Part shown: positions 1-64,000 of the stretch, piece by piece | How positions within the stretch are numbered: the stretch's first letter is position 1 | How the letters are laid out: every line of letters begins with the position of its first letter | Assembly (NCBI GenBank): GCA_950295325.1 | Contig: OX485803.1 | Span: 38,455,554-38,519,553 of the forward strand | DNA from: Polytrichum commune | Lineage: Eukaryota; Streptophyta; Polytrichopsida; Polytrichales; Polytrichaceae | Length of the DNA: 64,000 bases | Direction: 5' to 3' | Made by a program: the position numbers and the translations under genes | The notes under the pieces: generated by a model | The model's input: only the letters and a program-made list of their open reading frames with translations | Told to the model about the DNA's origin: nothing | Database searches by the model: none

Positions 1-770
1 GCATGTGTCATATATTTTGCTTTCTATTCCATTTTAGTTTCTTATTGCTTCTCTTTGATTGATTTGTTTTGAATGTGTATCTCCGAAAGCTCTGGTTGAA
101 CACTCTCTTTTGATTTGATTTTATGATATACTGGTGACCTTCATCTGTGTTTGAGAGCAGTACTTGGGCCCCCTTCACACTAGAGAGTCGAGAGCTCGAA
201 GAAAGGAGCCTGTTACACATGCTTGTTTATTCATATCCACTTTATTCTTGAGCTTTCAGCCTGAGATCCTGAACTTTTTACCGGGCTTACATCAATTAGA
301 TGGCGCCTGGATGGATACCATGTGCAAAGACTATCCAAGCTCTTGGTGTTTTTTGTCAGGTTTTTACATAAAATCTCGAGCTACCTCCTTGAGTTTAGGA
401 ATGTCGAGAGTTTGAGCTCTCATTTTGTGGGCCCCGAGCCAATGGGCTTTCAGGCATTCTTTGGCTTCTCGTGAATGCGTCTCTGTTTACTACCATTCCT
501 CCCTGATGACTCACTCTCAGCATGACCACTTCACACTTGCTCAAATGATTGAGAGCTTGCTTATTGGTGACGCTCTCAGTAGTTTGAGCTTTGGATGAAA
601 TCTTTGTCAACTCCAAGTATCAAACTCTGGAACATTGCAAGTTCGAGGTCTCAACTTGAGCTCTAGTGTAATGGGGACCTTTCAAGGATAGTCTTATAGA
701 TTGGAAGTGTAGAAATACTTGAGTAAGGGGCTTTAACACTTGTGGTGCATTGTGTAAAATTTGGCTGCAG
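1..770. other. Probable intron upstream of the first visible quinone reductase exon
   Basis: No coding exon is recognisable here. The next exon starts at 771 after a pyrimidine-containing tract ending in TTGGCTGCAG, and its first residues (VPETL) correspond to an internal position of the FQR1 family, so the exon or exons for the N-terminal flavodoxin-fold start must lie further left, outside the window or unrecognised in this stretch. I see no other feature in it. Confidence 0.55.
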
Positions 771-3003
771 GTGCCAGAAACATTGCCACAAGAGGTGTTG
801 TTGAAGATGGGTGCTCCTCCTAAATCTGATGTGCCCATTATCACACCAGCACAACTCGCAGAGGCAGATGGCTTGTTATTTGGGTTCCCCACTCGCTACG
901 GTATGATGTGTGCTCAGTTTAAGGCCTTCTTGGATGCCACTGGAGGGCTTTGGAGGACGCAGGCACTAGCAGGGAAGCCTGCGGGTATCTTTGTGAGTAC
1001 TGGCTCCCAAGGAGGTGGTCAAGAAACTACAGCGTAAGTTTCTAAATTCCTAAATTCCTAAATTTCTTCACCCATGGGTTGTGATGTCATTCATATTTGA
1101 TGTTGATCTAGGGTAAGTAGGTCTGGAATGTACACTTTTAGCTTTGCTGCCACTTCTTGTAGGATATGAAGTTCGGAATTAGTGTGAGATGACTAGCAAA
1201 TTAAAAAAAAATCTCATAGCCACTTCCTCATAAATTTTAGGCTCATCTATTATCAAAGTGAAGATTCATTTTGTCATATAGGTCTCTAGAATGGTTAACA
1301 TATTTTGAGCACGTGGTTCAATCTCTTAATACACATGTCTTTTTGGTGTCCGTTCTTAGATCCACAGCTAATCACACATGACGCAAATATAAGTGTCTGA
1401 TTAAGAAAAGTAACTGAATTAGCCATGCTTACATTATGCCCCATAAACGGCTCAAGTAGGTGGATATCTTGCTGCTGACACTATCCTCTCATGAGTTATG
1501 TGGTTCATTCACACTTGCTTGTCTTTGTCGATGTTGGTGTCCTTGTATGTTCAAATATTTATTCTGTTCAATTCTTTTTAATGTCTGGGTTTTCTGTTGT
1601 CTCTTTTCTTGGTTGGACACCTATATTAGAGTGGTAACAAGGCTTGTAGATGAGAGTGGACAGACATTTGTTGCTATGACACTGGAGTATGTGCTCAAAA
1701 TATAGACACCATCCTAGATTCAGTAGTTGACAGAATTGGGAGGGTCTACTATATGATTGCTTAAGGAGAAGAGAATATTCACTTTGACCTCTTACAATTG
1801 TTGCATCTTAACTTAGATTATGAAACTTAGAAATGACAATCTGCCTGATTTGCAATTGCTATGTAGATGAGACAATTGCCGATCTAATATGACAGCCAAA
1901 ATTGTCAAGGGAATCGGAAGCGCCATGATAGGGCCATGGACCTTATTCTAATGATACAACGATTACTTGAAGGCCTTGATCCATATGTGGAAGACATAGA
2001 TAGTAGCACCATTTAAGAACAGAATTACTTTGATCATGAATAAGATAGACACATTAGCTCCAAAAATTATGAGGAAACTGACTACAACCTTGATTGGGTT
2101 TGCTACTCATCTCTTACTAATCATGTGTTTAATATCCTATAGAAGTGAGCTAATCAGAAAATTCAATGATATAAGACCTGTCTATCTCAATGTTAAATCA
2201 ACCTGAAGATTTGCCTCCTGAAGTCGGGTCCTGTTAAAAAGCCATGGTTGAGATTTGCAGTCCTCCATCCAGTCTTCGTATCTGAACTGCATGACACTAA
2301 ATCTGAACTCTTCCCTGATTCCTGTCTAGGAAATGCTTGTGCAGTGTTGGAAGTGATTTTTAGAACAAATTGGAGCAATATTTAGAGTTATCCATAAAGT
2401 AGTGATGTGGTCTAAGGGAGTCTAGACCTTCTACGTGGGTTGTTGGGGGTGGGTTTGAGTTGATCCAGAAAGTAAGGGCACTTTAGGAATTCTTATATGT
2501 AAATTTTGCAACATAAATCATGGATCCTCTTTTAGACTTGGAATAATAAGAGGGTGACATCAATTTAGCTTAATGGTGGAAGTTAGTGTCTACTTTGGGG
2601 CCCGAAACTCATGGACCCCTCTCTTGAACCAAAACTTCCTTGACTTTTTTAAAAAAAAAAATTAAGGATAAAATTATGGAGTTTTATGAAGATTCCTCGA
2701 ACCTCCCCTTTTTCAGTTCATGGACAACTTTGCTGTGTATATATACGTTCTGATAAGCTTGGTTATTTTGGTATCAGATTGACAGCCATCACACAATTGA
2801 CGCATCACGGTATGCTCTTTGTGCCTATTGGATACACTTTTGGTATGGGCATGTACGAGATAAATGAAGTGAAGGGTGGATCACCTTATGGAGCTGGAAC
2901 ACTTGCAGGAGATGGCACACGTCAACCCACAAAATTGGAAATTGACCAAGCTTTCCATCAGGGCCAGTACCACGCTCAGATCACCAAGAAGTTGAAGCAG
3001 TAA
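771..3003 (+). CDS. FQR1: FQR1/WrbA-type NAD(P)H:quinone oxidoreductase, last two exons (5' partial)
   Basis: Flavodoxin-like quinone reductase of the WrbA/FQR1 family, which binds FMN and carries out two-electron reduction of quinones, mostly at the plasma membrane or in the cytosol in plants. Two exons are visible: 771-1033 and 2778-3003 (TAA stop 3001-3003). Splice sites are TGCAG before 771, GC|GTAAGT after 1033 and ATCAG before 2778; 263 + 226 nt join in frame. The first exon carries PTRYGMM (the FMN-binding loop, usually PTRFG), the conserved [12 protein letters not shown] and [12 protein letters not shown]; the second carries [21 protein letters not shown] and the C-terminal [17 protein letters not shown]. 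About 160 of roughly 200 residues are present and intact, so this is probably functional. The intron (1034-2777) contains a copy of a dispersed repeat. The start codon and promoter lie to the left. Confidence 0.93.
1612..2175 (+). repeat. Dispersed repeat family A, copy 1 (inside the FQR1 intron)
   Basis: Starts near TGGACACCTATATTAGAGTG and runs through TATGTGCTCAAAATATAGAC, TTTGATCATGAATAAGATAG, and ends near TGTTTAATATCCTATAGAAG. The same ordered landmarks occur at 3380-3540, 5158-6395 (split), 11358-11530, 14785-15170 and 43655-44030, so this is one interspersed family of about 400-560 bp. No protein or clear terminal repeat is visible; it could be a non-autonomous element. Confidence 0.6.
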
Positions 3004-3379
3004 CTTGTCAGAAATTCCTTTCTCCCCCAGGCAACTCACAAACGACTTCGGCAGTAGAGATCTCACGCACATATGTCATCTTCTTAAGATGTCTACAAGC
3101 CTTTATCTTCTTCCAATATTCTATTGGAAATGACAAAAACTTTTGTTGGGGTGACAAAAGTATGTACTTGTAAATGTTGGAAACTGCAGATGTAGAGTGT
3201 CATGGTGTTCAGCTTTACAATAACAAAGGCTCTTCTCAGCAATTGATGTCTTCAGGCTTTGTTGGAGAAGAGAGAACTGGTTGCATCATATTGGGTTTAT
3301 GGGGGCACAGTTTATGTATAGATCTCGCTTTAAGTTATGTGAACTTGTAAAAGGTAAGTGGGCCTAATTTGGTTACTTA
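3004..3379. other. 3' flank of the quinone reductase gene
   Basis: Probable 3' UTR and downstream sequence. Nothing else is recognisable apart from generic AT-rich tracts; the exact polyadenylation site cannot be placed by eye. Confidence 0.4.
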
Positions 3380-3540
3380 TCTTAACTGGACACCTATATG
3401 TCAGTGGTAGGTGGTTGGGTGCAGATCTAAAACGGACACCATAATGACATGTTTAAAAACGATTTGATAACCATTCTAAGGTTGGGAGTGAACTTAATTG
3501 GAGAACCTATATGACCTTCTTATGGCTCATTATTAGTGGA
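3380..3540 (+). repeat. Dispersed repeat family A, copy 2 (partial)
   Basis: Contains AACTGGACACCTATATGTCA, AGATCTAAAACGGACACC, GACATGTTTAAAAACGATTT and CTATATGACC in the same order as the other copies. Only the 5' third is present. Confidence 0.5.
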
Positions 3541-4384
3541 CTTTGACAATTGATAACAATTCAGGAATAGCTTCAAAACTTTTCAAGTTTGATCCTCACT
3601 TCAAATTCATTTGTGGATGCACAAAAATCTCAACCTTGTGCATCAAGTAGGAGGTAGTGAACAACAAAAAAAATAGCCAAATAAAGGGTGAGTTTTCATG
3701 TAGGTCGCTTGCACACTAGACTCTAGAAAATAAGGGGTCGGAGGTGTCAGCATGTACTGAAGTGTAAGCCATCATATGATAACATTCTGGTGGCCCACTA
3801 GAATGTGGAGGGTTGTGGACAATGGTTGCTAGCCTTGCATGCATCCACTAAAGAATCTTCAACTCACAAGTGCTTGTCACTGAAGGTTTTGAAGACTGGA
3901 ATTAGAAGGAGGTTAGTAGGTGGGCCTAGATTTGAGAAGATGTGAGTAGCTAGTTGGCACAAACGAACCCTACCCCACTAGATTCCCTCTGCATGTGGGC
4001 AAGTAGCCTGCATGGAAACTCACCCTAAGGCCCATCTATTATAATCAATATGAATCCTTTGACTCTCGACGTTTTGCATAACCTAAAATATTGTAGGAGT
4101 TGCAACTTGTGAAGGTAACTAGTATACTTTCAAGGTGGGCTTGTTTGGAATGATCATTCATGGAGGGTCATTGACGAGGTGACTTGATTGTAAATTATTG
4201 ACCATGAATGATATAAGACCACATTACTTATCTGACAAAATAATTCATATATGTTGGCTTTGTCTATAGGACAAAGACTATGCATCGACTTCTATGTTTC
4301 AAGAGCAAATTTCCTAACCACTTTGCGTTCACACTTGGACATGACTTGATCTTGTTAATTTTGGTAAAGTTGATTTCATGTGGA
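3541..4384. other. Gene-free interval
   Basis: No coding potential or structured RNA recognised. One short inverted repeat (ATCATTCATGG and CCATGAATGAT, about 4155-4213) is present, too weak to name. Confidence 0.4.
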
Positions 4385-4725
4385 TTGTAAGTATAGTTAA
4401 CATATCTAGTTATATAGTTAACATATATAGTTATATATATCTAGTTAACTATAGTGGTTCCCAAAAATGTATTGAAAAAAATCTAGTTAACTATAGTTAT
4501 TTTGGCAATTGTTAAATATTTATTTCAAAAAATTTGGGTCGTAAATGAGTAGCTTCAGTCCTTGACCCGCATTTGAGAAGAAGCACAAAATCCAAGAATG
4601 GTTTGGTTATAGGTATAGTAAATAGCCATGAACTGGCATGAACAAAATGGACAACTACAGTTGTAGTCTTTCATAATAAAGGGTAGAACCTCATGATTCT
4701 ACCGTTTTCTTGTTTGGTTAGCAGA
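4385..4725 (+). repeat. Dispersed repeat family B, copy 1
   Basis: Shares with 15835-16030 the ordered blocks GTTAACTATAG, AAAATGTATTGAAAAAA, GGTTATAGGTATA, CAACTACA(G/A)TTGTAGTCTTTCATAA and TTCTACCGTTTTCTTGTTT. AT-rich with short palindromes around TAGTTAACTA. Type of element unknown. Confidence 0.5.
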
Positions 4726-5157
4726 ACATCAGCCATGTCCCCACAAAAAATTGTAGTGGACCTATTCATGCATGGGGTTGCTCTCACAAAATTTTGGCCC
4801 CAAAAAGATATGAATATTGATTTGCACTTTAAAAAGAAAAATGTCACAATGCAAAATGAGTTCTTATCGGATACACCTTGTGTAACCCATATAAATTTGC
4901 TAAAATATAAGGATGTAAACATAACATTAATCAACATCAGGAGTAATGAGTTCCTCGTGATTTTAGCCATCAGATCTCTCCCTTATTTACATTGATTGAT
5001 AAACACGAGTTAAGTTAAGTTAACTAGAATTTACACTTGATGATACGGTGACCCTGAATGCCCTTGATTATTAATTCTACAGTGTTTTCTGGTCATCATA
5101 CATAGAATTTAATCACTAAGGTAGACCTGTATTGAAATAACGTAGTAATATCTGGGT

Positions 5158-6395
5158 TCTTATATTTGAGTAGTATGTGGTTATGTGTAGATCTAAGGAT
5201 GGACATTTGAAAGACATGTGATTAAAGAAATTGGACTATGTGTTCAAAATATGTTATTTTTCTTAATTTCAATAAAGTATGCGAAGTTAAAAGGTTAATT
5301 GGACTAAGAGTACACTATGGTGGTTTCAAACCGGCTAATTTCTTATAGTGGCATAGTGTGGTAGCCTCTGTGAGATAATGGCTAATAGTAACTTGATGGT
5401 TCAATTGAAAGACTCGAGGCTCCCCAGTACTACATTCTCAAATCGTGATGAAGTTTTATTTGTAATGAGGTTATACATGGACACTTCAACACAAAGTGTG
5501 CCTCATTTTCAACTGCACAATAAGAGCAAAAGTGAGGTAATCTATTATCTCTAGAGTAGGGATAATCGACCATTGTCCAATTTCAGTGGCAAGTCTATGA
5601 TGTAACGTGCAATAAGCAACAATGATCTTGCATTGTGGTGGGGTCCATGGTTGCTCCAAGTCCAAGTCACATTCATATTGGAGAAATTCCTTGAGGTGGA
5701 GGTAATCTAGTATCTTCCTTGAGAGACAAGAAGAGTTCCACTCTCTAGCAGGAAACACCTCCTTGACATCATCAAATTTGATTCTTGATGTTGTGTCATA
5801 GGTTTCCCAATGGGATAGACCCGTGATGATTGCAACATGGTTGTCAAAATATGCTAGGTATTAAATCCTCATTTGGCAAGGTTCCGGGAAAGCGAGGTTG
5901 TTTGACTAACCATCCGAGAGGAAGGTCAATGAGTCAACCGGTGTTGGAAATTTATAATGAGCTTAGAGCGTATAATTCTATGGAAAGTTCTCTAGATTTG
6001 GCCAACGTCGATGAACACACTTAGACACGAAACATCATATGTATCTTCATGCCCTTCTTGAACCCTCCAATGATAGTTTTTCAAGTCGCCTTCCCAAACT
6101 TCAATGCCATAGTGAAAGTTGGAAACACCAAAGCCTTAAATAGATGGTATTTGAATTCCCGACATGTTTAATGGTCCACATAATTGGGGGAAAGGGGGGG
6201 GGGGCAGAGGATTATATGATCACTTAATGAGCACAACAATCTCCACTTTGATAATGAATAAGATATTCATATGAGTTGCTTCAAAATTCACGAGGGAAAC
6301 AACTACATGTATTATTTGGATTTGCTAATCGTGTCACACTAATTGCATGTTTCATATCCTACAAGAAGTGGTCACGGAGAAAAATGCATCCAATT
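5158..6395 (+). repeat. Dispersed repeat family A, copy 3, split by a LINE fragment
   Basis: The 5' part of the family lies at about 5158-5260 (GTAGATCTAAGGATGGACAT, GGACTATGTGTTCAAAATAT). The 3' part resumes at about 6181-6395 (poly-G run, TGATCACTTAATGAGCACAA, TTTCATATCCTACAAGAAGT). The roughly 900 bp between hold a minus-strand LINE relic, so the LINE fragment appears nested in the repeat. Boundaries are by eye. Confidence 0.5.
5440..6175 (-). pseudogene. 3' end of a LINE-type non-LTR retrotransposon (degenerate)
   Basis: Read on the minus strand, 6175 to about 6040 gives LFKALVFPTFHYGIEVWEGD, matching the conserved end of the LINE reverse transcriptase region (typically LYGVEVWGG). 5758 to about 5440 gives HHRLATEIGQW followed, after a frameshift near 5560, by a CCHC-type zinc-binding motif (C-x2-C-x8-H-x4-C) within FCSYCAVENEAHFVLKC, the usual C-terminus of such elements. 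Several frameshifts and stops are present. Only the 3' portion survives, as expected from 5' truncation during target-primed insertion. It is unrelated in sequence to the LINE at 59398-64000 as far as can be seen. Confidence 0.7.
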
Positions 6396-6513
6396 AACAC
6401 TGGTATACCTTAGATTATCAAGGGTAACATGTGATTGCAATGAGTTAATGTTAGAATCTTGAAAAATATAACATAGATATGAAATTATGTGACCCTTGTT
6501 GCACTTTAAGATG

Positions 6514-7566
6514 TCATCCAGATATACCAAAACAAACTTCCCGATGAACTTTTGAAAAACTCGATTCATCACTCCTTGGAAAGTTGTTGGAGCATTGGTC
6601 AATCCAAAACTTAATACCTTGAATTGATAATATCCAAACGGTATTCAAAACACCGTCTTCCTCAATTATTCTAATATGGTCATAGCCTTGTGTCAAATCA
6701 AGAGATGAAAATACAGTAAAATCTGCTAATTGGTCAAAGAGATCATCAATGCGAGGCAACGGATAACGATTTTTTACTGTTAGTTTGTTGAATGCACGAT
6801 AATCCACCATCATATGCAATGCTCCGTCTTTTTTCTTAGCAAACAAGATGGAAGACCCGTAGAACGATGAACTAGGTTCAATCTATCCATTTTCCAAATA
6901 CTCCTTGATCTGCTTCTTAGCCTCTTGCAGTTCTAGAGGACTCAATCTATAGATCGGCCTAAATGGCGGCTTGCCATCCGGTTCCAAAATAATAGTATAG
7001 GCCATCTCCCGCTCTGTAGGTATAGGGTGTAAAACATCGGCATATTCCTCCAACATTGTGGCATAAGAAGTTGCCATTGTGTCCTCTGCCTCATCTCCAA
7101 CTGCAATCAACTGAACTAGGAACAATGTTGCTCCCTTCCGAATTGATCTTTTGAATTGCATGGCAGCGAGTCTATGGGGATTTGGACTCTAACCTTGTAT
7201 TGGATTCACATGCACTCTCATTTTATGACAGCCCTTATAAAACACACAACATTTAGATTCAAAATCCAAGCGTGCCTTGTGTTGTACTAGCCAATCGTTG
7301 CCCAATATCAAATCAACACCATCACTTGACTTGGCCACAAGACAAGTGATTTGACTATGATATTGTTGTATCTTAACATGGACTTTAATGTGCCCATCTG
7401 TGGGGACTTCATCTCCATTGCATAATACCAATGTGTTATTGTCTTTTTTCACTTTTAATCCAAAGGTGTTAGCGAAAACAAAACTCACAAAGCAATGTGA
7501 AGCTACATTATCCAATAATACAAATGCATCTTGATGAGCTATTTGCCCAAAAAAAATCATCATCAA
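6514..7566 (-). pseudogene. gypsy pol fragment: protease plus N-terminal half of reverse transcriptase
   Basis: From 7566 down, the protease region carries VLLDNVASHCFVS, in which the expected LLDSGASHSF active site has become DNVAS, so catalysis is probably lost. It also has LILGNDWLVQHKARLDF, a typical gypsy aspartic protease block. From 7161 down, reverse transcriptase starts with PIPTEREMAYTIILEPDGKP. After a stop at about 6883 it continues in 6846-6514 with the VDYRAFNKLT and FSSLDLTQGYDHIRI blocks (first catalytic Asp in SSLDL). A further frame change at about 6600 precedes [13 protein letters not shown] and the YLDDI box at about 6515. The fragment ends at the YLDD box. Confidence 0.85.
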
Positions 7567-8099
7567 TTAAGAAGACAGAGTGAGTTGATTCAAAACATGT
7601 GGTTTGGTTTCATCCAAATAAACTTGCCATAGTTTTGATTGCGATTCAAATTGATGCAACAATTTAAATCTAAGCAAAATTCTTTTAAGACATTTTGCTC
7701 TATATTTTTCAACAATAAAACAAGCACTGGTATCATAGGCCGCTCCATGTTTACCGTGCAAATATGGCTTTAAGAAACTTTGCAAATCCTTCACTAATGG
7801 AATAATTGATTAAAAAAACTTCATATATTTTGGACTTCTCATCAGACACATCACTAAGTGGGAGTAACGGAGTTGGCAAAATGATGTCTTTATTCAAAAT
7901 ATCACACACGATTACATCAAATTGTTTATTGATTTTGTCCTGGATCGCGTCCAGTTCACTACTAGACAAATCAAACACAACCTCCGAAACTTGATCAAGT
8001 CCTGACACTAGTCCACTACCTAAGTGTCGGACTTGTGAAAGACTTCTTGCATTTTCTAGCAGTCTGCTGCTCTGCACCTTTTTTATTATCAGGACAATC

Positions 8100-9075
8100 C
8101 TAAGCTAAATGTCCGTCCTTATGACAGATGAAACAAGGGCCGTCCTTTTTGTCGGTGCTCTTAACTGAGGATTCCTCCCCCTTAGGCTTATGATCATTTT
8201 TGTAGAAAGAGGAATTACAAGCCTTAGAGGAGCGTGACTCCTTGTCCTTTATAAACCCTAAATTGCCATCACCTTTGGCAATTGTTGCCTCTAAATGATA
8301 TTTTACATCATCCCGTCCCTTTGCAGCTTGGGTATAAGTGGCGTTGATCATTATAGCTTAATTGATTGAACGCTTAATGTCCTCCCATGGACCACCGTCA
8401 TCTCGTGGATCCACTAGGACTTTATTCCGAACATCCTCTTTGAGTCTAGATAGAAATTGTTCAACCTTATCTCCCCTAGAAATAGGTGATTTCGTCATCT
8501 GAGAACACATATGTTGAAATTTGTTAGCATACTTTTCCACAAAGCCTTTTTGTTTTAGAGTACGTAGCTTGTTCCATGCAACCATTTCTTGGTTAACACT
8601 TCCATAAGCACTGATAAGCGCCTTCTAGAAATTTCCCCATAGTAATGGAGCTTTCTCATCCATACGAAGCTCCATTGCCAACACGTCCCAATGTTACCTT
8701 GAGTGCGATTAAGTACTTATGAATCTGGGCTATTCATGCAATGATGGTGACTTTGGATTTGTCCTTGAATCTCTCCGGCTTTGCGGAGGCTGCAGTGGAG
8801 CGTACTTTGTCTGCTTCCTGATACGTTTGTAAAATGTTAAGCTTACAGTCATGAGTGTCTACTCGATTGTCCAACTTTGTATACATTGAAAGCAAATTGT
8901 CACACTGCGCCTCAATCCTTTGAAATTGGTCATGACCGTCAATCGATTTTCTTGTACAATACTCCCGAATTTTTCTAGCCACCAAATGTCCCATTGCTTC
9001 ATCCGTATCTACTGGAGTAATTACAGGATGACTGCCTTCATCAGACGGACCGGACGTATCCATATCCATGGCGAT
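8100..9075 (-). pseudogene. gypsy gag fragment with CCHC zinc knuckle
   Basis: Starts on the minus strand at MDMDTSGPSDEG (about 9072). An acidic N-terminus and coiled-coil-like segment are followed by a capsid-like part in another frame (8585-8358: GFVEKYANKFQHMCSQMT, a common retrotransposon gag pattern) and by a zinc knuckle CFICHKDGHLA at 8140-8100, just before the protease side. The piece from 8077 to 7567 links gag to protease in shifted frames (degraded). Stops and frameshifts break it into at least three open pieces. Confidence 0.8.
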
Positions 9076-9615
9076 TGGACAAAACAATCACAAATACCCT
9101 AAAGACTTGACGTATACTTGCCAAATTTTACTCAATTTTGAAGGTAATCATAAAGAATAGCAAGAGGAAGCACTTGAGATTATAGAAAACGCTTCAAATA
9201 CACTTGCTAGGAGCAAAAATACATGGCAACTGGTTCAGCAGGTTATTTGAAAAGATTGTATAAAATTTTACAATGAAATGACCAATTCAGTAGGTCACCA
9301 GTCATCGGTGACCAATTTATCATGTCATCATGACATCAACAAAATTGTCACGTCAGCGCCATGTCAGCACTACCAACTCATCAAAATTTAAAATGCTCCC
9401 CTCCTTGAAACAACACCAGGCAAGTTGGACAAGTGCCACGCAAGCAGAAAATTTGACAATCTTGAGGTATACTTGAGGAATAAAAGGAAATTTAAATTTT
9501 AGATAACCCCCCCCCCCCACGCGATAAAAACTTAAACATAGATCCTCTTTCAGGAAACAAGATTACGCAGCAGAAAACATAATAACACCCAAAAAACCAA
9601 GGTTTAAGAGCTTTT

Positions 9616-9627
9616 GCTCTGATACCA
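9616..9627 (-). other. Primer-binding site of the gypsy element (initiator tRNA-Met type)
   Basis: Minus strand reads TGGTATCAGAGC, the standard plant LTR-retrotransposon primer-binding site complementary to the 3' end of initiator tRNA-Met. It is followed on the plus strand by A then TG at 9629, so the inner end of the 5' LTR (ending CA on the minus strand) is at 9629. Confidence 0.9.
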
Positions 9628-9628
9628 A

Positions 9629-10734
9629 TGTAACGTATCTCATAAATAATGAGATTCAAGAGGCATGTTCCATCCAACCTTAGAGCTTATAAACTTGCTA
9701 CTATTATGAGTTGAGGCTCCCTTCAACTAGAAGTGCAAGATATACCACTAACTCTCCTTCCATGCCTTTAGGATAACTCTAAGTATAGTTAACTCATGGT
9801 CGTTACTTACAAGGTGATAATCTAGTGTAACACCATAGTCTCAACTAGTAATAACTCCCTTTACCTTGTAGAACTACTAGAGCACCTAGGGTGGAGCCTC
9901 TAGTCTTCTAGCAAAGGAGTTTAGTTGAACTAGAGGTTGTAAATAATAAATACATAATAAATAAGTAAATACACGTTACATACTATTTCAGTCTATCGTC
10001 CAAGAATATGACTTGAACTATTCCCACAAATTAAATAATATGGGAATACTTGTGAATTGTAATTAACATCATCTAAAAATGAAGGAATGGACAATTCTTC
10101 TGGCACCTACCTAACTTGCCACGGACAATAATTCTAGAAACTTACAAATGGTGGTCCTTTAGTCGATAATGCTTGGACATATTCATTAAATCAACGATAA
10201 CATAATTAACCAACCAACCCACAAGCTTTGTTCTACGATATTTTATGGTCCACTAAATTATCATTTAATCAAGGATAGATTATAGTTTGTGTCAAGGTGC
10301 CCCTTGACCATGATTATATGACATTACTGTCACTCAAAACAAAACAATTGATGAGTTCAGACTCCCTACATTGAAATCCACGGTATAGCAAGTTGTTACT
10401 ATTGGACTACGGTGGGCTATAAGGGAGAGACTGTGTAATTGCACGTATCGCACCGAGTGACCTTCAAGTCTAACTTGACAATTCTACTGTAACCTAGTAA
10501 GGCCATATAAAACAATGGATCACCTAGGAATTGCCTACAAATTCTACCTAGAACTCATCACAATCTATCAATTAATCTAACAATGACACTTAAACCACAA
10601 ATTGACACTTATTTAACCTTCCTTATGTTGTTTTGTTAGATTGAACCCAATTCGAAAACCTATTCACACATGCTAAGCTTAGATCTGACGTCATGTAAGT
10701 TAGAACTCCCCCACGTAGACAAAGAGATTGACCT
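9629..10734. other. 5' LTR of the gypsy element (outer end not located) and gene-free flank
   Basis: The LTR must begin at 9629 and extend rightwards on the plus strand. With no second LTR in the window its outer boundary cannot be fixed. No other feature is seen up to 10734. Confidence 0.35.
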
Positions 10735-10880
10735 TGGTCTGAGACGACCCTAAACTACTGGGTGACAATAGAAAGATACCCAAATCTCAAGGAAGAGGTT
10801 GGCGGTTCAATTCCCGGTTGTGAAATCTCCTCTCTACTGGACATAAAACTTGCCAATTAGTCAACTGCCTCATGTGCTTT
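10735..10880 (+). repeat. tRNA-derived SINE-like repeat, family S1 copy 1
   Basis: Shares with 15598-15725 the ordered blocks CCTAAACTA(C/A)TGGGTGACA, a GATACCCA or GTACCCA block, GAGGTTGGCGGTTCAATTCCC and GTGAAATCTCCTCTCT. GGTTCAATTCC resembles an RNA polymerase III B box, and GGTGACARTGGARAGG upstream is a weak A box. Absence of long open frames and presence at two sites suit a SINE. Confidence 0.45.
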
Positions 10881-11357
10881 GGCGCTAGCATGTCGGCCTT
10901 CTGGCTCAAAAGCAAACAAACAAACTAAACAAAACAAAAAGATTGACCACCTGCACTTGCCATACCAAAAGGAGTTGGGTGATCCTCGTACATTTCAAGG
11001 GACAGATTTCGGTTGAAGTGACTCAATCAGTTTCTTTTCTATTATGTCTTGCTTAAGTTGACTTTAACTCTCGAACTTTAGAAACCCTTTGATGATGTGA
11101 CGATTCTCGATTTCAACTTATTGTAACATTACTTAGCGTTGTGCGTTTGTTATGTTGGCTTTGGGAATGTAACTATGGGATGACTTTAGATTCAAATTGA
11201 GCTCCCAACATCCCATGCTTATATGTTAAGGGCCCACTAAACATACACACAACACTAAGTAATCTTATGACATGTGGCACTTGGTTAAATATCTTTAGAT
11301 ATCTTGACCGCTTTGACTCAAACACACAAGGTAGTATGCGGGTTTTATTCATATATT

Positions 11358-11530
11358 AGTCTTAATTGAACACCTATGTGTTGAGCGGCGTGTGTAATGT
11401 GATCTAAGGACAAATCCAACAAGATATGTGTTTAAAGGAGATTGGACTCCATGCTCAAAATTGATCAACCATTTAAAATTCAATAGTCAAAATGAATTTC
11501 TTTGTTGGGGGGAGAGGGGGGGGGGGTATA
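11358..11530 (+). repeat. Dispersed repeat family A, copy 4 (partial)
   Basis: Carries TTGAACACCTATGTGTTGAG, GATCTAAGGACAAATCC, ATATGTGTTTAAAGGAGATT and GACTCCATGCTCAAAAT, ending in a run of G at 11510-11526 as in copies 3 and 6. Confidence 0.55.
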
Positions 11531-14500
11531 GGTTTTCATTTTAGATTCATCACTTTTGCACTTTCAATGCTCATAACCAAATCTAGAGAAGTTTGATGTT
11601 TGTTGACGATGAACATCACATGTTTGTCAATGCAACAAATATTTTGTTGCATAGATATGATTGGTAGAAGAACCCTACTAACATGATAAACAAGCCATTT
11701 AACCCCGCTTCTTTGAGTTGGGGCCCACCAATATTACCAAGGTAAAGGAGGTCCAGTAAAACATGACCCCTATAGATGTGTGGTGTATATATTTCAAGTG
11801 GATCCTTCTACTATTTGAGGGCTCTAATGCTAATTTTGGGGTCAAATTGTTAAAAAAAAGTGCTATAATTTCAATTTCTTGCATTTTCACCTCAAGTAAT
11901 AGTAGCGGGGGGGGGGGGGGGGGCAAAGAGGTAGACAACTAGTCCCATTCCAAGAATTAGAGCACACAATTTTGTAGTGCTTGCTTCAAGTAGTAGATAC
12001 GTATAAGATTAAGTTGCATGGTTGGGAAGTCGTAGCTCTTAAATATTTTCATTACTAGGGCGTTCTTCATCCACTTTCACTTGTCGATGATATACCTAAT
12101 TTTGTTTCAAGTAATAAGCAACAACACGGTTTCTTGTCTAGTGCGGGATAATAATATATGCATGTTGGAAAAATCTACAATTGTCTACACTAGAACATTT
12201 GGTTATTGACTTTGCAAACTCGCCAACTTGCAGCCATGTTGGACCTTCCACATTCTTGTTTCTCCACATCCTACATGAACTAATTATTCGTTTTGTTTTT
12301 TCTTCCCTTGTTCATTGTTATTCACACGCCCAAACTGTGCTCTACTTCTTCATCATTTTTCTTTGTCCTAAGATCTTCATGTTCATCTTGTGTTTTTTCT
12401 ATCATTTCTCAATTGAGAGTGCTTTGTTTTGTTTATTTTATTTATACATCGAATATCTTCTTGTTTTGTTGCATCTTTTCTTCTTTAAGAAGTGTTTTGT
12501 TTCTCAATTTGTAGACCTTCACGTGCTCCATATTTCTAACCTCATTTTTTAACATAATTGTATTTTCTAAGGTTAATGTTTCCTTTGAGATTTTCTTGCT
12601 CTAGTTACATATTGGGCATCATATTTCTTTCTTATTTAAAATAATTTTGCTACACCTATTCATGATGTATTCTTTGTCTCTTCTTCTTCTACTTTAGATT
12701 GATTTCATTTTTTAGGGTTTGAGATCTATTTGCTTCATTTTTTTTGGCATGAAGCAAAATATCTTCTTCATCAAAATCACATTGATAATATTTCCTCTTG
12801 ATATCATAATATTTCTCTTATTTTGAAGAACACTTCCTCATTTTCTCTAACTTTTGTTTTGTTCATACCTTCCACCTCCCTTGTTTTGAAATAACATTCA
12901 ATTTCATTCTATCACTTACAATCACCTTTTATTTTTATACTATATTATTATAAACCATCATGATACTCCATTTAATTGAATGTAGCTAATGTATCATATT
13001 TTTACCCTCGTAAGTAACGAAAATGGATTTTTGGTGAAATTTCTCTGACTATATCTTAATTTAAATGTATCAAAATCTTCATTCATTAACTTGATTTTCT
13101 TATAATCTCCAAAACAATGACATTCATATCATAAACACAAAGATACCATTCAAATGCTCCCAATGGAAGATATTATGAATAAATATTTTTGTTCACTTGA
13201 GATACACATGCATAAGGTATTGTTAAAAAAATTGAAATTCTAAGTATATATTGTTTGTGGATGTATGATAACATAATTCATCATGGTTGATTTTCACAAA
13301 TTTTAATGATATAATTGTGGTGCATGTTGTGAAATAAAATTATAAAACATAAATATATGAAAAATAAATTTTATTTTGATAGATATAAATAAATCAGAAA
13401 ATCAAATGATACATTTGTTGAAATAAAACATATTGATGATTTTTTGTCTTAATATCACTATATTTACCTTGTTTCAATGATTTGTTTTATCATTTTGAAA
13501 TAATCACATAACACCAATCTAATAACATGTTAAGATAAACATCTACTTATAGTGGTTTATATTCATCACGATGGAATATATTTTGATTAACATAAGTAAG
13601 TACTAAAAAATTGCCCATGCAAAATATATGATGGATTAATTAAAATAAAACATGGTTGTAATGATACATCATAGCGACTTGCCACATGGTATACAAGTGG
13701 ACACATGTATTATCAATCAAAATAGGTACTTGAAATTCAATGCCACATCATGGCCATGTGACAACTCGTAGAATGTTAGAAAATAGGGCTAGAGTTCCCC
13801 AAAGCCATGTCATGGTTTTAAGCCACTTATTTGCGATTTTACAAAATAACAATAACTTTATTTATAGCTAGGAGAGGACAAGGGGTCTTACGCACCAACT
13901 TGAAGGTACTTAACTGAAGTAACCTCCATCTGACCCTCTTGATGAAGTCATCATAAGTTGCATATCATTATAATCCCACCACTAGATGATGGTATCAATT
14001 CCTTCACGACAATTTTTGTGGTCACTTTTAAATGATTCTCTCAATAGTCAACTTTCAAATATATTATGGACCAATGTTGCATGCTCGTCTCACAATAACG
14101 GTCATGCACAAGTTTTGGTTGGTGATCTACTTTGAACATTTAAAGTCTAGGTTATAGGTGGCCATATATGCTAAACGATCCCCAAACGATAAAAAACATA
14201 ATCAAGTGATGACATAAGATGACCATGTGCACATACAACAAGTCCACCATGTACCGCTCTTTGACATAAATAAATTGAGTGGAGGCTCTAGCATAGTAGG
14301 CAAGGCCATGGATTTGTTAATTTTACACTTCAATTAACTATATAGAATACTTTGGAGGCATTGGAAGCAAGCGTTTCATGCAACTTGTGGTCCCACATTT
14401 TCAATGATCACGATATGATAGGCAAGTTCATAATGTGTTCTTCAATAAGTTCTTTATCCCATGCAAAAGGTGGGGCATGACTCAAAAAACTTGTGATTGG

Positions 14501-14784
14501 ATTTTGCCAACAATAGTTATTTAGTGGTATAACTTGAGGTTTCGTGATTCATTAAATGGCTACGTGGGAAGACCCATCTTGGTTTCTACTTTTATCTCGT
14601 TCAAGATACTCAACATTGTCTATTTATGCATTCCAAACAACAACAAAAATGCTCTCACATATGGTACTCGTCCGTAGTAAACTGGTGTCAATAAGATTTT
14701 GCATGAGATGGATGTGTGTGCTAAAAATGATCGCAAAACCAACTCATTTTCAGCCTTAGGTAGGTGGGTTTTATGTGGTCACTC
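11531..14784. other. Gene-free AT-rich interval
   Basis: No recognised gene or element. A poly-G run of 18 occurs at about 11907-11924 and a strongly T-rich stretch at 12280-12900. The open frames in the T-rich part are leucine/phenylalanine-rich low-complexity readings and not credible genes. Several GTGACA and CATGTCA motifs suggest further decayed repeats that I could not delimit. Confidence 0.4.
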
Positions 14785-15170
14785 TTCTTGATTGGACTCC
14801 TACCTTTGAGGCATGGCTTGTAGTCAAGAACATATAAGAATAAAACAAATGTTACGATGAGATTGGACTGTGTGCTTGCAACCATTCTAGGTTCCATTGT
14901 CAACCACAGTCGAAAGGACCTATGTGACCACTTAAAGAGATAATCTACCACCTTGCCTGCCCAATTTAATCTCCCCTTATGATAAATATTTGGTCATTGT
15001 TCTCGACCAAATACCTAGATTTGATTACCCATATTATAAGATTCATAGTTAGAAGGAATACCAAAATACATGTGTTACATGAGATTGAATTATGTGCTCA
15101 AAATATCGACACAATTATAGGTTCAATTGTCAACATATTTGGGAAAGCCTATATAAATACCAATTTAAGG
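14785..15170 (+). repeat. Dispersed repeat family A, copy 5 (rearranged or two adjacent partial copies)
   Basis: 14785-14955 has TGATTGGACTCCTACCTTTG, GAGATTGGACTGTGTGCTTG and CTATGTGACCACTTAAAGAG. 15060-15170 repeats the middle part (GAGATTGAATTATGTGCTCA, TCAATTGTCAACATATTTGG). The duplication of the middle block indicates two partial copies side by side. Confidence 0.45.
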
Positions 15171-15349
15171 GGGAATGTGAATCTTTGCTATACATCCGTA
15201 TTAGTTGCTATGAGAAACTTTGGTGTCTCAACTTTGTTTTGAAACTTGGAATGACTATCTTTGTGATTTGCAATTGGTAATTGGTCAAGATGGTTCTTAT
15301 CCCAATCCAATGGGTAGGATTGTTCGGAGTACATATATTGAGTTGCAAT

Positions 15350-15482
15350 CCTTCGAATGATGGAAAGGCACTCTTATTGGGTGGGTGGAGACGGGACAAT
15401 GGCTTTACAAAGGCACGAGAGGCGCAATTCTTAGAGCAATGGAGGGACGCTTTGAGTAGAAGAGTGGGGATGGGACAAGATT
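15350..15482 (+). repeat. Outlying unit of the minisatellite found upstream of the aminopeptidase gene
   Basis: GATGGAAAGGCACTCTTATT, GGGTGGGTGGAGACGGGAC, TTTACAAAGGCACGAGAGG and CAATTCTTAGAGCAATGGAG match, in order, the units at 17812-19980, more than 2 kb away. Confidence 0.5.
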
Positions 15483-15597
15483 GAATAATTACATAGTATA
15501 TATGTAATCCTTAGGGCCAATTCACATGAGGTCCCAAGTGCCATTCATGATAACAAGTCCCAACATGGAGGCAAGGTCTTAATTTTTGAGCCTTGTG

Positions 15598-15725
15598 TCC
15601 AAGATGATCCTAAACTAATGGGTGACAGTGGAGAGGTACCCATTTCCAAATGGAGTGGTTGGTGGATCAATTCCCACTATGAAATCTTCTCTTTGCTCGA
15701 TGGAAATAAAAACCAGTTGGGTAGC
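15598..15725 (+). repeat. tRNA-derived SINE-like repeat, family S1 copy 2
   Basis: Second copy of the family at 10735-10880, with GATGATCCTAAACTAATGGG, GACAGTGGAGAGGTACCCA, TTGGTGGATCAATTCCCAC and GAAATCTTCTCTTTGCTCGA in the same order. It ends in a GTAGCTAGCTAGCTAGG microsatellite. Confidence 0.45.
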
Positions 15726-15834
15726 TAGCTAGCTAGGTAGCTTGCATACCTTGGACAACTAACCAACTAATCCAATTATTAATTAACTAGTTACCTTTTG
15801 TAATTATAGTTGATCGCGATTTGACTTGCCAACA

Positions 15835-16030
15835 AATGTAGTTAACTATACTTATATATATCTTGTTAACTATAGTTGTTCCCTAAAATGTATTGAAAAA
15901 ATATAATTGATTGTAGTTGGTTATAGGTATAATAAACATCAATGAACTAGTATGAGCAAAGTGTACAACTACAATTGTAGTCTTTCATAAGAAAGAACAA
16001 AGCCTCGCGGTTCTACCGTTTTCTTGTTTA
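15835..16030 (+). repeat. Dispersed repeat family B, copy 2
   Basis: Aligns with 4385-4725 over TAGTTAACTATA, CCCTAAAATGTATTGAAAAA, GGTTATAGGTATAATAAACA, CAACTACAATTGTAGTCTTT and GGTTCTACCGTTTTCTTGTT. Confidence 0.5.
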
Positions 16031-16109
16031 ATTATTTTTGAGCCTCGAGAACTATTAAAATCAAATCTTGATAGTTTGTATTAAAAAAAGTTATTGGGAC
16101 TTGTGTTGT

Positions 16110-16275
16110 GAGTTGGGTCTAGCTTTTTTACTTGACCCGATTGTCAACACAAGTTCCAAGCCTCACCTCCAAAAAGTGTTGTCATGTAGGCATCTATATC
16201 ATACTTGGGCCTTAGGACTTGGGACCCTATGTAAAGTGATAAGTTCCACCTTTCATGCTCTCAATGCATGAGAAT
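16110..16275 (+). repeat. Dispersed repeat family D, copy 1
   Basis: Matches the reverse complement of 49985-50150 over about 160 bp: CAACACAAGTTCCAAGCCTC, ACCTCCAAAAAGTGTTG, ACTTGGGCCTTAGGACTTGG and CATGCTCTC. No coding content; element type unknown. Confidence 0.55.
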
Positions 16276-16329
16276 CCACATATTAACCTCAAGTGAACTA
16301 GGACTTGGGACCCCATGGGAACTAGGTCC

Positions 16330-17430
16330 TAGGGCCAAGTTCCATGTACCGGTCCTGGTACAAATTTTAAATGGGTGAGAAACGGGTGACATCATCCAAA
16401 AAATGGGTGATGTCACCCATTTTATGGAGGGGTTCTTCTATGTGGGGTGCCAGTTTATTTCGATTTCCTACTTTCTCACTAAATTTGGTGAGTGATAAGA
16501 CATGACACTTTATGAAAGTGACCGCCAATGAAGGTCATCATCATTTAACTTTTCATATTTGATTTGCACATCAATTTCTATACATTTATTGAATGAATTA
16601 CAAATTATGTATTGTTGATATGCGTATAGGTTGGTACTAATGTGTATCTATATGCAAAAAATATCAATTTGTTTATAGGCAATTAATACCTAACACTCAC
16701 TTAAACTCCATTTGCCTCTCGAGTTTGTGCGGCCCGCCTCCAAACCTTGTGGAGCTCTAAATGCCATGTTGATATCATTGAAACCTTGAGAGTTTGGAAT
16801 TACCTCATCGGCAATCCATTCTTATGCCATAATGATAAACGAATCACTAAATATATGTACACAAAATAAAAATGATCAATCAATGAGAATGTATGTGATA
16901 TTTACAAGTTTTTTAAAAATGGATATTGATGAATGTTATATGAAGTAAAAACCTAAAACCCTAAAAAAATCTTTCATTCAATCACAAATTTGAATAGTAA
17001 CAAAGTGATTATTCATGCATACTAATAAACTCAAGAGAGTAAAAGTAAGTATTAATATTACATCACACATGTAAAATCTCGTTCAAGTGATAGATATGTA
17101 TCTTGCCCTTTACAAAAGAGTACCACTGTACCACAGTGAGCCCTAGGAGTACTCTTTAAAAGAAAGGACTTGAAGAACAAAGTGGCCTTTAGTACCCAAG
17201 GGTGTACCAAAGGTGACCAACCGATCGGGTCACCGGAGCTTTCTAACCAGCACATGTCCTTCTTGTGACCGTTAGGACCGTCCTTTGGCACCCGTCCTTG
17301 CACAACGCACAATACGGAACACCTATCCATGTGGAATACCGGTCCTTGGGTGGCAGGGATGGGCACATGGCACCCACCTTTTTTCACCAGCCCACCCATT
17401 TATTTTAAAAAAGACGGACCGGGACCGGTA
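16330..17430. other. Gene-free interval
   Basis: Holds a small perfect hairpin (AAATGGGTGA TG TCACCCATTT, about 16400-16423) and otherwise nothing recognisable; the reading frames at 17058-17541 are not gene-like. Confidence 0.4.
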
Positions 17431-17439
17431 CATGGAACC

Positions 17440-17802
17440 CCCTAACATTACCCAACCCAATACTCTTAACTCCGGCGCGGAGTCCAATGCGGCTCCGATG
17501 CGGCTCCGGGGAGGTTCGGATGCCAGCTCCGGTGGGTTCATTTTTCTAGCCCTCCCCGTTTTGGCCCCTTGATGATTTTTTTTATTTTTTTTGCTAAATT
17601 TGGGTTCTACGGCCCCAAATTACTCTAGGAGGCCCCTTATGAGATCAAGTAAGGCCCCACCCAATCAAAAAAATAGGGGGCAATTTTTGCCCCAACCCAC
17701 CCGAACCCACCGGAGCTGGCATCCGAACCTCCCCGGAGCCGCATCGGAGCCGCATCGAACTCCGCGCCAGAGTTAAGAATATTGGGTTGGGTAATGTTAT
17801 CC
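17440..17802. mobile_element. MULE-like foldback element with 9-bp target duplication
   Basis: Nine-base direct repeats CATGGAACC flank it (17431-17439 and 17803-17811). The ends are inverted: CCCTAACATTACCCAACCC on the left and the reverse complement GGATAACATTACCCAACCC on the right. Arms of about 100 bp (to about 17541, and from about 17697) are nearly complementary and GC-rich, including GGAGCCGCATCGGAGCCGCA. A 9-bp duplication with long inverted arms is the pattern of Mutator-like foldback elements. No transposase, so non-autonomous. Confidence 0.72.
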
Positions 17803-17961
17803 CATGGAACCTTGCCCTTAGAGTGGCGGAGTGGCATTTTAATTGGGAGGGTGGAGATGGTGCAAGGGCTTAACAAAGGCACGGGAGGCACGATTCTTAG
17901 AGAGATGGAGGGGTGGGTTGTGTGAGTGAGTGAGTGGGCCCGGAAATGTAATCCTTAGAGT

Positions 17962-18650
17962 CAGGGCTGATTTTTCACAAAGTTTTTGCCCGTCCACGTC
18001 CAAAAACCTTGAATTGAAAGGCAAAAAAATTGCAACCTGTCCCAAAACCGGTAATTTCTAAACCAACCCGTCCATGGAAAGGTTAAAGAAAAAACAACCC
18101 ATCCCAAAACTGGTTTGAAAATGAAAATACCCGTCCCGCAAGAGGTATAAATAAGTCTACAATGTTGGTAAAAAATTAGAAAAAAAAACCAAAAAACCAA
18201 AAACCAAAAAACCAAAAGATGTCGACATGTGACTGGTTGCACTTGGAAACAATAGGATCTTGACAAATTGTGCCTTCAATGTTTGCCTTCAGTTATTTGT
18301 CTTTTGTTGTTGATTCTCATCTTTCCAGTCCACCCATTCTAAATTTTGTGGTTGATGAATTAATGTATGTAGGTGAATCAAGCACTTCAAGATTGATATT
18401 TTGACTGGGTATTAGTGGTTTGATTGCATTATGCTTATATGCACATGTCATATATGACATAATGCAACTTATATTTGTATCATTGTTTTTGGAAAAAATG
18501 ATCAAACAAATTGTTATTTTGAGAACCTGTCCAAAGTGAATTTGACACGTCCAAAAATTGGTTCATTTTCTAAGAACCCGTCCACTGGGTATGTTTTTTT
18601 TTTTATGAACATGTCCCTAGACATGTTAGGGCCCTTGTCAAAAATCACTG
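17962..18650. mobile_element. Non-autonomous hAT element, family H, short copy
   Basis: Ends are CAGGGCTGATTTTTCACAAA and, inverted, CAGTGATTTTTGACAAGG, flanked by 8-bp duplications CTTAGAGT (17954-17961) and CTTTGAGT (18651-18658), one mismatch. CAGGG ends and an 8-bp duplication are the hAT hallmark. It shares more than 500 bp with the longer copy at 55371-56471, from which it differs mainly by an internal deletion removing the transposase relic. It sits inside a minisatellite unit. Confidence 0.85.
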
Positions 18651-18810
18651 CTTTGAGTGATGGATGGGCACGTTTAATTGGGAGGGCGGACATGGGACAA
18701 GGCTCAACAAAGGCACTGTTGGTGTAATCCTTGCGGCTAGTGATAGTGGAACACTCCATGTAGATGGGCATGGATGGACCAAGGGTTCAACAAAGGCATT
18801 AGAGACAATA

Positions 18811-19126
18811 GAGTTATCCTTTAATTCAAATGAGTTTGGTAGGGAGTTTCTTACAAAACCTTCCATGTTTGGCAAGCTTGAGGTGCATGCGTCGGAGGTC
18901 GTGTGGAGGTTTGAACCAATAACATTCTATATCAGGGAGTTGAGGGTCAAACTCGTTTTAGCACCGCATGCCTTGCTAAAACGAGTTTGACCCTCAACTC
19001 CCTGATATAGAATGTTATTGGTTCAAACCTCCACACGACCTCCGACGCATGCACCTCAAGCTTGCCAAACATGGAAGGTTTTGTAAGAAACTCCCTACCA
19101 AACTCCTTTGAATTAAAGGATAACTT
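18811..19126. mobile_element. Near-perfect palindromic MITE (TA target duplication)
   Basis: Arms 18813-18963 and 18974-19124 are exact reverse complements over 151 bp apart from a single mismatch (AAATGAG versus AAAGGAG), around a 10-base centre CCGCATGCCT. Terminal GAGTTATCC/GGATAACTT is flanked by TA on both sides (18809-18810, 19127-19128), and the interrupted minisatellite unit reads across the site. Its ends match those of 54730-54970. TA duplication suggests a Tc1/mariner-superfamily MITE. The extreme arm identity implies a recent origin or continuing gene conversion. The transcript would form a very long hairpin. Confidence 0.85.
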
Positions 19127-20029
19127 TAATATGCTTAGAGCTAATGATGGAGGGGCACTTCGAGAAGGCGGGTGGGGGGTGGACCAAGGACTTGACAATG
19201 CCATTGGAGGTGCAATAATCCTTGGAGTTAAGCTAGTGATGGTGGGGCACTTCGAGTAGGTGGGTGGGGATGGACCAAATACTTGAGAAAATGCATACGG
19301 AGACATGTTCCTTAGAACTAAGCTAGTGATGGAAGGCCACTTTGGGTCAAGATGAGTGTGTGGGGATGGACCAAGGACTCAACAAAGGCATGCGGAGAGA
19401 CAATCCTTACAAGTAAGGTAGTGATGGAGGGGCACTTTTGGGTTGAGATGAGTGGGTGGGGTGGAGATGGACCAAAGACTCAAGAAAGGCATTCTGGAGA
19501 CACGATGCTTAGAGCTAAGCTAAGCTAGTGACGGAGTGGCACTTTTGAGTTGATGGGTGGGGATGGACCAAAGACTCAACAAAGGCATTTGGAGAGACGA
19601 TCTTTAGGACTGAGCTAGTGATGGAGGGAGGGACACTTTTGGGTTGAGATGAGTGGGTGGGGTGGAGATGAACCAATGGCTCAACAAAGGCATTTAGAAA
19701 CACGATGCTTAGAGCTAAGCTAGTGATGAAGTGGCACTTCGAGTAGGTGGGTGGGGATGGACCAAGGACTCAACAAAGGCATTTGAAGACAATCTTGAGG
19801 ACTAAGCTAGTGATGGAGGGAGGGACACTTTTGAGTGGAGATGAGTGGGTGGGGTGGAGATGGACCAAGGGCTCAACAAAGGCATTTGGAGAGATGATGC
19901 TTAGAGCTAAGCTAAGCTAGTGATGGAGTGGCACTTTTGAGGTGAGTTGAGTTGAGTGAGTGAGTGGGTGGGGATGAGGCAAGGGTTGAAGGAGGTGTTA
20001 ACTTTAGAGGGGGTGGCCCCTTCGCGGAG

Positions 20030-20131
20030 GCGAGGTAGAGAGAGGAGGCCACCTCGGGCGAGCGCCGGGGGGGAGGAGAGAGAAGGCGAAGGAAGAAGAG
20101 GCAGAAGAGGTAGAAGAGGACGAAGGGGGGG
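20030..20131 (+). promoter_or_regulatory. GA-rich tract immediately upstream of the aminopeptidase start
   Basis: About 100 bases dominated by G and A (AGAGAGGAGGCC, GGAAGAAGAGGCAGAAGAGG) between the end of the minisatellite and the first ATG. GA-rich 5' UTRs and GAGA-type elements are common next to plant transcription starts. No convincing TATA box was found, so the transcription start is not assigned. Confidence 0.35.
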
Positions 20132-23100
20132 ATGGGGATGCTTGGAGGCCTGGCTCGCGCTTCTTCTTCCTGCTACTGCTCCACCTCCTCCGCCGGCTGC
20201 TCCCTGGTCTCTTTGCGATCCCTTCGTCTCACCCCTACCCCTATCGCCTCTATCGCCTGCGATGCGCCACGCAGGAAACGTGAGACTTTGAGTAGCGTGC
20301 CTTCACAGCAACAACAGCACCAACAGCACCACTCCCACTCTCGACGCTTCGTCTCCAGCTTCTTTGTGTCGTGTCCACCCTCGGCATTGGGTCGCAGTGA
20401 TCGACGAGCCATCATGGCGGGAGGTGGAGTTGTGAAGGCGATTCTCACATCTGAGGTTGGGCTCACCAAGCCCGCCGCTCCCGTGGTTCCCGAGGTGCTC
20501 CAATCTTCTCCTTCCTCCCCCCCGTACCGCAATGCTCTCATTTGGCACGTGTGTCAATGTGGGATGTGTTATCTGCTTTTTGTTGGAAGAGGGGGCGTTT
20601 GCCACGTCCTATTTTGTGACAGTTTGGGTTATGGGTCCGACGGGTAGAGTGCCGATGTGATGGCTTTGGTTCACGGCGATGGTAGGCTGGACGATTCCAG
20701 ATTAAAAGTACTGCTTGAATGTTTGCTCAGTTGTCTTTGCCATCAATTCGTCTATTGAAGAGGTCGTGCCTGAATTGGATCTCTGACTTGCATGTGCTAC
20801 ATTTGTATGTGGATGGTGTTGGAGCGCAGTTTATGCCAGGGTTTAGGTCAAGTCACAACAGATGGCATTTGTGGCGGTTGTTGAAGTGTCAGGGAGAGAG
20901 GCTGCATTAAGGAAAGATTATTGCTAAGAAAATAGCAGGAGGTTTTAACCTTTTTTCCTGAGCTGCGTGTTGACATGACATGAACTCGGTTCTTAACTTT
21001 GGTTATGCCAATGAACGCATTCATTTTAGCGTGCAATGGATTGTGAAATTGACGGCTCGAATGCGTGCCGGTTATGAATTGGTGTATCGTGTTTTGTATT
21101 TGCCACCTGTCTTATTGTGTTTTGTATGCGTCAATTTGGCTGCTTGCTTCTGTTTTACTTTAACAAATCATGTCTTCATGCATGTGAGGTAAGTAACAAG
21201 AAATATGAATTGAAGAACATGAAGGTTTCGTGAGGGCTTTTCATTGATTGGTCGCATGGATGTGCTGGGACAGATTGCTGTTCAATCATCTGAGGCAGAT
21301 GCAGTCAAATGGAAAGGCGACATCCTAGTTTTTGGAGTCTTTGAGGGGTGTCTTGAGGACAAGGAACTGAAAAGCCTAGATGAACTTGTTGGAGGTCTTA
21401 TAAGTGATATTATCAAAGAAGAAGACTTTTCAGGGAAGATTGGGCAATCGACATACACCCGACTGGCTGGTCATAGCTTCAAGCGTGTGGGTCTGGTTGG
21501 GCTTGGGAAAGTTAATGCAGTTAGCAAATCCACCAAGGTTTGGAAAACTTTAGGTGAGAACATTGCTACTGCGTCCAAAACTGCACAGGCCACCTCTGCA
21601 GCAGTTCTTATTGCTGGCTCCAGTGATCTCTCTGAGGATGCGAAATTGGCAGCTGCATCAGCTATTACTTCAGGTATAAAAATATTAAGCATACCTGCTG
21701 TGCTTTGAGTCTGACAACTTGAACTTGAATCTTACTTGTGATTCACGAAGTAAGATTCAAGTATCTAACGATTGGAGTGCACAAATGTATTTGATGCATG
21801 TCAATAATATTGAGGTAGGGTGACAGACATAGTTTCATTGATGACTTCCACACTCTAAACAAAGCTTTGTTACGGCCTTCTTACAGTTGGAGCTTTGTGT
21901 CTCCTATCTGTTATTGTGGACAAATTGCTGGAGGTTCTACAGCTTTTCTACTGAGACGTCCACCTGCTTCATGTGAATACAATCTTGTCAAGTATATAGT
22001 AGCTGAACTGGTGATGTACTGGTATTTGCATTGTGCAACAGGTGTCGTTTTGGGAACATATGAGGATACAAGGTTCAAATCAGAGTCAAAAAAACCCTTG
22101 CTGAGAAGTTTGGATCTCCTAGGCTTAGGAAACATTGCTCAACTGGAAGGTCTACTTGCCCAGACTGTCCACCAATGTGCTGGTGTCATGCTTGCAAAGC
22201 AGCTCGTCAATGCACCTCCAAATGTGCTCATTCCAAGTAAGCATCACTCTGTCAAAAAGATTCCATGTGTAACTACTACCTTTGTGTTCCTAGTGCTTGT
22301 GAAGTATAGAAACCAGTGAGGAGGCTTCCTAACAAGCCATACCCGCTATTAATTAATTTATTCTGTTTTTTTTAAAATTAATTAATTAATTAATTATTTT
22401 TTGTCACCCAATCAGTTTGTAACCTACCTGCTGTTCTCCTTGTTAGGGTTTAGCTGCCTACAGGTCCTGAAGGTTGTCTTTTGTGCAGGTGTGCTTGCGG
22501 ATGAGGCAGAGAATATTGCAGCAGCCCATGGAGATGTCATGACTGCCAAAATTCTCGACAAGAAGGAATGTGAGGAGCTCAAGATGGGCGCCTATCTTGG
22601 TGTTGCTGCAGCTTCTACCAACCCTCCTAAGTTTATTCACTTGTGCTACAAGCCTCCTTCAGGCACGGTGACTACGAAATTGGCTATTGTTGGCAAGGGC
22701 TTAACCTTTGACAGGTGTGCACCATCTCCTGGATAGTGCTATTCTTGATGTCACTGATATCTATATCTTGTGCATCTACACCTTCTTGCTTCACATAGAT
22801 TCTGTCAATCTTCCGCAATCAAATTTTGAAGCTGGTTCAATTTTGAGTTCAGAAATTGACATGTGCTAGTAATCACTTATGATTGGGTGCAACAGTGGAG
22901 GCTACAACCTGAAGACTGGACCAGGCTGCATGATTGAGCTCATGAAGTTTGACATGGGAGGTGCAGCTGCTGTGCTTGGTGCAGCAAAAGCTATTGCTGC
23001 TATTAAGCCACCAGGTGTTGAGGTGTGCATGTTGTGCACCCAATGAATTTGTGTCTGCTCTTCAGCATCGATGGGAGGTTATTGATATCTGAGCATATTG

Positions 23101-24543
23101 ACAACTATGGTCATTTTCTTGTGTTCTATCTGCTTAACGCTGAATTTTGGGATGGTTGTGGACAGGTGAACTTCATAGTCGCAGCATGTGAGAATATGAT
23201 CAGTGGTGGAGGCATGAGGCCGGGTGACATTCTTACAGCTTCCAATGGAAAGACCATTGAGGTCTGCATTACCTACCAAACATATCAACTTTTGCATTGA
23301 TGCACAAGTGTTTGAACCCCTTCATCAATAGTTGTGTAAGCTCACTAATGTGAATGGTGGGATATTCTTTGCAGGTAAATAATACAGACGCTGAGGGCAG
23401 GCTCACATTGGCAGATGCGCTAATTTATGCAGGCAATCTCAAGGTTGATAAGGTCTGTAAAGTTCGAGACCTTTTGAGCACGGCTTGACTTCTTTTCAAG
23501 GTTGTGAAATGACTCTTTTGCTGCACTTATTGGTGTGCACTATATGATTATATCTTTGGAGTGATGTCAACTTTCTATCTGTGGATTAGCTTGAGAATTC
23601 ACAATATTCAGAGGATAGATCTTCTGCCAATCTCTGTATTTGAGCTGTTAGAACCATCTTCATTAAATGTACTTTTGGAAATGTGCAGATTGTTGACCTG
23701 GCAACTCTTACTGGAGCTTGCATCATTGCTCTTGGAAATGAGATTGGAGGTGAGTTGCTACATATAGATAAATTTAAAAAATGTTGTTAAATCATGTTTT
23801 CTCTCAACAAGTGTCCTCAAGCTTAGTTATGTCAGTCATGCATCTTGCTTATGTGATGCCAACATTCATTGTGTGATTCCTGGCCTGGTCATCTGAACTA
23901 GGTACTGCAGGTCTGTTTGAGTTTTGTCGTACTCCCAGTGAATTTTCTTCTGAAATTCCCTGTTGTTAATTGTGAATCTGCAGGGATGTTCACACCAAAT
24001 GATGCGCTTGCTGAGGAGCTCACAGAAGCCTCCAAAAAAGGGGGAGAGAAGTTTTGGAGGATGCCCATGGAGGATGGCTATTGGGAGATGATGAAGTCAA
24101 ACATCGCAGATATGGTTAATACTGGTGGTCGTCCCGGCGGGTCCATCACTGCAGCTCTATTCTTGAAGCAGGTCAGTGATTTTGCAACTTTCTGCATAAC
24201 TCTCTTGAATTGACTGTTCCTGCAACCCTGCATTTATGTCAAGCATGTTGCTTGTTGCCAAACTCAAAACTTTGTTTTTCAGATTTGCAGCTTCATTTGC
24301 AGTAATATGCAGTTGCATCTATCAATGAGTGTTTGTGGTTTGATGTCATCTGCATTTTGCTTACACAACACAATGCAACTCTAACTTTTGCAACTTGGGA
24401 GTGATGGCTTACAGTTTGTGGATGAGAATATGCCCTGGGCACATCTGGATATTGCGGGGCCAGTTTGGAAGGACAAATCAGGTGCAACTGGGTTTGCAGT
24501 CTCCACTTTGGTACAATGGGTCACAAAGCACAAATCGTCGTAG
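20132..24543 (+). CDS. LAP: Leucine aminopeptidase, M17 family, probably organelle-targeted; 10 coding exons
   Basis: Zinc metallopeptidase that removes N-terminal residues from peptides; plant members are hexameric and plastid or cytosolic. Exons: 20132-20494, 21274-21673, 22042-22236, 22489-22714, 22896-23022, 23166-23261, 23375-23452, 23689-23749, 23984-24171, 24415-24543. Every intron is GT-AG and the exons total 1863 nt (620 aa). Catalytic core: [13 protein letters not shown] (metal-binding Lys and Asp), [19 protein letters not shown], the signature [15 protein letters not shown], and [18 protein letters not shown]. Residues 1-94 are Ser/Arg-rich with few acidic residues, like a transit peptide. 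Met95 (20414, [11 protein letters not shown]) is an alternative start that would give a cytosolic form. Exon 1 uses GAG|GTGCTC, a weak donor chosen because it keeps phase and homology. Intact and probably functional. Confidence 0.95.
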
Positions 24544-24869
24544 ATGGCCCAACCTTGGTGTAATGAAAGAGGAAGCTTTCTTTTACAGAGGCTCGTATAG
24601 ATACTCCTCCAGTAGTCTTTCCAGTTCACTGTTTCAGCTTGGTATTCAAGCATGCTAAAACACCTCTTCAGGTGCACTTGTAAAGTTCAGACTTAGTTCC
24701 AAATACCTGGGTTCATAAAGAAATGCTATCTTTTCAATATATTTGTGAAAGTGTGATGCAGTTTCATATGAGGATTGGTCCTCATTCACGATTTGGGCTT
24801 TTGTTTGTGATGTGTACCTGAATGTTGTAGTTAGGCAATGGTTTGGCTTAGTGTTGAAGTCACAAATCC

Positions 24870-25066
24870 TCTGTATATACAGTATATATAAACATAAGCA
24901 TCAGAGGTATTTCTTTCTTGATCAAAAGCTAGCCCACCGATTTCTTTTGAAATCAAAATCACTGCTTGTGAATTCAACCTCTTATTCACAATGTGTGTAA
25001 ACATTGTTAACATGATCAAGAAAGAAATACCTCTGATGCTTCTGTGTATATATATATATATATACA
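24870..25066. repeat. Inverted repeat (foldback) in the 3' flank of the aminopeptidase gene
   Basis: Perfect 29-bp arms AAGCATCAGAGGTATTTCTT... (24896-24924) and its reverse complement (25013-25041), 88 bp apart. The complementarity continues outward imperfectly through TATATA-rich sequence (to about 24870 and 25066). Probably a small MITE inserted in or just after the 3' UTR. Target duplication is unclear because of the TA-rich ends. Confidence 0.6.
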
Positions 25067-26177
25067 TGGGGTAGCTTTTGAGGCACTGAGGTGGAAGGAG
25101 ACCTAGCTGGTGATGTGGGATGACTTTGTAAATTGCAAATGCAACGAGAGGTTCTACAATGTATACGTATGTGGCTATGCATAAATTTTTGTGGCAAGAG
25201 TATTTGGCTATGTTTTGGTGATGTGGAGCTAGCACGTGGCCCCCACTTCCAAAGTTATTGATGTAAATGTGGCTAACAAATTGCAAAGAACATATAAATT
25301 GGCTACATGTCAGCATTATTGTGAAAAAAAATTGTTCCATGGGAAAATTGAACTCCGGTCATTGGATTCTGTTCTCTCTAGTGCGAAATGACTTGCAAAA
25401 TCACACATTAGCACAACCCATCCACCACCCTAACAAAATTAGTATCTAAGCAGTTGACATGCATTTGACATCTTTTGACAACGGTTCCTTCCAAATATAG
25501 TTAGTGCACTTAACATGCAGTGTTCAGGATTGAAGTCTTCAGTGTCCTTCAAACGTGATTTGGCCCTTCAAAATATACCTCTCAAAACAACCTTTCAAGA
25601 CGCAACCCCAAATTGAAAATGAAGACATCACTTGAAGTCCTCAATATAATCTGCCTGCCACAAGAACCAACAAGCGTAAGGCATTGTCACTCCAAGAAGT
25701 GGAGTTAGATGGTTGAATCTTAATTCTTCACATTGTATTGGAAACATGTACCATATAATTCATTCACAAGTTTAATATGAGTTTTGTATTTCATTTCTAT
25801 AATCTTAGTTTGATGTGTTGGATTTGAAACAACCGTTCAACTGAATGGCTGAAATTTCAGAGCCCTTTAAAATGAAACTCATATGAGGGCTTCAATCTTG
25901 AACGCTACTTACATGTCCTCCCACGAATATTTCCCTTGCATCTTTCCATTTGCTGTGGATTGTATCCAATTGCATGTGCACAATATGCACTACAAACACA
26001 AATTCCACTATCGTGGAAATGAAACTTCATCCGCCCTCTATCACCATCAATTCTATTTGCACAAATTCATTTCTATCAATATCCATATCACCTTCTCCTC
26101 ATACATCTTTTAATTAATCCATACTCGGTACCTCAATCTCATAATCTTCATGTCCTGCACCCTTGTCAAGCACTTTC
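25067..26177. other. Gene-free interval
   Basis: No recognised gene. The far right end joins a minus-strand reading frame discussed under the split gene relic. Confidence 0.35.
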
Positions 26178-26235
26178 TAGTGCATTTGGTTGATTGCATC
26201 ACATTCTTGACATTTAGCAAAGACACCTTTTGCAA
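26178..26235 (-). pseudogene. Split unidentified gene relic, segment 3 (right of it the copia element)
   Basis: Minus strand from the copia target site reads AKGVFAKCQECDAINQMH then a stop. The frame is continuous with the open frame on the other side of the copia element (34616 upward) when the 8.4-kb insertion and one TGCAA copy are ignored. C-x2-C spacing (AKCQECD) is notable. Family not recognised. Confidence 0.4.
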
Positions 26236-26481
26236 TGTTAAGGCAACCTATAGCTAGCATGATGACCTATAGCCAAATATAGATGACGGCAGCTACCGGA
26301 AGGTAGTTGCACTACACCCGAGGTAGTGGGTCCAGGGTTAGTTAAACATAATACTGTAGGCGGCTAAGTGACGGCTAATTGCCATTAATGTATTCAAACT
26401 TAAATACATATATAAACGGTCACATGGCTTTGGTTGGCCACTTGCACTATTACTCTTAGTGCCTATTGCCTAGTCTTAACA
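26236..26481 (+). repeat. 5' LTR of the copia element
   Basis: Starts TGTTAAGGCAACC, ends TAGTCTTAACA; 246 bp, same length as the 3' LTR. A TATA-like stretch (ACATATATAAACGG, about 26406-26420) could be its promoter. Followed by the primer-binding site. Confidence 0.95.
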
Positions 26482-26495
26482 CGTTATCAGTCATG
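26482..26495 (+). other. Putative primer-binding site of the copia element
   Basis: CGTTATCAGTCATG directly follows the 5' LTR. Many plant copia elements have ACGTTATCAG at this place. The match is shorter than usual, so the tRNA is not assigned. Confidence 0.5.
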
Positions 26496-26734
26496 ATTGC
26501 TTGAGAGCTCCTAGTTCAATTTTTTTTTTCTCTTTCCCGCTCAAGACTAAGCTTCAACCCTACATAAACGTCTGCTCACTGTCTAGTTCGCTCTCTCCGC
26601 TCCGCTACACCACGTGGAAGCGCTGGTCCTACATCAGCTCATCTGATTCACTTTTTAGATCAGATTGCAACTAGTATTAGATGATCAGACTACAAATTAG
26701 AGAGACCCTAATGGTTAGTTAGAACACCTTAGAG

Positions 26735-27090
26735 TGTTGCTGCTGCAGATACAAGTTGATACAGTTTAGATTTGCTGCAGGCAAACTTCTTCTAGCTGCT
26801 ACAGAAAACTTTCTCCTCTTGCTGCTACAGACAAATTCCTTCTTTTGCTGCTGCAGACAACCTCATTTTTGTTGCTGCAAATAACTTCTCCATATTGCCG
26901 CAGAAAACCTCTTATTGTTGCTGTCACAGAGAACTTCTCCTTGTTGATGCAGACAACACTTACCTGCTGCCGCTGCAGACAACTTTCATTCGCTGCTGCC
27001 GCAAACACGTCATTATACTGCTGCCGCAAACAATCTCTTTCTGCTGCTCCCGAAGGTGGCCTGCTGCTGATGCAGCGAGTTGCTGACTAG
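26735..27090 (+). repeat. CTGCTGC-rich tandem repeats in the copia 5' leader
   Basis: About a dozen imperfect units of about 24-30 bp, each like TTGCTGCTGCAGACAACTTC, lie between the primer-binding site and gag. Leader repeats of this type occur in plant LTR elements. All reading frames through them are incidental. Confidence 0.7.
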
Positions 27091-27348
27091 CTCTGATAAG
27101 CTTACTTACTTACTTACTTTCATTCTGGCCAAACTCACATTGAATCTGAAACCACAACAAATCCAGTCCAGATACACAAATGTACACTTTACTAGATCAG
27201 AAGTATATTTGTATACTTCCGATGCTACATTTGTTCAATCAAATTGTAGTAGGCCGAAACCAAAAAGTATCATCACTCTAGTATATAACTTACAACACAC
27301 TCTATAGATAGCTCACCTAGTTACCATCAGATTCCTAGATGATATGAA

Positions 27349-28247
27349 ATGGCATCATCTTTGAATCCGATAGTGACACTAGCTACCATTAGTCGACCAC
27401 TAGTAAATATCGGTGGAAACATGAAAGTGGAATTCAACCCCCTTGCTGCCGATGGGTCGAACTACCTAGAATGGGAAAATGATGCTAGGGTAGCTCTAGG
27501 AGCCGAAAAAACAACTATCTACCTTGACAAAACAACAGCCGAAGGTCGGCCCGATTCTCTAAAATGTCAAGTGTTGATATATTCTTCTCCGAAGGCACCT
27601 ACACCCGTCCTTGAGACAACAATACATTAAAGTTGATCACCCAGCTAACCTGTGGACTCATCTACGTGACAGGTTCCATCATGAACATACCATATTTCTA
27701 CCTGAGGCTAGAAATAACAAGATTAATCTCAGGGCCCTTGATTTTCCCGATTTGCTCTCATTTAACGGAGAACTCCACCGAATCTCATCTCAACTTAGCT
27801 TGTGTGGTGAGCCACTCACTGAGGCTCAACTGATCGATAAGACTCTCTCCACTTTCCCACCTGCTTTGCAATTCTTGCCCAACAATACCGAAACATGAAA
27901 TTTGAGAAACATAGCACACTGATGTCTCACCTTCTTCTCGTAGAGAAACATCAGGCAATGTTGCTTAAAAATGCAGAATCCAGGCCCGCACGTGAGATCC
28001 ACGCCATGATAGCTGTTGGACCATCAAAAAGAGCGCCGGCCGTACACCTCTCGGAGGCACCGCGCCGATCACCAAGGGGTTTCTAACGCCGACCTCCACC
28101 TAGGTCATTTAAATTCAAGCATAGGGACCAAAAACCGAGGTATGTTCCGCCAAAACATAAAGCCTAAAAGCAATCCACATCCTCATGTCATAAATGTGGC
28201 CGCTCGGCCATTATGCGAGAGATTGTCGAGCATCGGCTTACGTAATT
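27349..28247 (+). pseudogene. copia gag (frameshifted), with broken zinc knuckle
   Basis: Begins MASSLNPIVTLATISRP. The DGSNYLEWENDARVAL block is the typical start of the copia gag (UBN2-like) domain. After a frame change near 27610 it continues with WTHLRDRFHHEHT and SSQLSLCGEPLTEAQLIDKTLSTF. A zinc knuckle is recognisable at about 28190-28235: CHKCGR lies in one frame and the GH-x4-C half in the next, so a one-base indel splits it. At least three frame breaks. Confidence 0.85.
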
Positions 28248-28250
28248 TAG

Positions 28251-28578
28251 ATGTATAAGGAGCTACAGAAATTACGTAGCCAAAATAGAGAATCTCATGC
28301 AGTCCAAATTCCATCTATCCCTGATATGGACATAGAGAATTACATGACTGTTACAACTTCAATGACTCAAGGTATGGAGGCTGCCCTATTGGACAATGCC
28401 TCTACACATACCGTATTGAGGAGTTTAATGTTTTTATCATTCCCGGCTGGTAACATAGGTTGGCGAACTAGCCACGTTACCACAATAGCGGGACAAAAAA
28501 ACATAACCTTCAAAGAAGGCATAACAACTGTGTTGCTACCAGGGGACCACCCGATAACATGTCGAGATGCTATGTATG
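28251..28578 (+). pseudogene. copia aspartic protease region
   Basis: Open from 28251. ALLDNASTHTVL at about 28385 is the active-site block (usual D-S/T-A/G; here DNAS, so catalysis is doubtful). The downstream GQKNITFKEGITTVLLPGDHP strand pattern is as in copia proteases. The frame is cut at 28579 by the solo LTR and picks up again after it at about 30145 (PDAFRSLISYRYLRANGIH). Confidence 0.8.
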
Positions 28579-30139
28579 TGTGAGGCCAAACCCACCACAC
28601 GTAAGCGTCCTAGTCCAGGTGATGATTTTGAGAATCACATTCACTTCATATCATCATAAGGTGAATTGCTATGTGGCTCTCATGCCCAAGGTACTCACTT
28701 TATCTTAACTCAACTTGTTACATTATTTTGAATCTCTTGGCGTATGGTGGAATGTGATTTCTCAAGGGTCCAACCTGCGGCCTTGGCCACGCATGCCCTT
28801 AAAGAGAGTCCCCTAGCACCCTTGATCTTACTCCCCTTGTATTGACCATCGCTAGAGTGGTTAACGTTCTCCATCACTTGTGCACTTGCTTTATTTAATA
28901 TAGAGGCTGCATGCGTTGAAAAACGCTATTCTCTATAACCCATAGTAGGTACACTTTGCCAGTGAAGGCCACACATGCCAAGCAAGCCTAATGTGACTAG
29001 CTACTTATCTATGAGCTAATTAAGTTGTCTACCTACTAGGCTATCTTATTTGTAACTAGTACCCATTAGTTAATGAGTAATTGCCACCTTGCTTACTTCC
29101 ACTAATTAACTACCCATTGTAGCTTCATGTGTATAGGTTAATAACCCAACCAACTTCCAGTATGTAGCCCAGTAAACCAGCTTAATGTAGCTCAGAAATT
29201 CAGCTCCCAGCTGCTGCAGCCGAATACAACCCAGTAGACCAGTTGAATGTAGCTCAGGAAATCAGCTCTCAGCTGCTGCAGCCGAATGCAAACCAGTAAC
29301 TAGCTTAATGTAGCTCAGAAATTCAGCTCCCAGCTGCTGCAGCCGAATGCAGCCCAGTAGACCAGCTTAATGTAGCTCAGAAAATCAGCTCCCAGCTGCT
29401 GCAGCCGAATGCAGACCAGTAACCAGCTTCCAGCTGCTGTCTAAATATTAAACTAGCCACCCCACACCACTAATTAAGACTTCCACTAAACTCAAGATAA
29501 TCTTTCAACTAACCAACTAATTCCAACCTCTTAATTCTAAATGTTTAACTACCTAATCCCTAATATTATGTCTAATGCTAAGAGCTTACCCCAAGTGTGA
29601 GCGGTGAGAGAGAGAGCTTAACTAATTAACTTCACTAAAACTAATAACCCACACACGTGGCTCAAGCTCTTAAGAACTTGCTCCCTTGAGAGCGCTTAAT
29701 GGAGAGAGAGGGAAATGAGAGAAAAAACACCTTAAGTAGCAAAGAGGGAGAGAGGGAGAGAAAGAGAGAGAGAGGTGAGGATAGGGTGAGAAGATAAGCA
29801 CCTCCAATCACAATTCTTTAACCCTCTCCTCCAAAGTAGGGACTAATCCCCATCCACCAAGCTTCCTTCTTCCTAAACCAACAAGGTGGATCCAAAAGTG
29901 GGCATTTAACCCGTGGAGCTCACCTTGCCTCACCTTACCCCTTACTCACATAATCAAAGCATCCTCTTATTGAAATCAAACCTTGAAATAGCCACGCCAC
30001 ACCACCTAATGCCTAAATTTAAATCCACACCACACTTCATTCTTTTTATGTTTTGTGAATCATCATAACACATCAAAGTCAAACTAAAATTGGTTTCGAA
30101 GAGTTAATCACCACATGTGGGCACCATTTTGGGCTCACA
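28579..30139 (+). mobile_element. Solo LTR (1561 bp) inserted in the copia protease/integrase junction
   Basis: Starts TGTGAGGCC and ends GGGCTCACA, giving the terminal inverted TGTGAG/CTCACA of an LTR, with a 5-bp duplication GTATG (28574-28578) and GCATG (30140-30144), one mismatch. No internal retrotransposon genes are present, so it is best explained as a solo LTR left by LTR-LTR recombination. The interrupted copia frame is in register across it. Family (probably gypsy by length) not proven. Confidence 0.8.
29165..29430 (+). repeat. Tandem repeat inside the solo LTR, about 62 bp x 4
   Basis: Units contain CAGCTTAATGTAGCTCAGAA, TTCAGCTCCCAGCTGCTGCA and GCCGAATGCAGCCCAGTAGA. Four successive copies with few differences; a fifth is partial. 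Confidence 0.85.
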
Positions 30140-30144
30140 GCATG

Positions 30145-30384
30145 CTCCCGATGCCTTCCGAAGCCTGATCAGCTACCGGTACCTAAGGGCAAATGGTATC
30201 CACCTCTCTACCACGATAGAGAACGATGAAGAGGCGCTGACACTCAGGCAGGGACAGAGAACCCTCGCCACCGCAATAGCGGGAGTCGACGGCCTGTATG
30301 AGATCGCTATCAAAGCAATTAGCCCCACCCCTAGGGTTGAGGAAGAAGTACGTTTGGTTGCACGGGACAGAGGTCCCGATGTAA
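30145..30384 (+). pseudogene. copia segment between protease and integrase (part 1)
   Basis: Continues the protease frame after the solo LTR: PDAFRSLISYRYLRANGIH and GVDGLYEIAIKAISPTPR, then RDRGPDV just before the CACTA insertion at 30385. This is the region leading to the GAG-pre-integrase domain. Confidence 0.8.
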
Positions 30385-30640
30385 CACTACAAGAGTTTAT
30401 ATGACCTATTTGATAAAAATGTGACGAAATTCTGTTAATTTGGGTGTTATATAGGGCACCTTGATTCGGTCATACAATTAACAGAGTTCTGTCAATTTCT
30501 TTGTCATCTGGGACAATTATACACGTAGGATTCCATTTACTCCGGCCCCCTTGCCATGTTGGATTCTCTTTATCTCGTCATTTACCCATGGTGATGTGGT
30601 TTAATGTCCAAGTTATATTAGTAAAAAATCCTAAATTAGT

Positions 30641-30828
30641 AATCCACCCTCGCATTCGGGGCCTACTCACATAGGTCTAAGGGCGAAGGGCCACCTCACC
30701 TAACCTAGGCTAATGGACAAAGCCACCTACCCACCCTAGGCGAAGCCAAGGGTGAGGGGTCAAAGGGATCGAACCTTGAACCTCTTGGCTTAGTGTGAAG
30801 GCCTTAGCCACTAAGACATCGCTCATTA
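30641..30828 (-). repeat. tRNA-derived SINE-like insert within the CACTA element
   Basis: On the minus strand from 30824, GATGTCTTAGTGGCTAAGGCC resembles a tRNA D-arm/A box. About 30 bases on, GGTTCGATCCC (30765-30775) is a near-perfect B box. The GC-rich tail to about 30641 is unlike the AT-rich host element. No complete cloverleaf, so it is a SINE-like or tRNA-derived sequence and not a tRNA gene. Confidence 0.6.
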
Positions 30829-31039
30829 CATGATATAGGCCAAGTATGTAAGAGTTTTGTATGAAGAAGCCATAAGACTTATAAACTTATGTATATATAT
30901 TTTTTAATTAGTGAAAGTAAAAAAAACATAGAATTAATGTATTTACTGTTTTTAATTAGTACGTATTGTATTTGTATTAAAAACAATTTACAAAAATACT
31001 CCTAAACATTATTACAGTAATTACAGTAATTATTTTAAC

Positions 31040-31290
31040 TACATCAATTACAATAATTTCAGTATTTACCTAAATTAGAAATTTTCAATATTTACTTAAA
31101 TTAGCAAATTTCGGTATTGACCTAAATTAGCAAATTTCAATATTTACTTAAATTAGCAAATTTCAATATTTACTTAAATTAACAAATTTCAGTATTTACT
31201 TAAATTAACAAAATTCAGTATTTAGTTAAATTGGTAATTTCAGTATTTACTTAAATTGGTAATTTCAGTATTTACATTAATTAATTAAAT
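31040..31290 (+). repeat. Short tandem repeats in the CACTA element, about 27 bp x 9
   Basis: Units like AAATTAGCAAATTTCAATAT TTACTT repeat with variation (TTAGCAAATTT, TTAACAAATTT, TTGGTAATTT). CACTA elements usually carry repeated subterminal transposase-binding motifs; these may be such a block or simple satellite expansion. Confidence 0.7.
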
Positions 31291-31584
31291 TAGTTATTAC
31301 ATTAATTATAGTAAATACATTATTTATATTAATTACTTATACTAGTAATTACAATAATTAAAAACCTTTTGTAACACCTTTTGTTGTTAATAAATATGAG
31401 ACACATGCTCAGGTGAAGGGAATAAGTTAAACGTGAAATATATAAATCTGATGACAGAAAATTGACACAAATTTTGAATAATGCCCGAATTGACAAAAAC
31501 TCATAGCTTTGAGCTGATTTTGTCACTTCGGACATTTTAGTGTCACATTTTTGTCAATTATACACCCATTTCCTTGTAGTGTAA

Positions 31585-32340
31585 GAACCCGCAACTTAGC
31601 CCGAAAAACTGGCATATATCTCATGGCAGCTGGTCTCTCAGATATATGGCATAAAAGGCTTGGATACCTTAGCACTACTATATTTCGGAGGATGCTCCCC
31701 GTCCTGGCCGGCCATAACCTTACATCCGCGGATGCTGGCAAGATAGCCCCATGTGAGGCATGCATTTAAGGTAAGATCATCAAGAGGTCGTCCCAGTGGC
31801 AACTCCCCACCGAATTACCACCACCGCTCCATCGACTTTAAGGTGATATCTGTGGACCTATCAACCACCTTCAAATTCATTTCGGTATTTTCTAGTGCTC
31901 ATAGACGCATCCAGAAGCCACCTAGAAGTAGTCCTCTTAACCATTAGGAATCTTGTATTCTCCATAATTCTTGCAATTCTGATACGCTATAAAAACCATT
32001 TTCATGAATACCTTGTCAAATTCCTCTGGATGGATAATGCATTAAAATTTCGTTCACATGCATTTGAGGATTATTGTCCCGCATCAGGCATCACCCTTAC
32101 CTATGCCGTACCTTATGAACATTCGCAAAATGGTATTGCGGAAGCTTTCATAAAGAAAATTCAGCTAATAACTAGGTTTTTGCTCATCCATGCTAAACTC
32201 CCAGATTCATTTTGGGGCCATGCGGTTCTTCATGCCGCAACCCTCCTACGGTTGAGACCAACTTTATTCAACCAACAAATCCCATATGAACTCATTGCCG
32301 ACTGGCCACCCAACATTATCCACTTACGTGTACTTGGCTG
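31585..32340 (+). pseudogene. copia pre-integrase and integrase
   Basis: 31610-31790 has GIYLMAAGLSDIWHKRLGYLS and ends APCEACIKG-like, the GAG-pre-integrase HHCC part, with a stop near 31770. Integrase follows: GDICGPI at about 31842 (first catalytic Asp), LIDASRSHLEVVLL, then in 31895-32341 WMDNALKFRSHAFEDYC (second Asp) and EHSQNGIAEAFIKKIQ (catalytic Glu). The conserved LPDSFWGHAVLHAATLL comes next. Frameshifts separate the pieces. Confidence 0.88.
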
Positions 32341-32347
32341 ACAGATT

Positions 32348-34279
32348 TTGGTACCTGTACATGAACCACAGCGAAAAATCATAGGGATTCACCGATTCGA
32401 AGCCATTTACCTCGGATACGATTTCCCTAGTATCATCAGATATATGGATCCCAAAATTGGGACCATCCTCAAAGCCATGCTAGTAAACTGTAAGTTCATT
32501 GAACACATATTTCCCAACCCACCGGTTGACCGCACGGTCAAACAAATCCCATTAAATTTCCAGGCCCCTGAAACCTTGATTCTAAACCCGGATCCTCGAA
32601 CATCACTAGTTGACACCGAAGTCACTAAACTCATCAACCTGAAGGACCTAGTGGAACAGATCCCCGATGGTTTCTACCCGGACCTTAGAGTACTTCGGAA
32701 CCCACTACTCGGGACAAGTAACATTATACCCAACAAAAGGTATACACATTTATCAGAAAACACTAGATATTCGGAGAGGTATCCACTAAATTTATAAAAC
32801 CACCGGTAGGCCACAAACTAATTTTCTCCAGGAAATTTGATGCTAACGGCAAGTTGCTTCGATTCAAAATCCGCCTTATTGTTGAAGGTTTTTCACAACG
32901 ACCGGGAGAGGACTTCGACCAAACCTACGTGCCCGTCTTGGATATCACATAATTCAGGTACATGTTAGCATTAGCAGTCCATTTCGGCCTTGAAATCTTT
33001 CTCATGGATGTTGTAACAGCTTACCTATATGACAACCTGAATATGCTCTTATATATCTCACCCCCTTCATATTTCCTACCAAAGCTGCCTACCCCCTCAC
33101 TCGAGAGATTTCTAGGCCTACGTATATGTAAGGCATTATACGGCTTAAAATAAGCCGGCATAATGTGGTATCACCTGCTCCGAGATTTTCTGATTTCACA
33201 TGGATTTTTGCATGATCCGATTCTATCATGCATCTTTACTTTGACTCAGAACTCGCAATATCTTATTGTGGCTGTGTATGTGGATGATCTGAACTTGATT
33301 GGATCCCCGACATTGTGTAAATACACCGAGACTTACTCACGGCCCAATTTGACATGAAATTGCTCGGAAAGACCTCGTTTTGTCTTGGTGTACAGATCCA
33401 ACACTTTCTGAATGGCGTCCTTCTATACCAACAATTTTATATCCGTAAGCTGCCCAAATTCTTCAACATGAATCAGGCTGACGCATTGGCCGCGCCAATG
33501 ATCGGGAGGAGCCGCAGCGATGATGACCCGTACCGACCTTGCTCGGAGAAGGAGGAGGAGATAGTGGACATGTCCAAATACCTCACGGCGGTTGGATCGT
33601 TCACATATCAAACCACGCATACAAGGCCAGACATCGCATTCACAACAAACATGCTCGCGAGCACAGTAAAAAACCGACCGCCCACCATTGGAATGGTGTT
33701 AAGCACCTACTCCGATACTTACGAGGAACGGAAGACCTCGGGTTGTACTACAGAATGACACAAATGGCGAGATCATAGGATATGTTGACTCCGGATTCAA
33801 AACAGATGAGACAACGGACAAGTCTCAAACCGGTTACATATTCATCAAGAACGGAACACCGATATCATGGAAATCGGCCAAGCAAACCGTGACCGCCACA
33901 TCCACGAATCATGCCGAATTCCTAGCATTTCACGAAGCATCAAGAAAAACGGTATGACTAAGGACAATGCAAGAGATCCTAGCCAAACAATGCAAGCTGA
34001 ATCAAAAGTTCAAACCAACGGTCATATTCGAGGATAATACAGCATGTGTCGCCCAAATGAACACGGGTTTCATTAAGGCTGATCGGGTAAAACACATCAG
34101 CCCACATATATTCGGATTTGTTCAAGGCCTTATAGAAACATGTCAGATTGAGATAAAGAAGATAGAATCCGAAAACAACATAGCAGATATGCTTACAAAG
34201 GCATTACCTGCCTATAAGCATAAGAAGCTAGTGTTAAAGGCAGGAATGAAAACCTTACACAAACTCACTTCGAACTAGA
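32348..34279 (+). pseudogene. copia reverse transcriptase and RNase H
   Basis: 32348-32800 carries YLGYDFPSIIRYMDPKIG (end of integrase). Reverse transcriptase runs through FSQRPGEDFDQTYVPVLD, LEIFLMDVVTAYLYDNL (usually QMDVKTAFL-like), ALYGLK followed by a stop, and VAVYVDDLNLIG at about 33268 (YVDD catalytic box). RNase H includes LGKTSFCLGVQI, TRPDIAFTTNMLA, GYVDSGFKTDETTDKSQTGY, SWKSAKQTVTATSTNHAEF and VIFEDNTACVAQM, ending at ADMLTKALPAYKHKKL (stop about 34277). At least five stops or frameshifts. Confidence 0.9.
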
Positions 34280-34354
34280 TTACACTCTTTTCTTTATTGT
34301 TGATTTTTTCCTTTGGGTTTTACAGTAGTAAAGTTTTTAATGAGGTGATCGCTA

Positions 34355-34369
34355 TAGTTCGAGGAGGAG
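34355..34369 (+). other. Polypurine tract of the copia element
   Basis: GTTCGAGGAGGAG lies immediately before the TG of the 3' LTR, the expected site for plus-strand priming. Confidence 0.7.
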
Positions 34370-34615
34370 TGTTAAGGCAACCTATAGCTAGCCTGACGAC
34401 CTATAGCCGAATATAGATGACGGCAGCTACTGGAAGGTAGCTGCACTACACCCGAGGTAGTGGGTCCAGGGTTAGTTAAACATAGTATTGTAGGCGGCTA
34501 AGTGACGGCTAATCGCCATTAATGTATTCAAACTTAAATACATATATATACGGTCACATGGCTTTGGTTGGCCACTTGCACTATTACTCTTAGCGGCTAT
34601 TGCCTAGTCTTAACA
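34370..34615 (+). repeat. 3' LTR of the copia element
   Basis: 246 bp, begins TGTTAAGG and ends TTAACA. About 11 substitutions from the 5' LTR by eye (about 4.5%), no length change. Confidence 0.95.
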
Positions 34616-34936
34616 TGCAATCGATCTTCTCCTATCTTTCGATGTTGTTGCTTTTTGCTCAGTCCACGAACAAATTTTCTTATACAATCTCTTTGATGTC
34701 GATGGATTCTCTCCTTCCTCACGTTTGCAATGCAATTGTGATCCGTCAGGGGCGTGAAACACATTCCCATTCATGCTTCTTGATTCAAGGGCTTCTGCGT
34801 TGGCTTCACTTGTTCTGTGATTGCCTCACTGGATTTTCTATGAATAACCTTATGTTTGGACAAGCAATCAACTTCCAAATACACAGTTCCATTCTCTTGC
34901 AATGGATTTTCTTCACTATCACCAGTAACACGCACG
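34616..34936 (-). pseudogene. Split unidentified gene relic, segment 2 (between copia and hAT insertions)
   Basis: On the minus strand from 34936 a frame reads VTGDSEENPLQENGTVYLEV and on to KPTQKPLNQEA before a stop. An overlapping frame from MNGNVFHAPDGSQL runs open across the copia target site into AKGVFAKCQECD. The first frame is in phase with the minus-strand frame on the far side of the hAT element (KVQYVR at about 37055-37072). Two insertions thus cut the same reading frame about 310 bp apart. Family not recognised; it could be an old repeat-borne gene and not a host gene. Confidence 0.45.
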
Positions 34937-35165
34937 CAGGGTTGTCTATTGTGTCGTGACGGAGGCTAATCCCGACATAATGTCGTGGCGTCACGACACG
35001 TATCTGTCACGACATTATGCCGGATGTCGTCTTTATCCTGACGAACTTGAATTTTACCGTATTTTTTTGTGTAATTACATTACCCCAATCAGGACACGTA
35101 GGATTTACGATGTCCACGTATGGTGCCATGTCAACAAAGTAGAGGTAAAGTGGGAAAAAATTACT

Positions 35166-35460
35166 AGCGCCCGTCCCCCCCCCCCCCCCCCGTTCCCCCC
35201 GCTCCCTACGTTTCCCTCCCCCATCCGGCACCCCATCCGACCCCCATCCAGCCCCCCCCCCCCACCCATCTGAACCCGGTCCCCCCTAATCCGAACCCCC
35301 TACCCCCCTATCCGACCCGCCCCCCCCCCCTATCCGAATCCGACCCGCCCCCCCCCCCATCCGAACCCGGCCCTCCATCCGGCTATCCCCCCGTCCGCAT
35401 CCGTTCCCGCCCCCGTTCCCGTCCCCGTCCGCTCCGTTCCCCTCCCCCCTACACCCTCAT
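35166..35460 (+). repeat. C-rich low-complexity tract in the hAT element
   Basis: Runs of up to about 15 C alternate with CATCCGAACCCGG and CTATCCGAC units. No coding meaning; probably prone to sequencing and replication slippage. Confidence 0.85.
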
Positions 35461-36401
35461 TTGTCATATTTTACTACTTTGATTTTAACAGAATGATAAA
35501 CACAAAGGCAAAATGATTTACCTGGCAAGGGAAATATGCACATCCACGTCGGATTTTTCTGCCACATTGGATGCCACCTTGGCAAGAAGGTAAGTATTTT
35601 ACCCACCCTACTAGCTTCCCCCTAGTATGACCCTACGTGGACCCTATTATGTCGTGACAGAGGGGTCCCTCGGGGGGGGCACTCCCTTGTATATTTTGCA
35701 TACACCTGCGATAATGACCTATTAAAATGGGGGCTATTTACCTATGAGAAAGGATTATAAGGGATGCTAATTTTTGAAATAATGGTAAATTGTTGTGATT
35801 ATTTGCACCCTATTGGTAATTATAAATTCTTGGATGGTTGATTTTATGGTACCCTATATTACTTATATGTATTTTTTTCCCCTGATTGCCCCCATTCCTT
35901 AAAGTGTATGATACAGTAGAATTCTTGTTAGAAGCACATGTACAGAGTAAGAGAAACAAACATAAACTAGGGTTTAGGGTTCAAGGTCACACTGAAGTCC
36001 GGGCAAAGCAAAACACTGAACAATAACAACAAAAGATTGCAATTACATGTCATTAAGCAACACGAGCCAACGAATAAAAGTTGTGTTGGATAACATAGTT
36101 AGAAACCTTGAGGTCTTAAGGAACAGGCTAGCCACATGTGTCTCAAAGTCACATTTACAAGGTTTGCAGAATCCCTACAATTGATGCCTTGATCTTCCAA
36201 TCCTACACATTTGGAGGAAAATCCCACGCCATGCAAGCAAAATCCACCTAAACTAGCTAGGCTACCATTTACACATGTGGGAGATATGAGGGTACTCGAA
36301 CTGAAATGACTACTACAGATTTCAAGGTATACTAATGATCATTCAACCCTTTTTCCAAATGATATCTCCACATGTGTGAGATAGTACAAATTTAGCAGGT
36401 T

Positions 36402-36746
36402 TTATTTTTTATTTGAAATGAACTCACTCAATGAGTTTGCATCTACCTCATCTAAGGTGTAGATTTTGCTAGTTGATTCATACAGTAGAGACACAGTTGA
36501 GATAATAACATCCACATCAACCCACACACAGTCACTCTCAACATACTTATATTTGTTGAGACCCGGCTGTTTTTTTAACCAATGGAGGTAAGCCATAGCA
36601 GTTGGGAAGAGCGTTTCTCTATTTCCGTTCTGGACTGCACGTTTCATCAAGTCAATGGGTTGCCAACAATTGCCCCACTTAGTACCAACCTTCACCCTTA
36701 TCTTTTGAACCCTTCCTATATAGAACATGCCATATTTTGGTGGCAA
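36402..36746 (-). CDS. 114-aa open frame inside the hAT element, unidentified
   Basis: Begins MPPKYGMFYIGRVQKIRVKV, contains KWGNCWQPIDLMKRAVQNG, HWLKKQPGLNKYKYVESDCVW and VDVIISTVSLLYESTSKIYTL, ends at SEFISNKK with TAA. The composition is protein-like (balanced, W and Y spaced) and the frame is long for this AT-rich DNA, so it is probably a real exon or a captured gene fragment. I do not recognise the family; it does not show hAT transposase motifs. It could be one exon of a longer gene. Confidence 0.45.
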   Translation of the reverse strand: MPPKYGMFYIGRVQKIRVKVGTKWGNCWQPIDLMKRAVQNGNRETLFPTAMAYLHWLKKQPGLNKYKYVESDCVWVDVDVIISTVSLLYESTSKIYTLDEVDANSLSEFISNKK

Positions 36747-37053
36747 AGTATTTAATTTTTGAAACTATCTCTTTTTCTCCATGCTATTTTATATGTACCA
36801 CTTAGATAATTTAATCATGTTTTGTCAAATGCTATATTACATATAATCATGTTTCACAATCCCAAAGCACCCTACACTACATCTAATAATTTACAAATTT
36901 TACGCCAAATTTTTATACAAGACCCTATATTTTATCGCACGTAGTTCCTACATTTTTCGCCAGTGGCCCCCCCGAGAGGGGTCCGCCCCGACACGACACG
37001 TCATGACGTCATGACGGTGGCAGGACGTCGCGATAGACAACCCTGCACGCACG

Positions 37054-37300
37054 TATTGGACTTTCCACCTAATTATAGTGCGTTCATACTTTAATAGGAT
37101 CATCAAAAATGGTTCCTCAATGGAGCAACTACCATCAATGACATCAGTGTCGTACACTGCTACTTCCTCTTCTCTCAAAGCATGAATTTGCAAAATATCT
37201 CCACAATGAGAGCTTCCAAGATATCCTTCTCCAACATGAACATTCTTCGTATTCGACAATGATATGCGTATGATTGTATGTGTCAACATTTTTATTGCAG
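37054..37300 (-). pseudogene. Split unidentified gene relic, segment 1 (right of the hAT element)
   Basis: Minus strand from about 37270 reads SLSNTKNVHVGEGYLGSSHC, GDILQIHALREEEVAVYDTD and KYERTIIRWKVQYVR up to the hAT target site, where it is in phase with VTGDSEEN on the other side. The upstream end at about 37265-37300 (CTGCAATAAAAATG on the minus strand) could be a splice acceptor. Function unknown. Confidence 0.45.
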
Positions 37301-37432
37301 ATATTGAATGCAATATTGAATATGTATATGCAATATGCAATATTGAATATATATATATAAATATGCAATATTGAATGCAATATTGAATGCAATATTGAAT
37401 GCAATATGTATGCAATATTGAATTTGCAACAC
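37295..37432 (+). repeat. 12-bp tandem repeat TGCAATATTGAA
   Basis: About nine imperfect units of TGCAATATTGAA, with a TATATATATAAA interruption. Each unit contains the palindrome CAATATTG. Confidence 0.9.
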
Positions 37433-37439
37433 ACAATTA

Positions 37440-40400
37440 CCATTTTCCAAGATCAATATACCAATGATGTGAAAAATGGTTTGTAAATCATTAACCTTTA
37501 CATGTCAAACCCATTCCAAAGACTTTTGTTGAGATTTTAAAATGTTATCTTCTAGATAAATAAGCCACTCCCCTTCCAAAAACAAATTCACATCATTTTC
37601 TTGTTGGATTTTTTCCTTTATGGAACAATCCTTAGTATGAAGTGGCAATGCTGATGATATGTCAAAGCTTATATGTAATATTATTCACATCTCACCTACT
37701 AGAATTGTTTTTACAATGCACCTATTTAAACCAAACATGCACTATTTGATCGGTTTTATAGTGTAATCAACTTTTGACACTTACACTTATTTGTGCAATT
37801 TGTTATTAACAGATTGCACGTGCAACAATATGTGAACACGCATTGTGCGACATTTCATGAGTTCACTTTCTTTTTCAATGCTATTGGAATTACAATAACA
37901 CAATACAAACATGCAAACTTTCAAAGGAACCTTTTTGCATTTGCAAGAATATAATATTGCGGTTCTTAGACCCTATCGGGTCCCAAACACTTATTTTCAG
38001 AAATCCCAAACTCTCAAACAGCATATTTGGAAAATTTATTTCCCCCAAAGAATGCAGAATGTCTTCAGATTTTATTAATTACTTTAAACTCAATAGTTAA
38101 CACAATTGAGAGGATCTATGTATTCACTTTCAGGAATCAACAGACATGCACTTTTGATGAACATAACTAAATAAGGGGAGGTCCAATTTTCAATAGATGA
38201 TTCATCATACATTTGTTAAACCAAACACAAACTTCAAGAGGTAAAGTTCATCAATAGAAGATGGAGAACAAGAAAAACAAGTCACTTAAACACTTCAAGT
38301 ATTCAAATGTCCCAAAAAATCATCCTTGGTTCCAAAAGGTCACCAGTCCAATTGCACGCAAACATACAATCATCATGTGCACATTGTCAAGTATAGTAAA
38401 CATTTTATTTTGTGTGGCATTGAAATCGGTGTGCCATTTTAATTAGAGTGATCTTCATCACTTGTAGCAACAAGTGTCGTATGACACCCTTTGTACTTGC
38501 CACCCAATGATTGCAGGACAATCAATGTAGGTCGATGATGAATAATGTGGGTCACCCTAGATCAAAAGTTTAGTACAAAGTTGTTCATGGCCCAAATATC
38601 AATGAGTCCACTTGAAATGATGGCTTTCTCTAATAAAGGTGAGTACTTCAAATGAGTGTTTCAATGGCATAAGACCTGAATAGTAATTTGCAACTATGAA
38701 TGGTGCAATGTTTTCTTCACTTGTGGTTTTGTAACCCCTCAAACTTCTAGTGACTTCATCACACTAATGCAAAATGCGACTCACTTCGACATGACAAAGT
38801 GAACTACTCCATTCCTCGCCCAAACATTAGGGGGAATTTTTATTTTTTTTAAATGCATAGATAAGCCCCTGAATTATGCAGGGCATGGTGTGGCACACAT
38901 CACATTAGTGTTGAAGGTTGACGGCCCAAATTCTTAGTGGCACATTGTAAGATTCTCTACGAGAAAACGATGGCAAAGCAAGCCATTACATGAACTTTGT
39001 GTAGTGCTAGAGTGGGAGCTAGCAAACATGACACCTCTACTCCATAACATGAATTTTGGATTTGCTATGACAACATCAAGTATTGTGTGAGTGACAACAA
39101 AATTGAACATGTCATGGATTGGCCTATAGTACCCAACACATGGCCGCTAAAGATAGGAATCAATATCTCAAGGTAGAAGATATTGGCGCTAGCGTACGCC
39201 ATGTTTCAATTGCAGCAAGGGAGCCTCATTGTAGGTTCTTAGCAATTGGGACACTCCCCATATTTTCATTTTATTTTTGTGTGCCACTAAACCTTGACGC
39301 TCATTCAACTTCCAGATTTTCCAAGATAAAGCATTATAATTCAACAACATGAACAACATATCAGATAAAGAAATGGGAGAGGGACGGACTTATGGACGGA
39401 TACTATGTTGTTGGAGTCATTGTCATTCCCATATCTAGGGTTTGGAGTGTTCATCAATATATCTCCAAGAATGATAACCCTTAATGTGTCATAATTGATG
39501 ACATCTCATAATACACATGCCTAGACTTCATCAAAATTGTCTTCATGGCTTTGGGAAAGGAAGGAAAATTGTTGTATTGCAAACACTTGTACTATGAGTT
39601 TCAATTTCTATACAAGGTGATTTACGACAACAACAAGTTCATCCATGCTCTAACATATACCTACAACAAGTTCATGCGACCACTTGAGTAGTTATTGAAC
39701 ACAAGTAGTGATGCTAGTATAATGTTCAATTATAATGTTTCAAAATATAAGTTGATGACATTAATTGTTTCTTATCTACTTTGGTTGCAGCCAATAATGT
39801 TTTGGATTATTACAATAAAAATCAACAATTGACTAAATACTATTCTAAGAGTCTATGGTTATAGGCCTCCTTATGTTCTTGATTTTTGAAATGTTAATAC
39901 AATTCAATTGAATAAATTTAGTACCAAATTTAAGTTATGACCCCAATAGTCAATCACCACTCACTTGATCACTGCCCATGAGATAGTTTCTTTCGCGGTG
40001 TGGCTAGGGCTTATAGTTGGCCTCTCCAACATGAATAACCTTCATGTTTTACAAAGCTCAAAAAAAAAATTGTTCATATCCTGAGGGGTGGACTCTTCAA
40101 TGGAAATCTAAATGACGTGCATGAGTCACTATAAAATTAAACCCCGTGTATACAAGGAATTTATAGAGAAAAATAGATGTATGCGTACTTATGGCATGCT
40201 AGAAAATGGACTCATGTATTTATACTAAGCTATTTAATTTGATCCGATGTTTGACTCCACTCTATATAAAAAATATGACTCATGAGTTAAATAAGCCTTT
40301 ATTACACATAAAATTCACTTTCACTATCCAATGAGAATTTAGTCATTGAACGTGTTTTTTTCCATAGCATGTAACTCAAGATTGTATCAAACAAACAAAG

Positions 40401-43010
40401 ACAAGAGCATAATAAGTTAGGCACAATCCAAATAGAAAAAGTCGAGAAAGCCCATGAGTGCTCCAAGAGCCTTTAGCTAGAACCCAAACACAACCTCCAA
40501 CAAGAACATATGGTAGTCAATAAGGACTATAACCATGTGACACCAATGGATGAAAATGTGAATTATATAAAACTAACAAATGTATTGTCAAATTTTCCTT
40601 TGAATCTTAGGGCCTCCTTTGCACATCTACCTTCACATTAAAAGAAAAGAAAAACCTTTCTAAATGTACATACTAGAGGAAAATAATATCTCTCCCTTAT
40701 GTATACCATGCATGCTATTACCTCAAATAATATGCCTTCTTACACTCACATTAGTGCATGTGTGGTATGAAGAATTCACTCCCCGTAGGGGGCATTCACG
40801 GTTGGGGTACTACTTTTGGGTGTCTAATGGTTAAAGGACTAAATTGGATAACTTTACGTACTTGGTGTGCTTAGATTTGTATTGTGGAGCATATTTTGGA
40901 TCATACTTACATTTCATACTCCATATTGAGTACACCCACAAAGTCAATTTACAAGGACTAGGGTTATCTAAGATATCATTTTGATTCCTTAACGAACATC
41001 CATGGGTGCTGTCAAAATTGTTGACCTTAGGATCAAGGAATGAAAAGGACAACACAAATTAATTGAAATGATCCCAATTTTTTCCCTCACAATTATCGTT
41101 TAATTGTGTACCAATAGAACTAAAAAAAGTATTGCATACCAATTGTATAGCTTTACATATGACACCAAACATGGCTAACTGTACATAATAACATGGCTAC
41201 ATGAAAAAAAGAACGTTTAGTATTAGAATTAGACATAAAAAATATATATGTATGGACACATGACACTTACACCAAGGTACTAGGATGGAAAACAGGAAAT
41301 AATTCACCTCCGATGTACACTTCAATAATGAAATTGCTATTGATGTGGCCCAAACAAGTCGTATGACCTCTTTACAAGTCCTATGCCCTATCTACTCATT
41401 TCATAAAGGATTTATTTATTATTGGTGAGTATGTAATATTAAATAATATATTTCTTGATAAGTCTTATGACCTATCTACTTATCTATTTAAAATTTATTG
41501 ATCAAATAATAATAAATCATGATGAACGCCGAGATCCAATGCGACATAGTCCTTAATTTCTTTGTCCCAAAAATAATACCCCAATCGTGAATGGCCCCCG
41601 TAGTTTATTTATTTACTAAACCCTTAAAGATCACACATGCATAATTTAGGTATCAAGATGTTATATGAAGGTGTTTAAGGTTAGGTGTTTAATACTAATA
41701 ATGTGTTAAATGACTCTAGAATATCAACCCACTTATTCAATGCATTCTTCCATCTTGAATAACGATGGGATAATCATAACGCATGCTTCTTGAGGATGCA
41801 ACCATAAAATGATATTTTTCATGAAGGGTCTTGTGGCTTATTGAATGTCTCGGACCCTCGGAAGGACGTTAGTTTGATGGGAGCAAGTGGAAAGGCAAAC
41901 CCTCTTGTGGGTTCCTTCAACCGAGTGTAATTGGTAGTTCTTTAAGTTTGTAGGCAAGACGTGGAACTACACCTTCAAGTGACGGGACAAATTTGAAGTT
42001 CTATTTGTCAAATGTTTGGTAATAGATACATCATAAATATCTCCTAGGGTTGACACTCCCCAAAAATTAGAAATTATGTGCAGGAGAAAGATAGGGTCTT
42101 TTTCATTGTTGATGATATCAAAAAACTTGAAGCGCTTTCAAAATGAAATAATTCCATGGATGTGATGAAACGACCACTTTGTTATTCTTATTGATGAAGG
42201 CTCATTGGGATTTTGACAAAGTCTAGGGACGTCCAATTGACCAATTGCTCCTTTCTACAACTAAACCTTATTGGACTCCAAATATGATTCAATGAATTCA
42301 ATTATTTCCGGGAACAATAGGCAAACAAGAAATAACTAGAATATTCTAGACTATAACCTCTATCAATCCAATTTTTTTGGGGATATGAAAATTTCAATGA
42401 CCACATGTTTGCATGAGATATAAATTTTTTCCCTAGTAGGTTCTATCATGTGGCAAGGAAATGTTTGCTAAGTACTCCTAGACTTTCATAACATTGATAA
42501 GCTTCGTGGTCCTACACTTTTTCTCAATAAAAGAGACGCGATGTTCCATGAGGACTTTGTTGTGGCACTAACATTTAGGGCATTGTTTTTTAGAAATTAG
42601 AATGTCGTGTTTATTCCTAGCCCTTGGAGTACCACCGCTTTAATACAACACTTGATAATGTGACAAATTCAATATAATGACACAAATTTTGTAAATCAAA
42701 CTTTCTAGTCACAATCTACCTTTATAATACGACTATGACATTGTTAATATGATACTTCTAAACCGCCAAAATGTCATATTATAAAGGTACTAAATGCATA
42801 TATGGAGGGTCTCACACAAGCATAAGTAAGTACTAGTTAATGTTAAAATTATGTAAATTTCACATATGAAATGTGGAGAAAGATTTTTTAATGTAAAATA
42901 ATGTTAAAACATGGGAACTGAGGGAACTAGGTTCTCAATCTCAAAACCTAATCAAGAGACTCATAACCTTCTATCTCTTTCGTAGTAGTGTTTCACCAAA
43001 ACCCTAAGCC
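37440..43010. other. Long gene-free interval
   Basis: No credible exon, element terminus or RNA recognised in about 5.6 kb. Short open frames (for example at 38261, 39119 and 40831) lack homology I can name. An imperfect inverted repeat (ACCTTTATAATA...TGACATT with AATGTCATATTATAAAGGT) lies at about 42719-42788. Confidence 0.4.
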
Positions 43011-43013
43011 AAG

Positions 43014-43320
43014 ATGCACAATTTGTGTTTAATTGTATTTATGCCTCCTAATTGCACAATTGTGATGCAATCACTCGATCAAGGTATAATTGTTGCTTTC
43101 AAATTGCGATACAAGTCCAAGTTGCTTGAGTGGGTTTTATTAAAACTTAATTTAGATCAACAACAAGATTTGAAAAAAGGTTGTATCCAATATTAAACAA
43201 CTAGTTTTATGAAGCTATAAGGTTTGGACACATATATGGATTCTTAGATTATCCAAAATTGTTGGAGAAAATCATGAATTTTACCACATGATTGGAGTGC
43301 AAACTTTGCTAATGAAAATC
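43014..43320 (+). pseudogene. pogo/Tigger-type transposase fragment (DDE_1 region)
   Basis: Frame 43014-43196 reads FMPPNCTIVMQSLDQGIIVA FKLRYKSKLL; pogo/Tigger transposases typically have LPPNTTS-LQPLDQGII-FK-YR here, just before the last catalytic residue region. After a stop, IIQNCWRK and ILPHDW (about 43250-43300) match the usual NCW block downstream. Stops separate the parts and no N-terminal DNA-binding domain or terminal repeats were found, so only a relic remains. Confidence 0.75.
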
Positions 43321-43654
43321 AATGAGAAAGATCAAGAGTGACCAAGGAGTCCACAAATATGGCACTGCTTAGATGTTCCTTGAAATTCATCACATATTGA
43401 GGTTCACTCATTGTAATCTCGGTCTTATGGCGTTGGCTTTTTACAAAATCAATTGGTTTTTTTTGCCATAGGTTTATCGTAGATAAGAAGAGGCCAAAAC
43501 TCATGGAAGTGACGGTTATGGGCTCGTCTATCTTAGTTGACTACGGTATGCTAGATTAGCAATTAATCAAGGAGGACGTTAAGGAAACTCCTCTTCATGT
43601 TGAGCAAAGGAGCTCTCATGAGTTCACTTTTAAGGTATGCGGACCTTAAGCGTT

Positions 43655-44030
43655 TACTCATCTAAACTAGACACATACTATATTTGAGTGGTGTGTAATT
43701 AGCATGTGGTTTTAAGTACAAACACCAAGAAGACATGGGTTTAATAGAGAATTTACTACACATGCTCAAAATCTGGTAACCTACCTAGGTGCAATAGTCA
43801 ACGTATTTTGCGTGTTTTAATTTGGGGGAGAGGGGGAGGGAGGCTATTTAATGAGCTCAAGAGTCTTCCCTTTGGACATGAACAAGATATTCTTTTGAGC
43901 TCCATCATAATAATAAAGAACATGGCTATAATCACGGCTTGGATTTGTGGATCATCTACCACTAATTGTATGTTTCATATTGACATATGAGAAGTGGGTG
44001 CAGAGCTAAAAGTGTCCATTTAAGGCCCGC
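43655..44030 (+). repeat. Dispersed repeat family A, copy 6
   Basis: CTAGACACATACTATATTTG, GAAGACATGGGTTTAATAGA, ACATGCTCAAAATCTGGTAA, a G-rich run at 43827-43852, GACATGAACAAGATATTCTT and GTTTCATATTGACATATGAG follow the family order. One of the most complete copies. Confidence 0.6.
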
Positions 44031-44444
44031 TTGCTTATAGTGGTAGTAGAAGCAACATAGTGTGACCAACACTAAATGTTAACCCGAATTAATTTTTTCA
44101 TTCCTTGCAAGTTTTTTTTGGGGGGGATTATGGATTTACAATATTACAATTACTATCACTTATCAAGTGATTTTTCATCCAAATTTCAATCATCCATGAC
44201 AAAATTTGTCACAAGTTGTTGACAGCAGAAGGTAGGGTTTTGGCCAACGGATGACCTCATCCATCATCCATGACAATATTTGTCTATTTATTTATAAGAA
44301 GTGTCATCCCAAAAATTACCATAGTGACAAAAAATACCCTACACTAAATACCAAATTTAGTGTAGCATTCCTATGTGTTGTTGCAACTGTTGATGCAAAA
44401 CAAATCATTTCAAATGAATGTGGGAAGACAAATAAGTATAATTA

Positions 44445-44580
44445 TTATCCTAATTAGCGCGTGCTATTATTTGGAGTTATGCAATGCTATAATTATTCAA
44501 TGATAATGTAATATTCTACCAAGCAAAGTCATTTATGGTCTATAGTGTTTGAAAAACCTATCAAACTTTCATGAATAAAA
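44445..44580 (+). repeat. Dispersed repeat family C, copy 1
   Basis: CGCGTGCTATTATTTGGAGT, TATTCAATGATAATGTAATA, TACCAAGCAAAGTCATTTAT and CAAACTTTC recur in order at 49868-49985 and 50935-51035. The GTGTTACTATTTGGAGTTAC core suggests a MITE end. Confidence 0.55.
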
Positions 44581-44774
44581 ATTGAACTCCTGAGTACAAC
44601 GTAACTCCAAATAATAAAACACACTAATTGGGATAAATCAATATAGTGTGATTTTCAGGCCATAAGCTGAGCATGCCAAGCCATAAATAGTGGGAAAATA
44701 AAAAAGGTGGTTGGCCATGAATTGTGGTTGACAAGGGTGGTGGGATTGGAAGGCGGTGATAGGGGTTAAGTGAA

Positions 44775-45377
44775 CTTAGGGGTTGTTTACACCATGGACC
44801 ATGAAGTCGTCCCAAGGTCCTTCAAAATTTGTGATTGGTTGTTGAACTTGTCCCGGGACCGCTATGGTTTACACCAAAGAGAAAATGCAAGAGTGGCCAT
44901 AGAGTTCGAGGTGCCCCAAAGACATATTTTAAGGTGTACATTATCCACTGACATGGTCCGACGGATTTTGCAGTGGGAGAGGCAAAAGAGGTGCTCTAAT
45001 AAAAAAAAGGTAAGGGCCCATGACAAAGTTATGATGTTATAATAAATTTTTAATGAAGTGTTTTTTGGGGAACAAAAGATAAAGATAGGAGAAGATGAAG
45101 ACAAGAGAAGACAAGAGAATGGTCAAACTTGATTATTATTTTTTCAAAAGTGCCCTCTTTGTTGGGCATATATTAAAAAATTCAGCACATTCATTTTTGG
45201 TGCATGGTCATACCTCTCAATCCATATTTGGTTTACACCTAGTGAGAGGCCCAAAGGCTTTGTAAATTGATTTTTAAAGAAATCAAACCATGGAAGTTGG
45301 ACCATCAAGCCGGACCATGGAAGAAAACCATTTTCCATGGTCCGACATCATGATACATGGTGTAAACTAGCCGTAAG
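44775..45377. mobile_element. Non-autonomous TIR element, about 600 bp
   Basis: Left end CTTAGGGGTTGTTTACACCA TGGACCATGA and the inverted right end CTTACGGCTAGTTTACACCA TGTATCATGA are similar over about 35 bp. GGGTTGTTTACACC-like ends recall PIF/Harbinger or hAT MITEs. The target duplication could not be fixed (TTA on the left, TAA on the right, or GTGA further out), so the superfamily stays open. CCATGGTCC motifs repeat subterminally. Confidence 0.6.
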
Positions 45378-45881
45378 GTGATGGAATAAGTATACTAAAT
45401 ATTTAATTTAGTGTCATAGGGGATTTTATGTTATTGTGATAACTTCTTTAATTGCACTTCTTATGAACAAGTTTACAAAAACTATCATCCCAACTTATTT
45501 TTAGTTCATCCAAAAGCAAGTAATTGAAACATAGTTTGGTATATACTGCATCCTAACATCATTTTTGTAATGAAATATTATCATGGACGATTAAAATTTG
45601 GATGAGAATTCACTTAACAAGTGACAAGACTTTTAACATTATAAATCTATGATGCCCAAACAATATTTTGTTCAAATGTTTTCAAATATTGCAGCCACAA
45701 ACGGACAAACCTTGAAGCACCTTACAATATTGATTGTACAGTCCTTTTGGCTTAGTCATATAGGTTGTAGAATAGGGTATTGCAACCACAATTAAACATG
45801 AATTTTGTATAGTTCAAAGTTTTTTTGTATTTGTTATGGTCATGTGGGTCTATTAGAGGAACATAAGTTGAAGTAGAAATG

Positions 45882-46242
45882 GTCCTGGGCTAGATCACAT
45901 CTTCATTTGGCTGGGCCTCGCCTCTCCCACACCTCCTTTATTGCCTTGTCTTCTTGCCTGCACCTGCGTGGGAATTCTTTTTTTGTTGGGAACCAATGTG
46001 ACAATACTTGGTCAAATATTCAAGTTGACATCACTTTTATTATTCCCAAGTTAATTGATGAAGTTCCTTCGCATGCCAAAGGAGTTTAATGGCTTAAGTC
46101 ACCGGGTATTGTCACATTGGTTCCCAATAGGGAAGAGCACGGGGAAGAGTTCCCATGCATGTGCGGGCAGGAAGACCAGGCAATGAAGGAGGCGTGGGAG
46201 GGGCAGGGCCAAGCTAAACGAAGATGTGATCTAGCCCGAGGC
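45882..46242. mobile_element. MULE-like foldback element, second family, 9-bp target duplication
   Basis: Exact 9-bp duplication GTAGAAATG (45873-45881 and 46243-46251). Inverted arms of about 125 bp: CTGGGCTAGATCACATCTTC ... CCAATGTGACAATAC on the left and the reverse complement at about 46107-46240. 361 bp, no coding capacity. Structure parallels the element at 17440-17802 (363 bp) but the sequence is different. Confidence 0.82.
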
Positions 46243-46251
46243 GTAGAAATG

Positions 46252-47863
46252 CTAGCACCTCTACCATGTAATCTTTGTTTGGTAACAACCCTAACATAGG
46301 TAAAGGCTTGTAAACGAAGAGTGAGAAGTGGATCTTCACGATTCTTTTTATATTGACACTCACCCTAGTTTAGAACCTCTACCACCACTTGTCCATCATT
46401 CTTATCCTTTATATGCCTCTATTGAAAAGACAAATCAACCTATCATTTTGAATTTATCTACCTAAACATCTTCAATATACTCTCGGTAAATTTTAACACT
46501 ACTTTGGAAGAAAAAAGACATCAAACGTAGGTGCCCACATTTGATGCCCTTTTGCAAGGTGTTTTTGGGCTTGCTACTCCATGTTGTGAAATGTTATCCA
46601 ATTTTACCATCCATTGGAGCTCCCAACTCGAAAATGTAAAGATTACCTGATTTGGTTTCCTATTCTTCAGAATCCAAAACCATAATCCTTTGGTTGATGA
46701 CCAAGTTATTCATATATACAATTTTGCACCAAAAGCGGCACTGAACAATTGTAATGGAGTTGTTTTCTTTCTCATTTTCTATTTCTTTTTTCTAGTGCAA
46801 GGTTTTGATAGGCACACCTGGAATTTCATCATATATTTGAGGTTTGGGCTTGATTACACAAGTGACCACTGCCTTCTAAATTTTCTCATTGGTTAAGAAA
46901 CGAGAGGCCATCCCACAAGTTTGCTTCACACAAAGTCACCAAACCGAAAATCAAACATGTCAAAAATTGGATGTGAAAGTGACATGAAATGCGACATGGC
47001 GAAAATTGAATAGGACTTGGATTTTGCAACAAGACATCCCAAATAGGTTGTCTCAATAGAATATAAAGATAACCACCAAGGAGTCTATTTCTTTAATATT
47101 ATGTATACATATATGTATATAGTAATAAACGTCTCCACCGATTACACAATGTATTAATAAAAAACACTACGTCTGTGTCTAAGTCCACTTCAAAACTGCT
47201 ATGTCATGTGACCAAGGCTTTTGAAAGTGATGTGGATTTCCCTTGGGAATGACTTTGGACCGCAGATTATGACCATGAGAAATCGCAAAGCATTTCTTTC
47301 GCGGCCCATGATCACGTGTGTAAAACTACCCTTGAAATCTGGGAGATGGAGTTGGAGTTCAGAGTTGATGGCTTTCTTATGCCATGTGTCTAATTTGTAT
47401 CAGCCCCATAAGTTCACATAAGTTGCGAACTTTCTGTGCTTCACAATCTAATCATCATGTCATCAACCGTTACTCCACATTCCTGTCCCTTTTCTCATAC
47501 GAAGAAGTTCGGAGACCCCACCATGGCTACGGAATCCAGATCATTCGACCCACAGAAATATGTGGCGTTAATTTGGGCCGCTGCAATGGGGGCTCGAGTC
47601 AAGATGTCAAATTTATGAGTTTTAATTTTGCATCTGCAACCAATTCTTCACCACCAATTTTTATTGTGGGCGGCACCATATTCAAGAATTGCAACTTCTC
47701 GATCGAATTAGTTCGTGCTGACCGAGTCAGGTGATATTGTTGAAGGATGGAATTAATTCACCAAACAACGTCAACCCGGTGATACATTTTTTTACATGAG
47801 AATGGATCAAGCCAGTGAAATAAAAGAGAATGAATCTGCGTTATGAGATTAAACATCAAGTAA
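46252..47863. other. Gene-free interval downstream of the minus-strand gene
   Basis: Nothing recognised except AT-rich microsatellite-like patches (ATACATATATGTATATAG at 47103). Likely includes the 3' UTR of the gene ending at 47864. Confidence 0.4.
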
Positions 47864-48445
47864 CTAATCTGCTAAGTTCAGTTGCGTCGCCATATCATGC
47901 AGCTTGTTCTCACTCCTCGCCAATCCACGAATTACATACTTATCAATAATGCTCTTGAGCCTGTCCGCACAAAATTTGAGAGTTTTCAACCCTTCCTCCT
48001 CACCAACAGCAAGCTCCAAATGACGAAGGCATCGAGCGAGCTCACGCCTGAAATGCTCAAGTTCGTGTTTGTCTTTCTTATTTCGACTCTCTTCAACGCC
48101 ATTTTTCAACCCAAACTGATCTCTCTTCCGCCGCTGCAGCTTCTCCGTGTACTTATGATCCACTCGCTTCTTCATTTCATCCAGGAGAACATCCAAGTCC
48201 TCCATAGCCATTGCAGTAGTACTAAGTTGCTTCTTGTTGTTGATGGTGGTGGTGGCCAAATTTTGTAGCCTTTCCTCGGCACTCTGCACTTCGGTCAGGA
48301 GCTTCTCTAATTCATTCCGCACGTCCTTCTCGAGCACTTTTGCAAAGAGTGTCTTTCGGATCAGTTTGAGCAAGGCCTTGGCGAGCGAAATCAGCACCGG
48401 TAGTGCAACAACTACGGCCGTGGCGATTAAAACCACTTCTGCCAT
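47864..48445 (-). CDS. 193-aa protein with N-terminal hydrophobic helix and coiled coil, possibly RPW8-like
   Basis: Intronless frame from ATG at 48445 to a stop at 47864. Residues 1-27 (MAEVVLIATAVVVALPVLIS ...) form a hydrophobic helix suitable as a membrane anchor. It is followed by a basic patch (KLIRKTLFAKVLEK), heptad-rich helices (ELEKLLTEVQSAEERLQNLA), a very basic segment (KLQRRKRDQFGLKNG) and a second helical half to the C-terminus. The MAEVV start, an N-terminal membrane helix and a four-helix-bundle-like length resemble RPW8 and RPW8-type coiled-coil domains of plant immunity proteins, but no diagnostic motif is visible. No nucleotide-binding or LRR domain follows. Composition is clearly coding. 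Function is inferred only weakly. Confidence 0.72.
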   Translation of the reverse strand: MAEVVLIATAVVVALPVLISLAKALLKLIRKTLFAKVLEKDVRNELEKLLTEVQSAEERLQNLATTTINNKKQLSTTAMAMEDLDVLLDEMKKRVDHKYTEKLQRRKRDQFGLKNGVEESRNKKDKHELEHFRRELARCLRHLELAVGEEEGLKTLKFCADRLKSIIDKYVIRGLARSENKLHDMATQLNLAD

Positions 48446-48450
48446 CTGAT

Positions 48451-49120
48451 ACGTACGTGGACGGAATTTTCAACCGACGAACTGAACTCCGAGGTAGACT
48501 TTTAGCATTTGGGTAGTCGACTTGGAATCAAAGCTACTGATATGATGATATTCCATTACCAAGCCGCAGTTCTAATCTATTAGAGAGTCTCAAACCTAAA
48601 CCCAATCTAGGAGGAAGAACTTCTATCTGTCAGATAGTAAGAGAGAAAGACAAGGAACTAGCCTACTAAGCAGATTGTCCCCAGATTGATCACTTGGCAC
48701 TAATACAATCAATGTTCGAAAGATAATCTGACAACAAAGGATTTCACACTGGTGCAACGCACATTTAGATACAAGAAAGGATAGCCATCTTACAAAGTCA
48801 TACATAAGTGGACGCAATTTTCGACCTAAGCATTGAACTCAGGCTATTGGTATTTGGGTAGTCGACTTGGAACCAAAGCTATATGATAATATTCTGTTAC
48901 CTATCTGCAGACTGCATTTCCAATTGATTTGAGAGTTTCAAACCTAGACCTCATTCAGGAGGAAGGACTTCTATCTGTCAGACAGTAAGACAGAAAGACG
49001 AGGAAGCCTAGCAGATTGTCCACTTATGCAATCAAAGTTTGAAAGATGATCCGACAGCGAAGATTATGACACTCAGGTGCAACGCACATTCGAATCCGAG
49101 AAAGGAGAGCCAACGTCGAA
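48451..49120. repeat. Direct duplication of about 330 bp upstream of the 193-aa gene
   Basis: Two copies, about 48451-48800 and 48801-49120, share in order GTGGACG(G/C)AATTTTC, ATTTGGGTAGTCGACTTGGA, GAGGAAG(A/G)ACTTCTATCTG, TCAGA(T/C)AGTAAGA, and GGTGCAACGCACATT. The proximal copy abuts the gene's start codon region, so promoter or 5' UTR sequence has been tandemly duplicated. Confidence 0.75.
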
Positions 49121-49867
49121 AGCACAAGGGTCCTGAACAGATTTGAATCCTAGCATTGCAGACACATGTGGAGAAGTTTGTGATTCTAGGTATTTGTATC
49201 AGTAAGAGCACAATATAATCATGAGGACTAAGTTAAGGACTCATATGGACTACATGTGCACACGATGAATGTGAGGTCAGTATTGAGCCGCCAAAATTTA
49301 CAACAAAAACACTAAAAAAAACAGTATTTGTGACAATGTCACAATTTGGGGACCATATATAATGTTCATGCTACACCAACAACAACACCGGAGCTTGTTC
49401 GTGTGTGCGCCACAAAGCAATTGACAAATTTATTATAAAGCATGGTAAATAAACTTCGGGAACCGTTCCAAATCTTTTTGTCGTGGGCACAGGGTTTCAA
49501 GGGTGGTGTATATAAAAGTTGCATGTGATACCCTGAAGGGCTAGGCACATGGCATGGGTTTCCACAACCTGGGCAGCCCTTGGAGGACGTGGGTTGCTAC
49601 AATAAAAAATTTAAATTTAAATCTGATAATGAACATTGGTGTTGAAAATTCATAATTTTCTTTCATCAAGTAAAACATAGGCTACTTTTTTACTGCATTC
49701 TGCACCAAGCGTGGTGGCTTGCCTTGGATATAGCATGGACTTAGCTGCACATTATTGTTGCCTAGCCTCCCAAGATGCTACCTACACTTGAAGTGACTCA
49801 TTTTTGGGCCATGTGTCCATCCCTTCACACAACCTTTTTCTTGGGAGTCCTACTACATTGATTATTC
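49121..49867. other. Gene-free interval
   Basis: No coding or structural feature recognised. Confidence 0.4.
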
Positions 49868-49985
49868 CATTTAGTGCGTGTTACTATTTGGAGTTACGTA
49901 GTGCTACAACTATTTAATGAGTGTAATATTTTACCAAGCAAAGTTATTCATGTTTTATAATAACCAAACAATCTATTAAACCCTT
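49868..49985 (+). repeat. Dispersed repeat family C, copy 2
   Basis: GTGCGTGTTACTATTTGGAG, GTGTAATATTTTACCAAGCA and AATCTATTAAACCC align with copy 1 at 44445. Confidence 0.55.
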
Positions 49986-50150
49986 TGTCTAGAAAATGGT
50001 CGAGAGCATGGAAGTTGGGACTTACCACTTCACATGGGGTCCCGAGTCCTAAGTCCTAAGTCCCAAGTGTGACATGGATGACTACATGGCAACACATTTT
50101 GGAGGTGAGGCTTGGGACTTGTGTTGAGAATTGGGTCGAGCAGAAAGCTA
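49985..50150 (-). repeat. Dispersed repeat family D, copy 2
   Basis: Reverse complement of the block at 16110-16275 with roughly 80% identity by eye; includes a local TAAGTCC duplication (CCTAAGTCCTAAGTCCCAAG). Confidence 0.55.
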
Positions 50151-50385
50151 AGGTAGATGAGGCTAATGTGGACACCTCCATCTCTGTGGAATCATCCAAC
50201 CGATGGATTCAAGCATTAGAAGGTTAAGCACGTTTGCAATTGCAACTCAGGACCAAAGAATTTGAAATCTCTGAAATCAATGCTGAGGAAGGTGTTGATC
50301 TAGGCTCCAAAATTAAAGATTCTCTACTTCCCAATGTGGTGTTATAAGGGGAACTCTTTTAGTGTTCAATGATATGTAATAGGCT

Positions 50386-50455
50386 GCCCACACATATTGG
50401 TGGTGGGCAGCAGTGAACAAGCAAACTCCGTTCACTGCCACCAGTAAGTGTGGGC
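50386..50455. repeat. 70-base stem-loop
   Basis: GCCCACACATATTGGTGG ... GCAGTGAAC pairs with GTTCACTGCCACCAGTAAGTGTGGGC around an 11-base loop, with a 6-base bulge (TGGGCA). Could be a small hairpin RNA or a MITE core; no evidence for transcription. Confidence 0.5.
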
Positions 50456-50479
50456 GAGAACCGGGGAGAACCGGTGGTT

Positions 50480-50765
50480 AATAAGTTCTAGATGAAGTGG
50501 TTGATTTTGAGAAATATTTCGCTTGCAGTTCAAGACTTCAAGAGAATTTGGTAACTAAAGTTACAAAGATGAAGCATTTGATTTTGAGAAATGACCTAGT
50601 TGAAGTTCGATACTTCACAAGAATTTGGTACCTAAAGTTACAAAGATGAACTAGTTGATTTTGAGAAATAACCCGGTTGAAGTTCGAGACTTCATGACAA
50701 TTTTGTACGTTAAGTTACAAAGATGAAGTGGTGAGTTTGAGAAATAACCCAGTTGAACAAGACCT
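50480..50765 (+). repeat. Tandem repeat, about 77 bp x 3.5
   Basis: Units begin AGATGAAGTGGTTGATTTTG AGAAATAACC and continue AGTTGAAGTTCGAGACTTC ... AATTTGGTACCTAAAGTTAC; starts near 50488, 50567, 50644 and 50722. Confidence 0.85.
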
Positions 50766-50934
50766 CACAAAACTTATCAAGCGTTCTAGAGGAATATAGA
50801 GAATATGCCTCAAATTAATAAAGAAAATACCGAAAGTTCACGCAACATGTAACCAACAAGACTTGGAAATAATAGAATTTTAGCCAATCATGCCCAAAAA
50901 ATCTCCATAGACAATTAGTCAAACATGATATTTA

Positions 50935-51035
50935 GTGTGACTTACTATTTGGATTTACACGGTGCTATATCATTATACTAATGAAATAAGTTTTTATCAA
51001 GTAAAGTTCTCAATGGTTTATAATGTCCAAACTAC
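50935..51035 (+). repeat. Dispersed repeat family C, copy 3
   Basis: GTGTGACTTACTATTTGGAT, AATAAGTTTTTATCAAGTAA and GTTTATAATGTCCAAACTAC align with copies 1 and 2. Confidence 0.5.
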
Positions 51036-52238
51036 CAATTTAACATTTGTTGGTACAATATGAAATGTACAGTAAATAGATATAGCATTGCATATATCCA
51101 CATAGTAAGCTTTGCCTAAATGTCATATTCAATGTAGTTATAAAGAAATATGAATTCGTGGCCTTTCCGTAAACTCACTTATTGCGAAAGTGAAAACATA
51201 GTGAATTATCTCGCTTGAAACTATCCAAAAGTGTGGAATTATCTCGCTCGAGATTATCATATAGTACGAAATTATCCGACGTACCAATCGCAGCAATGAA
51301 CGAGCGAGTGGCAGGACCGATGCAAACCGTCGTTGCCATTGCTATAAAGTTATTAAAAAGTGCGACCGTGCTAGTGGGAGCTGGTGACTAGCCTCACCAC
51401 GAGCAGGTGTGGGGAGGCTATAAGTGGACAACATCATTAGCAAATTCTACATGAGTCATTTGCCAATGAAAATCAAGTTTAATGCCAATATTGGATGTGT
51501 CATGTCTTTAAAGTGGTCACATGTAAGATTAAATGTTGCTGAGTTGGTTTTTCATTATTAAACATCCACAATACAAGTTGGTCAACACCTCATAGCCACA
51601 TGCCGCCTCCTAATTTGCTCAAGTTGATGCCTCCTAATTTGCCCACCTCAGGCACAAAAATCAAGCATGTCATAGCTTAGTGGACAACACTCCTCATTAT
51701 GGAGGATGGTGGGTATAGTTTGACTTTTTTCAAGGTGACTAACCCAAATTTCATCAAGGTGGCAAGTACATCACCATGTAATACACACCCACTGAATTAG
51801 AGCGACTGTACCGCTGATTAGGAACTAAAAATAAGTGTCCAATTCAAGAAACTAACCGAATCAGCCTCATCTACCCAAAACCCAACTCTCAAAACAAGTC
51901 CCATGAATATTTTTTTCATAATTTCTCAAGATCCGACTTTAGTGATAATTAACCATATTTTGTTAACCATGGTTTCTTGAGGCTCAAAAGTTGGGACTTT
52001 GCCTCCAAGTTGGGACTTGGGACCCCCTTGAACAGATATAGGCTGTGACAGTCGCCATAGCCAGGACGGCAGCGAGTGTGAGAGCAAACTTGCGAGGGGC
52101 ACCCACCATCGATCACTTCCCTCACCTTTAACTTACGCCCCTGCCACATGAACGAGCAGCAATAATCGCTCGCTGCGGTGTAACTCAAAAGAGAATCGAG
52201 TAATTGAGTCGTTGTTGTGGGAAGTGTAGTTCTTGAGC
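51036..52238. other. Gene-free interval and upstream region of the MAM33/p32 gene
   Basis: No element recognised. The last 150 bases before 52239 are less AT-rich and probably include the promoter and 5' UTR; no TATA box assigned. Confidence 0.4.
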
Positions 52239-54057
52239 ATGTTGTCCGCCTCCGCATCGCGCCTCAGGGCCAACGCGCAGCGTCTCCTGCGAGGCCCTTC
52301 ACGCAATGCCGCAGCACCGATGCTCTCCACGGCTGCCAAACTTCCGTCACGAGGGAGTAATCCTAGGCCAACCAAAGGGACTAACTCCTTTCTCACGGCT
52401 GAAATTGAAAGGATGAAGAAAGCTTATGAGGTGAGTTGTTGTTGCCAATTCTTGTGGATGCATTAGGGTTTGTGGACAATTTTGGAAACCAAGCAATCGC
52501 TATTTCTGTGATCACCTCCATTGAGAGAAGTAAGAATCCTTACAAAGTGAGGTTTCTTTGGTTTTTTTGCGATATCTCGAGTAGGAATTAGGGTTTTAAG
52601 AAAGGATAAAGTTAAGGACAATCTTACAACCGATCACAGCTACTGTTGTGGTTACCTACATCCTGAGTGCAAAAATTTAGATGAAGGAATAATACGAGGT
52701 GAGCTGTTTTTGCGGTGCCTCCAGAATGCACTAGGGTTTAAGGAAGGCGGGGTTTAAGGACAACCTTAGAACGGATGATTATTTTTTTTGATCACCATCA
52801 TTATAAGTGCAGGAATTAGAGGGTTGAGGTGTTTTTCGATGTCTCTGGGATACACGAGGGTGTAAGAAAGGCAGGGTTTAAGGATAATTCTGGGAAATAA
52901 TCATTTCCATGTGATTGTTTCCTCTTTAACTGAGGAAATGGAGAGTTAAGAATGCATACAAGCCCAGCCGTCTTATGGTATGTCTCTGGGATGCACTTAG
53001 GGTTTAGGGAGAATGCTGGAAACCAACATTGGCTTTATTGACCAGATCCAGTAGTTTGTGCTGTGACACATTGGCGATGCTAGAGAGCTTTGAAAAGATT
53101 TCTGAGTGCATATTTGCAGGTGTTTGCAGAAATACAATAAGACACCACCCAAACCCTTTAAGCTGAAAGACAAATCTGGTAAGTTGGACTTCCTTCTGCA
53201 TCGTCGCAAAGGATCAGAAGACATACAAGTCAGGTGTGAATTTCTACACCATCCACGAGGTGGCCCGCCGGAGGACTTGAGTCCGGAGGAATTGGAAGGA
53301 CAAGAACAACGTCCGATTGTTGACTTGACTATGATCATCACAAAAGGCGGACCGGAGGCGTTGGAAATGAATGTTCAATGTGATCGCAATGGATACTCTG
53401 TTAGCCATATCAAGTATCGCAAGGACAAGGATGTGAACTTTGAGGATGATGATGAATACTTTCCTGAATTCCGGTGAGTTGTACATTCAATCCTGACCTC
53501 CTGTCTTATTCAATTTCGTAGAGTCCTGGGGCAGCGGAGGACGCCTAAAAAAAGTCTGCTTGAGCACGAATTTGGGAGTTTTTGTGTCCCTAGTACTGCA
53601 GGCCATGTGATTCTTTTAATCAAATTGAGTGATCTGCAATCTCCAGGATATGTCTTTTCAGAGGCCACCACTCATTGCTGCAAATATATCTTCGATGGTC
53701 ACAACACGTTTTACTCACTGATGAGGATGCTATTCAAAGCTGGAAATTTTGATGATTACATTTCACTGTATCTTTATTAAGACCTCTTTCTCAGCACCAT
53801 GAATGTTGTATCAAGTGGGATAGCTCTATCATAAGTGTTCACATTGTGATAGCACATATAACCAACCTTATTCTGTACTTGACTGCAGGAAAATAAGTTC
53901 AAAGCTGAGGGCAGAGCTTCAGACATATATGGAGACTCGAGGACTTGACGAGAGACTGGCAGCCTGGGTGCATGACCAAATGGATGACAAAGCTTTTCAA
54001 GAACGCCTTCGCCAGCTGGAGAAAATCAATGCTTTCATTGAACTCAAATCTAAGTAG
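52239..54057 (+). CDS. MAM33/p32 (mitochondrial glycoprotein) family protein, 3 exons, 234 aa
   Basis: Acidic mitochondrial-matrix protein family (yeast Mam33, human p32/C1QBP), a doughnut-shaped trimer involved in mitochondrial function. Exons 52239-52430, 53130-53473 and 53889-54057 sum to 705 nt with GT-AG introns. Exon 1 gives an Arg/Ala/Ser-rich presequence (MLSASASRLRANAQRLLRG). Exon 2 must start at 53130, after the second of two tandem CAGs, because the first (53119) would place a stop in frame. The core has PFKLKDKSGKLDFLL, VDLTMIITKGGPEALEMNVQ (the beta strand block) and acidic FEDDDEYFPEFR. The C-terminus ELQTYMETRGLDERLAAWVH ... QLEKINAFIE matches the family's last helices (YLE-RGI ... 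WL--L--F). Divergent but intact. Confidence 0.85.
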
Positions 54058-54727
54058 CAGTGAGGTCCAATTCTTCTGTAGCTTATTTGTCAGCCCTGGA
54101 GATATACACTGCTTCTATCTTGTAGAATCTTTTGATTGATTGGATCATTGTCTCCCTGATCTTCATGACACTGGTATCAATACTTTGCGCACACCTATTT
54201 TATATATTCTGTGGGTTGATTGTTTGAACCTTCCTTGAATATGTGGACCATGTTGACTCTGATGTGCAGGTTTTTCTTGCAATTCCTCTTCTACTAGGAT
54301 TACCAACTGTGTACACCAAACTTAGGTGACATGACCTCACGAATCATCTCTTCTGCGAGAACAATATTAGTTCGACTTGACTGTTTTTGTACAAATGCAC
54401 AATACACAGTGATATTGATTATGGTCAGTTTCCAATCAAACATTTTCAAAACTACAGGAAGGAATGAGTTCTAGTAAGCGTGAACAGAAGGTGATTAGGT
54501 AACATGAACCATGGCTGCATTTTGTTCAGTTTACATGCAAACTAGCATCAAAAAATTTATCAACAAGAGAACTCCAATAGGTCAAAGGGACGCAATAATA
54601 ATATTGATCAAAATGCAAGTGACCAATGTTCAATGTTGAGTTAGGTCACACTTCTCAGGGTTTAATAACTTCACAGTACGAATTCAAACATTTAATGAAG
54701 AATCTATTCAACACTGATTCAACTCAT
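54058..54727. other. 3' flank of the MAM33/p32 gene
   Basis: Probable 3' UTR followed by unremarkable AT-rich sequence; nothing recognised. Confidence 0.4.
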
Positions 54728-54729
54728 TA

Positions 54730-54970
54730 AAGTTATCCGTTAATTCAACCGGAGTTTTGGTTGGGAGTTGGTTGTTTTGCATGCAACACATTCCATACTT
54801 GGCAAGTTTATGGTGCATCCTTGGAGTTGGTGTAGAGGATTGGAATTGAGTTTGGCCCTCAATGAACTGATAGAAGTTCTTCAAGCATGCACCAAGAACT
54901 TACCAAACATGGAATGTATGCAAATCAACCAACTCCCGACCAAAACTTTGGTTGAATTAATGAATAACTT
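54730..54970. mobile_element. Palindromic MITE, relative of the one at 18811
   Basis: AAGTTATCCGTTAATTCAAC CGGAGTTTTGG at the left is mirrored by CCAAAACTTTGGTTGAATTA ATGAATAACTT at the right; TA flanks both ends (54728-54729, 54971-54972). The ends match 18811-19126 (GTTATCC-TTAATTCAA-GAGTTTGGT). The arms here are clearly diverged and the element is 241 bp. Confidence 0.75.
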
Positions 54971-55024
54971 TATTACATCCTTTTAAATCTTGCAGCTATA
55001 AAATACAAAAACATTGAATCTAAA

Positions 55025-55190
55025 TTGCAGTGCCATATTTGGTTGGCATTAAGGTTAGGGGACAAAGTGGGGGTTCAAGACCCCAGTCGGAAGTAATAGG
55101 CTGGTTGTGGGGGTGACTTGTCAGACCCTTTGGTATACACAAGGGAGCTAAGTTGCTTGGGGTTTATTCCACATGTGGACACGGTTTTCC
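55025..55190 (+). repeat. Possible tRNA-derived SINE
   Basis: TTGGCATTAAGGTTAGGGG resembles an A box and GGGGGTTCAAGACCCC a B box, 20-30 bases apart. They are followed by CAGACCCTTTGGTATACACA AGGGAGCTAAGTTGCTTGGG. Only one copy seen in the window, so this is tentative. Confidence 0.4.
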
Positions 55191-55370
55191 TCCCCATTTT
55201 GCTGCTAAATCTGGTCAAATGGTTGGAACCACCCCCCTCTGTCTTCTAGTTCAAGCCGCATTTGCTTTGTCTCACCTCCGACTCGAGCTGATTGGCATTG
55301 ATTCTAGATACCCATCAGTTCCACCTTGGCAGATTTTTTTGGAAATCAAACTCTTGCAATCAATAATTGG

Positions 55371-56471
55371 CAGGGCTGATTTTTCACAAAGTTTTTTCCC
55401 GTCCACGTCCAAAAACCTTGAATTGAAAGGCAAAAAAAATTGCAACCCGACCCAAAACCAGTAGTTTCTGAACCAACCCGTCCATGGAAAGGTTAAAGAA
55501 AAAATAACCCGTCCCGAAACCGGTTTAGAAATGAAAATACCCATCCCGCAATACGTATAAATAAGTCTCTTACAATGTTGGTAAAAAACAATTTTAAAAA
55601 AAACCAAAAGATGTTGACATGTGATTGTTTGCACTTAGAAACAATAGGATCTTCACAAATTATGCCTTCAATGCCCATCAGTTATTTGTCTTTTGTTGTC
55701 GATTCTCATCTTTCCAATACACCCCATGCTAATTTCCTCTGCCACCATCATTTCTTTTTATTTCTTGTGCTTCAATCTCCCATTTCTTTCCCCACATTGT
55801 ATCCTTAAGGTGTTTCCATCACCCGTCATCGCCCGTCCATCACCATCTGCATTCCCTCCACAAGAGGGGTTTTTCTAGACAAAACCTAATCAAAAGTCAT
55901 CTACGTGCTAGTTTGAAGTTGGAGACTTTAGATGCTTTGATGCGCATTTCATGTGCAAATATTCCAGTTGAAAACATCAATTGGAATGCAATGATGCTTG
56001 TTTGGAGAAACATGAAGGATAGGAGAATTCATCCACTTCTTTGAAGGGTGAGTAGCTCTTTATTTTTAAATTTTTGAACATGTTTATATATACTAATTCT
56101 TATTCAATTGCTAAGTTTACCTTCAATTATAATCTTTGACATTATGTTTAAAAGGTTCTAAATTTTGTGGTTGATGAATTAATGTATGCAAGTGAATCAA
56201 GCACTTCAAGATGGATATTTTGATTGGGTATTAAAGGTATGATTGCATTATGCTTATATTCACATGTCATATATGACATAATGTAACTGAAATTTGCACC
56301 ATTTAATTTATTTTTTTAAATGATCAAAAAAATGTTATTTTCAGAACACATCCAAAGTGAATTTGACATGTCCAAAAACCGGTTCATTTTCTAAGAACCC
56401 GTCCACTGGAAAGGTTTTTTTTATGAACATGTCCCTGGACATGTTGGGGACCTTGTGAAAAACCACCATTG
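55371..56471 (+). mobile_element. hAT element, family H, long copy with transposase relic
   Basis: Left end CAGGGCTGATTTTTCAC, right end inverted CAATGGTGGTTTTTCAC, exact 8-bp duplication ATAATTGG (55363-55370, 56472-56479). Outer parts match 17962-18650 almost base for base. The extra interior (about 55720-56155) contains a transposase C-terminal relic, which proves the hAT assignment and shows the short copy is its deletion derivative. Confidence 0.9.
55883..56044 (+). pseudogene. hAT transposase C-terminal (dimerisation) fragment
   Basis: Open frame NLIKSHLRASLKLETLDALM ... MKDRRI ending in TGA. The LKLETLDALMRIS and KDRRI blocks are characteristic of the C-terminal end of hAT transposases (Dimer_Tnp_hAT region). 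Only about 53 codons remain and no N-terminal BED finger or RNase H-fold domain is present. Confidence 0.75.
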
Positions 56472-57650
56472 ATAATTGGCATTAGTTCTGAAGCCCATCA
56501 ATTCGAATTAGGTTACATCCGATTTAAATGGGCATCAAAATTAGAATTCACTTAGTTTCAAATTGGCTTAGTTCATGATTGGGTGAGTTCCAAATTGAAT
56601 CTCATGGGCTTTGGCATCAGTTTTGAATTGTCATTAGAACCAAAGTGGCACACTGTAAAATTGGTTCGGTTTGAATTGGCATGATATTTCAAATTGAGAT
56701 TGTTGGCATCATATTACCTATGTGAATCAACATTATTAATTTGGCTACTTGGCAGTTTATTGCTATGCGCCACGTAGCCTAAGCTAAGTTTAATAAACGA
56801 AGAAATATAAAGATCTTGAGCAGCTAAAAAGTTGGATGGCCATTGGGTCGGGTAGCCGCCAAGGCACCACCGGTGTGGAGCCGAAAGCCACCCTCTACCT
56901 CCATCCTCATTGTCATGAATCTAATGACTTGGGGTTGGGGAACCCATCCCCTCCGCCCAAACCCTAATGATAGCCTTCGTTGAGGGAAGTCTCCACTCCA
57001 CATCACCAATTTGGGAACACTCCACCACCTTCCTTTTAGCAACCTCCCTCCCCCGTTCTATCCTTTTAACTACTCCTCTTGCCACTCCTCGTCCTGTTCA
57101 CAGTCGTTGGCTTTGTGGCGCTCCTCGCCCTGCTCGAAGTTGTTGTTTTCCTACCGCTCCTTGTCCTACTCAGAGTCGTCATCTTCTTGTCACTCCTCCT
57201 ACTCATGATCGTCCTCCTTCTTGTCTCTCCTTCATGGCGCTTCTCACCGTGGTCACCCTCATCGCCTTCCTGGTATTCCTTGCCATGGTTGCCCTCGTTG
57301 CCTTCCTAGCACTCCTTGTCTTGTCGTCCTCATTCTCTTCTTTCTGCTCCTTTACATGTTCTTGCCACCATTCCTTTGCCATTGCCCGTTCTCAGCCGCC
57401 GCTACCCTTACAACACTCGTACGTTGGTCCCATCTGCCGTGGATTTTCTTGTTGTACCTTTGTCACATTTCCATGTACATCCTTTCTAGAGTTGCGCATT
57501 TAGTGTTTTCATGGCCATCATGGCCATCTCTCCTCCTCCACCTCTTTCATACATGATAGTGGTGTTCTACTGGAATGCTATGGCAACATAGCAACTTCAA
57601 TCAAAGGTAAGATCTCAGTTGTCGTCGTAGGATGGCAACTAGATGTAGTT
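56472..57650. other. Gene-free interval with a C/T-rich repetitive patch
   Basis: 57050-57350 is C/T-rich with imperfect repeats of CACTCCTCGTCCTGTTC and GTCGTCATCTTC type. Several long open frames over it on the plus strand are low-complexity Leu/Ser readings and not taken as genes. Confidence 0.4.
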
Positions 57651-59397
57651 ACTTTATTTAATTTGGTTGTGGTTAATGGAGTTCGGTTCAATGGCGAAGC
57701 TGTGAGTGAACGAAATAGGAGGGAAAGAGGAACCGGGCAGCCCTTGAAGCGCCGAAAGGCTGCTGGAGGCTTGGGGAGGGAAGAGTTGAAGCGGCAAAGT
57801 GTTGCTCCTCGCATCTCCCCAGCCACCCACCTTCTCAGCAGTGGAAAGGGCACCCTACACCAAAACCCTATCACCGCGGAACCCACACTCAACAATATAA
57901 AGAAGCTACCGCTGCCGCATGCAATACCCAGTCTCGCTGTCTTCTCATTCTCACCAGAGCCGCACTCCACCGAAGCCTTAGAAGACATCTATACCAGATT
58001 TGCACCCAACCTGCCATTACCAACGAACTCGTGCTGCCTACGCCACCAAAATCCTACTGCTACCACCACCGAACTAGTGCTGCTTGCGCCACGAAACCCT
58101 ACGGTGATCACAGGAAAGATCCATTTCTGCTCGCTTCCCTGCAATCTATCTGAAGCTGCCTACCGATATCGAAGGCTACTTCTTTCCCCGAAGTCCATCT
58201 GTAGCCGTCCTGCTGATACTGAAGCTGCCGACCTGCTTGTACTGAAGCTGCCGACCTGCTGATAATGAAGCTGCCAACCTGCTTGTACTGAAGTTGCCGA
58301 CCTGCTGATACTGAAGCTGATACTGAAGCCTACTGACGTCGCCGAACACTAAAGTGCCGCTGACACCGAAGTGGTGATAGATAAGTTGCCAATAGATCTA
58401 GGATCGTCCCCTCTCACAGATCTGACTGAAGTGACAATACTGTTAGATTACTACCAATAGTAGAAGTTAATACTGTGATTAGACGTCACTGAAAAGTATT
58501 GAGACTAGTTGCTACAGAGATTAGAGGGACCGTCACTCCCAGATCCCTTGAGATCAGGCCCTTAGAGTACAAAGAAAGTGGCAAGTTTGGATTGAGTGAA
58601 CTTAGATCACACCGACCAAGCAAATCCATAGATCGGAATTTCCTGCAAATCGGAACCACTGTCCAGCCCCAGCCTTATACTTCCCTCCTCGGTAAAGGCA
58701 GAGACTGTGCAAGAGATCAGGAAGGTTACTGATAACTCAGACACATTGCGTAGTTGACCGTGGAGAAGGCAAGAGGACTCAGACCCGAAGATCTGCTGTT
58801 ACTGCAACAAATTTGAAACTCAGGAGGCTGTAGACTTAGTATTCTGCGAAACTCTGCTGCGAAAGGAGAAGAATTTTATGCCGAGGCTGCGGAGAAGAAG
58901 AACTCTACTGTGAAAGGTGAAGAGTTTTAGCCGAGGCTGCGGAGAAGAAGAACTCTGCTACGAAAGGTGAAGAGTTTTTAGCCGAGGTTGCGGAGAAGAA
59001 GACCTCTGTTGCGAAAGGTAAGAAGTTCGAAGCCGAGGTTGTGAAGAAGAAACTGAGGCTGTGAACTCTGTTACGAAAGCAAAGCCGAGGCCGTGGAGAA
59101 GTAAAACTGAGGCTGCGGAGCAGAGAAGCTGGCCAATTGAAAGCTACCGCAAACTCTTTGCTTCACCGAAGGGAGACCACTTTTTGAGTAGCTGAAAACA
59201 AACAAGAGCCGCTGCGGAGGTGTGATCAACTTTGGAGCTACTGGAGGCGCAACAGAAGTCGAGCTGCTGAAGGATCACTGTGCGACAAAACCCCATCCCA
59301 AGTAAGACCCCTAACCACTCATTGCACATAGATGTAAGTGCACACACACAACAAGTAGGCACATAGCAATTTCTTTTTTGTCAAGTTAGGAGGAAAT
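57651..59397 (+). other. Probable 5' leader of the LINE, with two tandem-repeat blocks
   Basis: 58195-58330 repeats GAAGCTGCCGACCTGCTTGTACT (about 24 bp, five units). 58857-59110 repeats CCGAGGCTGCGGAGAAGAAG AACTCTGCTACGAAAGGTGA (about 50 bp, five units). Both lie upstream of ORF1 and are more GC-rich than the surroundings. Promoter-bearing repeated 5' UTRs are common in LINEs, but the true 5' end and target duplication are not seen, so assignment to the LINE is an inference. Confidence 0.45.
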
Positions 59398-61556
59398 ATG
59401 AAAGTTGCATATGCAACCATCTTTGCTCTTGTATTATGGCTCATAGTAGCCACCCCATATTGGAAACCCTCTCACCGTGTCTCCTCTCACACTCTTTGGA
59501 TAGGGTATTCAAGTTGTTATGCAAACACACATAAAGATAAACCAACACCTAAAGTAGTACCACCATGCTTTTATGCCTCCCCATATTGGAACCTTATATA
59601 TCTCATCAAAACATCCACACACCTTGAACACCTAACACAACAATACACTAATCTAGAATATAACAACTCAAAAATGTTGCATGTTTGGATTGCTAATAGT
59701 TGTTGCTACAAAACCAATAGTAGTAAATTATACAAAAAACAATCAAAACACTTCTTCCCAAAAACCAATATCCAAATTGGCCCACAACTTAATTTGTGGA
59801 ATGGATTTGGCATAGGGATGATAAGAAGCAAGGACTTAGCTAACCCTCTACAAAAACCACCCCACTCATTTGAACTTTGTATTTGTCAGAGAATGTCTAC
59901 ATCCACCAATGTTGCTGCCACCACTAGGAAGTTATCTGAGCAAAATGTTGATATGATAGATGCATCAGCAAATGGTCAAAAAAGACAAGTCGGTGTCATG
60001 ATTGTATCTAGCCAAAAGAAGGCAAAAGACAAAGGGGTTGCATCCCAACGCCCCTTCTTTTGGTTGGGATATCATGCGATGAATGCAATTGCATGTAAAA
60101 ATGGTAAAGCATTAGAACCAACATACTCGATTAGCGAACTTGTTAAATTCGGAATGGAACATGATGAGGCACTAGAATACTTAGAAGCGGTCCCTTCCTT
60201 CCCATACATCCCCCAAGAAGTTTGGCCTTCAAAAAGGATGGATGGTAAAGAAGGTGGGCACTTTAATCTCACTCAAGTGCCTTTTGATGTGGAAGTGGAT
60301 GAGGGAGGGTTTTCTCTTGACTACCAAGTAGCTATAACTTTTGAGCTTTGTGATCGAAACTTGTCACAGGATGAAATATATGGAAAAACGGAAACAAGGT
60401 TAAAAGCTATGAACATAGAACTTGGAGAGATACTAGGAGAACCTATAGCCATCCTTTGTTTCCATGGTTCTAAGAGGTGGAGTGGTACAATCAAACTCCA
60501 CCTCAAGAACCCAATGAAAGATGCCAATGACCTCCTACACGGCAATAGGGCATTTATCCTCAAGTTGGATAAAACCTATTGTAGAGAAAAGGCATTTAAA
60601 TTATTTGATTCTATAGCCATCGCAAGCTTGCTATCGGTCAAAATCTCTAGCCCAACACTCAAGGATAGAAAATGGTTCCAATTGCATGAAAAATTTGTCA
60701 AAGATGGCTTCAAGCGAGGGTATGAATTTGAAGTTACCAATGTGCAAAAAAATGATAATGCCGAATTTGCATGGATATAAACCCCATCTCCGGACCAAGC
60801 AAAGAAAGTTAAAACTTTCAAAGTTTCATTCTTTAATGAAATCGTGGAAGTACATTTTGCTAGTATGGAGAAACTCTCCGAGGATGACAAGGCCAAAAAG
60901 AATGCGGTAGTTTTGATTGCAAAGAATTTAAACAAAACCAAAACTACCGCCGCCTTGGAGGAAGGGATAAAGAAACTCTTTGGAGAAAGAAATGTGGTGG
61001 ATATTTTCTTCCGATTAGAAAAAAAAAAAAGCATATGGGGTCATGCAATGTCCAATGTCTAAATGCTGCTGTCTACAAAAAAATTGTAAAGCAAAACCAC
61101 CTAATCAATGGCAAATACGTAGAATTTTCACCTCACCCAAAAAGTTTGGACAGAATTGACGCCCCCTCCGCAACAGAACTTGCTAGGCTAGGCTTTGCTG
61201 ATGTCAACACCGCACTAGCCAACACGATCCAAGCATTAGAGAATGCTCCATCCAAAGGTTATACGAAGGCAGATTTGAGCAAAATGGTAGAAGAGGCGGT
61301 CCACAAAGGGGCTGTGGAAATTCGGAAAGAAATGAGCATCCTCAAAGAAGAAATAGTAGAAGAAACAAAAATATATGCGGACAAAGTTCAAACAAAATCA
61401 AACCGAAACTCAAGAATACAAATTGCACTCTTCCAAAAACAAATGCGTATCACCTTGGAATCCCTTCAAGCCGACCACCCGACACCCCCGAAATTGAAAA
61501 TCAAATGGATATGTCAAACTAGTTTTGACATATGTAGCTATGGAAACAAATATTAA
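59398..61556 (+). pseudogene. LINE ORF1 (nucleic-acid-binding protein), one stop and one frameshift
   Basis: Frame 1 runs from 59398 to TAA at 60778-60780. It then continues without other breaks (TPSPDQAKKVKTFKVSFF, VVLIAKNLNKTKTTAALEEG) to a run of 13 A at 61019-61031. The reading moves there to another frame: GSCNVQCLNAAVYKKIVKQN, KYVEFSPHPKSLD, then a helical C-terminus to 61556. The VVLIAKNLN...ALEEGIKKLFG and NVQCLNAAVYK stretches look like an RRM-type fold as in plant LINE ORF1. The true start may be the internal MSTSTNVAATTRKLSEQNVD (59894) because the part before it is unlike the rest. Homopolymer slippage or a sequencing error at the A run could account for the frameshift. Confidence 0.75.
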
Positions 61557-62138
61557 AAAAAAATATTTACATACAAAAATAAATACTATAAAGTATTATT
61601 AAACACTATATTAAAAATTATACAAACTAATAAACAACAAAATAAATACTATAAAATAATATTAAATACTACATTCAAAATATATACAAAAAATAATAAA
61701 CAAAAAATAATAAACAAAAAATAAATATGATAAAGTATTATTAAATACTATACACAAAATATGTAAACACCACCTTAACAAAACTAAAATAAACAAAGTA
61801 TCCATCGATATTCAAACGAAACAACAAGCAAACAACATACAAATTAAAACCAAATCAATACCTCTATACAAATACATCAAAAGTAATAAATATACAAGCA
61901 ATAAACCCCTATACAAACAAACCTACATTACAATAAAAAGACAAAACATAATCAAAACAATATGTAATATACACAAATTGATAGTTAAACTCACAATCAA
62001 ACCAAAGACCAAATATTAAACCACTCTCCTAACAAACGGGAAAGACAACATTACACATTCAAACATACACAAGAACAACTCACATACCTTAATCTACACC
62101 TTGGAAAACCCCCTATAATATGGCACACACAACACCAA
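61557..62138 (+). other. G-depleted spacer between LINE ORF1 and ORF2
   Basis: The plus strand is almost devoid of G. By my count 61561-61680 has a single G. It is made of AATAAATACTATAAA, ATTAAATACTA and CAAAAAATAATAAACAAA type words, some repeated. No open frame of note. Confidence 0.8.
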
Positions 62139-64000
62139 ATGGGCTCAGCCTATCGGCCTCGCCACAAAACCAAACAAAAGACTTTTCCACACTATCACAC
62201 CTTTCAACAAACTTTTAATACAATCACACGGACTATACACAAACAAACCAAATTCACACACTACCTCCCTATACAAATTCAGAAAAGAATGCCTGCCCTA
62301 CCTAATATATTCACTACAAGTAAATATACATTAATAAAATACTATAAAATGAATAAACAAAAACCAAAAGTAAAACAATACCTAGGATATCACTTTATTA
62401 ATCAATTAGCATTATTGTGTTGTGGAGACATTGAACCTCACCCCGGCCCAATGCCTAATATAATACAAAATCACCCAACCGCTCATAAAAGACGATATTC
62501 AACCTACTTTATACCTAGCACTATAAAGCTACAACCAGAATACCAACACCTAGCCACCAACTTCAAACCATTATTCCAAAATACACATCCCCTCCACGAA
62601 CAAGTTGCATCCTCACTCCCACACTTATACAACAAAATACAACAAAATACCAACCACCCACCCCCTAGACTAATATACGCCCTAATTGTAACAATGAGCC
62701 CCTCCACAAAAGATTGTAATGCATACCTACAACAACAACCAACGCCTAATTGGGCCGCACAAATATTAGAAAAAATGGCAAATTTACCTAATCCCCCAGA
62801 AAGACACATTGAAACCCCGCACCCATATACACAACTCATGTCTACACATCAAGACAAAATATCTCCCCCAAACACAATACACCATCAGCTATATGCCTAT
62901 ATACACCGACACGTCATACCACCCAATCTACAGGACCTATAGGACACGTTCCCATACCTACCCCAACAATTACTCATAGAAGTACTAAGATGCACAGAAC
63001 CTATCACAGAATACACATACCCTACCCCCCCGACAGTACACAACCAAATACTATCACCTAGACCAATAACACCCACAAGCCAAGAAACATACATCATAAC
63101 GTGGAATGCCGCATCACTCAACACGGCAATGCCATGCCTCCACGAGCTACTAACCCACTACCGATACCCCCCAACAGCCATAACTATACAAGAAACCAAA
63201 CTCACTGCCACAAAATCCACCAAATACATTCAAAACATCTTCCCACAATACAAATTCTTCTTCAACAATACGCACAACATTACACGTACTATACGACAAA
63301 GAATGACACATCGGAGTCACAGAGGAGGCCTACTCACTCTCATCCACAATAACCATGCGTTCCCTGGTAACCTATCTAAAATACCCACTCCCGTAGACAT
63401 ATCACCTTTTCTTCAGATAATACGTATAGCAAACCAACCCCTCCAACCATGGCTATTAATAAACATATATATGTCATCCCACGATGAAGATCTACCCCTC
63501 ATCCCCACCATACAAACCACCATAGTTGAACAAATTAATGCACATCCCAATCACGCCTATGTATTATGTGGCGACTTTAACCGAGACATAGCACTCATAG
63601 GAAGACAAAATGACCAACAAACTACACCACCCCAAGCATAAGACTATCAATGTAGGGCATTTATAGACAACCTAGATCTAACATACGTCACAACAAATTC
63701 TACATTCTCAAGACAAGGAGGAAACAACTACACGCACAATAGCCTAATAGACGGTTTCTTTATAAACACCCTAAACAATAACCAATATAGATCAACCACA
63801 AACCAAGATATAAACCTCAACTCCGACCACATACCCGTACAATTACATATCCCACCCAATATACTAATAGCCAGAACACCATTACCCAAACCGGAACCAC
63901 CCCCAAGAATATTCAACCCCATACCAAAGTCAAATCTAAAAAACTTCCACATGCAGTTCTTCGAGACCAATTCAACCCAAATAAAGGAACTTACACAATT
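62139..64000 (+). pseudogene. LINE ORF2, N-terminal part with endonuclease; two in-frame stops; continues past the edge
   Basis: One continuous frame from 62139 with TAG at 62940-62942 and TAA at 63639-63641. Residues 97-104 read DIEPHPGP within CCGDIEPHPGP (62427-62450), a 2A-like motif. The endonuclease (exonuclease-endonuclease-phosphatase fold) shows TWNAASLN (about 63097), IQETKLT (catalytic Glu region, about 63187), CGDFNRD (about 63569), SLIDGFFINT and NSDHIPVQL (catalytic Asp-His, about 63818). This order is standard for APE-type LINEs. G is rare on the coding strand, so residues coded by A/C/T-rich codons (Thr, Asn, Pro, His, Gln, Ile, Tyr) dominate. Confidence 0.85.

Follow-up and report, generated by a model that had tools for sequence, protein, structure and literature searches.

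A probable relic sequence rather than a gene, interrupted by transposons in Polytrichum commune

When two transposons are taken out of a stretch of DNA and an open reading frame continues in phase across both sites, has a broken gene been found? The question is raised by an 11-kb region (positions 26,178 to 37,300) of a 64,000-nucleotide window from Polytrichum commune, where "window" denotes the whole stretch of DNA that was analysed. The original prediction, made from the letters of the window, held that a minus-strand frame is cut here by two independent transposons about 310 bp apart, and that the region hides an unidentified gene or an older repeat-borne gene. The features on which the argument turns, including matches to a second copy on contig C3 of the same genome, are as follows.

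25518-25906, no strand assigned: a third insertion, a hAT-like MITE with ends CAGTGTTCAAGATTGAAG / CTTCAATCTTGAACACTG in its other copies.
25907-26235, minus strand: relic segment 3, the end of frame B, matching C3 at 76% over 254 bases that span the copia site.
26231-26235 (left) and 34616-34620 (right), no strand assigned: copia target site duplication, TGCAA, exact.
26236-34615, plus strand: copia LTR retrotransposon, LTRs at 26236-26481 and 34370-34615, coding region split over frames.
34616-34936, minus strand: relic segment 2, which separates copia from the hAT-like element and measures 316 bp without its copia target duplication; frame A ends and frame B starts here.
34929-34936 (left) and 37046-37053 (right), no strand assigned: hAT target site duplication, CACGCACG, exact, 8 bp.
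34937-37045, no strand assigned: hAT-like DNA transposon of 2109 bp, ends CAGGGTTGTCTAT, with terminal repeats and an 8-bp target duplication.
37054-37230, minus strand: relic segment 1, carrying frame A (ALREEEVAVYDTDVIDGSCSIEEPF...KVQYVR), matching the C3 copy at 79% over 205 bases that include the hAT junction; the tblastx match begins at 37230.

The copia element resembles plant Ty1/copia retrotransposons in its LTRs (TGTTA...TAACA), its 5-bp target duplication, and its RVT_2 reverse transcriptase domain (Pfam E 4.2e-33, 115.4 bits against a cut-off of 31.6), and shows nothing unusual beside them. Its 246-bp LTRs are 95.5% identical, differing by 8 transitions and 3 transversions (K2P 0.046), and it is probably defective because its domains fall in different frames. 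The hAT-like element, which lies downstream of relic segment 1 in the minus-strand sense, has short terminal inverted repeats with 13 identical bases at its termini. Both it and the MITE recall the non-autonomous elements and MITEs of the hAT superfamily in having 8-bp target duplications and short terminal repeats that start with CAG; a Pfam scan of the 2.1-kb element in its three minus frames found no known domain, hAT transposase included, and its assignment is made from its ends. The family names given to these DNA elements, and to the C3 inserts described below, are putative. The MITE, which the original prediction missed, lies 329 bp past the copia site and has a degraded right end and an imperfect target duplication. 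It belongs to a high-copy family: a genome search that touched it was filled by MITE matches (the best 40 of 1107 first-look candidates were scored, the best others at 91%), and among the 11 copies viewed the ends are seen, with exact 8-bp duplications recognized by eye in L013 and L015-L018.

A partial search of the same genome revealed at least one other copy of the relic, paralog L002 on contig C3 (G000:C3). This copy lacks the hAT-like and copia inserts and is contiguous over both sites, which shows both empty sites. An empty site had been proposed as a check on the original prediction; both sites found in this paralog, together with exact target duplications in the window, support two insertions that struck a single older sequence independently, at points separated by 316 bp before either element arrived. 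The C3 copy carries inserts of its own, namely, a LINE-like tail, a Harbinger-like element that itself carries another copia, and a short insertion. Aligned with the window, it has three gaps (11, 2, and 18 bases) and is longer by roughly 60 bases elsewhere. Segment 2 has one other match in its own genome, at C3 29275432-29275584, and the homology of segment 3 with C3 ends at 26114, with at most a weak 22-base resumption beyond (E 0.58). Comparison of the window with itself gave no further relic copy at E 1e-3. When 37054-38600 was searched against the genome, the best 40 of 2617 candidates were high-copy repeats and the known C3 copy was not among them; weak copies may therefore be missed by this search.

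On the minus strand, once the insert and one target duplication are ignored, KVQYVR runs in phase into VTGDSEEN, and the MNGNVFHAPDG frame passes the copia site in phase into AKGVFAKCQECD, both as originally described. The two frames, A at the hAT site and B at the copia site, do differ, as had been stated, and the change of frame coincides with the 11-base length difference between the copies. Frame A has 182 codons when a stop-free GCAATATTGAAT repeat is included and 136 without it, since it extends upstream into simple repeat; frame B has 87. Read from A to B with this one change of frame, the window has no stop over 177 residues. The C3 copy is fairly open on the same strand: its frame, DNGPMYFEVDCSTKHKFIHRESSKAF...ESRSMNGNVFHAPT, lacks the window's change of frame and shares 61% residue identity with the A-to-B reading, and ahead of the end common to both copies it is stopped once in frame A and twice in frame B. 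The A-to-B reading would span roughly 180 residues or more and carry a CxxC close to its end.

How far does this openness go beyond chance? The original prediction expected an excess of open frame over shuffled sequence; an excess is present, but it is modest. In 1,000 dinucleotide shuffles of the 1461-bp segment, 136 codons at the hAT site were reached by 3.7%, 87 codons at the copia site by 29.6%, and the best frames at both sites jointly by 1.7%. None of 300 shuffles of 2.5 kb reached 182 codons at the hAT site, and Markov sequence of matching composition rarely produced minus frames of 133 codons or more (11 in 3 Mb by 3 frames). Outside masked genes and elements, frames of 182 codons or more cover 4.4% of window bases, and frames of 124 or more cover 10.6%. 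Moreover, the plus strand has a frame of 124 codons that stays open over both insertion sites, and therefore openness does not single out the minus strand; for this reason, we rejected the joined hAT-site frame as proof in itself of a minus-strand gene. The codon-usage score of the downstream part of frame A (0.053; reference exons, -0.03 to 0.55) exceeds the 95th percentile of 92 nongenic frames. Three-base periodicity is weak in A (P = 0.024), with P values of 0.51 for the upstream part of A and 0.22 for B, while P falls below 0.002 for two reference exons, of 83 and 140 codons; among the 11 open frames that arose by chance in the Markov simulation, one had periodicity as strong as that of A. 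We consider the joined open frames to be partly a product of chance, favoured by the purine-rich minus strand, and perhaps partly what is left of an old coding frame.

Comparison of the two copies speaks more directly to coding. Differences between window and C3 are about equal at the three codon positions, both in frame A (27/21/24 of 101/100/101) and in frame B (19/16/20 of 94/94/93), so that neither frame shows codon-position bias. The dN/dS of the proposed frame is 0.54, against 0.62, 0.53, 0.59, 0.61, and 0.82 for five control readings, in a two-copy comparison that would leave constraint on an older ancestor hidden and in which, were C3 a dead duplicate, its drift would dilute any signal from the window copy. 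The two strands score alike in tblastx between the copies (best 88.1 and 87.7 bits). Pfam scans of the frames gave chance-level matches (DUF325, E 0.09; Kp4, E 0.049; both far below cut-offs), as did a PDB search (one match, E 0.94), and the other Pfam and PDB searches gave no match; a peptide search of viral contigs found no relative, and Rfam had no match in the whole window at gathering scores. The hidden gene of the original prediction thus finds no backing in domains, codon positions, or dN/dS, while an older repeat-borne gene is possible, given that the sequence exists in at least two copies and that C3 is fairly open on the same strand.

We judge it very improbable that the hAT-like and copia elements cut into a host gene that was still functional. 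The in-phase frames and the two confirmed empty sites are what such a gene would leave, but it would also have to accommodate the change of frame between A and B, the simple repeat upstream in A, the chance-level database matches, and the even codon positions. Furthermore, the LTR divergence of 0.046 is far below that between the relic copies (dS 0.35, dN 0.19), and therefore the copies should have done most of their drifting before the copia element arrived. We rejected two insertions breaking a working gene on the codon-position differences and dN/dS. We propose instead, with reasonable confidence, that the locus is an anonymous low-copy relic, unconstrained since its duplication, that served as a landing site for several transposons; it is probably not a gene. 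The three segments would be a single sequence duplicated long ago, whose copies diverged without visible protein-coding constraint. Each copy would then have gained its own transposons, the window a hAT-like element, a copia element, and a hAT-like MITE and C3 a separate set. The insertions would be of the ordinary kind, leaving target duplications of 8 bp (hAT-like) and 5 bp (copia), in DNA where they presumably do no harm. It is the second copy, drifting without coding constraint, that argues for an ordinary decayed relic over a gene recently broken by transposons. The third insertion, the high-copy repeats just beyond the relic, the like tblastx scores of the two strands, and the stops and length differences of C3 fit this reading; the stop-free A-to-B reading of the window, the scarcity of long minus frames in simulation, and the codon usage of downstream A tell against it.

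Within this relic explanation, the origin of the open frames can be read in two finer ways. An ancestor that never coded, its frames opened purely by chance, is close to an even bet: the plus-strand frame, the share of unmasked bases in long frames, and the ease with which shuffles match the copia-site frame all suit it, although the joint result for both sites, the 2.5-kb shuffles, the scarcity of long minus frames in simulation, and the strand preferred by the C3 copy do not. Slightly less probable is descent from a real coding exon, of a host gene or an old transposon gene, in which A to B was once continuous; both copies would then be pseudogenes whose decay began before the insertions and went on after them. 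The uninterrupted C3 frame, its residue identity with the window, the stop-free window composite (C3 having three stops before the common end), and the periodicity of A favour such descent, whereas the occurrence of similar periodicity in chance frames, its absence from upstream A and from B, dN/dS values equal to controls, and the lack of a family match weigh against it. We think it unlikely that A to B is what survives of a lineage-specific protein family as yet unrecorded, dead here before the copia insertion and still alive in related plants; should the frame have come from a lost family, the locus would document gene loss in a modest way.

In plant genomes, duplicated pseudogene relics can harbour clusters of transposons. 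The present locus is like them in that several unrelated insertions share one unconstrained, duplicated stretch, and it differs in that its relic belongs to no named family. It offers a clean, small case in which a paralog elsewhere in the genome preserves natural empty sites, and a warning that continuity of frame once transposons are taken out is weak support for a gene; at this locus, the codon-position test against the paralog was unsupportive. Just outside the relic lie two high-copy repeats (38046-38295 and 38387-38573), and a leucine aminopeptidase gene adjoins it.

The stretch cut by the hAT-like and copia insertions, three minus-sense segments (37054-37230, 34616-34936 and 25907-26235), is best interpreted as an anonymous relic. 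Its surroundings include the following features.

26236-26481 and 34370-34615, copia long terminal repeats (LTRs), 246 bp each, TGCAA flanking both sides
34937-37045, hAT-like element, both ends CAGGGTTGTCTAT, flanks CACGCACG
38046-38295 and 38387-38573, a pair of dispersed repeats of high copy number, matching the main other copies listed at about 74-81%
21223-21705 and 22386-22733, pieces of a leucine aminopeptidase gene, with Pfam support

The copia LTRs are 95.5% identical (8 transitions and 3 transversions; K2P 0.046), and the element retains a clear RVT_2 domain (E 4.2e-33), with its remaining coding pieces in different frames. A scan of the three minus frames of the hAT-like element found no protein family; an open frame of 120 aa within it, 36405-36764 (-), has neither three-periodicity (p 0.25) nor a Pfam match. 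After deletion of each insert and one target site duplication, the target sites lie 316 bp apart, in agreement with the roughly 310 bp of the original prediction.

The genome (407.8 Mb, 64 contigs, with the window at C1:38455554-38519553) was searched with segment 2, the peptide of frame A (the minus frame across the hAT site), 25300-26235 and 37054-38600 (segment 1 with the stretch beyond it). Segment 2 matched a single other place, on contig C3, and the four protein matches of the A peptide were two in the window and two at that same C3 place. This paralog, L002, aligns in three pieces (254 bases at 76% identity, 205 at 79% and 165 at 75%), and the alignment crosses both target sites uninterrupted; therefore, both empty sites are real. 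The C3 copy carries its own inserts, namely, an ~850-bp insert and a 4.4-kb element. The former contains simple A/T-rich sequence, has a target duplication of roughly 15 bases and appears LINE-like; the latter, with ends GGGCCGGTTCACA and GGCCAGTTCACAC, appears Harbinger-like and carries a copia that is 66.7% identical to the window copia over 871 bases. In the adjoining locus L004, 338-3756 (-), the copia frames inside this element are long, largely open and overlapping (604 and 555 aa). Past the 4.4-kb element, a 22-base match (E 0.58, not significant alone) hints that relic homology may resume.

Searching with 25300-26235 (40 of 1107 first-look candidates scored) revealed a third insertion, a MITE at 25518-25906 directly past segment 3. 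Its other copies have termini CAGTGTTC...GAACACTG, and exact 8-bp duplications were seen by eye in L013 and L015-L018 among 11 copies viewed; by our own reading, the window copy has a degraded right end and an imperfect duplication. The two high-copy repeats lie directly past segment 1. Elsewhere, an adjoining inverted repeat (18809-19128) has 160-nt arms, 98% complementary, with no spacer, and a repeat pair (17962-18648 and 55371-56466) shares 84-86% identity across 37 kb.

Differences between the window and C3 are spread over codon positions as 27, 21 and 24 (of 101, 100 and 101) in A and 19, 16 and 20 (of 94, 94 and 93) in frame B, the minus frame across the copia site. Over 160 codons, the proposed frame gives a dN/dS of 0.54, against 0.62, 0.53, 0.59, 0.61 and 0.82 for the other five readings, so that it is nothing special; because every reading falls below 1, a value of 1 is not the baseline of the method in this comparison. 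Also, tblastx scores both strands alike. Since the divergence of the relic copies (dS 0.35, dN 0.19) far exceeds that of the copia LTRs (0.046) and bears no mark of constraint, the relic probably drifted long before copia arrived.

Codon usage was scored, leave-one-out, against ten stretches of our choosing (eight from the aminopeptidase, one from the MAM33-like gene and one from the open reading frame [ORF] at 47.9 kb), which themselves ranged from -0.03 to 0.55; 92 non-genic frames averaged -0.35 (95th percentile, -0.05). Among the minus pieces, A downstream (0.05) lies within the range of the reference scores, and the other three fall below all of them (A upstream, -0.18; B, -0.20; third minus frame, -0.19); the plus frame scores -0.37. 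Three-periodicity is weak in A (p 0.024; A downstream, p 0.04) and absent in A upstream (p 0.51) and B (p 0.22). Five reference stretches (three aminopeptidase, MAM33 and the ORF at 47.9 kb) gave p values of 0.000, 0.000, 0.046, 0.006 and 0.000, and 1 of 11 chance frames is as periodic as A.

The six frames run for 124, 74, 8, 49, 10 and 182 codons at the hAT site and for 124, 65, 53, 10, 87 and 91 at the copia site, one plus frame of 124 codons covering both; without the GCAATATTGAAT repeat, the 182-codon minus frame shrinks to 136. With the aminopeptidase gene, copia, the hAT-like element, 52.9-53.5 kb and 59.3-64 kb masked, frames of 182 codons or more take up 4.4% of window bases and those of 124 or more 10.6%, a background that may include other unrecognised genes. 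Shuffles of 2.5 kb reached 182 codons in 0 and 124 in 10 of 300, and those of 0.9 kb did so in 4 and 34 of 300. Among 1,000 shuffles of 1461 bp, 3.7% attained 136 codons at the hAT site, 7.1% attained 124 and 29.6% attained 87 at the copia site, and 1.7% combined 136 with 124. In Markov sequence, minus-strand frames of at least 133 codons were rarer (11 in 3 Mb x 3 frames). From the shuffle, Markov and window-background lengths, therefore, the excess of open frame that the original prediction implied is present but modest, and the test is post hoc.

The hidden gene of that prediction is not borne out, given the lack of constraint between copies, of a family match above chance in Pfam or PDB and of periodicity clearly above chance. 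Two finer versions of the relic explanation have overlapping odds: an ancestral coding frame and pure chance frames. The former would fit the window reading, which runs without a stop, and the C3 copy, which on the same strand continues past the window's frame change, but the same three deficits weigh against such a frame. Exactly at that frame change, C3 has an 11-base gap; elsewhere it differs from the window by two more gaps (2 and 18 bases) and ~60 extra bases, and before the end common to both, it has one stop in A and two in B.

As for neighbors of the relic, the leucine aminopeptidase has further exons, read by eye, up to ~24.5 kb, and its closest solved structure, that of a chloroplastic enzyme from a plant, makes a plant source likely. 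At 53106-53474 (+) lies an exon of a gene for a MAM33-like mitochondrial glycoprotein (E 1.4e-07). A 201-aa open frame at 47867-48469 (-) has strong periodicity and a sub-threshold WAPL match only, and one of 473 aa at 59359-60780 (+), for which a Pfam search gave no match, has clear three-periodicity (reached by 0 of 500 shuffles). Finally, a LINE-like stretch at 61989-63641 (+) encodes an endonuclease domain (Exo_endo_phos, E 5.9e-06), and the ORF preceding that domain contains GDIEPHPGP, which we take to resemble the 2A ribosome-skipping motif and regard as a candidate.
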